Below, piece after piece: positions 1 through 64,000 of a stretch of DNA of 64,000 nt. The position numbers and the translations under genes were made by a program. Below the pieces are notes generated by a model that saw only the letters and a program-made list of their open reading frames with translations, searched no databases and was not told the origin of the DNA. Source of the DNA: Dromaius novaehollandiae (taxonomy: Eukaryota; Chordata; Aves; Casuariiformes; Dromaiidae); contig NC_088111.1 of the NCBI RefSeq assembly GCF_036370855.1, positions 17,643,501 to 17,707,500 on the forward strand, in the 5' to 3' direction. Position 1 is the stretch's first letter, and every line of letters begins with the position of its first letter.

Positions 1-402
1 TAGAGTATCTGAGATTGGAAAATGCACCTCATAGCTCACAATCGCAATGCATAGGTCTGAAAAAAACAGACAACCAGCCATGCTGTCTCAGGCCAGACTC
101 ACACCTGGCCTGACATTACATCCTCCATTAGTTAGGGAGAACTTAAAACAGGGGATGCAGAAACAGTCCTTCCCAGTAGCCATAGCACCTAGCTTCCAGC
201 AGCCAGCTGTTAAGGGTCTTCTGGATCAAGCGAGTGCATCCATACCACTTTGTTCAACAGCGATGCACTCATCGTCCTTGAATCCATCTACTCCCTTTTT
301 AAACACAGTTTATTTTCTAATAATTTATTTTGGCCATGATGTTCCAGCACAATCTCTACTGTGACATGAGCAATGCCACTATCCATATGCAGTACTCTTT
401 AC

Positions 403-2726
403 CTTGCTTGGAAGTCTTGGCTGTGCTCTCATAAACTGACCCTTTGGAAGCTCCACAGATGAAGGGGAACTGAAGCCATGTGGCCGTGGATTTGAACTCC
501 TTAAATAGGTTGGAGAAAGAGATGCGAACCACCTGGTTATCCTGAGGACAAAGATACACATGGTGTTTTAGTCACCCTGGTGGCTTAAGCAAGAAAATGC
601 TGCAGAGAGGAAAGCATCCTTTGGCTAGCACGGCTCAAAGCCTAGGCAATTTCAATAGCAGTCTCTTGTCCCATCCAATACAGTCCTGAGTGAAGAGACA
701 CTAAGAAACCTGAGTCCAGAGATAGCACAAGAACAGAAATCATCTCAGGCCCAGGGCAATCGCCACTGATCACAAAGACCAGCTTTCACTGGAAGTACAT
801 TGAGAGTTGAAGATTAATTCCTGGACCTCTCTGGATAATCGGGCAAGAAAATTGCAGGAAGGATGTCACCTCCTCCTTTAACTCCACCTCAACAGCTACT
901 ACAGCACGTTGGGGAACTTCAGCATAAAAGACTCCTAGCAGACATCTACCTTGTAGCAGAACAGTCTCATGTCCTAAAGTCCAAGTCTTGCAGCTTCAGG
1001 CCTCTATAAAAACAACCACTGCTGCCCTCAGTCCTTTAATCAGGTTACAGAGCCAATTACACCAGCAGCCAGACAACACCGTATCACATACCTCTGTAGC
1101 AACATCCAGATGCACAACGAAGTATTTGTTTGGCATAGGCCTGAACAGCACGTAGAGGTAACGCCCAACAAGGCCCAGCGACTGTGTGCTGGTCTTTGGC
1201 AGCTGAATGTAGTTACTAGCAGGAATGGAGCCTCGGATCCGATACACCGTTCCCTTCAGCGTCTTGTCCTTCAGAAACAAAAGCAGGCGTCAGCACACAC
1301 ATAATAACAGAAAAAAGGACTACAGAGGTGGGATTTCTGTTTGCCGCTCAAGGCAAATAGCTGTTTCCTTATCAGAGCACTGGTTCACACAGATGCATGC
1401 CAAGATCAGCTAGTTAGGCAACAACAGGGCTGGGGAACCTTGGTGCTTTACATTAGGGATCTCATCTATTTTGGGAGCACCAGGCTTTTTTATAGGCATC
1501 TTAGTCCTTTCCATTATATTGCACAATATTTCTGTGGTAAGCACTGAGATTCTCAGCTAGAAAAGCAGCTGGAGGAAGCAGTTTGTTTTAGCTGCTCCTG
1601 ACGTGGTATAGAAGTGAGAAATGGAAGCCAGCCCCACTTGGCCCACGGGGGATACTCTCAGGTGCTCCCTGGAGACAGCTTCAAAAGCTCTGCTGTAACC
1701 AGCAAAAGGCAGGAGAAGAGGAGGTCACCTCTTTGCCTTTGGGTGGCACTGAGCCAGAGAGTCCGAGATTTATCCCAGCCACTGCAAGTCCAGGGAGACG
1801 GGGACTCCCCCGTCCGCAGCACCACTGGGTGCCAGGCCGTCCCTCTCCTTAGGGCATGCAGCCGGACCGGTGAAAGCAGCGGAGCCCCGCGTTACCATGA
1901 AGGTTGTCACATCCCCCTCTTTCGTTGACCGCTTCCATTCCTCCACTTTGAAGTGCTTGAAGACGTTCAGGTAGGGGTTCTGCCACACTGCCGAGACAGG
2001 GACCAGGGAGCCCTGCAGGCGCCCGGCTCCAGGGGCCAGCGCCTTGGCCCGGCTCTCACAGGTGACCTGGCGTCCCTTCCCTCCAGCCCCACGGGGGAGC
2101 CCCTCACCCGGTCTCTCCCCTCGGAAACCCCCGGTGTCACTCACCCCCCAGGCTCCACCGGGGGAGCCTCGCACCCCATTTTTCCTCCCGGGACCTCCAC
2201 AGTCCCTTCCAGCCCAGCAGCGCCCCGTCATCCCCCAGCTCCACAGAGCAGCCCCTTGCTCCAGCCCTCCGCCCCGCTGACACCCCCAGCTCCTGGGGGG
2301 CCCCGGTGACACCCCCGGTACGCTGCCCTCAGGCCCCCCAGTACCTCCTGCCCCGGTGACACCCCCGGTACCCTGCCCTGAGGCCCCCTGGTACCCCCTG
2401 CCCCGGTGACACACCCCCGTACCCCCTACCCTGAGGCCTCCCGGTACCCCCTGCCCGGTGACACCCCCCGCCTTGCCTCATGCCCCGGTGACACCCCCTC
2501 GTACCCCTGCCCTGAGGCCTCCCGGTACCCCCTGCCCGGTGACACCCCCCCCTTGCCTCGTGCTCCGGTGACACCCCCTCGTACCCCTGCCCCGAGGCCC
2601 CCCGGTACCCCCTGCCCGGTGACGCCCCCCGGTACCCTGCCTTGAGGCCCCCCGGCACCCCCTGCCCGGTGACACCCCCCCGTGCCCCCTGCCCGAGGCC
2701 GCCGGCCCGCCGCTACCTGCCGCCAT
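403..2726 (-). CDS. WDR90: WDR90 (POC16), 5' coding exons, partial
   Basis: WDR90/POC16 is a large WD40-repeat protein of the centriole inner scaffold that binds microtubules through an N-terminal CFAP20-like (DUF667) domain. Only that domain is visible here. Coding exons on the minus strand are 2717-2726 (ATG plus seven bases), 1896-1987, 1092-1268 and 403-541, with matching phases and GT/AG borders. The protein starts MAAVWQNPYLNVFKHFKVEE and contains KTLKGTVYRIRGS, the YIQLPKTSTQSLGL block and the FSNLFKEFKSTATWLQFPF block, all characteristic of WDR90 N-termini. The start codon was chosen because its tiny first exon reads in frame into the conserved second exon. No further exon was recognised between base 1 and 402, so the WD40 part lies beyond the left edge. 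CFAP70 ends about 270 bp upstream on the same strand. Identification is strong; the exact TSS is inferred. Confidence 0.92.
2270..2700. repeat. Minisatellite in WDR90 intron 1
   Basis: C-rich tandem repeat built on blocks such as CCGGTGACACCCCC, GGTACCC and CCTGAGGCCC. A higher-order period of roughly 105 bp is seen in the middle, with shorter sub-repeats. It fills most of the intron between coding exons 1 and 2 of WDR90 and creates spurious open frames on both strands. Confidence 0.8.
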
Positions 2727-2937
2727 GGCGCGCGCGCGCGCCGCCGGCCCGCGCGGCTCAACCGTCCCGCCCGCCCGCCGCCAATCCGCGCGCGCCGCCC
2801 CGCCCCGCGGTCACGTGGGGCCCGCCGCGCCGGGCGCGGCCGCAGGAGGAGTGTCCCTTGCGGGGCGCCGTCCGCTGCGCCCCGGCGGAGGCCGCCGGGA
2901 GCCGAGGAAAAAGAGGCGGCGCGTTGCCCGGTTCCAG

Positions 2938-2945
2938 CTTTTATA
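2938..2945 (-). promoter_or_regulatory. TATA-like box between CFAP70 stop and WDR90 start
   Basis: On the minus strand the sequence reads CTATAAAAGC here, about 212 nt upstream of the WDR90 ATG and about 50 nt downstream of the CFAP70 stop. It matches a TATA box for WDR90. The hexamer TATAAA is also a known minor poly(A) signal, so it could end CFAP70 transcripts. No AATAAA or ATTAAA was seen between the two genes. The role is inferred. Confidence 0.45.
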
Positions 2946-2994
2946 GCGGCAGTTTGGGGTCCCGCGCGCCGCCGCCCCGCTCGGGGCCGCTCCG

Positions 2995-3140
2995 TCACAA
3001 CGGCCGGTCAGGAGCCCGCGGCCCGGCGCGGCCAGGGGGACGCAGCGGGGAGGCAGGCCGTGCGGCCGCGTCCTGCCCTGCCTCGCAGCCCCGCTGCCCG
3101 CCGGGGCTCGCCGCGGCCCGGGTGGCGGCGCGCGGCGGCG
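2995..3140 (-). other. CFAP70: Non-conserved C-terminal extension of CFAP70
   Basis: In the last CFAP70 exon the frame runs through GFGDPSF, where the human protein ends as I recall it, into a Pro/Ala/Arg-rich tail of about 57 residues including a five-proline run. It stops at 2995-2997. The tail is GC-rich, low complexity and overlaps the region expected to hold the WDR90 promoter. It may be real in this lineage, or the natural end may use another acceptor. Confidence 0.6.
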
Positions 3141-4089
3141 GCGGCGGCTGCTGGGCGGGCTCCGCGCTGAAGGAGGGGTCGCCGAAGCCGAGGCGCTGCT
3201 GCGCGGCGCGGAGCTCCTGCAGCAGGGCGGCCGTCTTCAGCCCGAGCTGCGGAGAAGAGGGGCGTCAGGCAGGCGCGGCCGGCAGGGCTGCACGCGCTCA
3301 CGGGCATCTCGGCCTCGAGCCCGGGGCTGGGGGGAGGCCGCCCACTCACCCCGCCTGGAAACCCCGCCAGGAACAGAAATAGCCGTTTTTCATGCCCTGC
3401 CAATGAATGCCACGGTGAGGAATGAGCTCAGGGACCGACCTGAGGGCAGGAGCCAAGGGCCAGAGCCTCGGAAGTGTCAGCTTTAATTAAATATCTTATT
3501 TTCCAATTAAACTTATGCCTTAAAAGGGCAAGTGGTTCACACTGCGGGAACACTGGGAACCCTGCACTGACTGAGATGGAGCCGGCTTCCGTCGCGGGCA
3601 GCCCGCAGGCTGACCTGCCTGCCCTGCTCTCCGCACCCGAGGGAGCGCAGAGATACTCACCTTCACTGCGTATTTGTAGCACTGCTCTGACTCCAGCTGC
3701 CTCCCTCCCTGAAAAAACAACCCAACAGCAGCCAGTAAGGAAACAACATTATAGGGAACAGGTTCTCAGCAAAATGACATATTGTAACAAAGCTCAACAA
3801 GGACGCCTGACGGGAACACGTGGTAGGTGATGACAAACAGTGAAGTGCTTCTTGTGCTGTCAGAGTGCCTCAGTTTTTCCCTGAACACAGTCCTTAGTCT
3901 GTTTTTACCACTGAGACCTATGAGTTGCAGACAAAACCCACCCCACTGTATGAGGCTTAAGGCTGAAGTAGCTAGCTGGCCACTCACTTGCAGGCAGACG
4001 AGGGCTAGGTACGCCCACACTTCAGCGTTGTTGTTATTTAGGGCGTTGGCTTCAGCAAGAGCATCTTCTGCTTCTGCCATCTCTCCCAG

Positions 4090-4133
<44 letters not shown>

Positions 4134-7100
4134 AGAGGTGTGAACAAAAGGCAAACAGCAGACAGAAAATGCTTCAGAATTCATCAACCACCTGCTCCAA
4201 AAGCCAAAGAAATCAGTGCAACAAAAGCATCTAGCAGGATTCCTGGCACCGAGCTGCTCTGCACTGCCCATGACAGGGATGCAGGGAAAAGATTTTGAGC
4301 AGAGAAAAACGCAGTGTCAGTGCCAGTGTCCAGCTCTCTGGCCAGGAGGGCAAGCCTCTTGCCACTGACTCCCAATCCCTGTGGGAACGTCCACTTTACT
4401 TGCAAATCAGCCCCCAAGGGTTTTCCTGAAGGAAAGCAGCACTGACTGCTTCACCTCCACCTCTGGGAACCACCGTGGTGCTCAATGGGGAGCTCTGATC
4501 ACCTCCTTGTGTGCAAGCGCCACTTGAAGCATCACTCCGGTCCTGATCCCTCTTCCCACAAAGCTGCAGAAGCTTCCTGGAGGCAGGGATAGCTGGTGCC
4601 CGGACTACCTGCCCCATGGGCTATATCCAGCTCTCAGGCCACCACTCAGACACCCCTGGCCTGGAGTCTGGAACCTCCCAGGAGGCCTAAATTTGGCCAA
4701 AGGGGAAAACAGAGAAGTCTGAGTCCCCTGTTTGCTTTCTGCAGCCAAACCCCTTTAGAGGAATCTCCTGTAAGGTGTCTCTCTGGGAGATGCTGCAGTC
4801 CTGGTGGCTGTGCCTGCGTGTCCTTGGCAGCCTTTCAGAGGCACTGGATTCCTCTGGGCAGGGAACGCACTGCGATTCCTCTCTGCTGGCATTCTGCTCA
4901 ATTCCTCGGGGGTGACGTGCAGATCATGTGCTGGCAGGCGCTCGGAGCAAAGCCCAGGCCCAGGTTACATGCTTGCCGTGACGTACTGGGGAAGGAGGCT
5001 CCGCCAGGCCTGGCAAAGGGACCGGGGAAGGGTGAGATCGCTGCTCTCAGGGCAGCTGCTGACATCTCCCATGTGAACAGCCCAGGGTGGCACCCTTGGG
5101 ACCACGATAGCACGCAGCACAAGATGGCCTTAAGGAGCTTCAGATTCATAGACACATTAAGTTTTTCTTTATTAAAAGGGATCATGCAAAAGCAAGTCCT
5201 GCACCACAGGTCCCACAGAGCCGGTTACAGCACGGATCACTTGAACGCTTTGGATCTCATACCTTATTTGCACTTACCCTATAGCAGGCAATTCCCACTC
5301 CCAGCCAGGTGAGACAGGATGCGGAGTTCCTGCAGGCTAGCAGGTAGGTCTGCTTCGCCATGCCGTACTGCCAGGGGAGAGAGCAGCGTGTCTGTCTGCA
5401 GCATAGGCATCCCGCCACCGCCAGCCCCACTCCTCAGGAATTCTCCAAATGCCCCATCTCCAGTGGGGCTCAGACACTGGGGGAAGCTGCTCCCTGCTGC
5501 TGGGAGGCTGAGACCCTGCCCGCTGCCCCCACAGCGGTGGCTCTATGCTGACAGGAACTGATACAATTACTTAAAAGTCCTCCTCACTCTGATGATGATA
5601 ATGAACCGCTACACTAGCGCCCTGAGACATTGAGATCAACACTGTCTGGAGCTTGGCGCAAAGGAAAATGGTCATGCTCTGAGGAGCTTAGTGCTCCAGG
5701 AGGCTTTGTATGTTGTTAGATCTGTAATCTATAGCTATTTGCTTTGTGGAAAATTCCCCTCTTCCACTCCTGCTGGCTCCTCACCTCCTTCTCTTCCAGG
5801 TAGATGGAGCCCAGGCGCAGGTAGACGAAGTGCATCTCTGCAGCATCCACCACAAAACTGACAGTTCGCTCGTAGCACCCCTTTGCCTCTGCAAGGTCTC
5901 CCTTCAGGTAGCACAGGTGCCCTTTCTGAGCCCAGACATTTGGATTCTGCGCACACAAAGCCAGGAGACATGGCTGAGAAACAGGAGGGAGAGCGAGCTG
6001 GGGGAAGGGCAGGGACCCTTGTAATCAGCAGAAAGGAAGAGCTGACAGGTATTTGATTACAGAGAAGCAGATTTTATGTACAGAATAAAAATCACGTCAG
6101 AGGGCTGTCTGCATAGCATCAGCAACGGAGGCCGCCTCTGGCCTTCCCTGCGTGGTGTCCTCACCCGTGCAAGGCTCCCTAGGTGTCGTGACTATGCAGA
6201 TAGCATTCAGAGACATCTGTTTTACAGCCCTCTGCGAATTCCATTCAGCCTGACAGTCTCGAAAGCTGACTTCCATTTCTACTGAGTAGCAACTCTGCTT
6301 CTCAGGAAAGCGAGGCTGACTCACCAACGCAGGGAAAGAGGATCAGGAAATACATGTACAGAGGAAATAGAAAGGCAGCTGATGCACACAGAGGAGTCAT
6401 TCAAATGCTGCATCTCTGTGCAGAAATGCAAACACTAAGCTAGGTAACAAGGGCAGCGCTGCAGACCACATCCTGATGTGGTTAATCAGCTACAATTGTC
6501 CCCTCCTAGAGAAACTGCTGCAGACTAACATGAGAGTTTGCCCAAGTGGAAACAAAGCATGGGCTTTAGGTTCACATGCAGAAACGATATAGGCAGAGTC
6601 TGCCGCAGTGTTTGACCAGTTTCCTACCTTAAGACACCTTACTGCACCATGTTAAGACACAGAGAATTACCACATAGTCGAGTCTAATGGCCTCGCGGAG
6701 ACATTCTTCAGATTTGGAGAAGTCTTCCTTCAACAAGTAGGTCTGGGCCAGCGCCAGGTAGTAGTCACAACTGGGACCTCCCTGAAGGCTCAGCAGCTCG
6801 TGGGCAAGCGCCATGTGAACAAACTGAGGAGGAAGGGCACAGCGGCATGGTTGGGAGAGCAGGCAGAGCACAGGCACCCTCAGACCCCTCTGCAGCAGGC
6901 CTGGAGCCAGTACTCGCTGCTACACATGGTGGCCTGCAGCACACACTTCAGGAGAACTGCCTTGCACCTATTTGACTTCCATGAACACGAGACAGGCAGG
7001 AGATTTTTTTTCTCTCCTTTGAAAATTTACCTCCCATTGCTTTTAGTTATGTGTTGCTTTAAGCAGCTCTCCCTGCCATGTAAAATCAAGGCAGACAGCA

Positions 7101-10100
7101 TAATGTGGCAGTCAGAGAAATCCCACAGAGATTGCTGTGTGGGAAAGGGACATCCCACCGGTGATTTAAAAATTGCTCTGGCATACACAAGTGTCTAAAA
7201 CAAGAAAGGAGTGCTGGTGTATGGGAAGCATCACAATAATGCATCTCGTCTCCAAATGTACAGAGAAGAGCACATGTGCAAGGACCTTCTGCAGCTTGGT
7301 TGCTCCCTCCACAGCAAGCAGTGCTGATCCAAGGCACTCCGAGAGCTTTGCCTGCCTGGGATGACTGAATCCCCAGGGAGCATTTTGGTCTGAATACTCT
7401 CCCTGGCCATGGTTTTGTATTACTTGCCAGGGGTGTTTTTGCTCCCTCTCGCACTTGGCATCTGCTGTGGGCACAGCTTGTTCTCCGAGCCCAAGAGAGG
7501 GGCTTTTTGGAGCTTGCCATCAGCTCTTTTGTAATAACCCAGGGAAGGAGACCGAGCCTCCCCTCCCTCTCCTCCACTCCATTTTGGGCTGACCTGGATG
7601 GCATTGACTTTCATCAGGAATTCCACTGTCTTCATGAAGATAGTGCAGGGAGGTCGGCTAAGTCCTGAAACAGGGGGTGGTGCTGCAAGAAAAGGTGTCT
7701 CCATCAGTGTCTAGCTGGTCTCTTTATTTCTGAAACAAGAGCAGGGGGGGAGACCCTGGGGGGCAGAGGAATTTCAGCATCACAAGTGTGAAACCCAGGA
7801 GGTGGCAGGAGACGCTGAAGCAAAGATTAATTCAGCATTTCTTTCTGAAGAGCTTAAGTTTTTGTAAGAGACGTGAAAGGAAACTACATTCTTGACTTGC
7901 TAATTTTCCAGACCAGAGGAAGAAAACATAGGAATTTATAATTGCAACTTGTCAGAGTAAACTACAGCAAGGCCCCTGCCTGCCCAACCCAATCCAGCAG
8001 AGCCTGGAGCACCCAGTACTGCCATCTCTTTGCCATCCATGGGGGGGCAGAGCTGGAGAGGAGGCAGATCACACAGCACATGATCAAAGGAGATCAGTGG
8101 GGACAGTTCAACAGCTGGCATCTCAGGAGAGAGACAGCAGAGCAGCACATGAAGGCAGCCGAGTGCCATGCCATGTGGGGAGAAGGCAAAACAAAACAAG
8201 GCTGAAAGGAGGCAGGAGAGAACCACACGATGAAGATGAAGTCTACACAGCTTCAGGCAGAGGTGAGCTCCAGCTGCCTGCTGAAGATGTGTGTGAGCTC
8301 GGGTGGGGCAGACCAGCTGGAGCACTGCACCAGCAGCCGCACGGCTCCCCAAGGAGAGCTGGGCAGACCTGAGCGCAGGCCAGCCGGCAGTCGGCCCGCA
8401 GAGGGGCCGGGCACCGTCCAGCAGCCGTCGCTATGCAGGAAGGTGGGCTCCTGTGTTCGCTGATGCGATGCCTGTCCCAGGGAGGAATAGAACTGCATCA
8501 CGTGATGCTAAAGGGGAAAAATACCGGATTGCAAGCAGATGGAGACACAGAGGGGAAAAGGAAGGTGATCTTCCTTAGCTTTAAGTGAATTGAAACCCAT
8601 TAGAGGAAAGCCAGATGTTCTTCCTTTGGTCCAGCCCCTCAGAGCTGTGTTTACCCACTGGCTGTTCACCATGAGGTGTACCGTTCTGAAAATCAGGATA
8701 AACTCGCTTTGCTGAAGATTCCCAAGACAGGGAGAGAGAACAAAACTTGATGTCTTGCCTTGGCTTCAAGACTGCCACGGCTGTGTGCTCCCAAGTTACT
8801 CCCCCTGCCCACCAATTGCAGGAGGGCCTCTCCCAGCACTGAGATCTTGTCCGTTCTTTACCAGGCCCCCACACCCTAACCTTTTGGGGCTGCCTCCTTG
8901 TTCTTAGGCTTCCTGTTCTGCTGAGCAGTAGCATCCTCTTCAGGCACCACACTGGCTGCGCTGTCTTCAACCTCCTCTGGAACAAAACCCCGCAGTGAAC
9001 ATTAGGTGCAAAGAGTTTGCATAAACTGGCCAGTTTGTAGCATAATCCCACAGAAATGGGGAGAGAGACAAAATAGAAAAGAACCATCAGGTTTCTAGGA
9101 CTGTGGTGAAAAGGCTTTGCAGGATACAAGCTGTGGAGATGGAGTTTTGAGTACAGGAGACTGTGAAGCTAGGAACAGTTATAAGTAAAACAACATCCTT
9201 TTCTTTATACATGCACTGGGCTAAAAAAGACATGACATCGTAGGCCTGCCTGAGGCACTTTGCTTTGAACAGTGGTAGTGCTAAAAATAAAACCAGCTGG
9301 TATTTCCCACAGCCTGGCCAAATATTTAGGACTTGGGACAGAAAGTCCTGGCTCAAGGTAAGTCTGGGCTCAGACAGGCTCCAAAAGAGCCCTTCAGTTC
9401 ACAGCCACCACTGAGCTGCTGTTTTGCCCATTTCACATAGGTCAGACTGTGCTTTCCAAGCTGTGTTGCAAACTCAAAGTGGCAGCTTTTATTAAAGCCA
9501 AACCTGAATGACCACAAAGTACAACTGTCACAACGGCAGCTCTGCCTTTCCAAAGCCGCAAAAAGGAAGCTTGTTTCTTCTGGTCGCCCTGGCTGCTGCC
9601 CACGTGTTGGTGTATCAGCAGCACTGGGTTGTGCCAAAACAATAAAAGCAAAGACTGGTTCCTCTCCTAGGCTCTGGGTAAGACAAGGCATTGCTCCTTT
9701 CAGAGTGCTTCATCATTTAAAACAGCACACTTGCTGCTCTTCTCTGCTTCTGATACCTACGGTTCATGGTAGGCTATTCTAGCTCTTGGTCCACATCTTC
9801 TCCCTTTACCCTTTTTACTTCTCCACCTAGGTCCCACTGTTCACTATCTCCCACACTGCTCTGAGCCCTCTCCTTGCCACTACCAGGCTACCTGCTGGTT
9901 TTGCTAGGGATTACCTGGCAAGGACGCTTCTGGGCATGGATTGAGAGGCCTCCCACACTGAGCAGAAATTTGCTTTTTCCTTCCTTCTCCCTCAGCAGCC
10001 TCAGGGATGCTCCTCTCCATGGCAAGCTGTGCCTGCAGTAGCTTGTTAGCCTCACGGAAGGCCATTTCTGCACGAATATTATTATTTTGCAGCTCATAGA

Positions 10101-13100
10101 ACAGACCTAGAGAAAGAAAGAGCAACTTGAGCAGAAATCATCCCATTATCCCTCAGATTAGGGCAGGGGAAAGAGAAGCAGGGGAGTGAGCAATGCTTGG
10201 CTCTTCAGGAGTGCCTGGGGCACGTAGGCTGGCTTGCTTCAGTACCTGAAAGAGTCCAGACTACAACACTGGATGGCTCCAAGCAGCTGGCATCCTCAAA
10301 GAAAATCTCTGCCTCTTCATAACGCTGCAGCGTGACTGCTACAATCCCACAGAGCAACAAGCTGGAGAAGGGGTCAAATAGGTTAGCCTTGCAGGCCCCA
10401 GCCAGTGACGTGGGGGACATCCCTCACCCTCGCTCTCACACACCAGGAACACCCGGTACCTTTGCACGTGATGTGGGTCCAGGCGAAGAGCCTCCCGAAA
10501 ACATTCCTGGGCTTTGATCGTTTCCTCGAGCAAGAGGCAGAACGCTCCATAGTCCAGCCAGTACTGGATGTTGTGCTGGTCCCGAGCTACCCTCTGAACA
10601 CAAGAGATCATTGCTGGAGTGGGGACTCCTGAAATCACACTCAGTAAGACCGAGGAGGCAGTTCTGGAACAACCATTGCTTTCCTCCGGCCACCTTAGCT
10701 GTGTTTGTGACAATCAAGCCCTTGTCTATCACATGCTAGGGTCTCCCTTAACTGGAATCGTGCCTGTTTTTCTCTAAGCCTCCTTCACCTAACACAATGT
10801 CCTTCAGCTTCAGTTGACCTCCTCATAGCCTCCTGTTAGAGGGCCCAGTGTCCCCAGTGCTCACCCAGCATGCCTTCTGCACCAGCTCATCCCATTTCCC
10901 CTGGCCTTGAGGCTGAAGTCCTCAGTGACCTGGCCAGCCTCTGCCTCAGTCCTCCAGAGAGCAGCATTTGCCTAGAAAATCCCTCACACTGAGCGTGAGC
11001 ATCCTGGTCACGTTCACCTTCCCTCTGTACACAGCATGCACGGCTGGCTGGCGAGCACCGGAGCTGTCAGCAGCAGAGGCCCCACAGGCACCGCGGTGGT
11101 GTGCTTGCTGCCAGCCTGGCACGTGGGAGGGAGACTGGGAAGAGCAGTGGCTGCTTCACCTGCTGGTGGTAGAGAGATGCCAGTTTGTAGTCCTTGCTGA
11201 CTTGAGCTTCGCGAGCAAAGAGCCAGAGCTGCTCGTCAGTCGTGCAGGACGGAGGGGTAGGAGCAGCAGCTTCCTCAGAGAGTACCTGGTAAGGGGCAAG
11301 AGAGTGAGTTAGCCCTGGGGAGGGTGAGGAAGATTAATGTGATCATGCTACAGCAGCGGTCCCCACTCCTGCACTGTGCAGAGAACGCTCTGGTGCGCCC
11401 ACACTGGGGAGGCTGGAAAGTCAAGCTGTCCCAGCTGCTGTCTGTGGTGGGACACAGCCTTACCTGTGTCATTCCCAGGTACCGCCATCACACAGGGAAG
11501 GGGCATACGTGTTATCTGCAGCTGTGACAAGTAAAAGCATCCCTAGATCAAAACCATTTCAAACTTCCTTTGTGGTGTCACTTACTGGTGACCCCAGTTC
11601 ACACTGGAAGTTCTGTCCTCTGCCTGGGTGGTTGTGCCAGAGAGCACGGACCCAGACTTACTGTGAGAGCCAGGTACAGCAGCTTTCACTAGTGGCACCT
11701 CACACACATCCTACCATCTGGATTTTATAGCAACAGGACACAGATGCACCAAATCCTGCAGCTTAAATATGGGCCTCAGGGAGTGACTCAGGGCCCACAT
11801 GCGATAACTGCAGCAAATGAAAGCATAACCCTGCTTCTGTCTTGAAGGCAAAAGTCCTGCTGCCTTCACCAGAAGCAGCGTCAAGCCCTGGCTCCACAAT
11901 GAAGCCATTATTGTCCCAGGTCCCCCCGTCCCAGCTTACTGGACACATGTCAAGATTTCTGCCTACCTGGTTCAAGGCAACATGCATCTGATCCACAAGA
12001 TACACATAGAGTTCACTGAGAAATGCCTGGAACTGCTCCAGGGACTCAAATGCTGTTGTCTTCAGGTACTTCTCCCTCACAATCTTCACCACCACATACT
12101 GTAGAGACATGCAACTGTTGGACAAGGCAGGTCCCCCCTGCCTCCTCCACCAGCTCTGTAATCATAGTAATACAGAGCCAGAACACACAAGTTTAGCCTG
12201 AAGCTCCAGCTTAGCTCTAAGGAAGAAATCCAGTCCAGCACCGATAAAAGGAAGAAAAGCAAACAGAGGTGAATTCCCTTCCTGCCTCTCAGCCCTGCCT
12301 CTTCCCATCACACACGTGCTTCTTTGAAGGACAACATGTGGAGTAGGCTGTTCTCCCTGGGGAAGACCGGCTGCCTCGGCACAGAGACGGGGCATCCAGA
12401 CAGAGCGTGGGCCGAGGCTGGGACCAGCTGAGAGAGGTGGCCTCTGCTTCCACCCATGTGGGAGGCCTGGAGGGTGGGACTGCCAGAAGAGGACTGCTAG
12501 GGTGCAAGAACAGTCACCCTTGCCTTCCTCAGGCTATGACCACAGGGCAAACGTGTATGATTTGGGTTTCCCCCACTGACAGGAAAGGTTCTCCTGGTCC
12601 GTGACCAAAGCAGCCTGGCCCTTGCCCTGTTAGAGCAAAAACCTGACTGTACTGATGCCAGCTGCAACAGCCCTGGATGGCTAAAAGGGATTCTGGGATA
12701 ACACGGCACTTGTTGTACCGCCACAGAGCAGCAGTTGCTCACTGAGAAACTGCCAGGACAGGAACAGGTAGAAAAATATATCAGTACCACAGAATCCTTG
12801 CCTTTAGCTGTTCCTTAAAGGCAAAATATTTTCCTGAGCTATTGAGCTCAAAGTTGAGTTGACACTTCTGTTCCTCCAGGGTTTGATGATTTATTGCTCC
12901 TCGGTCAGGCAGCTGCTTCCCAAACAGCTCATGGTATTCACTCAGGATGGTGACGGCGATGCTTGTGATCTGGTTGTGATAATCTTCCACAGCCTAGAAA
13001 GAATCAACAGTAAAAATAAATAAATAAATAAGAAAACTTCACAAGTTACTTGTGCCATCAATCTTGAAAGGTATTTTATTTGCCAGAGCCCACACCTTGC

Positions 13101-16100
13101 ATAAACTCCACCTGACTCAGTCTCAATTAGTCTGTCACGCACGCTTTTCTTTCCGTGCCTGAGGGCTATGAAAATATCTACATGTAAATACAAGAGAGCT
13201 CCTTTATAAGTAGATTTTGCTCTGCTATATTTTTCAATCCGAACCCAGTATTTCAGTCATCATTGTCTCTTTCATAGCAGCATAATTGGCCATAAGTAAA
13301 ATATATCTCATTTTCTGGGAGCCCTTTAAACCTATGGGCCAGGGCTCTTCAGCAGAGTCTATAATCTCCATAATCTCAGTGGCAGAAGATTCCATGTACT
13401 GCAATGATCAAAATATATCACTCTATGCACTCCAGACAGTCCAGCACAAATCAATTCTGCAGCAGCACTGGGGTCAATCATCTAAGTACTGCTTCTTTCC
13501 CTACCGCTGTTCTGAACTGACCACTGGCCAGGGGCCATCCAAGGACATTCTCCATTAATAGCTGCTCCGTGCCTACAGAAAATGAGCCAGTGCTCTCAGG
13601 CCATTTTCTGGAGTCGGTATGTCGCACACACAAAAATCCTCAAAAATTCTCGGTTACTTGAGGGAAGCCAAGGACTGACTCTGCTCATATTTGTCTGGAT
13701 CTGAAGAAGCATATGGGTGAGTGTGAGACAAGAAATGGTTGGGACTGTCCAGGTGTAAATACAAGACTCTGGTAGCCTCTTTCTCCAGCATCCAGCTCCC
13801 TTCCAACCACCCCCATACTGCTCCTCTCTTCTCTGCCTCTCCTAGATCTCTCCCTCTTGGATGGGCTGTGAGCAGGGGTAACACAGCCCATGAATGGTTT
13901 TCCAAGGCATGACATTGTGAAGATAACACCTCCAGAAGGTTTCTTCTCCATGTGTTTCCTCTGCAAATCCCATCTGTGTGTTGTTGGGGGTGGGGGGGAG
14001 TCAGACTGAAAATGAAGCTCTCTGTGTGAGAGGGACGAGGGCAGAATGAGGTGGCGGAGTAGTGATAAGGCACATACCTTCTTGGCTCCTGCAGTCCGGC
14101 GAGGCAGCGGAGGGCGAGGAGGAATCATCTCCTTGACCCTGTTGGTGAGAGGAGAGGAGATCAGCATAACAGGCTGCCAGCGATGCTCACTTGTCTTGGG
14201 CGCAGGAAGCCTGCAGCATGAGGGCTCCAGGCCTGTCATCTTATCCCTGAGATACCTCGCAGGGACAAATAAGGGAAAAATTGCAAAATATCAGACCAAG
14301 AATGAGCTGTAAAGCCCAGAGCGCCTACAATCAATCCTTGTAGCTCACCATAATGTCTCGGCAGAACTAACTACTGCCTTGCTCCCTGCTGATGATCACA
14401 CTCGATGGAGGTTAGAAAAGATTTATTTAGCTGTTATTTTCACCAGGTTTGACTGACCTGTCACACAAAAACTACTTTAGAAACTCAGCGCAGCCCAGCA
14501 GGTGGAGTTCTATGTGCTATTGCTAACAATCCAAACCACTCTCCTACAGAACCAGACCTTCTTACCAAGTTGTTATTCCTTTAACTCACAACCTCCTTGG
14601 TCTGCCAGAACAGCTGTAAAAAAAGCACCAACCTGAGGAAAGGTCGGAAGAATTTTATCACTATGTACCCCGACTACCCAGGCCATCAGCTCCTGACATC
14701 CCACAGTGCAGCTGGGGCACCTTATGCCTTGGCCACGCGTTGGCTCCTTTATACTATATCATTCCTGTTTGAAGCATTACTCGGTTTACAATGACCTTTC
14801 AAACATTTTTTAAAATCCTTTAGGATTACAGTAATTTTACTAATATTTTATAAAAGTCCTTAGCTTCAAAACGGCCTCAATTCACTTGCTTCTTTAGCAA
14901 GATTTCTTCCTTGCTGGTACCAAAACACCATACATCTTTGGAGCGCCATCCAACCCACCAAGCGAAGGCATCATATTGGGTCCCACCCAAGTAGCAAAGC
15001 AAATTGCTTCTTCTGCACCAAAGAAGAATCACTCCTGTAACAGTTCTGCCAGCCTGCAGAGCCTCTGACCAGCTCACTTCTCCAGGTCCTGATTCCTGGC
15101 CACTTCTACACTCACAGCTACAAAACCTCTGCATAGTCAAAGGCCTGATAGGTTTCAGTGCTGAGTACAAGACTTAGCTCCCCCTTTCTTGCTCTCTTGA
15201 AAGAGCCCCATAAGAAGGCCACTCTCTCGCTGTCCCTGCTGCCACTCCTGTTGGTCCCTTGCCCCACATGAGAGATAACCTGTCACCTGACTCAGCATGG
15301 GGCTGCCTCATGCACCAGAGAAGATGCTGGTCTGTGTAAAGTGGTGTTACCGTGAACAGCAAGAAGTCCTCACACTTCTCTCCCAGACTCAGCTGTGCTG
15401 TGCTATCTAGTCTTGTGGCCCTGACTGGTCACCTCTCTGGTGCCTCCCTGCAGAGACCCATCGTCACTCCTTGGGAAGCCACAAAGCTTGAATAAATGGT
15501 GAGTGCAGCTCCCACATTCAGTCCCACTCTCACCTGGTCTCTGAAAAGCACCTGTCATTGATGTGTTTGTAACACAGCTATGTGTTATGACAGATGAAAA
15601 CTGGGCAGCTTCACTTAATAATGAGAAAAAGAAAACCAACCACAACAAGAACCTAGGGGAAAGCAAACGAGCAAATAAAGCCAAGTGGAGGCTGACAGAG
15701 AATTTTGAATGCAGCCCAAGAAATAGAGCTGTGTTTGCTAATGAGACATGTATTTAAACATCCTTTCAGGAAAAAAAGAAAAATCACTCTTGATGATACT
15801 GCAATAACATATGTATGTGTCATCAGCTGGAGCCCCCCAAGACAGGGCCCTTCCCAAGATTCAGAATGACTAGGTTTCCAGAACTCACATCTGCAGCTGC
15901 ACAGGGCAGCTGGATGAGGAGGAATTACACTGAATTTATGCAAGTTGCAGCAGGGTAGGAATGGTATGAGAAAGGTCAGGAGAAGGTCTGTTTTGGGGGG
16001 AGGGTCAACTTCATTAAACATACTCTTTCTAGAAGACAACAGGAAGAACAGAAGACAACACATACTCTCCTTTCAAAGGATGGCTCTTGCTGTGTTGTTT

Positions 16101-19100
16101 CTGCTGTTTCTGTTTGAGAGATATACAGCCCGTACGTGTTATACTTTATTCATTTGTTGTATTTTCTCTTTTTTATTCAATAAATTATACATGCTAGGCC
16201 TTCCCTAGGCTGTAACACAGCAAGGCCATCACTTTGTGGACAGGAAGCAACTGCCTTAAGTTGAACAGACAGTGGAAGGCTAGAAGCAGCGGAGATGAGA
16301 GACAGCAGCTCTACAGTGGAATGATGTGAAAACTAATGTAAGAGCTGAGGAATGAGTAGAAAATTGTACAAAAACCGTGGAAGAGGAAAAATGGAAGAAT
16401 ACTATTTTGATGCTACAAGGAGCCCTACCACGCTAGTAGACAATTCTGACCAACGAACTGAGTATCACATACAAGAGACGAGCACGTGGACATTAATGGG
16501 AAACAACACCTGGACAGGAACATAGGGTAAAGCTGTGTTGCTCCGGTTCCTCTCTTTTGGGGATGAATGGCTGAGAGATGCCAGCTGGAATGAACACGAC
16601 TCTTTTCCAAACCCAACATACGCTGTAACAGGTCTGGCCCAATCCTCCCCCTGATTTCAGTGGGCTTTGGATCAGGCCCTCAACTGGTCTGCCAGGGGGT
16701 GGATCACTGTACAGCCATGTGTCTATCCTGTGGAAGAATTAAGACGGCAGTCCCAGAGTTACATCATGTCTTTACGCACCGTCTGGTGAGCTCCTCTGGC
16801 AATCGTTTTGGTACCAAGGCCTTCTCCAGCTTTATCTCCATCACCAGGAATGTTCCTGCTTCAACATATTGCTGTGAAGATAAACATTGCTCTCTCAAAA
16901 TCTTGCTGTCTAGAGCCATTACTGGCATGATGAAAGACTAAGCATACAGCTACAGATCTTCAGCAAATCCCCCTGAAACTACATACAGCTTGTTTTGTAA
17001 CCTGCCCTCAAAACGATTTACAGTAGCAAAATCCAGTTCAAAAATCAGCCTAGGAAAAATCAGAAAGGCCAAACAGTTAATCTTGAAGAATGCATATGCA
17101 TCCTAGATGATTTGAGGAAGAAGTCAAAGTATGAAGGAACTCTTCTAAATAAATGCCTGATTATTTAGAGATCTTCTAGCCCAATGCTCCAGCCAGATGT
17201 CACTGGAAGAACTCCAGGACAGCATCTGCGTAAGATGTCCCTCGTCCAGCTCACTCTCACAGAAGTCAGTTATGTGAAAGGTGAGACAGACACACAGTGA
17301 TGGTATAGCATTCTTTCCACATCTTTGGAGATACCTGTCCATTGTGGTTGAGATATGTGACATTTTCAGCTTCTACCGGAACATCTGATGACAGCATTTT
17401 TACTGCACTGGACATCTATTGAAGAAAAGAAGATGTCTGCTGCTGCCATTCAACGAACCTCATGCCTTCACAAATTCAGGATGTGACCTGGAGTGGAGTT
17501 ACAACTACTGGCTTTAAAGCCACATATGACTGCTGAGTGCTTGCAGCGCAACACATCAGCAAGTCATGGGTCTGAAGCAGCTGAGCCATGTTCCATGCTG
17601 TACAATTTGTTCAGGCAGCAGGTACTGAAATTTTGAGACAACGAATATCTCTCAGTTGACTGAGGCAGGGTACAGTTAATCAGGGATTATCTTGAGACAC
17701 TGATCCCCAGAAAACAGGCCTGCAAACCTCATTCAGTATCATGGATCTCAACTTTGCAAAGCAGCCGAACTGCAAAGACTGGCCCCGTGCCCCAGTGGAT
17801 CTCCCCCTGCGGCCCTAGCTCCTGGGGTTTCTTCAGCAGCCTATTCCAGGAGCCCGGCATGCGCCTCTCCTGGACAGCAGTGGCTGTGCAGCTGGCTCTG
17901 AAGCCCTGCTCTCAGAAGGAGATGCCATGGCTATCTGGAGCTGGACTCCTCCAGCAAGAGGCATACGCCCTCCTTGCTGCTCCCAGGGCATGGGGGAGAG
18001 ACCATCAAGTCTTCATGGAGCAGGCCTGGCTGCCACAATTTACATCATGCACTGGGGTTTCCTCACCAATTGCAGAGCAGTCATCGTCTTCTCCCAGTGC
18101 AGCATCAACACCCTATACCCCCTGCTTTCTGCATTCCCCACCTACCTCTGATGTGGAAATGGGCTGACCGTGTTGTAATATGCCTCTCTAGACCTTACCT
18201 TCCTGCCAGATTCCTTATCTTTGGTGATTTTTTCTTTATCTTCCCTCTGGATCCTACTGGGAACAGCTCTGGAAAGGGGAGAACCGATTCCTGGGACCCA
18301 TTGCCCTTCCTTGATCAGACTGATCTGAGGCTTGAGATCCCGGAAAACACTGTGCTGATTTTTAGTCTGAAAAAAAGAGGGAACAGAGGGAAAACCTTCA
18401 AACGCCCCACAAACTGGGCTTCCCCACCTCTTTGCCTTCACTGCTCACATTGCAAAACACATTCTCAGGGCCTGAACATGCTAAGAAGCTCCGCAACCTC
18501 TTCCTTCCTAGGGGTTTAGCTGCCAGTGCTCAAGGCCAGCTCTGATACATGCAGCTGTGTAACCTTGGATTGGACTGCTATGAAAAGAGCTGCATGAGAA
18601 AGCCTCAGTGGGGGCTTCCCTGTCTTCTCTTGAGAGCTGCATTTAAATTGAGGCATTTGCCCTCAATTCTTGCCTGAGCTTCACAGTAGATATGCTAGCA
18701 CCAGCTAGGTATTTCCCTGGTCCTAACCCACTGACTTGACTTCCTGGCTTGATCTTGCACCTGCCTCAGCCCTACAAACTTGCCCAGTGATCTGGACCGT
18801 TAGATCAACCTGGCCACCCCCACCAGCAATGCTCTGCTCTTTTTTGGGTACTGCGGGATCGTGCTTCTTGTTGGCGAGGTCGCTGCCGTGCCTGCCCTGC
18901 GGTGATTCTTGGCTCACCTTCCCTTGTGGAGCAGCTTCCCTGACACACATCAGTGAATCACAAGGAACTGGCTTTTTTGAGTTGTGTATTCACACGCTGC
19001 TTGACCACCAGGACAGGCTGTTGCCTCCCAGCTGTTACTGCAGTAAGAGCTGGGCTAGCAGGAACTGAGGGGATGCTGGGGAGAGAATGGAGCACTTGTA

Positions 19101-22100
19101 CCAGGTACCAGCTAGACCAAGTCCAAGGACCAGCTCGAAGCATCCAGAAAAGCAGGAAATGAGAATGTGTGACTACACTTGCGATAAAGGCTAGAGGACA
19201 GGCAGTACCGTGCAGCCAAGCGGCCGTTATTTGCGGCCGGGATGCTGTGAAGCAGAGACCAGAGCGCAGCCGTGTGCCTAGCCCTGCTCTGCAACAGCCG
19301 GCACCCAGCAGGGGCATGGGCGCAAGGAAAAGGGCTGCAATTCACCCAGCTCCTGCGGACCGGACAGCAGCCCTGAGGGTGAAGTGGACAGTAAAACCAG
19401 GCTGTGTATCTGCCCTCCTGAAACAAGCTCGGATCTGTTCCAGGAGTACTGTGGGAAAACAGACACGTAACTCTCACTTTTAGTAACACGGGGGGAGCAA
19501 CAAAAAGACAAATAAACCTCCATGAGCTATAGCTGAAAGAGATCCAGTGACAGCTTTTTTGGTTGTTGCCTGGGGTAACGCTATCATTTGGGAGACAGCG
19601 TACACTGTTTGTTCTTCTCAGCAGCACAGCTCATTTGCCCATGTTCACGGCTGGGGAGTGAGGAGCTTTCTCACCGCTCTCCCCGCTCAGCTGCTGCCAG
19701 GGAAGGGAGTGGAGTCAGATTCAGAGCCTCCCTCAGCCCCCGAACCTGCTCACTCACAGCCTCTACATGGAAATATCCTGCCTTTGAGAAGCCTGCTTCT
19801 AAAAGCTCATGTTGTTATTTCTCTCCATCACTGGAAGGGCAGTGAAGTCTCACAGCCAGTTGCTGAGTAGGGCACTGCCCACACTGCCGCTGCTCCCATG
19901 CACCACGCTGGCCGGGCTGCCTGCGCCCAAGCCCGGGCTGCAGAGCTGGCGTGGAGCCTGCCCTGCGCTCACCTTCTCAAACACCTCGCTGTCTTTATAG
20001 GCAAAGACACGAAAAGCCCCTCGTATCTGCTTCACGCCGGGGTACAGCAAAGGCACCATGTTGACATATGCCACACCGTGGAAGAAAATCTGTCCGTCAT
20101 CATCTCCCTGGAAACGCAGAGCAAGGGACAGGGTTACTGGACTGCCTGTTACTCTCTTGAAGCAAACAAGGTCACCGATCCCATTAAGCAAAGGCCACAC
20201 AGCAAACTGATGCACCTGATGAGCCAGTGGCTCTATGTCGCTGGCACAGAGCCGAGACAGCCTGGAAGAAAAGACTGGAGTCATTCTATATGCAGAATCC
20301 CAGTTTTATTCCAACCTATGCAGGGCAGATTTTCTTAGTAATGCCCACACAGTGCCATAACCCAGGATGGTCTTTTCAAGATACAGCTGCTAAATTATTG
20401 ACTTTTCAGTTAGAAATCCAAACAACCCTACCAGATCTGCAAGGATTTCAGGTCTGACAGAAATCAGATGCCTGATGAGATCTGAGAGTCTGGGCTAGCA
20501 CTGGGCTAGTGAGGGTGAGGGAGGAGGAGCTCAGACACATATACTGCAAAATGCTGGCACCAGCGAGTGCTGAATGGGATTGACACTAACTTGGGTGACT
20601 TTGTGCTGGAACAGACCAGGAGCTCTCCCATGATCAGCCACAAGGACCAGAACCATTAGCTAAGGAGCTGTTTCTTTGTTGAAGCACCCCCGTTAAAGTG
20701 CAAGAGCATAACTTATTTACACCCAGAGAAAGAGGGCATGAATTTCTTCAAGATGCTCAAAAACCCCTTTGGATAAGCTCAGCGAATTACTTCAGCTCTC
20801 CAAAAGTGCCTCCTCCCTTTTCACCAAGCTACTTCAGACCATCAGCAAGAGATCTGCATGCTATAAGAAAAAATATTCTTCCTTGTTTATTTAACAGCTC
20901 TATAAAGCTGATCACTCCCTTAAGAAAGCCACTAGCTCTCTGACTCCCTTTAGTTGGTTCAAGGCTGGCTTAGGTATAATAAAGACATTAAAGGGAAAAT
21001 GCATGATAACACAATGCTTCTCCGCTAGCCAGAACAACATATCACTCCCCATTTTTACCTTGTCAGTTTTGCTGTTTTTCCCTTTACTGGAAGAGACCAC
21101 AGGCATCCTGCAGACCTCCACAGGCCAGTAGCAGCACTCTGCAATGCGATTCTGCAGGCTGAATACAGGGGAGGGCACTGAGGAGTTGCAGAAACCAAGC
21201 AAGAGAGCTCTCCCTCACCAGCCACACCGCCCTCCGTTCTGCTCCGTGCAGCCCCAAAGCACCCCCCTTGTGCTCGCTCTCGCCTACTCCCATGTGACAG
21301 CGCGAGCACCCTTGGGCCTCTGAAGAGCCGCACTCTGCGGCAGGGCCTGTCTGGCACCTTTTCCCCTCCATCCAGTGCCGGGTGAATTTATGGCACTAAT
21401 AGCTATAAAACAATGGCAAGAGCGACACGCTAGATTTTCTCCCTCATCTGGTCACTTCAGAAATGAAGCAAATAAAACGGAACATGATTAACGTTGGTAT
21501 AAATCCTGAATTACACAGAGAAAGCAGACCCTGAGCTCCCATTCAATGTGCCCGATAACTCTGAAACCGGCAGGCAGGCTGACAAAAGTGTAGGGAAAAA
21601 ATTCAAACCAGATAGAAGGGAGTATTTCCACACACAAAGTAATTTGGCTGTGAAAGTCATGGCCACAGGATGAGGCTGAGGCCAAGAACATAGCAGCCTT
21701 CAAAGAGAAATGGGATATTTATCCTGATCTTGAGACTATCTGGAGCCATAATAGGTAACGCTTATCCAATAAAAAAATCAAAGGAGAGAGTGAGAGGGTT
21801 TTAATTTATCAAGAATTTAGCAAAGCTCAATTGGCAGCTAAGAGGAGAGCTGTTTGGGCCACCCAACTCAACATCTGCTGACCCCTTCCTTCAAATCTTT
21901 ATGTTACAGCCCCGAAGAGGTCATGGGAAGGAACAAGACCAGTCATGAAGATCATCTTCTCTCATCGTGGCAGAAGTGAGCTGCTGCCAGCAATGAAAGG
22001 CAGTTAGCTGCTTTTTTGCTCACGTAAATACCTTCGTCCAGCAGATATCCGGAGACAAGGCAGAGCCACGGTTTGACCACATAAGAGGTCTGAGAACATC

Positions 22101-25100
22101 AGCACGTTGCGAAAGACAAGTCACGACTAAGTGAATTCTAGGGTGGCTTTTCCCCACCGCTCAGTGTTGGAAGGGAGGTTTTCAGCTCTCTTACACAAGT
22201 ACTGCAGCAGGATCTAGGTAGCAACGTCTTTCCATGTCCCATACGATTCTCTTCTTCACGCTTTCTGACTGGATCCTGAACTCTCTGTCCTGTGAGAAAC
22301 AGCATGTGGTCAGAGCCAGGAGAGCAAACTCCAAAGCCTGCATCGCCACCCCTCCAGATTTTCCCCGGGAGAGAACCTGGGTCAGCCAGAGAGGCATTCA
22401 ACTTGCCATACGCACGACATCCCAGCAGAGCAAGGTAGCAGCCGCCCTGCAGCACCACAGCCCATTAGCATTAAGAGCCAACCATGACACTGTCAGTCCT
22501 TTCTCACCTCTCTTCTGTTGAGCTCTCCATCCTCATCCTCATAGGGGCCACCAACGATGAAGGAGCTGGGTATGCTCAGAGCACCAGGGGCCATGATGTT
22601 ACCAAGTGGCCATTTTTTGGGCCGGGGTAATGGCTCCTTTTCACCACCAAGCTTCGGGACACCATTCTTGAAGAGCAAGGGGAATTCTCTCTAGAGGGGC
22701 ATGAGAGTGAAAGGACTTTCATTCCCAGCACGAGCAGGAGCAAATACCAGCTGCTCTGAGCTGGGTCCAACAAAGCAAAGCAGCAGTGCAGGGGCCTGGC
22801 TCGGAAAGGACACTCCACCACATGCACACAGAAAAGTGAGGAAAAAAAAAAAAAAAAAAAAACAGATAGCCACATGGAAAAATCCTGCCAGTTTCAATCC
22901 AGATCTTGTCACACAGACCTTCATTTGTGTTAAAGAAACACATCACATGGCAGAGACCATGAGCAATCACAACAAACACTGCTGTGGCACAAGCACAGGA
23001 GGAGCCGTACAGCCCCATGGACCTGGTCGCTCATTCCATGGTGTGCGGTGTGGGATAACAACCTGCTTCGCAGCAGCCAAGACCCATCTCACTGTGCCTG
23101 GACCAGTTCTCACCTCCCCAACTGCTGGTACTTGCAGACATGCCATGTAGTTTTGCAGGGGTCCAGTGGGAACAAACGCTTCAGGGACAGAATAAGCTGC
23201 CTCCAAGGTGACACTCAAGAGATTACCATTTGAAAGCTGAGTTGCAGAAAGCAGGGGCTCTTGGACGCACACAGTCACTTCAAGGCCACACTGTGAGACA
23301 AGGATAAACTAGAGGTAATAGCCAGACAATTGTAATTCTGCTCTCGAGGGAGAAGTAAGCAGAAAACCAAGGCCAGAATGTATATTATCTTATTCTTCAC
23401 TTCAGATATAAAAGAAAACAGACTGGCACAGGAAAGGAATCTCATGATCAGTTTGTCACACGTCTGAACTGTGATACTTGTTTGTTTAAAGCAGGGTCTG
23501 CTCAGGGCACGGGATATGTATTAGTAGGGTCTAATGAAATGAGCCGTGGGGAAAGAACATTGGGGATGGTAGACACCGCCCTCACGGTGCAGAGCGTGCC
23601 AGGGCTAGAGGCGCACTCCAGCTCTGCCCTTTCACACCACGAACAGTCTTTAATTATCCATCCCAACCCTGGATGGATGGATGGGCTTGCAATGAAAAAG
23701 CAGCTGTTCAGCATTTATTATCTTCCCTCCTTAATGAGTAGGCCCATGCCTCACTTATTATGTAACATCTGTTAAATGCAGAAAAGTCAATGCAATATCC
23801 ACAATCCAATCCACTTGCAGTGGTACTGCATGCAAAATCTGGAGCAAAATTAGACACATTTTCCCAGCTTCATATTTCATTCACTGCTTTATTCATTGGC
23901 AGTTTTCAACTTGCTGAATGAGTGAGGACCTTGCAGGAAAAGCAGTAAGAAATTGTATAATAACAGACTCTGAGACATTTCATCTGCAGAAGGGAAGACT
24001 AACGAAGTTGGGCAGGCAATCCTGCCTTTGCCTTTTAGTGTTTTTTCAGGAATACACTTTGCCTCTTGGATGTTTTTTCCAAGGCAATTTGAGAGCTGCA
24101 TACATTAGCATATCCTAGCTCTGCCTCGGCTGTCATAAGCAACCTGGGACAGACGTCAACAGGAGTCGGAAAAGCCCCCAAGCTTTTAATATATAGGGCT
24201 GTAACATACACGCGATGTGCTGGGTGGCTGAGTCATGCTCGCCTTCCCATTAAGAAGCAGCACAGAGATGAATGAGTGAAGGAACAGCTCCAAATTCCAC
24301 ATACCTTGGCCTCCGGGGGAAGGCTCTCTAATGGAGAGGTAGGCACCGCATACAAAGGAGCCAAGACCTTAAATGAACACTGGCCTGGGAAGAAACAGGA
24401 ATGGGAACAGCATAAAATGAGACCTCTTGTAGAGAAATCATGGCCTGACTCCTGAAGCTGAGATGCTGGTGTCACCCCCTCTCCCCCAAGAGCCAGCTTT
24501 CTAAAGATAGTATGAAGCCCATTTTGCCAACAGAAGGTACGTTATAGCGAGGTGTTGATAAACAAGGATCAAAAGGTGCAGGAGAGTACGAAGTGGCTGT
24601 GGAGACTCTGGAAGTCTATGTTGTACCTTGCAGCAGAGGTAGAAGGTCCACCACAGCTTGGCCAAGAGGCACGGTCTTCTCCTCCTTCTGTCTCTTCTCC
24701 TTTGGCAACACTTCTGTCACTGTCACTAGGGAGAAAAATAGACAGGAGCTGGCAGAGTTGCTCAGTCAGCTTCGGATCAGCGGTTAAGAGCAGTGAGATG
24801 AGACAGGGGCTGCAAAGGGCCTTTGTCAGCTCTGGCAAGCCTTCTTGCTTCATCCCCCAAGGCTGGCAGGAAGAGCGAAGCTCAGGTGCACAGGCCAACC
24901 TCCATGAAAGGAGGCTCTTCTGGCTGGCAGAGATGAGAACAGAAGTGCTGAGATCCCCCCACTGCTGCTTAAGTGCTGTTCTCGAACGAGCGGCAGGCAG
25001 GCAGAGCGGAGCCGCTGGGAGCACCCACCTCCAGCCCTCCGAGGGGTGAGAGTCAGCGTCAGGTACTCACAGAGCACAGGACTTTGCGCAATGCTGTCCA

Positions 25101-27060
25101 AGGAGTTGGGCCCGTCGGGGCTGTATTCAAAGCTGGTTGTGAAATTGTACTCCGCTGTCCCGTCTGGCAAGACATCAACCTTGGAGGACTCTCCCAAGAG
25201 CACGCCATTGAACTCTGCGTGCACCACAGTGACTGGCGTGTCGCTCTTGCTACCCTTCTGTCAAAGGCAGACAGACAGCCCATTAAGCAGTCGGCTCTGC
25301 AGAAGAGGCCCATGATCAAAGTTGTCTCTGGGGGGAAGCTCGGTTCTGGGCCTATGGCAGAGTACCTTGGGCTCTTTGGCTGTTCACTACAGGAATGGGG
25401 AAGTGGAACAAAGCTTGCCCTCGCCAAGAGCTCACCACTCCCTGTCTTTAGAAGGGAAATCTTCTGCTCCACCATGGTGTGATGCCCAAGGGGTTATTAA
25501 TACCTGCGGCTGGAACAGGCAGGGGGGAAGGTGAGGTCTGGGCTTCACCTCAGGAAAGGCAATGAAAGACCTATCTAAAGCAAACCCAAATGATCACATT
25601 GATAGAGCGCTCACAGGAAGGTTGAGATTTTTGTAGTCTCCTAAGAAATTAGCTCCTGAGCCGCGTGGCTAAGCTCACAACACTTTTGTACATGGTGTGG
25701 CTGCAGAATGCCCTGAAATCAAGTAGGAGGTCCAGCAAGTGCTTTGGAGAGCTCCAGAATTTGCTTTTAAACTTCATATCACTTGCTTAAAAGAGATGAG
25801 GGGGTTCAAATGTCTCCGTGGAGGATCTTAAACACAGGTGAGTAGGAATGCTGACAGCCCAGCACACCGCGCCTGGGGTCCACGTAACCAGGCAGCCCCT
25901 TCCAAGTGGGCAGCACCCGGCATTTCCACGGTGCTGCTCGGAAGTGCTGAAAAAAGCAGTTACGGATGAGTGTCCTGCAGAAGAAATGCAGCTTTCCCTC
26001 TCCATCCAGGGGAGTGGCCAATACCCTGAACACAAGGACCATCCTGCTCAAGCCAAGCTTTTCTTTAATCCAGAGCCACAGAGGTCCCTGGGTCTATCCC
26101 TGAGCTTCCCATCTCCATTTCCCTGAGGTAATTAATTCCACATTGGCTCTTGCACCAAACGAGATTTCATTCACTTGGTTTTAATTTTCAGTCCTTTTGA
26201 CTGTCTCCTTGAGCATATATTATCTGAACAGCTAAATAGAATAATGAATGTTACAGAAAAAGGTTAATTGAATTCTTCTATATTCCTCTCTCATCCTCCT
26301 CTACATCTCCTCTGACTAAATGGATTCCCACAGTTCCCGAATTTGGATTTTTTTTCCATACTGCTGTTCTTTCCATTGGCCCTTTGTAACCCTCGTTCTT
26401 TTTGCTATAGCCTTTGCTAAGATGGAGCAATCAAAACCACAGCAGCTATTCCAGATGCAATCAGACCACTGGTCTACTATTTTCAGTATCGTTTTCCCTC
26501 CTGTTGCCTTCTAATTCCTGTCTAAGGTGCTGTTTGCTGGATCTCCCCGCGTGAGAGGCACTCAAACACCACAACGTACAAATCTCGGGAAAACAGACAG
26601 ATGGGTTTTGGGTTGCTTTTTTGACTGCTGCCGGGGCAGAAGCAGGGATTTGCATTTTGCTGTTTGCTGCAGTAGCAAAGCTTCTCCTCCGCACTCCCTC
26701 CTAGACGCCGAGTCCTCTGGAAGCCTTTAAGGACAGCCGGGGGTATCAGGCGGCACACGGAAATCACCATGGTCAGGTTTTGATCTGAACGCTTATTCTT
26801 ACACCGTGGCTGCACTGGAACCGCTGCCTTTCTAAAACTGGAGCCATCCCATAGACTTCAATACAACTTAAATTGCCGTAGCTGGGATGGAAAGCTGGCT
26901 TTGTACCCAGGGACAAGGACAGCTCTTTTCTTACCAGGCCGCATGCCTCCCCCACGGCGACGCGCACGGCGTGGCTGGGCTGCGGCTCGCCGAGGAGCAG
27001 CGCGGCAGCCGGCGGGGCGAGGGACCCCTTCCTGCTGGGCGGCCCCGCCGGCGCAGCCAT
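2995..27060 (-). CDS. CFAP70: CFAP70 (TTC18), cilia and flagella associated protein 70, complete
   Basis: CFAP70 is an axonemal TPR protein associated with the base of outer dynein arms in motile cilia and sperm flagella. Coding exons (minus): 26935-27060, 25071-25257, 24627-24725, 24305-24384, 23114-23290, 22508-22690, 22195-22289, 21059-21158, 19973-20107, 18199-18366, 16780-16871, 14078-14138, 12802-12993, 11967-12098, 11160-11285, 10460-10593, 10246-10361, 9915-10106, 8881-8976, 7594-7682, 6671-6823, 5785-5946, 5278-5367, 3988-4089, 3661-3708, 2995-3246. They total 3,387 nt, 1,128 aa plus stop, close to the human length of about 1,120. Hallmarks are the [36 protein letters not shown] and [12 protein letters not shown] blocks, then C-terminal TPRs ([44 protein letters not shown]). 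Oddities: intron 13 uses a GC donor, and the last exon reads about 50 residues past the usual GFGxPSF end. Exons 10 and 19 are divergent linkers and less certain. Confidence 0.93.
4093..4130. repeat. (GA)19 microsatellite abutting a CFAP70 splice acceptor
   Basis: Perfect GA dinucleotide run on the plus strand. On the CFAP70 sense strand it is (TC)n ending four bases upstream of the start of exon 24 at 4089. It therefore supplies the polypyrimidine tract of that 3' splice site. Confidence 0.95.
12779..12802 (-). other. CFAP70: GC-AG splice donor of CFAP70 intron 13
   Basis: Exon 13 must end after the codons for KEQLK to join the next exon, which begins [10 protein letters not shown]. The donor at that point reads AAG|GCAAGG on the minus strand, so the intron starts GC rather than GT. 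The surrounding match to the donor consensus is strong, as is typical of GC-AG introns. The intron would end at the CTACAG acceptor just before 12098. Confidence 0.8.
22842..22862 (+). repeat. Poly(A) run of 21 bases in CFAP70 intron
   Basis: Uninterrupted A run on the plus strand within the intron between CFAP70 exons 5 and 6. No recognisable SINE or LINE body was seen beside it, so it is listed as a simple repeat. Confidence 0.9.
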
Positions 27061-27363
27061 GGCCCTGTGGGAGAGAGGGGGAGAGAAGCGGCAGCCCGCC
27101 TCGGCCGCGCTCCCCGAGCCGCTCTGGGCCTTCACCCCCCGGACGTAGCCGCCGCCCCACAGAGCTCAGGCAGCCGCACCACGCGCTTGCTAGCGGCACC
27201 CGAGGCCTTCGCCTCAGCCCCGCCGCCCCCAGCACCCCGGGCCGGCCCAGCCCCGAGGGCACTAGCCGCAGGCCTGCAGCCCCTTCCCGGGCTCCGGTGT
27301 CGTGGCGGGGTCGGACTGGGGGCGGGGGTCCCGCCGGCGGCGGGGCGCGAACCCGCGGCCTAC

Positions 27364-27480
27364 CTGCGTGCCGGGGCAGAGCCCGCCGCCGCCGCCGCCG
27401 CGTCCCGTCACCACGGCGACCCGGCTCCTCTCGCGAGGGCTCCCAGCCTCGCGAGATCCCGCCTCTGGACCACGTGCTTT
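27364..27480 (-). promoter_or_regulatory. CFAP70: Probable CFAP70 5' UTR exon and promoter CpG region
   Basis: The first coding exon of CFAP70 is preceded at 27065 by a good acceptor (CTCTCTCCCACAG) four bases before the ATG. This implies an upstream non-coding exon. A donor reading ACGCAG|GTAGGCC sits at 27363/27364 on the minus strand, inside a CpG-rich, CCG-repeat-bearing stretch. The 5' limit of the exon is a guess. Confidence 0.5.
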
Positions 27481-27599
27481 TGAGGGCGCTGCCTGACGCC
27501 GGCGCCGCCACGTTGGGTGAGGGCAGCGCTCGGCAGACGGCGAGAAACCCCCGGGAGCCCCGGCCGCCGCTGCCGCCGCCCCGCGCCCTTGTGACCTGC

Positions 27600-28500
27600 G
27601 TCGCGGGGTCCCTGCGCCCCGCCCCCCCGGGAGCCGCCTCCCCATGCCCCACTTCCCCGCGCCCCACGTCCCGGTGCCCCGTGTCCCGTGACCTGCATCC
27701 CTGCACCCTGCCTTCCCATGTCCCCACATCCCACGTCCTGGTGACCTGTGTCCCCCGTCCTGCGTCCCTGTGCCCCGTGTCCCCGCTCAGGGGCAAGGTC
27801 TCTGGCCAGGGGCACACGCCCAAGCCCGGGAGCCCTCCCCGCCGCTGACCACAGGAGCTGTGCCACATGGGTGACGCGTGGGGCCACGCAGAGCAGGGCC
27901 GGGTGACGCGCTGGCCCATGGTGGCATGGGGGCAAAGCGGCACGTGGCTGGGCTCGGGCTGGGGGCCCTGGAGGAGTGGAGCGCCTGGCACCCCAGCCCC
28001 ATGGCACCCTAGTTCCCACAGTCCCCTAGCACCCCAGTGGCCATGGCACCCCGGTTCCCACAGCGCCCCAACCCCTGCAGCACCCCAGTGCCCATAGCAC
28101 TCCAGTTCCCACGCCCCCCCCCCGGCACCTGCAGCACCCCAGTGCCCAGAGCACCCCCGTTCCCACAGCCTCTGCAGCACCCTGGTGCCCACAGCACCCC
28201 AGTGCCCATAGCACCCCAGCTCCCACGGCCCCTGCAGCACCCTGGTGCCCATAGCACCCCGGTTCCCATGGTCCCCCAGCCGCCCCCAGCACCCCAGTGC
28301 CCATAGCACCCCAGTTCCCATGGCCCCCCAATGCCCACAGCACCGTGGTGCCCATAGCACCCTGGTTCCCATGGCCCCGCATTGCCCATAGCACCCCAGT
28401 GCCCATAGCGTCCTGGTTCCCACAGTCCCCCGGTGCCCACAGCACCCTGGTTCCCACAGCCCCCCAGTCCCCCGGTGCCCACAGCACCCTGGTCCCGGCA
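27600..28500. repeat. Minisatellites between CFAP70 and MSS51
   Basis: From about 27640 to 27790 there is a degenerate repeat of the type GTCCCGTGCCCC. From about 27960 to 28500 there is a clearer tandem array with a 17-18 bp unit like GCACCCCAGTGCCCATA alternating with GCACCCTGGTTCCCATG, around 30 copies. These occupy most of the space between two divergently transcribed genes. Long open frames on both strands here are products of the repeat. Confidence 0.85.
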
Positions 28501-28589
28501 GCCCGACAGCGCGGTGCCCGCTCGGGGTGCCAGCGCAGCCCTGCCCTCGCCGCCGATGCATGTGGCCGCGCGGGCCCGCGCCGCGGGAT

Positions 28590-28698
28590 ATTCTTAGCTG
28601 GGAGCTGCCTCCCGGCGTTCCTGCCTGTGGGAAGCGCTCCCAGAGGCGCAGGCAGCCGCTGCCGGGCACAGGCGAGGCGGGGACGGGCGGCGGACGAG
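28590..28698 (+). promoter_or_regulatory. MSS51: Possible MSS51 5' UTR exon
   Basis: A donor reading GACGAG|GTGAGC lies at 28698/28699. The MSS51 coding exon is preceded by a strong acceptor (CCCCTCTGCCTCGCAG) ending at 29254. This suggests a non-coding first exon ending at 28698 and an intron of about 555 bp. The TSS cannot be placed from sequence alone, and the upstream limit is arbitrary. Confidence 0.4.
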
Positions 28699-29056
28699 GT
28701 GAGCCCCCGCTTCCCCTTGCCCCCCCCGAACCGACCCTCCGGCATGTCCCTCTCCCGTAGACGGGTCCGGAGGGGAAGGCAGAAGCTGACGGAGAGGAGC
28801 GGTGTGGGGACGAGGCGCTGCGTCCCCCCGGCAGCAGGATGGTGCTCCGGGGTGACGGCGCTTCGGGGGGGGGCCTGCGTGGGGGTGTCCAGCCCGGGTC
28901 AGGGAGCACCTGGGTGCCATGAGCAGGGACACCCAGGGCAGAAGGGGTTACCGAGGCCCCTGCTGCCGCCAGCCCGCCCCTGGCTCCTTTCCGGCGGGCG
29001 CCTGGCCCCGGAGCGGAGCGGTTGGCCCGTCGGCGGGGAGGGGATGACCGGAATAG

Positions 29057-32001
<2,945 letters not shown>

Positions 32002-32109
32002 CTGGCTCTGAACAGCAACCTGCCTGCACCGTCGCAGCCCCGCCAGGGCCCCCCGCCGGCACCCCCTGCCCCCCAGCCTACACCGCACGCTGCCACTGCC
32101 GCCGCGCCG

Positions 32110-32115
32110 AATAAA
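32110..32115 (+). terminator. MSS51: MSS51 poly(A) signal AATAAA
   Basis: Canonical AATAAA hexamer 109 bp after the MSS51 stop codon. It is the only one near the 3' end, giving a very short 3' UTR of roughly 125-130 nt. Confidence 0.85.
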
Positions 32116-32141
32116 CCACCGCCGACCACCGCGTCTTCAGC

Positions 32142-32147
32142 TTTATT
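32142..32147 (-). terminator. Poly(A) signal of the PITPNC1-like gene (distal last exon)
   Basis: TTTATT on the plus strand, AATAAA on the minus strand, about 250 bp after the stop of the distal terminal exon (32394). Expected cleavage near 32120-32130 places the two convergent gene ends on top of each other. Confidence 0.85.
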
Positions 32148-32393
32148 TCCGAAAAGGCCTTTGTTTTCCCAAAGAAAACGGCGGCCGGAGCCGGCCCGGC
32201 ACCCCTCCTGCCGACGGGGCGGCCGGGGGAGCCCGGCAGCGGGACGCGGCGCAGACGGGGGCTGCGGGGCGGCACGGCCCCCTGCGAGGAGCCTGGCGCT
32301 GGGCCGGCTCGCGGGCGCCCGACGTCACGGGAGGCCGGGCCGGAGGCGCGGGACGAGGCCTGGCGGCGGGGCTCTCCCCGGGCGGCGCGGGCC

Positions 32394-35300
32394 TCACTCG
32401 GCACCCGCGCGCTCCCGCAGCGCCGGCAGCGTCAGGGTCTCGGGCGCCGACTTCTTGCGGGGCCGGGCCTTGGGGGCGGCGAGGAAGTCGGGGGCGTCGT
32501 CGGCGAGCGGGGTGGAGGGGGCGCTGGCGGGGGCCGAGCGCGGCGCCGACGGCCGCCCTGCCTCGCTCACTGCGATGGCGGGCGCCAGCCGGCCCACCAG
32601 CTCGTTGGTGGCCTCCTGCGTCTCCCGCTCGTAGCGCCGCACCTCCTCCATGGTCATGCCTGCCGGGGCGCCCGCGGCGTTGGCGGCTGCTGAGAGCGGG
32701 CAGGCCCCCCCGTGCGCACCCCCCGCCGCCCTTCCTCCCGCGGCCACCAGGAAAGGGATGGGTGGTGCAAGTGGCGGGGGACATGCCAGCCCTGCACAGG
32801 CAGGATTTGTGCACGGGGAGGGAGTTGTGCACGGGGAGGATTTGTGCACGGGGAGGATTTGTGCACGGGGAGGGAGTTGTGCACGGGGAGGGAGTTGTGC
32901 ACGGGCAGGAGTTGTGCACGGGGAGGGAGTTGTGCACGGGGAGGGAGTTGTGCACGGGGAGGGAGTTGTGCACGGGGAAGCACAAGGCTGCACGCCGGTG
33001 AGCTGCGGGGGGATCCCCATGTGCACAAGCCCCGTACGCATGGGCGCAACTCGCTGCGTGCCCAGCGCTGAGCTGCCGCCCTGCCCCAGCGCCCCGCGTG
33101 GGCTGTGCGTGCTGAGCGGGAGAGCTGAGGGCACGTACATAGACGGGGAGTCCGGGGCGGGCGGGAGCTAGGGGTGCTGGCTCCCCAGTTTTTGGTTTGT
33201 GGCCACTTGCATCTGGGACTCGAAGGCCCGGACCTCTTCCAGGGACATGTCTGGAAGGCAGAGAGCCGTTGGCCGCGGGGACGGCGCTGCACCCCACCGT
33301 GGTGCAGCGGGCAGGGACGGCGGCGCGGGCCGGGCGGTCAGCGGGGTTGTTCGGGAGACGGCGTGCCGAAACACGGCCAGCCGCCGGCATTGCCGGGGCA
33401 GGGAGCGGGGCCGCCCCGCACTCACCGCACCACTCGTCCACCCAGGCGAAGGCCTGCCGGTGTCCTATCAACAGCACGTCACGGATGACCTGCGGAGCAC
33501 GGCGCGGTCGGGCTGGGCAGGGTGACCCCCGCCGCCCCGGCCCCCCCGGCCCCCGCCGCCCCTCACCTTGTGCACGAACTGCTCTACGCGGCTCTGCAGC
33601 CCCCACACCTCGAACTTGACGGTCACCAGCTTGTAGGAGCACATGATGGGCTGGGTGTGCTGGCGCCAGCCCTCCCGCAGCGGCCCCCGGCCCGTCTTGG
33701 CCGAGCTGAAGTAGCGCGGGTCCTGGCGCGGGGGGGTCGTGAGGCCGGGCGGCGCGGGCGCCAGCAGCTCAGCACCCCCCCGGCCCACCTTACCTCCAGG
33801 CTGCGGTAGTAGCGCTCGGGGATCTCGTCGAAGGCGATGTCCAGGAAGGAGACCTCGTGGTCGCCCAGGATCTTCTCGCTGCGGAAGATCTGGGGGGGGA
33901 AGGGGCGGTGAGGATGCCCCGCTGGGATGGGCACAAGGTTGCCAGGTCTCAACGGCCCGAGAGCAGCGAGGGGCTGGGGCCAGGCCCAGCTCACGCCCGG
34001 CGTGGGGAGACTCACGTTCTCGCTGTCCCCGCAGTTGTCCTCATACTTGGTCTCAATGTAGATGGAGAACTTGGGCAGGAAGGAGCACTGTGGGGCGAGA
34101 CGGCTGTGGGCCAGGGCCGCGGGCATAGAGACCAGGCCGGGGTGGTGGGGACCAGGCTGGTTGGGTGCCCGGGATGGGGGCACAGGGAGTGGGACGTGGG
34201 GGCATCTGGGATGAGGGCACAGGGACTGGGACAGGGGGACACCTGGGAGGAGGACACGGGGACTGGGATGGGAGTGCTTGGGATGGGGGCATGGGGACCA
34301 GGTTGGGGGGACACCCAGGATGGGCCTTGGGGACTGGGTTGAGGGACACCTGGGATGGGGACACAGGGACCAGGTCGAGGGGTACCCAGGATGGGGTTAT
34401 GGGGACCAGGATGAGGTCACACCTGGGATGGGGGCACAGGGACCAGGCTGGGGGTTACCCAGGATGGGGTTATGGGGACCAGGATGAGGTGACACCTGGG
34501 ATGGGGGCACAGGGACCAGGCTGGGGGTGTCCGGGATGGGGTTATGGGGACTGGGATGAGGTGACACCTGGAATGGAGGCACAGGGATCAGGATGGGGGG
34601 GATACCTGGGATGGGGGCACGGAGACCACGATGAGGGGATGCCCAGGATGGGGACCAGGATGAGGGGACATTCGGGGGCATGGGGACCACGCTGGGGGGA
34701 CACCCGGGCTGGGGGCCGCAGGGACATCAGGGCCCCATCCTCCATGGCCACGCTGGGAGCCCAAGGAGGGGCTCAGCCCCCCGGCAGGTGGGGCAGGGGG
34801 GCCAGCACCCCGGGCAGGGCCAGGGCCATGGCGGGCAAGAAGCCGCATGCCGAGTCCCTGCCGAGGGAGGCGGCAGGGCTGCAGGGACGGCCACCCGCCC
34901 CGGGGGACGCCGGCGCCTCCTTACCGTGTACTCTGCCGGGGCGGCGGGCACGGCCGGCGGGCAGCAGACGGGGACAGAGGTGAGAGGGGCGCAGCAGCGG
35001 GGCCGTGCCACAGCCTGCGCCGGGCAGCCCACGTGGGGCACGGCGGGTGCCGCGGGGCTGTGCCCGGCCCCCCCACCCCCCCCCTGCCCGCCGGTGGTCT
35101 CACCGGTGATGGTGTAGGGGTAGTAGTTCCAGGCCTTCTCCGTGATGTAGAAGATGCGGGGGGTCACTGCCCGGGCCCAGCTGGGCAGTTTGCTGCGGGG
35201 GGCACGGAGGAGCCCCGGGGGGGGGCCGGTCACAGCTGGGCATGGAGGGATGTCCCCCCCCCCCGACCCCCACCCCATCACCAGGGACCCCCCCTCCCTC

Positions 35301-37835
35301 CCCAGGAACCCTACCAGCACCCACACTCCAACCCCAGCACCCCCCGGGACTCCCCCAGCACCCCCACCCCAACCCCGGCACTCTCACCTCCTCCCCAGGG
35401 ACCCCCCCCAGCACCCCCACCCAACCGCAGCACCCCCTCTCCTCCCCACAGACCACCCCGAGCACCCCAGCCCCATCGCCAGGGACCCCCCCCAGGGACC
35501 CCCCCAGGGCCCCCCCCAGCAGCCTCACCCCAACCCCAGCACTCCCACCTCCACCCCAAGAACCCCCCTCCCAGCACCCCCACCTTCTCCCCAGGGACCC
35601 CCCCAAGCACCCCACTCCAAACCCAGCACTCCCCCTCCTCCCCAGGGACTCACCCCAGCACCCCCACCTCCCCCCAAGGACCCCCCCAGCACCCCCATCC
35701 CAACCCCAGCACCCCCAGGGACCCCCCCCAGCACCCCCACCTCCCCCCCCAAGGACCCCCAGCACCGCAACCCCACCGACCCCCCCGAGACGCCCAAGCT
35801 CAGCCCCCCCCAGGCCCCCCCAGCACCAAGCCCCCCTGCCGCGTGCTCGGAGCAGCCTGCCCCCGGGGCGCCCCTGCCCAGCACCCCGAGGCCGGCCCCC
35901 CCCGTCCCTGCTCCCCGCCAGGAGGGCAGCATGGGGCCCGGGGAGGGGGGGGCGCCGCGGCCGGTGCTGCCCCACGGTGCGGGCGCTCCCCCGCGTTCGC
36001 CGGGCGCCCGGCACCGAGGCCGGCGGCGGTTGTGATTAATTTGCAGGCGTTATAAATAACCTCCCCGAGCCGCAGCGTGAGCGCCGCGGCTAAGAATAGC
36101 CCGTCTCGGGGGGGGGGGCGGCGCGGGGGGCCGGGGCTGGCACCTGGAGAGGTGGACCCGCTTCTCGGTGAACTGGCCGGCGCCGTGCACGGGGTCCTCG
36201 TGGGGCTCGTTCTTCACCACCTCCACGCCCTCGCCCTTCTCGCTCTCCTGGTGGCTGTGCTTGCTGATGGTGTACAGCTGCCCCACGCGGTACTGCAACG
36301 AGCGCGCCCGGCCTCAGCCGGGGCACCCCCCCCCGGCAGGGCCGCGGCCTCCGCCCCGCCGCGGCGACACGGGGTGGCCCCGCGGGCCGCACCAACCCGT
36401 TCTCTTCCCCGGGGTAAGCGCCCGGCGTCCCCGACCAGGCTGCCGCGACGGCGGACCCTCTGCCCCGAGGCGCGGTGCAGCCCCTGGTGCTGCGGGGTTT
36501 TTTCCCTGCTCGTGCAAGCCCGGAGCCCGGCCAGGGAGCCCCCTCCACCGGCCCCGGCTGGCACCCTGCCCGAGAGCCCCCCGGGTCCTGCCGGGCAGCC
36601 CGAGCTGTCAGCGCAATGGGGACATCAGAGCAACCGGGACCTGGGAGCAATGGGGACCTGGGAGCAACGGGGATGTCGGAGCAACGGGGACCTGGGAGTG
36701 ACAGAGACCTGGGAGCAACCGGGACATCAGAGCAACAGGGACCTGGGAGCGATGGGGACCTGGGAGCAATGAGGACCTGGGAGCGATGGGGACATCGGAG
36801 TGACCAGGACCTTGGAGCAATGGGGATGTCAGAGCAATGAGGACCTGCGAGCGACAGCGACCTGGGAGCGACTGGGACATCGGAGCACTGGGGACATCAG
36901 AGCAACCAGGACATCAGAGCATTGGGGACCTGGGAGCAACCGGGACATCAGAGCAACGGGGACCTGGGAGTGACGGGGACCTGGGAGTGACGGGGACCCG
37001 GCTCCCCTCCGCCGGGCAAGTGGGAGGGAGGCGACAGCTGCCGCTCCGGCGACCCCCCCGTTTCCGACAGCACCGTGCTCCCTGCCCAGCTCCGGCCCCG
37101 CAGCGAGGCCGGCGTACGGCCGCCCGCAGCGCACACGCACCGGCCCAGCGACGGGCGCAGGGGAAACCGAGGCAGGGAGCAGCAAGGGGCCGCACCGTTT
37201 CGGGCTCCCTCCAGCGCCCGGGCAGCCCCGTCTGCCCCCCCCACCTGCTCCTCGCTGCCTTTGAGCGTCTCGCAGGGACGCTGGGCAGCTTCGCAGCACG
37301 CCGCGCACCTCCCCGAGCCTTTGCGCTCGGGAAATAACGTGGGAGCCAGGGGAAAGGGTGAAAAAATATATATATATATATATATATATGTATCTGATGA
37401 CGCGGCGGCGTAAGAATTGTTTTATTGCCCCTCCGACGACCCTATTCATCCCGCTAATTGCCAGCGCGATCTTATCGCCGCTCCGCCTAACTGCAAGCGC
37501 TCCCGGGTGCCGCCGCCGAGGGCCGGCCCGGCCGCCGCGGGGACCCCGCTCGCCCGAAGCGGCCCCTCCGCCGCCCGGTGCGCCGGGGGCTTCGGGGGAG
37601 GCCGCGGGGCCGGGGCCGCCACGCGCGCGGCACCTCGAGCACCCCTGGGGCCGGGTCTCCGCGGAGCCGGGCGCCGCGGGGGGGGGTTCCACGACCGTGG
37701 TCGGCCCCGGCTCTGCCACCGTCCCGCGAGCCGGGCACCCGCTTCGCTGCCCGCTGCCCGTGCCCGGAGCCCACCCGGCCCCCTCACCTCCTCGGTGGTG
37801 AGCGGCATGCAGATGCGGTACTCCTTGACCAGCAT
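32394..37835 (-). CDS. PITPNC1-like cytoplasmic phosphatidylinositol transfer protein
   Basis: Class II single-domain PITP, the family that carries phosphatidylinositol and phosphatidic acid between membranes. Common exons (minus): 37788-37835, 36144-36292, 35104-35192, 34925-34932 (8 nt), 34016-34087, 33794-33889, 33567-33722, 33426-33489. The distal last exon is 32394-32659, giving 315 aa; the alternative is 33168-33250, giving 254 aa. Family signatures are [79 protein letters not shown] and [12 protein letters not shown], then a C-terminal tail with [14 protein letters not shown] as in long PITPNC1. It differs from human PITPNC1 at many positions in the middle (for example [20 protein letters not shown]). 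It could therefore be a second paralogue rather than the direct orthologue, so no symbol is given. Introns are full of minisatellites. Confidence 0.88.
32806..32985. repeat. 18-bp minisatellite between the two alternative PITP last exons
   Basis: About ten tandem copies of an 18-bp unit TGCACGGGGAGGGAGTTG, some copies shortened. It lies downstream of the proximal last exon and upstream of the distal one, within the 3' UTR of the short isoform or the competing intron. Confidence 0.9.
33168..33250 (-). CDS. Alternative last exon of the PITPNC1-like gene (short isoform)
   Basis: The exon begins after a good acceptor (CTTCCAG) and is phase-compatible with the common exon ending at 33426. It encodes [20 protein letters not shown] followed by a short tail and TAG. 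It is a divergent homologue of the start of the distal exon ([20 protein letters not shown]). Human PITPNC1 has a comparable pair of mutually exclusive C-termini. Including both exons would hit the stop of this one, so they must be alternatives. Confidence 0.8.
34170..34720. repeat. G-rich minisatellite in PITP intron before the microexon
   Basis: Degenerate tandem array with a unit of about 30-35 bp based on GGGATGGGGGCACAGGGACC plus AGGCTGGGGG or AGGATGAGGTGACACCT. It covers most of the intron between the exon at 34016-34087 and the microexon. Confidence 0.85.
34925..34932 (-). CDS. 8-nt microexon of the PITPNC1-like gene
   Basis: The conserved motif YTITEYTCSF cannot be made by joining the flanking exons directly. 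The missing eight bases (AGTACACG, finishing E then Y-T) occur here, bordered by a CAG acceptor and a GTAAGG donor. Both junctions restore the frame exactly. Confidence 0.8.
35250..35870. repeat. C-rich minisatellite in PITP intron 2
   Basis: Near-pure C/A tract on the plus strand with a repeating theme of CCCAGGGACCCCCC, CAGCACCCCCACC and CCCAACCCCAGCAC, roughly 30-45 bp per period. The minus (sense) strand is therefore a long run of G-blocks. Confidence 0.85.
36610..36995. repeat. About 16-bp minisatellite in PITP intron 1
   Basis: Around 24 imperfect copies of GGGGACCTGGGAGCAA / GGGACATCAGAGCAAC. Two unit types alternate irregularly, indicating expansion by unequal exchange. Confidence 0.9.
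37365..37391. repeat. (TA)n microsatellite in PITP intron 1
   Basis: About 13 TA dinucleotides in an otherwise GC-rich first intron. Confidence 0.9.
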
Positions 37836-40440
37836 GGCGGCGGCGAGGCGGCGGGGCCGCGGCTCAGGCGGAGGCTGCGGCGAGGCCGGCGCGGCGGGGC
37901 GGCCGCCCGGGGGGGGGGCGCATCCTGCGGAGACGGGGCGCCGGCCGGGGCAGGCGGTGAGCGCGGGGCGGCGGCGGCGGCGGCGCCCCCGCCCCAAACC
38001 GGCGCCCTCCCGCCGGGGAGCCGCGGCAGCATCCCGCCGCCCAAACCCGGCATCCTCCGCCGCGCACGCCCACGCGCCGCTCCGGCCAGGCCTCCCGCGG
38101 CAGCGGGCAGGATGAGGCCGGCAGCCGGGCGGCCCGGGGCGAGGCTGGGGCAGGGCGAGGTTGGCCGAACGGCCCGTGGGCGCCGCGGCGGCCGCCCGCT
38201 CTGCAGCAGGGTTTCCTTAGCCTCGCGCTGCCTCGCCAAGAGACGCGTTCACGGGCGAGGTCGAGCAGACGGAGCAGGCAGAGCCGGGCGCGTGGGTGAC
38301 CCCGGCGCGGGGCGAGCAGGGCACCCCGAGCCGCCGGGCACACGGGTGCCTTGTGACCTGCTCCGGCCCGCGGGGTGCTCGGGGCACCCTGGGGTGCTCG
38401 GTGGGTCTCGGGGGTGCAGCGTGCCCCTGGGGGGGGGGGGGATGCCTGGTCGGGGGGGGTCTGGTTGGGCTCGGGCTGCCGGGGGCTCCGGTTGCCCCGG
38501 GAGCTCGGGCTGCGGGGGCTCGGGCCGGCGGCGCTGCCGGTGCGGGAGGCAGGGGCGAGCCGGGCCCGGCGCCCCCCGCCGCGGAGCCGCGGGCAGGTGC
38601 CCCCCGGCCGCCGGCAGCCGACGCGCCCCGGCGCCTGCCGCCCTCCCCTCCCGCTGCCCCCGGCGGCGGCACGACGGTCCGCGGCTGCGCCCGCCGCCCT
38701 GCCCGCGCCGCGGCATCCCCGGCGGCCACGGGGCACCGCGGCTCCGGCGGGGGGGGGGGGTCTCCGCCGGCCCCGCCGCGCCCGGCCCCGCCGCGCCCGC
38801 GCTCACTCACCGGGGCCGCGGCGATGCCGCTCGCCGCCGTGCCCGGCCGCCCCGGGCCGTGCGCAGGAGCGCGCCGCCTCCGGGCCCGCCGCCGCCGCCG
38901 CCGCACACCGACCCCTAGGGGGAGGAATCCGCCGCGCACCGGCGGCCCGGCGCGGCTCCGGGGCTGCCCGCACCCATCGCGGCTGCTCCCGGAGGCTCCC
39001 CCGCGCCCGCCCCGACGGCCGCCCGGCCCGGCCCGCACACGCACCCGCTGCGCCGCCGCCCAGCTCGCCCGCGCCGCTGCCCTCGCTCCGTTGCAAGCGA
39101 CTCGCTCGCTAAAAATAGCGGCGCCGGGGCTGGGCAGGGCCGCGCGGCGCGGGCGGTTTTCCTCCCATTTGCTGAAAAAACATTGTGCCTCGCGGGGCTC
39201 CGAGCGGCTCCCGCGTCCGGGCTGTTCCGCACCCCGAGCGCTGCAGCCAGGGGTGCTCGGGGCTCAGCACCCCGCGCCGGCACCCGGCGGGCCCCGCTGC
39301 GCGCTCCCGTCTGCGGAGGGGCAGCAAGGAGCGGCCCCAAACACGGCTTCGCGTTCGCAGCGCGGCGCGACGGGCCCCTCGCCTGGGCGCGCCCCACTCG
39401 CGAGCCGCCGCTCCATCGCCCCCCCTCGGAGCGGGGACTTGCCGGGAAATTTTGGCCCAAAGCCACGGATTCGGCAGCAGAAGGGATTTGCATGGAGGGC
39501 GGAAGGGCCGGAGCCCCGCTGGGCGTGTTTGCTCAGGCGCCGGAGGCCCAGCCCTCGCCCTTGCTCCTGGCTGGGCTCGGCAGGGCCCGAGGGTGCTCAG
39601 CACCCGGTCCCGGTCCCGGCCGGGGGGGGGGTCACACCCGGGGACCCCTGCAGCGCTCGTGTTTGCAAACGGCGTCCAAAGGGGATCCCCGCGGCCAGCG
39701 GCCGAGGCTGGGGGGGGGCCGCGGTGACCGCCCGCCCGTGCCAGGGTGCGGGCGCAGCGGGGTGGCTGCCGGGCGGCAGATCCCCCCGGCCACTGGCCCC
39801 GGCCCCGGGGGATGGCCGGTTCCCGGCCGCGGCAGCAGTTCTGGAGGCCCGGGAGGCCCAGCTGGCACCGCAACCCCGAGCACTGGGCCGGCCCGGTGGC
39901 GGCAGCACCCCGGGCCGGGCGGCGGTTCCCCCCGAGCCGCCCCCTCCCTCCTGGGCAGCAGGTCTGCGTCACCTCGCGGCGCCGGGACCTCGCTCCGCGC
40001 TGCCCGAGGGATGCGCCCGGCCCCCGGCGCCCGCCGAGCCTCCCCGGGGCCGACGCGCCCGCGCTGCGTCGCGGGGCGCCCGGCAGCACCGCGCGGAGGC
40101 CCCGGCTCCCCCCGCCGCGCCGCCCCCGGGAACGCGGCCCCTGGCAGCGGCCCCCGGCGCCGCCCAGCCGGAAGCGGGATCGCGGCCGAGGAAGAAAGCA
40201 GCTGCTCGGCCGGGCTCGGCCCGCCCGTGGCCCCCGCGGCGGCCCCGCGGAGGGCGGCGGCGACCAAACGCAGCGGTGACGGCCCCGGCGCAGCGGTGAC
40301 GGCCCCGCGAGCGGGCGCGCCCCAGGGCGGGGGGGGGGCGCTGCTGCCCGCATCCTCATCCCCCCCCCGACTCGTTCTGCAGGCTCTTGGGCGGCTGCCA
40401 AGCCGAAGGCATCCGCGATTGCCTTTCTTGGTCATGTCCC
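37836..40440. promoter_or_regulatory. CpG-island region upstream of the PITPNC1-like gene
   Basis: Very GC-rich, CpG-dense sequence with no conserved coding signal. A donor-like site (CCCCG|GTGAGTG) on the minus strand near 38815 suggests a non-coding first exon upstream of it. The long open frames on both strands (up to 667 codons) reflect base composition. A single octamer ATTTGCAT lies near 39484. No gene was recognised in this stretch. Confidence 0.5.
39109..39118. promoter_or_regulatory. MEF2-type motif CTAAAAATAG
   Basis: Perfect palindromic match to the MEF2 consensus YTAWWWWTAR, isolated inside a CpG island upstream of a donor-like site that could end a 5' UTR exon of the PITPNC1-like gene. 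It may instead act as an A/T-rich core promoter element. Function is inferred from the motif only. Confidence 0.4.
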
Positions 40441-40663
40441 GTTAACACTGAGACCTAATGAACGGCCAGCAGAAAAGGAGTTTTGGTGGCGCCTGGCCCC
40501 CCCCCGGCTAGCGGGCGGCCGGAGGGGCGAGAAGCAGCGGCTTTGGGGAGCCCCCCGCAGCCCGCTCCGCTCCCCCGGGCACAGAGCAGCCCCCCCGACC
40601 CCCCCCTCACGGGGCCGAACCGTCAAGGGCCCCGGGAGCGCCCCAGGCATGGCCGGACAGCAC

Positions 40664-40684
40664 GGGGGGGGGGGGGGGGGGGGG
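40664..40684 (+). repeat. Homopolymer G run of 21
   Basis: Uninterrupted G21 on the plus strand in the intergenic region between the PITPNC1-like and MYADM-like genes. It is a likely site of length error in sequencing. Confidence 0.9.
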
Positions 40685-40973
40685 CTGAGGGCACCAGGGC
40701 CGCGGCTCCCAACCCGCCTCGCCACCCCAGGGGCCGCAGGCCAACGCCCCCCGCTGCTGCAGCCCCGGCTTTCCGGGGTCCCCCCCGGGCAAGCCCCCTC
40801 GGTGCCCACACCGTCACCCCCGGGGGCAGCCCCCGGCCCCACATGATGCCCCACCACCTCCGAGAGGAGCCCCTGGCACGCCGGCGTCCCTGGTCACCCG
40901 CCAGGGCAGGAGCCCACGGGAAGCGGGGGCAGAAAAAGAAAGAGGAGGCAGAAGCAAGTGAAAAACAGCCCGC

Positions 40974-40979
40974 TTTAAT
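40974..40979 (-). terminator. Poly(A) signal ATTAAA of the MYADM-like gene
   Basis: TTTAAT on the plus strand, ATTAAA on the minus strand, about 385 bp past the MYADM-like stop codon. It is the first such hexamer downstream. Confidence 0.6.
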
Positions 40980-41362
40980 CCAAAAGCCCCCCCCAAGCCC
41001 CCAGGCTTTCCCGGGCCGGGCCAAGCCATGCTGCCCCCTGCCCCTCCCTGGCACATCCCCCCACGCCCCCACCCACCCTCCGCTGCACCCCGCGGCGCTC
41101 CCCTCGTGGAGCAAGGGGAGAAGGAGCTTTCCGAGGCGCCCGGGCGCCCTGGGGAGCGGGCGGCCCGCGGCCTCTTCCTCGGCTCCCGCGGCAAGCGCCC
41201 AGCCACGACGAAGCACCCCGGCGGGCCCCGTGCCCCGCGAGGGGAGCTGCTGGCCACCGCGGCCAGGCGCCCACCTCCCCTTCCCGGCACGCCGCGGCCC
41301 TGCGCACCCCGAGCCCGGCGGGCAGCACGGGGCAGGGCGCGGCGGCGGGAGCTCCCCAGCCC

Positions 41363-42229
41363 TTACGAAGGCACCGTCAAGAAGACCATCTTGGTGGAGT
41401 ACACCAGGTCTACAAGGTAGGCGAGGAAGTTGAAGATGGTGAGGAAGGTCACCCCCAGGTGCCTGTTCCACCAGCAGTTCACGCCGCAGGAGCTGGGCCG
41501 GCTCCTCTTGTGGAAGCTGTACAGGGGCCAGAGGATGGTGGCCGTGAGGTACATCACCAGGGCCAGGGCGTTGTAGCCCACCAGCATCTTCTCCAGGGGG
41601 CAAGGCATGTAAGCGAGGCACCGGCCGATGGTCATGATGATGATGAGGAGGGTGATGACGAAGCAGATGGCATAGACGGCCACGCACCACTGCAGACCAG
41701 CTTCGGAGCTGACATCATCCAGCAAGGAGAAGATGAGACAGGCCACGTAGGCTTCAAACACTTTCAGGAGCCCCGGCACGGTGGAGAGGAAGCTGCTGAT
41801 GTCGCCCGGCTTGGCGCGCGTAAGCCCCACCTCCAGGGCGTAGGCGAGGAAGCAGAGGCAGGACATGGCCGTGGCCACGGCCTGGCGAACGCACTTGTTG
41901 GAGCGGCAGGGGCTGCTGATGAAGACGGAGGGGTACACCACGGAGGTGGTGAAGATCATCAGCGCGGCCAGCATGGAGAAGGCCGAGGTGAAGTCGTCCC
42001 AGGAGAGGGGCAGCTTGGGGTAGAGCTCCAGCAGCTCCAGCAGCACGATCAGCACGGTCACGGCGAAGCAGAAGCACCAGGTGAACATGCACCACGTCCC
42101 GTAGGTGCCGTCGTAGTCCTCGGTGGAGGCCACCAGGCTGAAGGCGGCGCAGGCCAGGACGATGGCGAAGAGCCGGGCGACGCCCACCCGGGAAGTCAGG
42201 GCGCGCGAGTTCGCCCGCACGACGGCCAT
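41363..42229 (-). CDS. MYADM-like protein (myeloid-associated differentiation marker family)
   Basis: Single-exon gene of 288 codons. MYADM-family proteins have two tandem MARVEL-type four-helix modules and sit in cholesterol-rich plasma-membrane domains, linked to Rac1 targeting and barrier function. About eight hydrophobic segments are visible, for example LFAIVLACAAFSLVAS, FCFAVTVLIVLLELLEL, MLAALMIFTTSVVYPSVF, CLCFLAYALEVGL, YVACLIFSLL, VAVYAICFVITLLIII, ALVMYLTATILWPLYSF and FLTIFNFLAYLVDLVYS. Family blocks are GTWCMFTWCFCFAV, PLSWDDFTSAF, TRAKPGDISSFLSTVPGLLK and QWCVAVYAICF. The intronless coding region is typical of the family. It lies between the PITPNC1-like and SEPTIN12 genes, all on the minus strand. 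It is closer to MYADM than to MYADML2 in wording, but orthology to either is unsure. Confidence 0.9.
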   Translation of the reverse strand: MAVVRANSRALTSRVGVARLFAIVLACAAFSLVASTEDYDGTYGTWCMFTWCFCFAVTVLIVLLELLELYPKLPLSWDDFTSAFSMLAALMIFTTSVVYPSVFISSPCRSNKCVRQAVATAMSCLCFLAYALEVGLTRAKPGDISSFLSTVPGLLKVFEAYVACLIFSLLDDVSSEAGLQWCVAVYAICFVITLLIIIMTIGRCLAYMPCPLEKMLVGYNALALVMYLTATILWPLYSFHKRSRPSSCGVNCWWNRHLGVTFLTIFNFLAYLVDLVYSTKMVFLTVPS

Positions 42230-42965
42230 GGCGCGCCGAGCCCCAGCCCCAGCCCCAGCCCCAGCCCCGGCCCGGCAGTCCGGTCCGGTCCGGCCCGGCC
42301 CGCAGTGCCCGCTCCCGGCGAGCTCGCCCGCCCGCGCCGCGCGCTCCCGCCCAGTGCCGGGAAGTGGCGCCGCCGGCGCCAGCTCTTATCCGGGCCCCGG
42401 CGCCCGAGGGGCGGGGCGGGACAGGGCGCGGCGCGGCGCGGGGAGGGGAGCGGAGCGCAGGAGAGGCTCCGGCCGCCGCCGCGGGGGCCCCGCCGCCGCC
42501 CGCCCCCGCCGCCGGGCCCGGCCCCGCGCGCCGCCCCCGCGGCTGCCGCCGCCCCCGATACCGCGGCGCCTCCCCGGGACCGCGCGGCCAGAGGGGCCCG
42601 GGGCCGCGGCCCTGGCGGGGCGGGCGGCGGGGGCAGCGCAGCCTCAGCGCCCCCCGGGCGGCAGCGGCGGCAGCGCGGTGCCCGGGCGCAGCCCCGCTCC
42701 CGCAGCCCGGCCCCGATAAGCGGCTCAAAGTCCGGGCGGTGGCGGGTGCCGCCCCCGGGCAGGGCGGGGGGGGCAGTGGGGCGGCAGGGCGCCCGCACCC
42801 CGCCGCCGCCCCCCCCCCCCCAGCGTCCCGGTGCCGAGGCGGGGGCAGCAGGGCACCCGGGCGGGTGCTGGCGCACAGAGCAGCACGGGAGGGCAGCAGC
42901 CACCAGCCGGGGGGGGCTCCAGTGGGAGGATGATGAGGATGAAGGCCGAAGGCTCCAGGTAGATC

Positions 42966-42971
42966 TTTAAT
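42966..42971 (-). terminator. SEPTIN12: Poly(A) signal ATTAAA of SEPTIN12
   Basis: TTTAAT on plus, ATTAAA on minus, about 470 bp after the septin stop codon. This places the septin 3' end roughly 700 bp from the start codon of the downstream MYADM-like gene. Confidence 0.6.
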
Positions 42972-43439
42972 GCGAGCAGGCTCCAGGGGCGCGTGAACCC
43001 ACGGCGAAGCTCGGGCACCGAGGCCGGGGCAGCCTGGGGACAGAGCCCCCCCAGCGCCCGGGGCCCGGCCCAGCGCAGCCTGGCCCCCGCACCGCTCGCC
43101 CTGCCCGCGTCCCCTCCCCAAACCCGCGTGGGCTTGGGGCAGCGCGGTACCCCCCGAGAGCCAGAGAAAGGTCCCCATTTCTTGCTTACCCGCACGCCCC
43201 CCCCGGGGCTCCCCTACCCCCTGGGGACGCAGGAGGCCAGGGCAGAGGGAGGCCGGTGCAGGCGGGCTCGGGGCCCGTGTCCCCTGCCCGTGTGGGGCGA
43301 AGGCGCGAGGCACAGTCCCTGGCGGGGCGCCCGGGCTGGGGGACGGGGGGGCCGGCTCTGTCCAGGCGGCGGCTTTCGGCGGGACGCGGCTCTGCTGCCC
43401 GCTGCCGCCCGTCCTCCGCGGCAGCGCCCGCCCGGCGGC

Positions 43440-46400
43440 TCAGAGGTTGCTCTCGTCCTCGTCCTTGCCCAGCAGCCCGTTGACGGGGCCCAGCGCCTGG
43501 CGGGTGCCCTCGTTCAGCCGCCGCACGCGGTAGCTCTCGTAATGCACGTTGTGGGTGATGTCCTTGAGATCCTGCAGGTGGGACCTGCCCGGGTGGCAGC
43601 CAGAGGGAAGGGGATGGAGGAGGCGGTCACGCACGGCCAGTGCCGCGGCACGGCTGCCCCGGCGTCCCCACCAGCCTGCCCTGCTCCCGCGGCACGGTGA
43701 TGCGGGAGGCCACGTGCCCCCACGCCGTGGGGTGCCCAGCGCCCCGAGCTCCCGCCACCGTCCCCGCGCGGGCAGGGCCGCCTCTCACCGGATGAGCAGG
43801 TCCCGCAGCATGGGGAACTCGCAGTGCACCGGGTTCTCCACTGCAAGACAAGACCGAGAGCGCTCTGCTGCCGCGCGGGCCGGGAGCCCCTCCGGGCGAC
43901 AGCTGCCCCGAGCAGGGCCACCCCGGCCTGGGCACCCGGTGCCACCATAGGTGCCCACGAGGTGCCCGCTAGCGGGGCCCAAGTGGAAAAGGGCTGGCAG
44001 TGCAAGCAGCTCCTCCTACCTTCGATGATGCCCCACTTGGTCTTGCGGCCCAGCACCCGCTTGCCGTTCACCTGGTGCTCCTGGTCCGCCCCCACCACGG
44101 CGAACGGGATCTTCTCCTGCCAGTGCAGAGGAGGGTCACCCGGGGGTGCTGCCAGCTCCACCAGCCCCAATCTCCCCCCCCCAGCCATCTTCCCACCACT
44201 CACCCGAATCCTGTCGTTCAGGGACCTGTCATCCGGGTCCTCGTCGAAGTCCTCCTGCGGGTACACGCTGATGGCGTGGGCCTTCAGGTCCCTCTGGATC
44301 TGCAGGACATGGGGGCTTGAGATGGCCACGGACCAAGGGTGGCCGGGTGGCGGGAGACAGAGCGCCCTGCCCACGGGGCCGGGGCCCGGCGGGTGCTCGC
44401 GGGGCAGCTGGGACCCCGTGGGAGCTGCCCTCACCCGTTGCTTGAACTCAGCCCGCTCCTCCAGGGTGAGCGTGTCGGCCTTGGCGATCACGGGCACCAC
44501 GTTGACGATCTTGCTGAGCCGCCGCATGAACTCCAGGTCGAGGGGCCGCAGCCTGCCAGGGAGGCCCGTCGGTGCCGGGCGCGGGGCGCCGCTGCAGCCC
44601 CCGCCACCGCGGAGCCCCCGCCGCGCGCCGAAACCCGAGGCCCCCCATGCCCGAGCCACGCTGCCGCCGCTCGAGCCCACCAGACCTGCCCAGGGTGAGG
44701 ACGAGGAGCTGGGCGCGCGGCCGGGCTGCAGCGGGGTGCCGGCGGGGCACCCACGGGTGCCTCTGCAGCCAACACTCACCAGTGTCCGGTGGGGGGGACG
44801 AAGTACACGCAGCCGTGCACCCTGGTGTCCGGGATCTTCCTCTTGCGGGTGATGAGGATCTCCTCGCGCAGGTACCGCTCGTACTGCTCGTTGATGTACT
44901 TGATGATGGGGTCCCAGCTGGCGGGGGGCAGAGTGGGGGCGGTGAGGAGCCTGGGGATGTCTGGAGCAGCACCCGGCAGCCGGTGTCCCCCCCCCGAAAC
45001 GCAGCCGTGCAATGAGCCAACCTGCCCGACCCCCTGGGCTGCGCGCCTGGCGCTGGGGGACGGCAGGACGGGGCGATCCCCGGGACGGACACCCTCAGTG
45101 CGGACCCCGAGGACCCCGCTCCCCGCATGACGGCTGGGCGCCTCCCTGGGTGCCAATGCTGGCCCCAGCGCCCGGTCCCAGCTGCGTCCCGAGGACCAAC
45201 CTACCAGTTCTCGTTGTTGATCTGATCACCGAATCCCGGCGTGTCCGTCACCGTCAGCTTCATCTTCACGCCCTTCTCCTCGATGACTGGCAGGGCAGAG
45301 GGGCACAGCGTCAGTGGCCCCGGCAGCAGGAGCAGCGGCGATGCCACCTGTCCCCAGGGTGTGGGACAGCGGCGGGGGGGTGGCAGGGCCCTACCGTGGG
45401 TGACGGACTGCAGCTGCACCGTCTTGGGGATGCGCTCCTCACGGCCGGGCTGCGTGGCTCTGCGGCTCACCTTGGACTTGAAGAGGGTGTTGACCATGGT
45501 GGACTTGCCCAGGCCGCTCTGCCCTGCGGGGAGGCCGCGGGCACGGTGAGGGAGGGCCGCCCGTCCGCCAGTGAGGCTCAACCCCCCCCGGCCGGTGGCT
45601 CCGCTCGCCCCCTCCGCCCCTGCGCTGAGCCGAAACGTCCAACTCGTGCCGTGACGAACTCCCGCGGCGGAGGGCAGCAGATGGCGGGATGCGCCGGGGC
45701 AGCAGCGCCGGCACTGTGGGAGCTCCCCCGCGGCTCGCCCGTCCCGCGGGAGCCAGACGGCCGCCGCGTCCCGCCGCCTCCCCTCCCACGGCTCCGGGCT
45801 CCCAGCCAGCTCCTGGGAAGCGGCTCCTGTGCTGCCGCGTGCCGGTGCTGCCGGGCCGGGGGCGAGCGCTCACCTACGACCATGATGTTGAACTCGAAGC
45901 CCGTCTTCATGGTCTTGATTCTCATCTGGTCGAGCACGGCCTCGATGCCCACGTAGCCGAAGAGCTCGCGGCCCCCCTGCTCGGGCTCAGCGGCGGGGGG
46001 CGGCCCCTCGGGCGCTGCCGCCGGCGGCTCCATGCCGGGCTCCAGGCTGCTCCCTGCGCGGCAGCACGGCGCAGGGTGAGACCGCGCCGCCTCGCCCGCC
46101 GCGGCGCCCACTCACCCCGCCGGAGCACCCCGTGCCGGGCAGGGCTCCCGCGCGCCTCGCCCCGCTCCCGGCGCCGTTTCCCCAGCAGCAGCCAGCCCGG
46201 CCTGAAGCCCGCGGGCAAGCAGACGCGGCGCATTCCTCGCCGCCGGCCGCCCTCGGCCCAGCAACGGGGCCTGGCGCTGCCAGCCCGGCGCTCCCGCCCA
46301 GGGCGGCCACCGGCACCGTCCCCGGCCCCTCCGCACGGATCTGCCCGGCCCCGGCCCCACGCCGAGCCCGACCTCCGAGGCGCATCCCCGGCATCCGCCC

Positions 46401-49400
46401 GGGCGCTGCCGCTCCTGCCTCCTGCGCCAGGGCCGGGGCTGCAGCAGCCGCCTGGGCCAGCTCGCGCCTGCAAAGTGGCGCTGGGGGATGCCACCATGCC
46501 GGCCCCACGGCGGGCGCTGCCACGGGTGCCCGGCCACGGCAGCGCGCCCACAGCATCCCGCGTGGAGGCTCCCGCGAGGGGCCCCGAGCCGCCCGGCAGA
46601 GCCCCGCGGCCGCACGGAGGGGAGGCCAGCTCCCTCGTCCTCCTTTGTCTGCCGGCTCCGGCAGCCTCCGGAGCCCTCCTCCTCCTCCTCCTCCTCCCCG
46701 GCACAGCCATTGTTCGGTCCTACCTCGGCGATGCGGTGCCGGCGCCGGGCGCTAGCGCGGTGCGGTGCCCACGGGTGCCATGCGCGGCGCGCCGAGCCCG
46801 CCCGGTGTCCCCGGGCCTCGGCTGCGGGCGGCGCGGGCTGCCGGCGCCCGGCGGCTCGCAGCGCGGAGAAGCAGTCCCCTCCCCTCCGCCAGCTCCCCCG
46901 CCGCGATCAAACGGGGGCTGCGAGCCCGGCGGCTCTCGCACATGACTAGAATGGGAATAACGCTCCCCTCCCCTCTCCTCCGCTCGCCGCCTCTCCTCCC
47001 CTTCCCTCCCGCCGCGGCATCCCCCGAGCGTGCCCGGGCCCCGCGCGACACTCCCCTGGATGCGCGGGCAAGCGGGAGCGTGGCCTTGGTCGCCTTCCCG
47101 GCCACGCGCCCGGCGGAGTCCCTGGGTGCAGAGCCGGGCGACGCCACGGCTGCCCCGGAGCTGCCGCCCCCCGGGGCATCGCCCCGCCGGCTCCCACAGA
47201 GCATCGGCTCCCGCGGAGCATCGCCGCGGCGGCGCAGACGGCACCGGCCCGGGGAGAGGGCAGGGCGGAGGTGCCGGCGGCGCTGGGCGTCGTGCCGCCT
47301 GCCCGTGGGGGCCGCCCGCCTCTCGGCCCCGCGCTGCCCTCCGCCCAGGGGCCGCGGCACGGCCGGGGGGGCGGCGGAGCCCGGCAGCCCCCGCACGGCG
47401 CACCGAGCCCCTCACTACCCCTCCGCGTGCCCAGGCGCGATGGGGCCCTGTGGCCAGACCTGTTCCAGGACTAATTGCCGGTGTCTCATTTTCCAGGCGG
47501 GGACAGGCAATCCCGGCCGTGGGCTCCCACAGCGGCTTAATTACGGATGCAGGGTTAATCGGCGTGCGCTGCCCGGGGACGCCTCTAATAAGCTTCGGGG
47601 GCGGCCTGCGGGCGCTGGGAAGGAGGACGAGGCTGGACGCGAGCCCTCCGGCCGGGCCACGCTCACCACATCACTGCAATGACCCCATTTCCCACGCTCT
47701 GCCTGGTGCCTCGGCGGCCCCCGAGACGCCGGCCCGGCACAGTGCGCCTGGCCCAGCCATCAACCGGCTTGCGGGAGCCGGCGGCTGCGTCGCGGTGGGT
47801 TTTGGCGCTGGCGGGCTGGGTTTGCACGGGGGCGGCCGGGGCCGGCCCTACCTGCCCGGCCGGACACGACCCGGGAGCACCTCTCCCGGCACTACGCGCG
47901 TCCCCAGGGCAGAGCGCTGCCGAACGCCGGACACGGAGCCGGCCGGCCTGCGAGGCGGGTGCAGGCAGCGCGGGGCTGCGCGGGGAGCTGGGGGCCGCCG
48001 CGAGGGCGCCCGGCCTGCTGGCTCCCGCTGCCGCGCTGCAGAAGCAGAAGTGAGACCGCGGGGCCGGGCCAGGCGCCTGCGCGGCAGCAGCAGCAACCCC
48101 ACCGCAGCGCCGCGGCCCTGCCCACCGGCTCCCGTCAAGGGGGCTGGGGTCGAGGTGGGGGTCAGGGTATAGGGGTCAGGGTGGGGGTCAGGGTGTAGGG
48201 GTCGGGGTAGGTCCCAGCTGGGCAGCGAGGCGTCGGGGCGCTCGCCCTGCCCGGCCGCCCAGCCCCGCAGCACCGTGCACCCCGCGCCGCCCATCCCGCC
48301 CCGGCTCCTACCTCCGGCACCGCGGGCACGGCCAGCCCCGGCCCAGGCTGCTGCTGCGGAGAGCCGGCCACCCTCCGGCCACCGGGGCCAAATGGCTCCC
48401 GGGGTGCAAGGCAGGGAGGGAAGCTGCGGCCCGCGGCTCCTCCTCCACCCCTCCTCCTCCTCCTCCTCCTCCACCCCTCCTCCTCCTCCTCCTCCTCCTC
48501 CTCCTCCTCCTCGCCTCCCGGGCCCTGCGTGGGCGACCGGGGCTCGGCGTGGAAGCGAAAGGCAGCCCGCTGCCTCCGCGCCCGGCACTCGCGCTTCCTC
48601 GAAAGTGGAGCGGGCCCCGGCCCACCGGCCCGGCCGGCAGAGGAACCGCCGCGTCCCCACCTCTTCCTGGCCCCGGGGCAGGCCGCGGCACCTTGCACCC
48701 CGCTCCGCTGGGCGACGCCGGGGCTGCTGGCACACGCGGGGCACGCGCGGCTCCGGCAAAGGGTGCCAGGGCCAAGGAGCCCTGCTGCCCCTGGGCTGCC
48801 GCAGGAAGGGAGGCGCCGATCCAAGGAAAAGAGGGATGAAAAGGGCAGAAAGCGGGGTCCTACCGTGCCGGGGTGCAGGGCTGCACGGCATCTCCGACAA
48901 GGCTGGTGCAGGGGCCTCGGTGCCGCGGGGCTCCCGGGGCGGCGGCGGCCCCCCGAGAAAGGCGGGCTGCGAGCTCACTTGCACCGTCTGCGGCTGAGAC
49001 ACCAGCTTGAAGGGGGCGGCGCGGGGCGCCGGGGCGGCCTCGTCGTGCCGGGGCGGCCGCGGGGGCCAGCGGGCCGGGCCGGGGCCGGCGGCGAGGCGGA
49101 GCGGCGCGTGGGGCGGCACCGGGGCGCTCGGCTCCTCGGCGATGTGCAGGGCAGGTGGCGGCAGCGGGCCGGGCCGCTCCGCCGGGGCGCGGGGGCCACC
49201 GGGGCACGAGGCCTGCGTCAGGCCGGGGCCGGCGGGCGCCGGGGCGGCGGGGAGGCTCCGCTGGAAGGAGGCGACGCGGCCGAGGCCGGCGGTGCCGTTG
49301 GGCCGGACGCTGCCGTCGAGGGAGCGGCTGCTGCCGCGGCGGGCCGGGGGACCGGGGCTGTGGGGCGGCAAGCGGGGCGGCGAGTGGGGTGCCTCGGCCC

Positions 49401-51014
49401 CATCCTCCGCCTCGAACGACTTCTGCAGCGCTGCGGGGAGAGAGAGCGGCGTGAGAGTGGCCTCCCCGCGCCACGGGCGCCCCCGGCCCGCGCCCCCCCC
49501 ACCACTGCGCGGCCTCAGCACCAAAGGGCTGCTTGTTCGCCGCCGGCCGCTGGGAAACCGGATCCGGGGCCGGCGGCAGCCCAGGGCTCGGGTCCCCCCG
49601 GCGCATTGTTGCGCGGCGCTTATCGCGGGGCCGGGCTGGCGGGGGCCGCGCTCCCCCGTGCAGCACACTGACCCCTTTATTCCCCGCCGCGGCGGGATGG
49701 GAGCCGGCCTCAGGCAGCCCGCGTAACCGGATCCCCTGCCCGGATCCGCTCCCCTCGCCTCCCGGCACGGCAGGGCTCGGCTCTGCCACACGGGCACGAT
49801 CCACCTGTGCTCCCCGGCCCTGGAGTGGTGAGAAAGCTTGAAAACACAGATGCAGCTGATGCCCTGTGCCAGCCCGCAACAGCTGCTGCCAAGGATTATT
49901 GCCCCATTTTGCTTCTTAAGTGTTAACTCTGAAGGCTAACAATGGCGAGGTAGGCCAGCACTATCACAACACATGCAGCAGCAACAGTGTCTACATAGGA
50001 GTCTCCTCTGCCCCAATGCCCAGGAGGGCTTTTCACCTCCTCCAGCAGCACGACAGTGGGATGCCCCATGGCAGATGGAGTGAAAAGTGCCCTCCGTCAC
50101 CTTCCCTGGGGACAGGCTCCCTCCAGGCCAGCCCTTCCCCAGGGAAAAGCTCCCAGCAGCTCTCACTGGCAGCCTCGTGCGGCCCCTCTGCTCGTGGGTG
50201 GAAATCAGCCAAGCGGTGCGGGAGCGAGGAGAGGGGAACAGCACGCTGCCGCGGCACGTCGGCCTGGCCGGGACCCCCGTGGACGCCCCCGCGGGGGCAC
50301 CGGGCTGCCAGGGCCGGGGCCGGCGGCGGCGGGAGCGGACGGGTTAAGGCGGCCAGGGTAGGTGCGCGCATTCCTCCGCGGCGGCAGGCAGGAGCCCCAG
50401 CGTCAGGTTACGGCGCCCGCTCCTCCCCACCCTGCCCCTTCCCAAGCCCCTCCGCGACCCGCCGCGGCCTCCGGTGCGGAGCGCGGGACGACCGAGGGCC
50501 GGGACAGGGCCCAGCCACCTCTGCAGCCCCCTCCCCGGCTGCGGCGCCCCCCGGCCCCCTCCCCAGCCCCGCGTCCCTCCCGCGGCCTGGCACCGGCCTG
50601 CGAGGGAAGCACTCCCTGCGTGCAGGGAGCAAACCCCCAGCACCCGGGCCCTGCGGCACCCCTGGGTGCCAGCCTCGCCGCGCGCCCCCGGCTCCCCACG
50701 ATGCCCGCTCATTCCTGGCACGGTGCCCTGGCCAGGGGGAGCCAGGTCCCCCCGGCCCCCAGCCCAAAACCCAGCCCGGGCACCTACCTACGCGCCGCTT
50801 GCACCCGCGGGGGCCAGGGCAGCCTCCCCGCAGGCAGCGTGTTGCGGCGCAGGCACAGAGCACGCACATGCTGCCCAGGGGGGCTGCGGCATGCCCGCAC
50901 GCCCCTCCGGCCTCCCGCGCGGCGACGGGGCGCGCGCACGGGTTGGAGCACGCACGCACGGGCTGGGGCGCGCACACCCACGCCCGCGGGCCAGAGCACG
51001 CACGCACACCCATG

Positions 51015-51063
<49 letters not shown>

Positions 51064-51337
51064 GTTACAGCATGCACACACACATACAGGTTAGAGCATG
51101 CACGCGCACACGGGTCAGAGCAGGCACACGCATGGGTTATTGCATGCACCCCCACACCCCCACGGGTTATTGCATGCACCCCCACGGGTTAGGGCATGCA
51201 CACCCAGGCTGGAGTGTGCACACACACACGCACACACGCACACGCACACGCGCGCGTTGCAGTCCCCGGCGGCCCTGCCTACCCTCGAAGTCGGAGAGGA
51301 TGCCGTCGAGGTGCTCGCTGACGGAGAGCTGCGCCAT
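43440..51337 (-). CDS. SEPTIN12: SEPTIN12, filament-forming septin GTPase, long and short forms
   Basis: Septin of the SEPTIN3/9/12 group, a filament-forming GTPase of the cortex; human SEPTIN12 is a sperm annulus component. Body exons (minus): 45874-46053, 45395-45523, 45205-45286, 44780-44917, 44435-44552, 44204-44299, 44020-44116, 43789-43840, 43440-43584. Seen are the P-loop GQSGLGKST, the G3 motif DTPGFGDQ, the G4 motif AKAD and the septin unique element (GRKTKWGIIEVEN). There is no C-terminal coiled coil, as expected for this group. The short form starts at ATG 46033 (MEPPAAAPEGPPP), 338 aa against 358 in human. A long form adds exons 48864-49430 and 51283-51337, in frame, giving 552 aa. 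SEPTIN12 rather than SEPTIN9 is favoured by GIEAVLDQMRIKTMKTGFEF and KGVKMKLTVTDTPGF. One oddity is Trp at the usual Cys/Ser in TGHxLRPLD, formed across a splice junction. Confidence 0.9.
46700..48330 (-). promoter_or_regulatory. SEPTIN12: Possible alternative first exons/promoters of short SEPTIN12
   Basis: Three donor-like sites on the minus strand (near 46716 GCCGAG|GTAGGACC, 47849 GGGCAG|GTAGGGCC, 48308 GCCGGAG|GTAGGAGCC) sit in CpG-rich sequence upstream of the acceptor at 46054. Any could end a non-coding first exon feeding the internal ATG at 46033. Around 47455-47600 there is an unusual cluster of homeodomain-type AT cores (TAATTG, TTAATTA, GTTAATC, CTAATAAG). This is inference only. 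Confidence 0.3.
48445..48512. repeat. (TCC)n microsatellite
   Basis: Plus-strand CTCCTCCTCC tract with one interruption by CACCCC, about 20 triplets, in the long-isoform intron of SEPTIN12. The sense strand is (GGA)n. Confidence 0.9.
48864..51337 (-). CDS. SEPTIN12: SEPTIN12 long-isoform N-terminal exons (SEPTIN9-like)
   Basis: Exon A (51283-51337) encodes MAQLSVSEHLDGILSDFE. Exon B (48864-49430) continues ALQKSFEAEDGAEAPHSPP and then 170-odd Pro/Ala/Ser-rich residues. This parallels the SEPTIN9 second isoform N-terminus, recalled as MSDPAVNAQLDGIISDFE followed by ALKRSFEVEEVETPNSTPP, including the same exon break after SDFE. Exon B ends CACG|GTAGG and joins the body exon at 46053 in frame to give GSSLEPGMEPP. 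The start is in good Kozak context (GGCATGGCG) in a CpG-rich region. Human SEPTIN12, as I know it, has no such extension. Confidence 0.8.
50935..51256. repeat. CA-rich compound repeat with GGGTTA motifs beside septin exon A
   Basis: A (CA)n core at 51021-51061 is flanked by tandem variants of a 20-30 bp unit combining ACACACAC, GGGTTAGAGCA or GGGTTATTGCA, and TGCATGCAC. The array ends about 25 bp from the splice donor of the long-isoform first exon. Alternating purine-pyrimidine content makes it a candidate Z-DNA former. Confidence 0.9.
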
Positions 51338-51639
51338 GCCGGGGGCGCCGCCCGGGGGCCCCGCGGGCCCCGCCGCATGGGAGCCGCCCCGCCGCGCCGC
51401 GCCGGGCCGGGCCGGGCCGGGCCGCAGCCGCTGCGCAGCCCCGCGCTGGGACGGCGCGGCTGCCCCGGCCGCTGCGGGCAGAGCGGCGAAGGAGGAGGAG
51501 AAAAGAGAGGCCGGGGAGGAGGGGAGGGGGCGGGGGCACCGGGCCCGCTCCGACCGCCGAGGGGAAGGGGAGGCGCGGCCGGGCTCCCCCCGCCCCGCCG
51601 CGGGCTTCGCCGGCCCCAGCACTGCCGCCCCCGTCCCAT

Positions 51640-52090
51640 GGGCTCCGCCATCCCCAATGCCACCACCTCCGTGCAATGGGCACTGCCATCCCCTGTGCCA
51701 CCACCTCCGTGCAATGGGCACTGCCATCCCCAATGCCACCACCTCTGTGCAATGGGCACTGCCATCCCCAGTGCCACCATCCCCATCCCACTGGCACTGC
51801 CATCCCCAATGCCACCGTCCCCATCCCACGGGCACTGCCATCCCCAATGCCACCATCTCCATGCAATGGGCTCTGCCATCCCCAGTGCCACCATCCCCAT
51901 GCCACGGGCTCTGCCAGCCCATTACAGGCTCTGCCAGCCCATCACTGCTGTCCCCATCCCGTGGGCTCTGCTGTCCCCAGTGCCCCCATCCCCTTGCCCC
52001 TGGCTCTGCTGTCCCCATCACTGCCATCCCCATCCCACAGGCCGTGCTGGCCCCATCACTGCTGTCCCTGTGCCACGGGCCCTGCCGGCC
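51640..52090. repeat. About 44-bp minisatellite upstream of the septin promoter
   Basis: Around ten imperfect copies with the theme CACTGCCATCCCCAATGCCA / CCACCTCTGTGCAATGGG, decaying toward the right end into CCCCATCACTGCTGTCC-like units. Confidence 0.9.
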
Positions 52091-54345
52091 CCGGGATGCT
52101 GCAGCCCCTCGCCTCCGCAGCGGCTGGGGGAGACCTGTGGGTGCTGCAGGGGAAGGGGCCGCCCAGCCTCCCTGTCCGTGCCCCAAAGGTGGGCCACGAG
52201 GGCCGGAGCCGGCAAGCTCAGCGCCGCGGGCAGGGGCGTCTGCTCAGCCCTGCACCAGCGCCCAGCACCGTGCGTGGTGCCCCGGCGCAGGCAGAGCCAG
52301 GACTCGCCGGGCTGCACTGCCGCGCTCAGGGGGTCCCGGGGGGGCCAGGGAGCTCCTGCCTGGCAGAAGAGGGGAGAAACGCGCCGGTGCAGGCAGGGCC
52401 ACCCGTCATCACCTCCTCGCAGGGCGGCCACCGGGGCGCTGGCATCGCGCCGCTGCAGAGCCCGCTCCCCCGCGGCAGCCCCGCGCGGCCTGCCGGCGCC
52501 CGGGCCGGGCGTGAAGGGTTAACCGGGCTGCCGGCGCGGATTTGGGCGGATGGGGAAGGAGCTGGAAATCCCTTCCCCAAACAGGCGATCCCCCGCCGAG
52601 GCGAGCGCGCTCCGCCGCCCGGCCGCCCCGCCGAAAGTAAACAGCCGCCGGCGCGGCGCATTCCTGGGCTGGGCCCGGGCCGGGGGGGGCAGCCCGGCCG
52701 CGGCCGCCCCCGCTGCCCGCCCCCGCGGCTCGGAGCCCCGGCGAGCGCCGTGCCGCGTCCGGACCCGGGGCGGAGAGCAGGCCCCCGTCGCCGCCCGCTC
52801 CGCCGGCAACATCTGCTGGGCAGATGTGAGCCGAGGCCCCCCCCCCGCACGGCGCTGCGCGGACCCCGGCTCCCGGGGCGGCCCCCAGGTCCCGTCGCTC
52901 GGGGACCGCGAGCTGCTGGCCCAGCTCCCCTCGTCCGCCCCGCGACGGGCGCCAGCGCTGCCCGGCACCCGGCGGTCCCGCAGCAAGGGCCAGAGCAGCC
53001 CTACGAGGGAGGGGGACGGGCCTCCCGTCGGGCTCCCGGGGGCTCAACCCCAGGCGCCAAAGCCCAGCGCAGCTCGGCTCCTGCAAACCGCTGCCCAACG
53101 CCCCGAGGTTGCATCCTGCCCCTCGTCGCTGCTCAGCGCCCGGGGGGGCCAGACCTGCACCCCGGGGGGGACGGGGCGGCCCCGAGGTGCCCCCGGCCGC
53201 GCGCAGAGGGCAGCGGGGCCGGGCAGCCCCGCGGGCAGGGCGAGGCGGAGGCGCGGGGACCCGTGCGGCCGCAGCAGCTATTTCGGCTAATGACGCTCGC
53301 TGCCACGGCGCCTCCCGCTCCGCCCTCCAAAGGCAGCTCCCCGCGGGGCCGCTCGCCGCCTCCGAGCGCTTCGGCACCCGCTGCCCCTCGTCCCCCGGCC
53401 GCAGAGGCCGGCGCGGGCTTCCCGGCGTGCTGGACCCCGCGGGGGCAGCTTGCACCCCAGCGAGCGGAGCCGAAGGGTTAAGCTGAGCCGCCCCGAGATC
53501 CAGGAGCGAGCGCCGTGATGCCGGCGCCCCGGCTGGCGTGTCGGACACGGGCACGCTGCTCCGTGCTGGCGATCCCGGCCGGCCGAGCGTGCCCGCCGGG
53601 GGATGCTCCGGAGCTCCCGTGGTGCCAGGGACCGCCCCGAGCCGGCACCGCTGCCGGGGCTTCTCCCAGCGGGGGGGCAGCAGGGACTGCAAATCACGGC
53701 CTGGATCCGGCCTCGCCGGGGGCTGAGTCCCAGGGGAGCAGTCGAGCCCCCAGGCAGCCCGGTGCCCCGGGGCTGCTGGCCCCAAACGCCGCCTGCCCTG
53801 CCGCTGCGGCCCCCGCCCCGCACCCTCGCAGCCGGACGCCGGGCCCAGCCGGAGCTGCGCCGGGCACGGGAGAGGCGGCCCGGCCCCGGCGCTCGCGGCA
53901 GCGCGCTGTGTATTCAGCAGTCGGGATGATTTACGGCGCTGCCCGCGCCAGCTGAGCGGAGCCAGGCGCCGGGCTCGGCCTGCCGAGTGCCCGACCCAAA
54001 AAAGGCAGAGAGCGGCGGCGGGCGCGGGGGGAGAGCCGGCGGCGGCGGCCCGCCCCTCCTGGGCCCACGGGCCCGGCTCGGTCCCCTCTGCCGCCTGCGT
54101 CCGACCGGGCTCGGGCCCCTCTCCGCCTGCAACGAACAGAAACGGGGACCGAGGCAGCGGAGCCTGCGGCTCTCTCCCGGCCGCCCCGGAGGAGGACGTC
54201 GGTGGGGACGGGTCCCGGCAAGTGGCATCCACGCGAGGCACCTTTCCCTGCCGGTGCCATCGAGGGGCTCGTGCCCCGGCTGGGTGCGGGGCTGCAGGGA
54301 CCCCGCCGCTCGCCCCGGCCCTGGCCCCCTGCGCGGCGCCGGCGC
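52091..54345. other. GC-rich intergenic DNA without a recognised gene
   Basis: CpG-rich sequence with long but non-conserved open frames on both strands (up to 716 codons) that look compositional. No splice-consistent conserved peptide, tRNA or known repeat was recognised. It may hold distal promoter sequence of the septin long isoform. Confidence 0.6.
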
Positions 54346-54450
54346 GGAGGAGCTCTGCAGCTGCCCGGAGGAGCTCTGCAGCTGCCCGGAGGAGCTCTGC
54401 AGCTGCCCGGAGGAGCTCTGCAGCTGCCCGGAGGAGCTCTGCAGCTGCCC
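54346..54450. repeat. Perfect 21-bp tandem repeat, five copies
   Basis: Five identical copies of GGAGGAGCTCTGCAGCTGCC plus one C. Each unit contains the 6-bp palindromes GAGCTC, CTGCAG and CAGCTG. Because 21 is divisible by three, all frames stay open across it. Confidence 0.95.
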
Positions 54451-54454
54451 AGCG

Positions 54455-55910
54455 CCGCAGCGGCGGCTCGGAAGAACGCGAGTGCTTCGAGGAGCTGTGG
54501 GGCTGCCCGGAGACGCGCACAGGCTCCGGGAGCTGCGCGGAGGGCCGTGTTGAGGGCAACGTGGAGAGCTTCTCAAAGCTGAGGAGAGCTGCCCGGAGGC
54601 GCTCGGGGGTTCATCAGTCACCTCGAGGTGACATGAAGCTGTTCAGAAGAAGCTTGGACAAGCTTTAGAGCTGGTCCGAGCTGTTTGCAGGACTTTTAGA
54701 GTCATTGAGAGCTGTTTGCTCAGGGAACTTCAGAGGAATTTTAAGACTTTCTAGAGCGGTTCAGAGGCATTTTGAGAGGATTCGAGTCATTTAGAGATTT
54801 AGAGCACCTTTTAGAGGACATGTAGGACAGCTGGAGTGCCTTAGAGCACTTCAAAGCTGTTGAAGAGTATTTAGAAGCATTTACATTGTAAAAAACATTT
54901 AGAAGAATTTTAGGCTGTCTTAGATGAAGTTTAGAGCTGCTTAGAGTGGTTTAGAGCTGTTTTAGAGCTGCTTAGAGCTTTTCTGTGCTGTCTGGAAGAG
55001 TTCAGAGATGGTACAGAAAAGTTATAGTGCTGCTAAGAAGAATAGTAGAATGGTTTGGAGGAATTTTTGAGGCCTTTTAGAGCAGTTTAGAGGACTTTCA
55101 GAGTACTCTAAGAGCTTTCAGAGGACACCTTAGAGCAGATTAAAGACATTTCAGAGCCATTCAGAGGAATTTCAGAGTGGTTTAGGGCTGTTGCAAGATT
55201 TTTTTGATCCATTTTGAACAATTGCAGGACTTTTAAAAGCTACTTTAAGCTGCTCCAACAGTTAGAGCTTCTTGGTGCCGGTTGGAGCTGGTTAGAGGAG
55301 TCAGAGCTATTTGAGCAGTTTAAGTGCTTTAAAGCTGTCCAAAGACCCTGCTAGATGTTTGGAGCAGCCTCAAGCTGACTGAAGGGGCTCGTTCCTTTTT
55401 AGAAGGCTTTTAAAGGATTTTTAGAGCTGTTTTGAGACGTTTTAGAAGATGTTAGAGCTGTTTACAGCACTGTAGAGGTCTTGCAGAAAAGCAAGATGTT
55501 CTAAAGCAGTTCAGAGGAGGTTTAGCACTACTTAAGAGAGTTCAGAGCAGCATAAACCGGCTTGGAATGATTTGGGGCATTTTGCAGTATTTAGAACAGT
55601 TCAGAGTGTTTTTGAGACATTCTACAGCATTCAGAGGCCTTCAGAGCTCTTTGGAGCTGCTTCGAGTGCTTCAGAGCTGCTGAGAGGAGTTTTAGAGCAC
55701 CGCAGAGCTATTTAAAACAGTTTGGAGTTGCTTGGAGGCTTAGAGGAGTTCAGAGGAGACGTGGAGCAGCGTAAAGCAGTGCTGAGCAGCTCAGAGTTTG
55801 AAGTGTTTTAGACCTTTCTGGAGCACTTCAGCAGTGGCTCAGAGTGCTGCAGAGGATTTTGAGCGGCTCGGAGCAGCTTAGCGTTTAGCACTTTTAGAAC
55901 AGTATAAAAG
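54455..55910. repeat. Degenerate 11-bp-class tandem array, C-depleted on plus strand
   Basis: After a GC-rich transition (54455-54660) about 1.25 kb consists almost wholly of variants of TTTAGAGCTGT and TTCAGAGGA, spaced near 10-13 bp. The plus strand is rich in T, A and G and poor in C, against a very GC-rich neighbourhood. GAGCTGTTTAGAG looks like GAGCTGCCCGGAG of the adjacent 21-bp units after C-to-T and G-to-A changes. No coding potential and no known family were recognised. Confidence 0.85.
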
Positions 55911-56397
55911 AGGTTATAGACAAGGGAAAGCCCTCCATGTCCTTACCTGGAGCGTACTGAAACGAGTCCCAGGAGGTGCTGAGCCATAGCCTGTGGTCCA
56001 GGTATCAGCCCTCCTCCTCTCTCTCCTGAAAAGCCAGATGCTGGTGGGGGACGCTGCCAGCTCCGACGGCCCCTGGTCCCTAACCGCACTTGAGCCCTCT
56101 CTGGAAAGCAAAGCCAAAAACCTGGGCAAATCCTCCCCCAGTCCGGCGGGCGCTGAGCCGCAGCGGAGGTCAAAGGGAAGTTTTGGCGCGGCTCCCTGTG
56201 CCCTCAGCACCGCCAAAGCCGGCCGGGTCCAGCCCCCGCCTGCCCTCCACAGCCCCTTCGCCATCTCCGTCAAGCCTGGTCCCATCCGGCCCCGCTGGGG
56301 ATTCGACGGCGGCGGCACGGGCGACGCAGCCAGCCCTCCCCGGCGATCGGAGCCACCCCGGAGGAAAGCAGGCCTCTGGGCAGGAATAGTAACAGCT

Positions 56398-56403
56398 TTT
56401 AAT
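56398..56403 (-). terminator. RAB11FIP3: Candidate poly(A) signal ATTAAA of RAB11FIP3
   Basis: TTTAAT on plus, ATTAAA on minus, within AT-richer sequence that begins abruptly at about 56390. No AATAAA was seen on the minus strand between here and the stop at 59339, so the 3' UTR would be about 2.95 kb. Confidence 0.45.
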
Positions 56404-56696
56404 CTGACAAGAATTGATACATCATTTAAGACAATACTGTTTTTGCCTCTTGGTTGGGACTTCCTTCACATACCAGTAGGGAAAGAGGAACATTTTCGGG
56501 AAGTACAGTTTTTTCCATAGGGACTTTAAAGCATGGTGAATGTGCAAGTCAGTGCTTTGTTTGCTTAAAACTTTTTCCCGGTGCTTATTTACAGTTACAG
56601 TACCTCTTTGTGAGCGACAGGAAAAAAGACGATTGTTTTAACTGGGGATCCATGATCCCGAGTTGAGAAAGGCAAATCTCCGATATTTATATATTT

Positions 56697-56717
56697 ATAC
56701 ATATATATATATATATG
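56697..56717. repeat. (AT)n microsatellite
   Basis: Short AT dinucleotide run near the presumed 3' end of RAB11FIP3. Confidence 0.85.
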
Positions 56718-59338
56718 CTTTTGTGTATACACAGATACATTTCTCTCTTCTTTAAAGTATTAAAAAAATGATCAACCTTCATTCTATAAAAATACCTACT
56801 CTACAAGATAGAAAAATTTCCCTCTCCAAGTATACACTGATTTACACCCAAAGCTTCTCTGGAAATGTACATTACGTGGCTTCTTCCCGCAGCCTCGGGC
56901 AGGGAGGGGAGCGGGCGCCGGGGCACAGCTCGCTGCAGGCTGCGGAGAGCTTGCGGCTCGGGGCCGCGCTGCAGCGGGGCAGAGGAAGGCGTTAGCAGCA
57001 CATCGCCCCGACCGAGGGCGACCGACCCGCCCTTCCGCGCGAGCCGTGAGCCCGCGGCCTTGCTCCTCCGCGCTCCGTCTGGCAGGCGCTCCCTCCGCCC
57101 GCGTTTTTGCCTGGAGGAGCTCGGCAGCGAGCCTCGGAGAGAGGCCGGCGCTGTGCGGAGAGGGGAGGTCTGCGCCGTGCCGACCCGGCCGAGCGGCGCC
57201 GGCTCCCTGCTGCATCTGCACAGCTCTGCCTCGCGCGAGGCCACGGCAAGCGAGCGCCCGGGCTAGCCGGGTTTGGGGAGGAGCGTGGGGCAGGGAGCCA
57301 TCGCAACAGGCGCTCAGCGGACTCCTGGGCCGACTCCCCCGGGGCCCTGGCACAGGGGACGTCACCTGCGGAGCAGCGAGCCGCCGGGGACGCAGCGCAG
57401 ACTATGGCTGCGGCATCTGCCATCCCTCCCGGCTAGCGGCACCCTTCAGGAGAAAAGCAAGCTGGCTGATTTACCAGCGCTCCGGCTCGGAAAGAAATCT
57501 GTTGCGTGCTCAACACAGCCATGCTTGGAAGCATTTGGGGGACAAGAAAATACCCCCCCCAGCCAGCAGCCAAGAGCCAGTTCCTTGTGCCTTCTATTTT
57601 CAGGCCATCCTGGCATTTCCAAAATGTGACAAGCAGGAAAACCAACCACTTCTGGGGGCTGAATACACTAAGTGAAGCCAGACCTTTGGGAGTTTGCTGG
57701 CCTCCGTCCTCTCTTGGAAGTCGGAGGGAAGCAGGTTGTTTAACTAGCTGCTCCCGTGCTCCCCGCGGGGCGCTGCGCGAGGCCTGCTTGTGCCAGCAAG
57801 CCGAAAGCTGTCTGATGTAAACATGGCTTTTGTTTCCCAGGGAGCTGGTTTTTATCCTCTGGTCAGCGGCCTCCTCTCCCCACGGCATGGGGATCTCGGC
57901 CCAGGCAGGCTCCGCGGGCCGGGAAACCGGAGCAGCTGCTCCATGCCCTTCCCCGGCAGAGGCGAGAGCAAGGCGGGGAGGCTGGAGCGGGCTCTCCCTC
58001 CAGGGCTACAGCTATCACCAGCAGAGCCCTGCTCCGAGCCGGTGCCCCGCCGGCCACGCGACGCCGTCCCCAGGCTGCGGGGCCAACGCAGGGCCACAGC
58101 GGCCGCCGGCCGGCCCCGGGAGGCAACGCGGAAAGCGGCAGCCCTCTCTGCTCGGTGCGGGCGGCCAGGCCTGGCCTTGACTGCCCTCGGACACCGCGTG
58201 CCCAGGCGCTGGGTACCGCCAGGCTGGACCAGCCAAGGTGGGGTGGGGTGGGGAGAGCTGGCCAGGACCAGCCTCCAGTGCAAGTTGAAGAGTCACAGCC
58301 TTTCCTCCAGTCCCTGCAGGCTGGAAAGACAGCACCGGTGTGTCTACGGCTGGGGCAGAGGGGCACATCTGCCCCCCAAAGCTGCTGCCTTGCAAGCTCA
58401 AGCCAGGTCCCCCGGCTCAACGGATAGCGCACGGGCCCCTTGGGGGACCTGTACGACAGACAGCAGGGGAGCTGCGAGCGGGGAGGAGAGCTGCTTGCCG
58501 CTCTGCCAAACCGCCCAGCAGAGCTGTGACCGCAAAGGTGTGCCGAGGGTAGTGAGCCACAGACAGCAAAAATAAATAAGGAGACAGGTGACAAACTGCA
58601 CTGACGCCCTGTCCCAGAAGGCCGCTCCCCTGCCTCTTCCTTCCACCAGCGAGCGAGAGAGAAGCCAGCTAGCTCTCTGCACGCAACCCCCTTCCCAAGC
58701 AAAAGCAGCAGGGCAAGCATCAACTGTGCCAGCTGGATGAACAAACTCGCATTAAGTTAATAAAAAAAATTCTACAAGTCCGGGACATGTTTCCCTCTTT
58801 GCTAGGTCTGCCCCAGTGAGTGAGTGTGTCACGGACACTTTGGCAAAGCAGATACTTGGGCTGGACAGGGCAGCAAGGGAAAACGTCAGCTCCACCACTT
58901 CCTTCTCCATCCCTTTATCCTACGGTTCAGAGAAACCCTCTGCTTACAGCCCTGGCGTCGGCAAGCTCCTGTCCACGCCCCGCGCAGCAGAGGCTCTGAC
59001 ACTCGCAGCAGGGACAGTTCCCGTGCGCAGCCACTTGCCAGCTTCACTGGTAGCGGGGACAATACAGGTCCTTCCTCCGCTGTCCGTTGCCTGTGTTTCT
59101 TCTCCAGGTTCCCTTTCACCCTCCAAAGGCAGAAGGGTTTCAAAATAACAGAGTCAGACAACAAAGCGATGCTGCTGTTTTTCTTTTTCCCTGGTCCACT
59201 GGACAATTGACCTATCAATCTGACGTGATGCTTCCTTGTGCCTTCATCAAGAGCAAAGACCTTTCGAGTCCTTTTTCCTCTCAGAGCACCAAATCCAAAC
59301 CCAAAGAAGAGCGCGCAACCCACGGCTCTTGGCCGCCC

Positions 59339-62300
59339 TTACTTCACTTCCAGGATGGAGGGGTTTGTCTCCATGATGGCCACGATGATCCTATCGATGT
59401 AATCCTGCAGGCGGAAGTTGATCTCCTCTTGCTTTTGAATTGCTTCCATGAGCTGCAAGCAGGAGAGAAGGGCAGTAAGTGGCCACGACTAGCACACAAA
59501 GACACATGGGACTGAAGAGATTTCCCTCTTCTTCATTTTAGCTTGGATTGTTCCTCATCAGGTACAACAGCACCTCAGGGAGCGACTGGCAGGACTGCAT
59601 TGAGTCTCGTGAGCTCTTTAACACCCAGACTAACTCCATGCTTCTGCAGGAATCTCTTGGCTCTGGCTAGTCTCCCCATGATGGAGGCTCCTATATCCCA
59701 AGCTTTCCAAAGCCAATGCTCCAGGGGCCACACCATGCATTTGGGGGCTCAGACGCGAAAGCCAGAGGCCTGCCCTGGGCTGGGGACACAGGCACAGCAG
59801 GCTGAGCGCAACTCCCAGACTCGCACTGTTAGGAGAGCATGTTATGGTACCTCTGAAGCTCACCCCAGCCTTTCCCTCCCCTTGAGGGGCCTCTGGCCCA
59901 ACAGCACGAGGACATGCCCTCAGCTACTGGCCCAGCTCCTTAACTCTCCTGTCCTTCCTCAAGTTCTCGGCCAGATGGGAGCCTGGAGAAAGTAGGGCAC
60001 ATCCCATCTCCCTCTGGCCCCCAAAATATCTGTGTGCGTTTTCCCAACACATCTCATGATCCTAAAGATTTAACTCTGATCCTTATGCTCTCACACCAGT
60101 ATCTGGGATACAGCTATCGAAGCAGGGAGAGCACGTGCCAGAGGAGGAGGCAGGAACCAATATCCCTGGCACAGATCGCAACTAAACATGTGCGCACACA
60201 CACGTGCACCATCCTCTGCGAACCATCCCAGGAAGAGGAACACTGTCACAGGGCAGGCAAAGGGCAATGACACACGGCCCTCCAATGAGAGCACTGCCAG
60301 CAAACTGGAAGGGCACTGCTTCCTCCACTCCCACAAACGGGGACTGTCCTGAAAACTCTTGAAGAAGTTGCAGGAATATTTCTTTGCTTGTGATAGCTTT
60401 CAAGGGACTTTTGGGAGTGAGCAGTACTACAGACAGGGCTCCTCCCAGGCCCTCTGTACACTGAGGGGAGACTAAACACACCAGGCACCCCAGATGCAGA
60501 TTGAAGCAAGCAATTCTCTTGCAGCAAGTACCTCGTCTCTGGAGACGGAGCTGATCTCTGCAGCCAAGGACTCTGAGAAGGAGGCTGAGAAGAGGTTCTT
60601 GGCTCCCTGGATGCTCAAGTTAATGATCTGCCCATTCAGTTCATCATTCTGCTCCTTCAGGTTCCTGTTATCCTGTTCACAACAGACATTTGTCAGATGC
60701 TGCCAAAGCATGTGGCGCCCCTGGAGCAGATCGCTCAAGCCTGACTGCATGGCTGGGGAAGACAGAGGCTCTTGTTCCATGCAAGCAGCTAACAGAGCAG
60801 CAGGAATAGCTGGAATACAGTCCAACTTGGCAGAGCCTCGAGAATCTCTACAGACACGGGATGTCCTGGAGAAATCCAGAGGACACCAAGATCTGAAGGG
60901 GCTCTAGAGACGTGACATCCTTCAGAGGAAGAAAGCCACCTCTCCTGTCCCAGGACAGCAGCCCAAGAGCCATGCACAGCCAGCTGCAGAAATAAGACTC
61001 CTGCACAGCAGCCTTACACGGCCTGGTCTGCTTCTGAAGGCTGCAGAAGGCATGGCCAACCCACGAGCAGCCTCCATGCCAGAAGCCCTTAGTAGCCATG
61101 ACTAGTGCAGAACTTGTGCCAGGTACCGTCCTGCTCTGCTCGTCCTCCCCAGCGCAAAGCCTCAGCAGTATGAGCCATCCCCCTCACGTGCCGGCAGCTG
61201 GGAAGACCGAAGGGAGCACACACGCTTGCCCTGCTTCCCATATTCCCAGCGCTTGCTGTGATACTGCTGGGACAGGCACTGGGCTGTCAAATGCAGTGGC
61301 AGCACTTGGGGAGGCTGAACAACACACAGGGGCGACAGTCCTAGGTCCGTCAGGGAATCTGCATCCCATTTTGCAAGTCAAGCAGCTGACACATGTCCCT
61401 CCCTGCCCAGCCCCAGATACCTGCTTGAGCTGCTTGATCTCCTGCTCCAGCTCCGTCTCCCGCGTCCTGCTGTTGTACTCCTGGAGCCCCATGCTGCTGC
61501 TCCTGCCCCTTCGCTGCTCAGCTTCCAGTTTGAAGAGCTGCAAGTGCTCGAGCTGCTTCCTGAGGTCCTCGATGAGCTGAAGCACAAAGGAAGAGGACAA
61601 CTGTGAGCACCACACCTCCTGCAAGTCCAACCGCTCACACTGGTCACTGCTGCTGCAACAAGTTGTTATTGCTGCGGCAGGATTAACAGACCGGTTCTGG
61701 GAGGCACATGGCTTCTCTTCCCCAGCAAACAGGAGCAGGGGAGCTACTTAAAAATGTGAAAGCAGCCCCAGGCCCTGGAGGGGCTCTGTCGGAGCACCAC
61801 AGACGCTGGCTCCAAGTCAGCGGCAGGAGGCAGAGGCCCTCCTAGCAACGCGGGCATTTGCTCTGGCAGCTCCCACAGCTCTGGTCTCCCTCTCGCCACA
61901 GCGGGAAGCCTTGGCCGGGGAAGAAGTGCCATGAATGCCCGTCACAACTGAGCGCTCTCAGCCTCAAAGATGACTCTGATTTCCCTTTTGAGGCCAAAAC
62001 TTCCTTTCCTACAGCAATGGCAAGCGCTGTTTGAGCCTCTAGCTGGAATTAGCAACCACACAGGCCCCTGAAGGGGCATCTGCGCCTCCCCCCCCCGTAC
62101 ACGGGAGCTGGGAGCGCTGCCAGCACACAAACTCCTGCTGCCGCTAAGCACGGCAAGCTCTCACCCGAGCAGCCTCGCATCCCTGCCCCCGTCCCGCCCA
62201 CCAATGCCTGCCAGTGCCGCACACTATCATCCCCGCGCTTCTGCCACAGCTCCTCTGAAGCAGGAGAGAAGCAGGCCCTGTGGGGAGGAGGCCAGGGAGG

Positions 62301-62704
62301 CACAGCCTGCCTGGGCTCGCGGGTGTGGACGGACACACTCGGCTGAATTTTAACACAGGCAAAAGCGAGAAGTGACAGATGTCACACAGTGAAGGTGCTG
62401 CACACTCTCTCTCTCTGCCCCGGCAGGACCAAATGCTCGAGCTGTACCTATCTCTGGAGAGGCCAGCGAGGCCGGCTCCTCCCAGGCTGGGTGCACAGCA
62501 CCCCTGTTCGGGTGAACCAGCCGGGCAGCTTGTGACAGGCTGAAGGAGCACCTGTATGCTACTCACCTCCTGCGTAGACTCCTTCTCCTTCTGAAACTGG
62601 TGTCTCTCCTGATTCAGCTTGTCCCCCATCTTCCTCTTGTTCTCCTGCTCCTCTGTGAGCTGGACGGTGAGGTCTTCGATCTCATCCAGCAACTTCTGCT
62701 TCTC
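59339..62704 (-). CDS. RAB11FIP3: RAB11FIP3 C-terminal exons, partial
   Basis: RAB11FIP3 (Arfophilin-1) is a class II Rab11 effector that also binds Arf6. It links recycling endosomes to dynein and the cleavage furrow. The last four coding exons are 62567-62704, 61421-61576, 60532-60672 and 59339-59452. All are phase 0 and encode a continuous coiled coil (EKQKLLDEIEDLTVQLTEEQ; LIEDLRKQLEHLQLFKLEAE; the SSSMGLQEYNSRTRETELEQ segment). This is followed by the Rab11-binding domain, SSVSRDELMEAIQKQEEINF then RLQDYIDRIIVAIMETNPSI, ending LEVK and TAA. The YIDRIIVAIMETNPSILEVK end distinguishes FIP3 from FIP4 (ILDHNPSILEIKH). Upstream exons, including the EF hands, lie beyond the right edge; 62705-64000 is intron with nothing else recognised. 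Confidence 0.95.
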
Positions 62705-64000
62705 CTGCAATGACATGAAGCACAACAGTCACAAGGGCCGTCTCCAGCACTGCCAGCACTCTTCCCATTTGCTCAAGGACGCTGCACACGCCAAGCACCG
62801 CGGGGAACGCTCTTCTCGCTGACGTACTGGGATGCTTTGCCTGCTGTGATTTCATTTGCTGTCTGAGGACTTCAGAGCCCGAGTGCTTTGGCAGCAGTAA
62901 GAAGAGCCACACACCAAAGTAGCACCATTAGAGAGTAAGATAGTAAGAGATGATCAAGAACAAATCCAGCAGTGATCCCCACACAGGCAAACACCTGCAC
63001 TTGTGCAGCCTTCTGCGCAGCCCGGTGCTGGTGTGGGACATTGCCTGGGCGGGAAGGGGCCAAGGACCAGTGTGGGGGCTACCCCCCTCAAACACAAACC
63101 TTTCTAAAAGCCAGAAACACCAAAAAGACACCAGACAATGCTGGTGCCCAATGGCCCATGCCATGAAGAGGCCAGAACCAGCTCTGAAGGAGAGCTCCAA
63201 CTCCCCAGCTAGGTGCTGTGTCTGGGGTGCTCTGGTCCACGGAGCGCAGCGCCAATAGCACTATGCGAGCATGAAACGCAACGTTAACAACAAAATCCCC
63301 ATTTCAGACAACAGGCAAGATATCAGTTTAATCAGCAGGGGTTTCTCTTCTCAGCAGGGGAGGAGCAGTAATTGCACCTCTCACTGCTCATTAACCACAT
63401 TAACTGCGGAGAAAAGCAGCACTGCTCTGCAGAGGGACGAAGAACCGAAACAAACTTCACAGGGCTGAACACACCTAGGCAAGAAAAACATCCTCAGACT
63501 CCACACAGCCTCTCAAGCTTGGTGCTGGAACCTGGGGGTTTCCTTTTACTCGTATAGTGCTTTTCACACCCACAGTCTCAACATCCGCTGCTTACGAGGT
63601 CCTGACGATGAGGTTGTGTGGCTGCGCCAGGCGGGAGACTGGGCTGACAAAGGTCTCCTGCAGGCTCAGAAGCCATGAATGGATGAAATACTTGAAGGCC
63701 TTAAGCTGGGCAGGATGGAGATTTGATTTCACTTAAATTTTCATCTTAATTTTGCCAGAAGCCTGAACAGTAATGTGATAACATACCAACTCTGTACCAG
63801 GTGTTATATCTGCTCCCCCTTCCACTCTCTCCAGAAACAATGATCTTGTCCAGCTCTACAGGGACTCTGCTATGTTGGTGAGGGTCCCACTTTGGCCCCA
63901 TTAACAGATGCCTAGTCCTGAATCCCACGTCCAGCGACAAGTGAGAGGATCTTGCAGATACCCCAGTGCTTTGGAGACTCAGCGTGCAAGTCCAGTGACG

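Follow-up and report, generated by a model that had tools for sequence, protein, structure and literature searches.

The septin SEPTIN9 carries a long N-terminal extension that is described as unique to it (PMC11077590). According to PMC5364497, human SEPT9 transcripts have their last 9 exons in common, and the first exon of one of them, SEPT9_v2, is a cancer methylation marker. The product of this transcript, SEPT9_i2, is associated there with short septin filaments, with loss of long subnuclear septin-actin filaments and with unsupported migration; these effects require its specific N-terminus, and SEPT9_i5 is diffuse. The basic domain of SEPTIN9 also bundles actin (PMC13174562). Mammalian SEPTIN12 is called testis-specific in PMC11543461, where its published isoforms reach at most 41.6 kDa in human and 41.3 kDa in mouse. 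No mention of a long SEPTIN12 form or of a septin LD motif was found in the open literature searched, which consisted mostly of titles and abstract openings, or in passages of PMC1931588, PMC6323724, PMC11238149 and PMC10267514.

Here a SEPTIN12 gene is described from a 64,000-nucleotide stretch of the emu (Dromaius novaehollandiae) genome, termed here the window (Table 1). An earlier note on this DNA had proposed that two exons upstream of the septin body (18 codons plus one nucleotide, then 567 nt) join it in frame at 46053, and this is what the gene model contains: the ends are GT-AG, the junction from 48864 to 46053 is in phase 1, and the predicted product of the 11 exons comprises 552 residues (60.5 kDa). 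The initiating ATG stands in the context GGCATGG. The second exon opens with ALQKSFEAED and continues as a Pro/Ala-rich, presumably disordered arm. A potential short product, starting at the ATG of exon 3, would have 338 residues (38.7 kDa). The body itself matches the septin family PF00735 of Pfam (E 1.4e-111).

Table 1. Features of the window and the corresponding SEPTIN9 exons of the same genome (contig C18)
Feature	Position	Strand	Remarks
SEPTIN12 exon 1	51337-51283	-	18 codons + 1 nt; MAQLSVSEHLDGILSDFE + G, then donor GTAGGC
SEPTIN12 exon 2	49430-48864	-	567 nt, phase 1/1, stop-free; CCCCGCAG / CG..CACG, then GTAGGA
SEPTIN12 exon 3	46053-45874	-	in-frame ATG (MEPPAAAP), then FGYVGIEAVLDQ, G domain start
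SEPTIN12 exons 4-7	45523-45395, 45286-45205, 44917-44780, 44552-44435	-	septin G domain / tail region
SEPTIN12 exons 8-11	44299-44204, 44116-44020, 43840-43789, 43584-43440	-	septin G domain / tail region, stop included
MYADM-like gene, downstream neighbour	41363..42229	-	MARVEL domain, stop included
RAB11FIP3 (part), upstream neighbour	59342..62728	-	further exons rightward, probably past window edge
RAB11FIP3 C-terminal FIP domain	59342-59452	-	Pfam RBD-FIP, E 2e-21
Rab11-FIP3-like stretch	62147-62728	-	Pfam E 1.1e-6, under family cut-off
SEPTIN9 leader exon	C18:7257883		MADPAVNAHLEGIISDFE, 18 codons + 1 nt
SEPTIN9 second exon	C18:7276398-7277057		660 nt, phase 1/1, opens ALKRSFEVEE

The assignment of the gene to SEPTIN12, also made in the earlier note, is borne out by a tree of septin bodies in which the window sequence groups with human SEPT12 and stands apart from SEPT9 and SEPT3 (LG+G4 model, support 99/99); the same pair was recovered under a C20 model (94/97) from a version of the body that preceded correction of a few split-codon residues. 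The two bodies are identical at 206 of 269 residues, and 15 of the 18 sites that the window gene shares with one septin only point to SEPT12 (SEPT9, 1; SEPT3, 2); a looser count, to which SEPTIN9 and SEPTIN3 of the same genome were added, gives 19, 4 and 6 for SEPT12, SEPT9 and SEPT3, respectively. Among the 43 solved sequences listed as matching the body, the first nine are named septin-3, -9 or -12. The candidate that the window gene is SEPTIN9 itself was rejected, SEPTIN9 being located on contig C18. If the window gene were an additional, third duplicate of the SEPTIN9/12 type, and mammalian SEPTIN12 therefore not its one-to-one orthologue, there would be no mammalian loss to explain. This we consider quite unlikely: it could appeal to the long branch of human SEPT12 (0.28-0.31 versus 0.05-0.07 for the window gene, that is, about four to six times as long) and to ROGDI, the neighbour of SEPTIN12 in human, which lies 2.1 Mb from SEPTIN12 on the window's contig, C14; but it is opposed by the tree, by the fact that the septin matches on C14 (among 59 listed genome-wide) all fall inside the window, and by RAB11FIP3, which adjoins SEPTIN12 here and which shares a chromosome arm with it in human (16p13.3).

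That the two upstream exons match the start of SEPTIN9 isoform 2 in both sequence and exon break, as had been claimed, is most directly seen by comparison with SEPTIN9 of the same genome, a separate gene on another chromosome. Like SEPT9_i2, SEPTIN12 begins with an 18-codon leader that contains LxGIxSDFE and ends in phase 1, followed by a large second exon that opens with AL(K/Q)(R/K)SFE in the same phase; the intron phases of both exons are identical in the two emu genes, and both leader exons are embedded in GC- and CpG-rich sequence. The leaders match at 11 of 18 residues, and blastp aligns residues 1-35 with 51% identity (E 8e-10). At the level of sequence, clear N-terminal homology is restricted to these approximately 35 residues. 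Beyond them the SEPTIN12 arm (23% P, 15.5% A) is not reliably alignable, so that the large exons, 567 nt versus 660 nt, are mostly unalignable, and the first introns differ as well (1.9 kb versus 18.5 kb). Neither does the arm qualify as a basic domain of the kind found in SEPT9, with its microtubule-binding K/R-x-x-D/E repeats: the [KR]RxE/D repeat occurs 8 times in the SEPTIN9 arm and 0 times in that of SEPTIN12, and the looser [KR]xx[DE] 19 and 4 times. The earlier note's wording of a long regulatory N-terminus is thus wider than the alignment warrants.

Further downstream the genes again agree. The SEPTIN9 counterpart of exon 3 likewise has an in-frame ATG (MTDAPRDAGLKQ) before FGYVGID, and exons 4-10 have the same seven lengths in SEPTIN12, SEPTIN9 and SEPTIN3 of this genome, as found by a search with a length tolerance of 6 bases; for the final exon the stop differs between the three genes. 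SEPTIN3, which belongs to the same subgroup, terminates like SEPTIN12 in ESNL. A search of 20 kb around it, about 11 kb of which lies upstream, revealed no leader-like exon, nor did the exact leader pattern match SEPTIN3 in the genome-wide search; a diverged SEPTIN3 leader may lie farther upstream.

How readily such a resemblance arises by accident needs to be asked of a region with a GC content of about 73-78% (2-kb bins, 46-52 kb), in which long spurious frames are plentiful. Queried with the human SEPT9_i2 leader, the exon-1 peptide scores 51, as compared with 24 for the next match in the six-frame window and a maximum of 35 over 60 simulated windows; with the leader of SEPTIN9 from the same genome it scores 58 and the next best 26. 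(The 214-residue human SEPT9 arm matches emu SEPTIN9 at 68% over residues 1-212; the human leader and exon-2 peptides used as queries were not found in print in the literature searched.) For exon 2, an ALKRSFEVEE-like reading in the required phase occurs only at 49430 (score 33, next 9) among the 312 AGs between exon 1 and position 46000, and over all 9,233 AGs on both strands the next best scores 20, the 10-residue length of this query having been picked once the match had been seen. Less decisively, the opening 19 residues of exon 2 reach a score of 39 where simulations gave at most 38, and with a 23-residue query from the SEPTIN9 exon the true site ranks third in the window (25 versus 31 and 29) because the similarity fades about 10 residues into the exon. 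A degenerate DNA pattern for leader plus donor, loosened after the SEPTIN9 exon was known, has two matches in 1.47 Gb, namely SEPTIN12 and SEPTIN9, and none for a reversed control; an earlier, stricter pattern matched only the window. Base composition thus notwithstanding, the likelihood that chance or convergence produced exons that are part of nothing is negligible, given that both pattern matches lie upstream of septins from one subgroup and that a single AG in 9,233 combines with an exon length and phase as in SEPTIN9.

Homologues of the SEPTIN9 start might nevertheless be relics that have gone out of use, with the short exon-3 form as the only SEPTIN12 product. We regard this as unlikely. 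Exon 2 has indeed drifted to Pro/Ala-rich sequence, and its open frame of 189 codons is by itself unremarkable, being easily kept in DNA this rich in GC (0.107 of 3,000 simulations); but neither the splice donor and acceptors nor the phases, the start codon or the frame have been damaged, the leader still equals that of SEPTIN9 at the positions counted above, and the spread of GC content between codon positions in exon 2 (0.21) is reached by 0 of 271 nearby windows (maximum 0.13), which contain at most 60 coding bases each and which, since they overlap, are not independent. The two exons therefore very probably form a genuine alternative 5' end of the SEPTIN12 gene and share common descent with the start of SEPTIN9 isoform 2; transcription of the predicted long form is inferred.

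Descent from a common ancestor is also to be weighed against later acquisition, through conversion by SEPTIN9 or copying of its exons. The restriction of clear similarity to residues 1-35 would suit such a history, and a comparison within one species does not date ancestry directly; with 7 of 18 leader residues different and the remainder of the large exons unalignable, however, no recent copying from SEPTIN9 took place. An i1-type exon of SEPTIN9 was not found in the window. Later copying is thus very unlikely. The neighbouring genes, which were first spotted by eye in reading frames and then tested, point the same way. The FIP domain of RAB11FIP3 is identical to the RAB11FIP3 chains 4d0m and 2d7c at 38 of 41 residues, and at 37 of 37 from LMEA (LMEA..EVK). 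Five families were seen in the window, and for each of the four that were searched the nearest other copy is on C18: those of RAB11FIP3, the PITPNC1-like gene and the MYADM-like gene lie there with SEPTIN9, a pairing of C14 and C18 such as might be expected after an ancient block duplication. (Pfam found nothing for exons of a plus-strand gene in the one of three plus-strand frames searched at 1-30000, and scans of the window with Rfam, at the gathering threshold, and ARAGORN found nothing.) Together with the homology of the exons, which shows in their sequence, in the length of the leader and in the phase of the introns, this pairing argues that the long start is most likely older than the split between SEPTIN9 and SEPTIN12, as the earlier note had supposed.

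What the leader does may be approached by analogy. The stretch LDGILSDFEAL spans the junction of exons 1 and 2, and LDGILSDFE would be amphipathic if helical (moment 0.33-0.42). In this, and in being short, acidic and hydrophobic and placed where the presumably disordered arm begins, it recalls the LD motif of the paxillin type (LDXLLXXL); on visual comparison with the strict pattern (L,V)(D,E)X(L,M)(L,M)XXL, given in PMC7703752, LDGILSDF was rejected as an LD motif because Ile and Phe occupy the fourth and eighth positions. The main text of PMC7703752 contains no word beginning with 'sept'. Moreover, the authors of PMC5364497 found no partner specific to SEPT9_i2, which lends no support to a docking role of the leader. 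The actin-bundling basic domain is missing from SEPTIN12, which makes association of the long form with actin uncertain.

From these considerations the ancestor of SEPTIN9 and SEPTIN12 would already have begun with a leader exon of 18 codons, joined in phase 1 to a single large exon; the body exons would have come next, the first containing an internal ATG. Emu SEPTIN12 would keep this plan, with a long product and a potential short one from exon 3. The long protein might take SEPTIN9's position beside SEPT7 in the septin octamer, where its amphipathic leader, acting as in SEPT9_i2, could favour short septin filaments without microtubule binding. The correspondence of the two upstream exons to the SEPTIN9 start suggests that the long form is older and that shortening took place in the mammalian gene; the presumed loss in mammals has as its basis the published isoform masses (at most 41.6 kDa, PMC11543461). 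A possible, though somewhat doubtful, history is that SEPTIN12 began SEPTIN9-like, with an i2-type long form, and that in the mammalian line the 5' exons were displaced or deleted when the stretch from RAB11FIP3 to the septin body was rearranged, so that a truncated, fast-evolving and sperm-restricted protein resulted, with sauropsids keeping the ancestral two-form gene.

More generally, a homologous leader in the sister gene indicates that the SEPT9_i2-type start is of ancient origin, and comparison of the two genes separates residues that have been kept (LxGIxSDFEAL..SFE.E) from basic repeats that have not. SEPTIN12 thereby offers another protein for probing the function of the SEPT9_i2 leader, and its testis-only role in mammals is suggested to be derived.

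On the minus strand, the two exons that an earlier note had placed upstream of the SEPTIN12 septin body are exact in both coordinates and reading (see table); joined to exon 3 and eight further exons, they yield a model of 11 exons and 10 GT-AG introns (1,659 nt including the stop codon), whose full-length product is predicted to have 552 aa and 60.5 kDa. No in-frame ATG occurs in the 60 codons that precede the first one, and exon 3 contains an internal ATG from which a potential product of 338 aa (38.7 kDa) could start. That exon 2 is open throughout is by itself unimpressive (0.107 in simulations); its GC content by codon position (0.82, 0.71 and 0.93) shows a spread unmatched in 271 nearby, overlapping windows. 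The exon 6/7 junction (exon 7 starts at 44552) creates a Trp (TGHWLRPLD), at a site that is Ser in solved SEPT9 and SEPT3 and Cys in solved SEPT12.

Exons of SEPTIN12, corresponding exons of the same genome's SEPTIN9 (contig C18), and neighbouring genes of SEPTIN12
Feature	Position	Strand	Description
SEPTIN12 exon 1 (leader)	51337-51283	minus	MAQLSVSEHLDGILSDFE + 1 base, then GTAGGC
SEPTIN12 exon 2 (large)	49430-48864	minus	567 nt, between CCCCGCAG and GTAGGA; stop-free across full length
SEPTIN12 exon 3	starts 46053	minus	preceded by GCGCAG
SEPTIN9 leader exon	C18:7257883		MADPAVNAHLEGIISDFE, 18 codons + 1 base, then GTGGGT
SEPTIN9 large exon	C18:7276398-7277057		660 nt, phase 1 at both ends, begins ALKRSFEVEEV...
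MYADM-like gene	41363-42229	minus	single frame, 288 aa, MARVEL domain
PITPNC1-like gene	~32000-38000	minus	IP_trans, 2.1e-90
CFAP70 exons	5719-12161 (tested pieces), probably to ~25260 (by eye)	minus	solved CFAP70 chain, E 4e-91, joined query

The window's own assembly (1.468 Gb, 271 contigs; the window is C14:17643501-17707500) was searched with human SEPT9 arm (the N-terminal part before the septin body) and leader sequences. One exon of the emu's own SEPTIN9, on C18, matches the human arm (68% over residues 1-212), and its leader is the single clear match in the 170 kb scanned (score 78, next 25). SEPTIN12 has the same arrangement, namely a 55-nt exon followed by one of 567 nt that begins ALQKSFEAED and has phase 1 at both ends; the two leaders have 11 of 18 residues in common. 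The pattern L(D/E)GI(I/L)SDFE plus donor occurs twice genome-wide, at these same leaders, and a reversed control has none; a stricter first form matched the window's SEPTIN12 alone. Among 312 AGs between exon 1 and position 46000, an ALKRSFEVEE-like continuation follows 49430 alone (score 33, next 9); when all 9,233 AGs of the window are considered, the runner-up scores 20.

With composition correction, blastp aligns residues 1-35 of the SEPTIN12 and SEPTIN9 arms (51% identity, E 8e-10 for the pair) and no other segment; an additional 27%, gap-filled alignment over the proline-rich remainder, obtained uncorrected, was discounted. Proline makes up 23% of the SEPTIN12 arm (residues 1-239), which has 2 lysines, a pI of 6.2 (8.9 for residues 1-207 alone) and no [KR]RxE/D repeats, whereas that of SEPTIN9 has 15 lysines, a pI of 8.8 and 8 such repeats. 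A 23-residue SEPTIN9 exon-2 query ranks the true SEPTIN12 site only third within the window, where no SEPTIN9 i1-type (isoform-1-type) exon was found. Near SEPTIN3 (contig C1), no leader-like exon was found in 20 kb (best scores 23 and 21), and the genome-wide search placed no exact pattern match there.

The best nine of 43 solved sequences listed for the window septin are named septin-3, -12 or -9 and are human. Over 270 G domain columns it is identical to SEPT12 at 206/269, SEPT9 at 195/270 and SEPT3 at 193/270. Sites uniting it with one septin only, where the other two agree, number 15 for SEPT12, 1 for SEPT9 and 2 for SEPT3; they number 21, 4 and 7 without requiring that agreement, and 19, 4 and 6 after adding the emu's SEPTIN9 and SEPTIN3. 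With these two included, window and human SEPT12 group together (99/99 under LG+G4; 94/97 under C20); the branching order of the three septin pairs (62/62) is not resolved. At 0.28-0.31 against 0.05-0.07, the branch leading to human SEPT12 has four to six times the length of the window's, so mammalian SEPTIN12 looks accelerated. The 59 septin matches listed for the whole genome include none on C14 outside the window. The C-terminus, DEDESNL-stop (exon 43440-43584), shares ESNL with the emu's SEPTIN3 (ENHESNL-stop; last exon, C1:51756735) and differs from its SEPTIN9 (VANEM); this ending, which is compatible with the general class I PDZ ligand form, may be ancestral.

Gene order on the minus strand is RAB11FIP3 (37/37 residues of its FIP core agree with the solved protein), SEPTIN12, the MYADM-like gene, the PITPNC1-like gene (IP_trans), and CFAP70. 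Within this genome, the closest other copies of the first, third and fourth lie on C18: FIP at 11.99 Mb (65% identity), MYADM-like at 16.65 Mb (C18:16653216; 43%, the one other genome match at E <= 0.01) and PITPNC1-like at 12.82 Mb (C18:12816214; 73% over 63 residues). SEPTIN9, the emu's septin nearest to SEPTIN12 by tree path, is there too (7.26-7.35 Mb). Hence C14 and C18 look like duplicated segments, as would be expected of vertebrate whole-genome duplication. The contigs carrying SEPTIN3, SEPTIN12 and SEPTIN9 correspond to chicken chromosomes 1, 14 and 18, a bird-like trait, as are the genome size and the compact GC-rich blocks. The PITPNC1-like gene is possibly a duplicate missing from mammals. 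Since human CFAP70 is on chromosome 10, CFAP70 beside the cluster would be a translocation or a paralogue. Local gene order differs, in that ROGDI, which adjoins SEPTIN12 in human, lies 2.1 Mb from it on C14. GC-rich minisatellite arrays (units from 17 bases up) occur around the PITPNC1-like gene (27984-28509, 34171-34659, 36613-36998) and upstream of SEPTIN12 exon 1 (51638-52092), where an array with a 38-base unit starts about 300 bases before the first ATG; at 54345-54450, five perfect copies (100% match) of a 21-base unit lie within long open frames of both strands.

The observation that both exons match the SEPTIN9 isoform-2 start is confirmed, the emu's SEPTIN9 having a corresponding leader, large exon and phases. 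The note's interpretation was largely right, with loss in mammals a putative part of it: given the same leader length, phases and body plan, together with the block duplication, common descent of the two leaders is the simplest account, under which the leader is older than the split. Published masses (PMC11543461) put the largest SEPTIN12 isoforms at 41.6 kDa (human) and 41.3 kDa (mouse), against 60.5 kDa predicted here.

As to function, excerpts of PMC5364497 report that SEPT9_i2 (isoform 2) enters short septin filaments on actin, lowers long subnuclear septin-actin filaments and leaves migration unsupported, that these isoform-2 effects require its N-terminus, and that the partners identified include none specific to i2. 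It is for that reason considered quite improbable that LDGILSDFEAL of SEPTIN12 (amphipathic if helical, moment 0.33-0.42), which resembles the paxillin LD pattern but departs from it, has a specific LD-type docking role. According to PMC13174562, direct microtubule binding by SEPTIN9 lies in K/R-X-X-D/E motifs of the basic domain, which isoforms 1 to 3 contain; this region also bundles actin. SEPTIN12 shares the i2-type leader with SEPT9_i2 but has no such repeats. A short SEPTIN12 starting in exon 3 would resemble SEPT9_i5. Because the i2-type leader is present, the basic repeats are absent and the window shows no i1-type exon, the long form would be expected to serve as an octamer subunit in the manner of SEPT9_i2, shortening filaments and remaining off microtubules.
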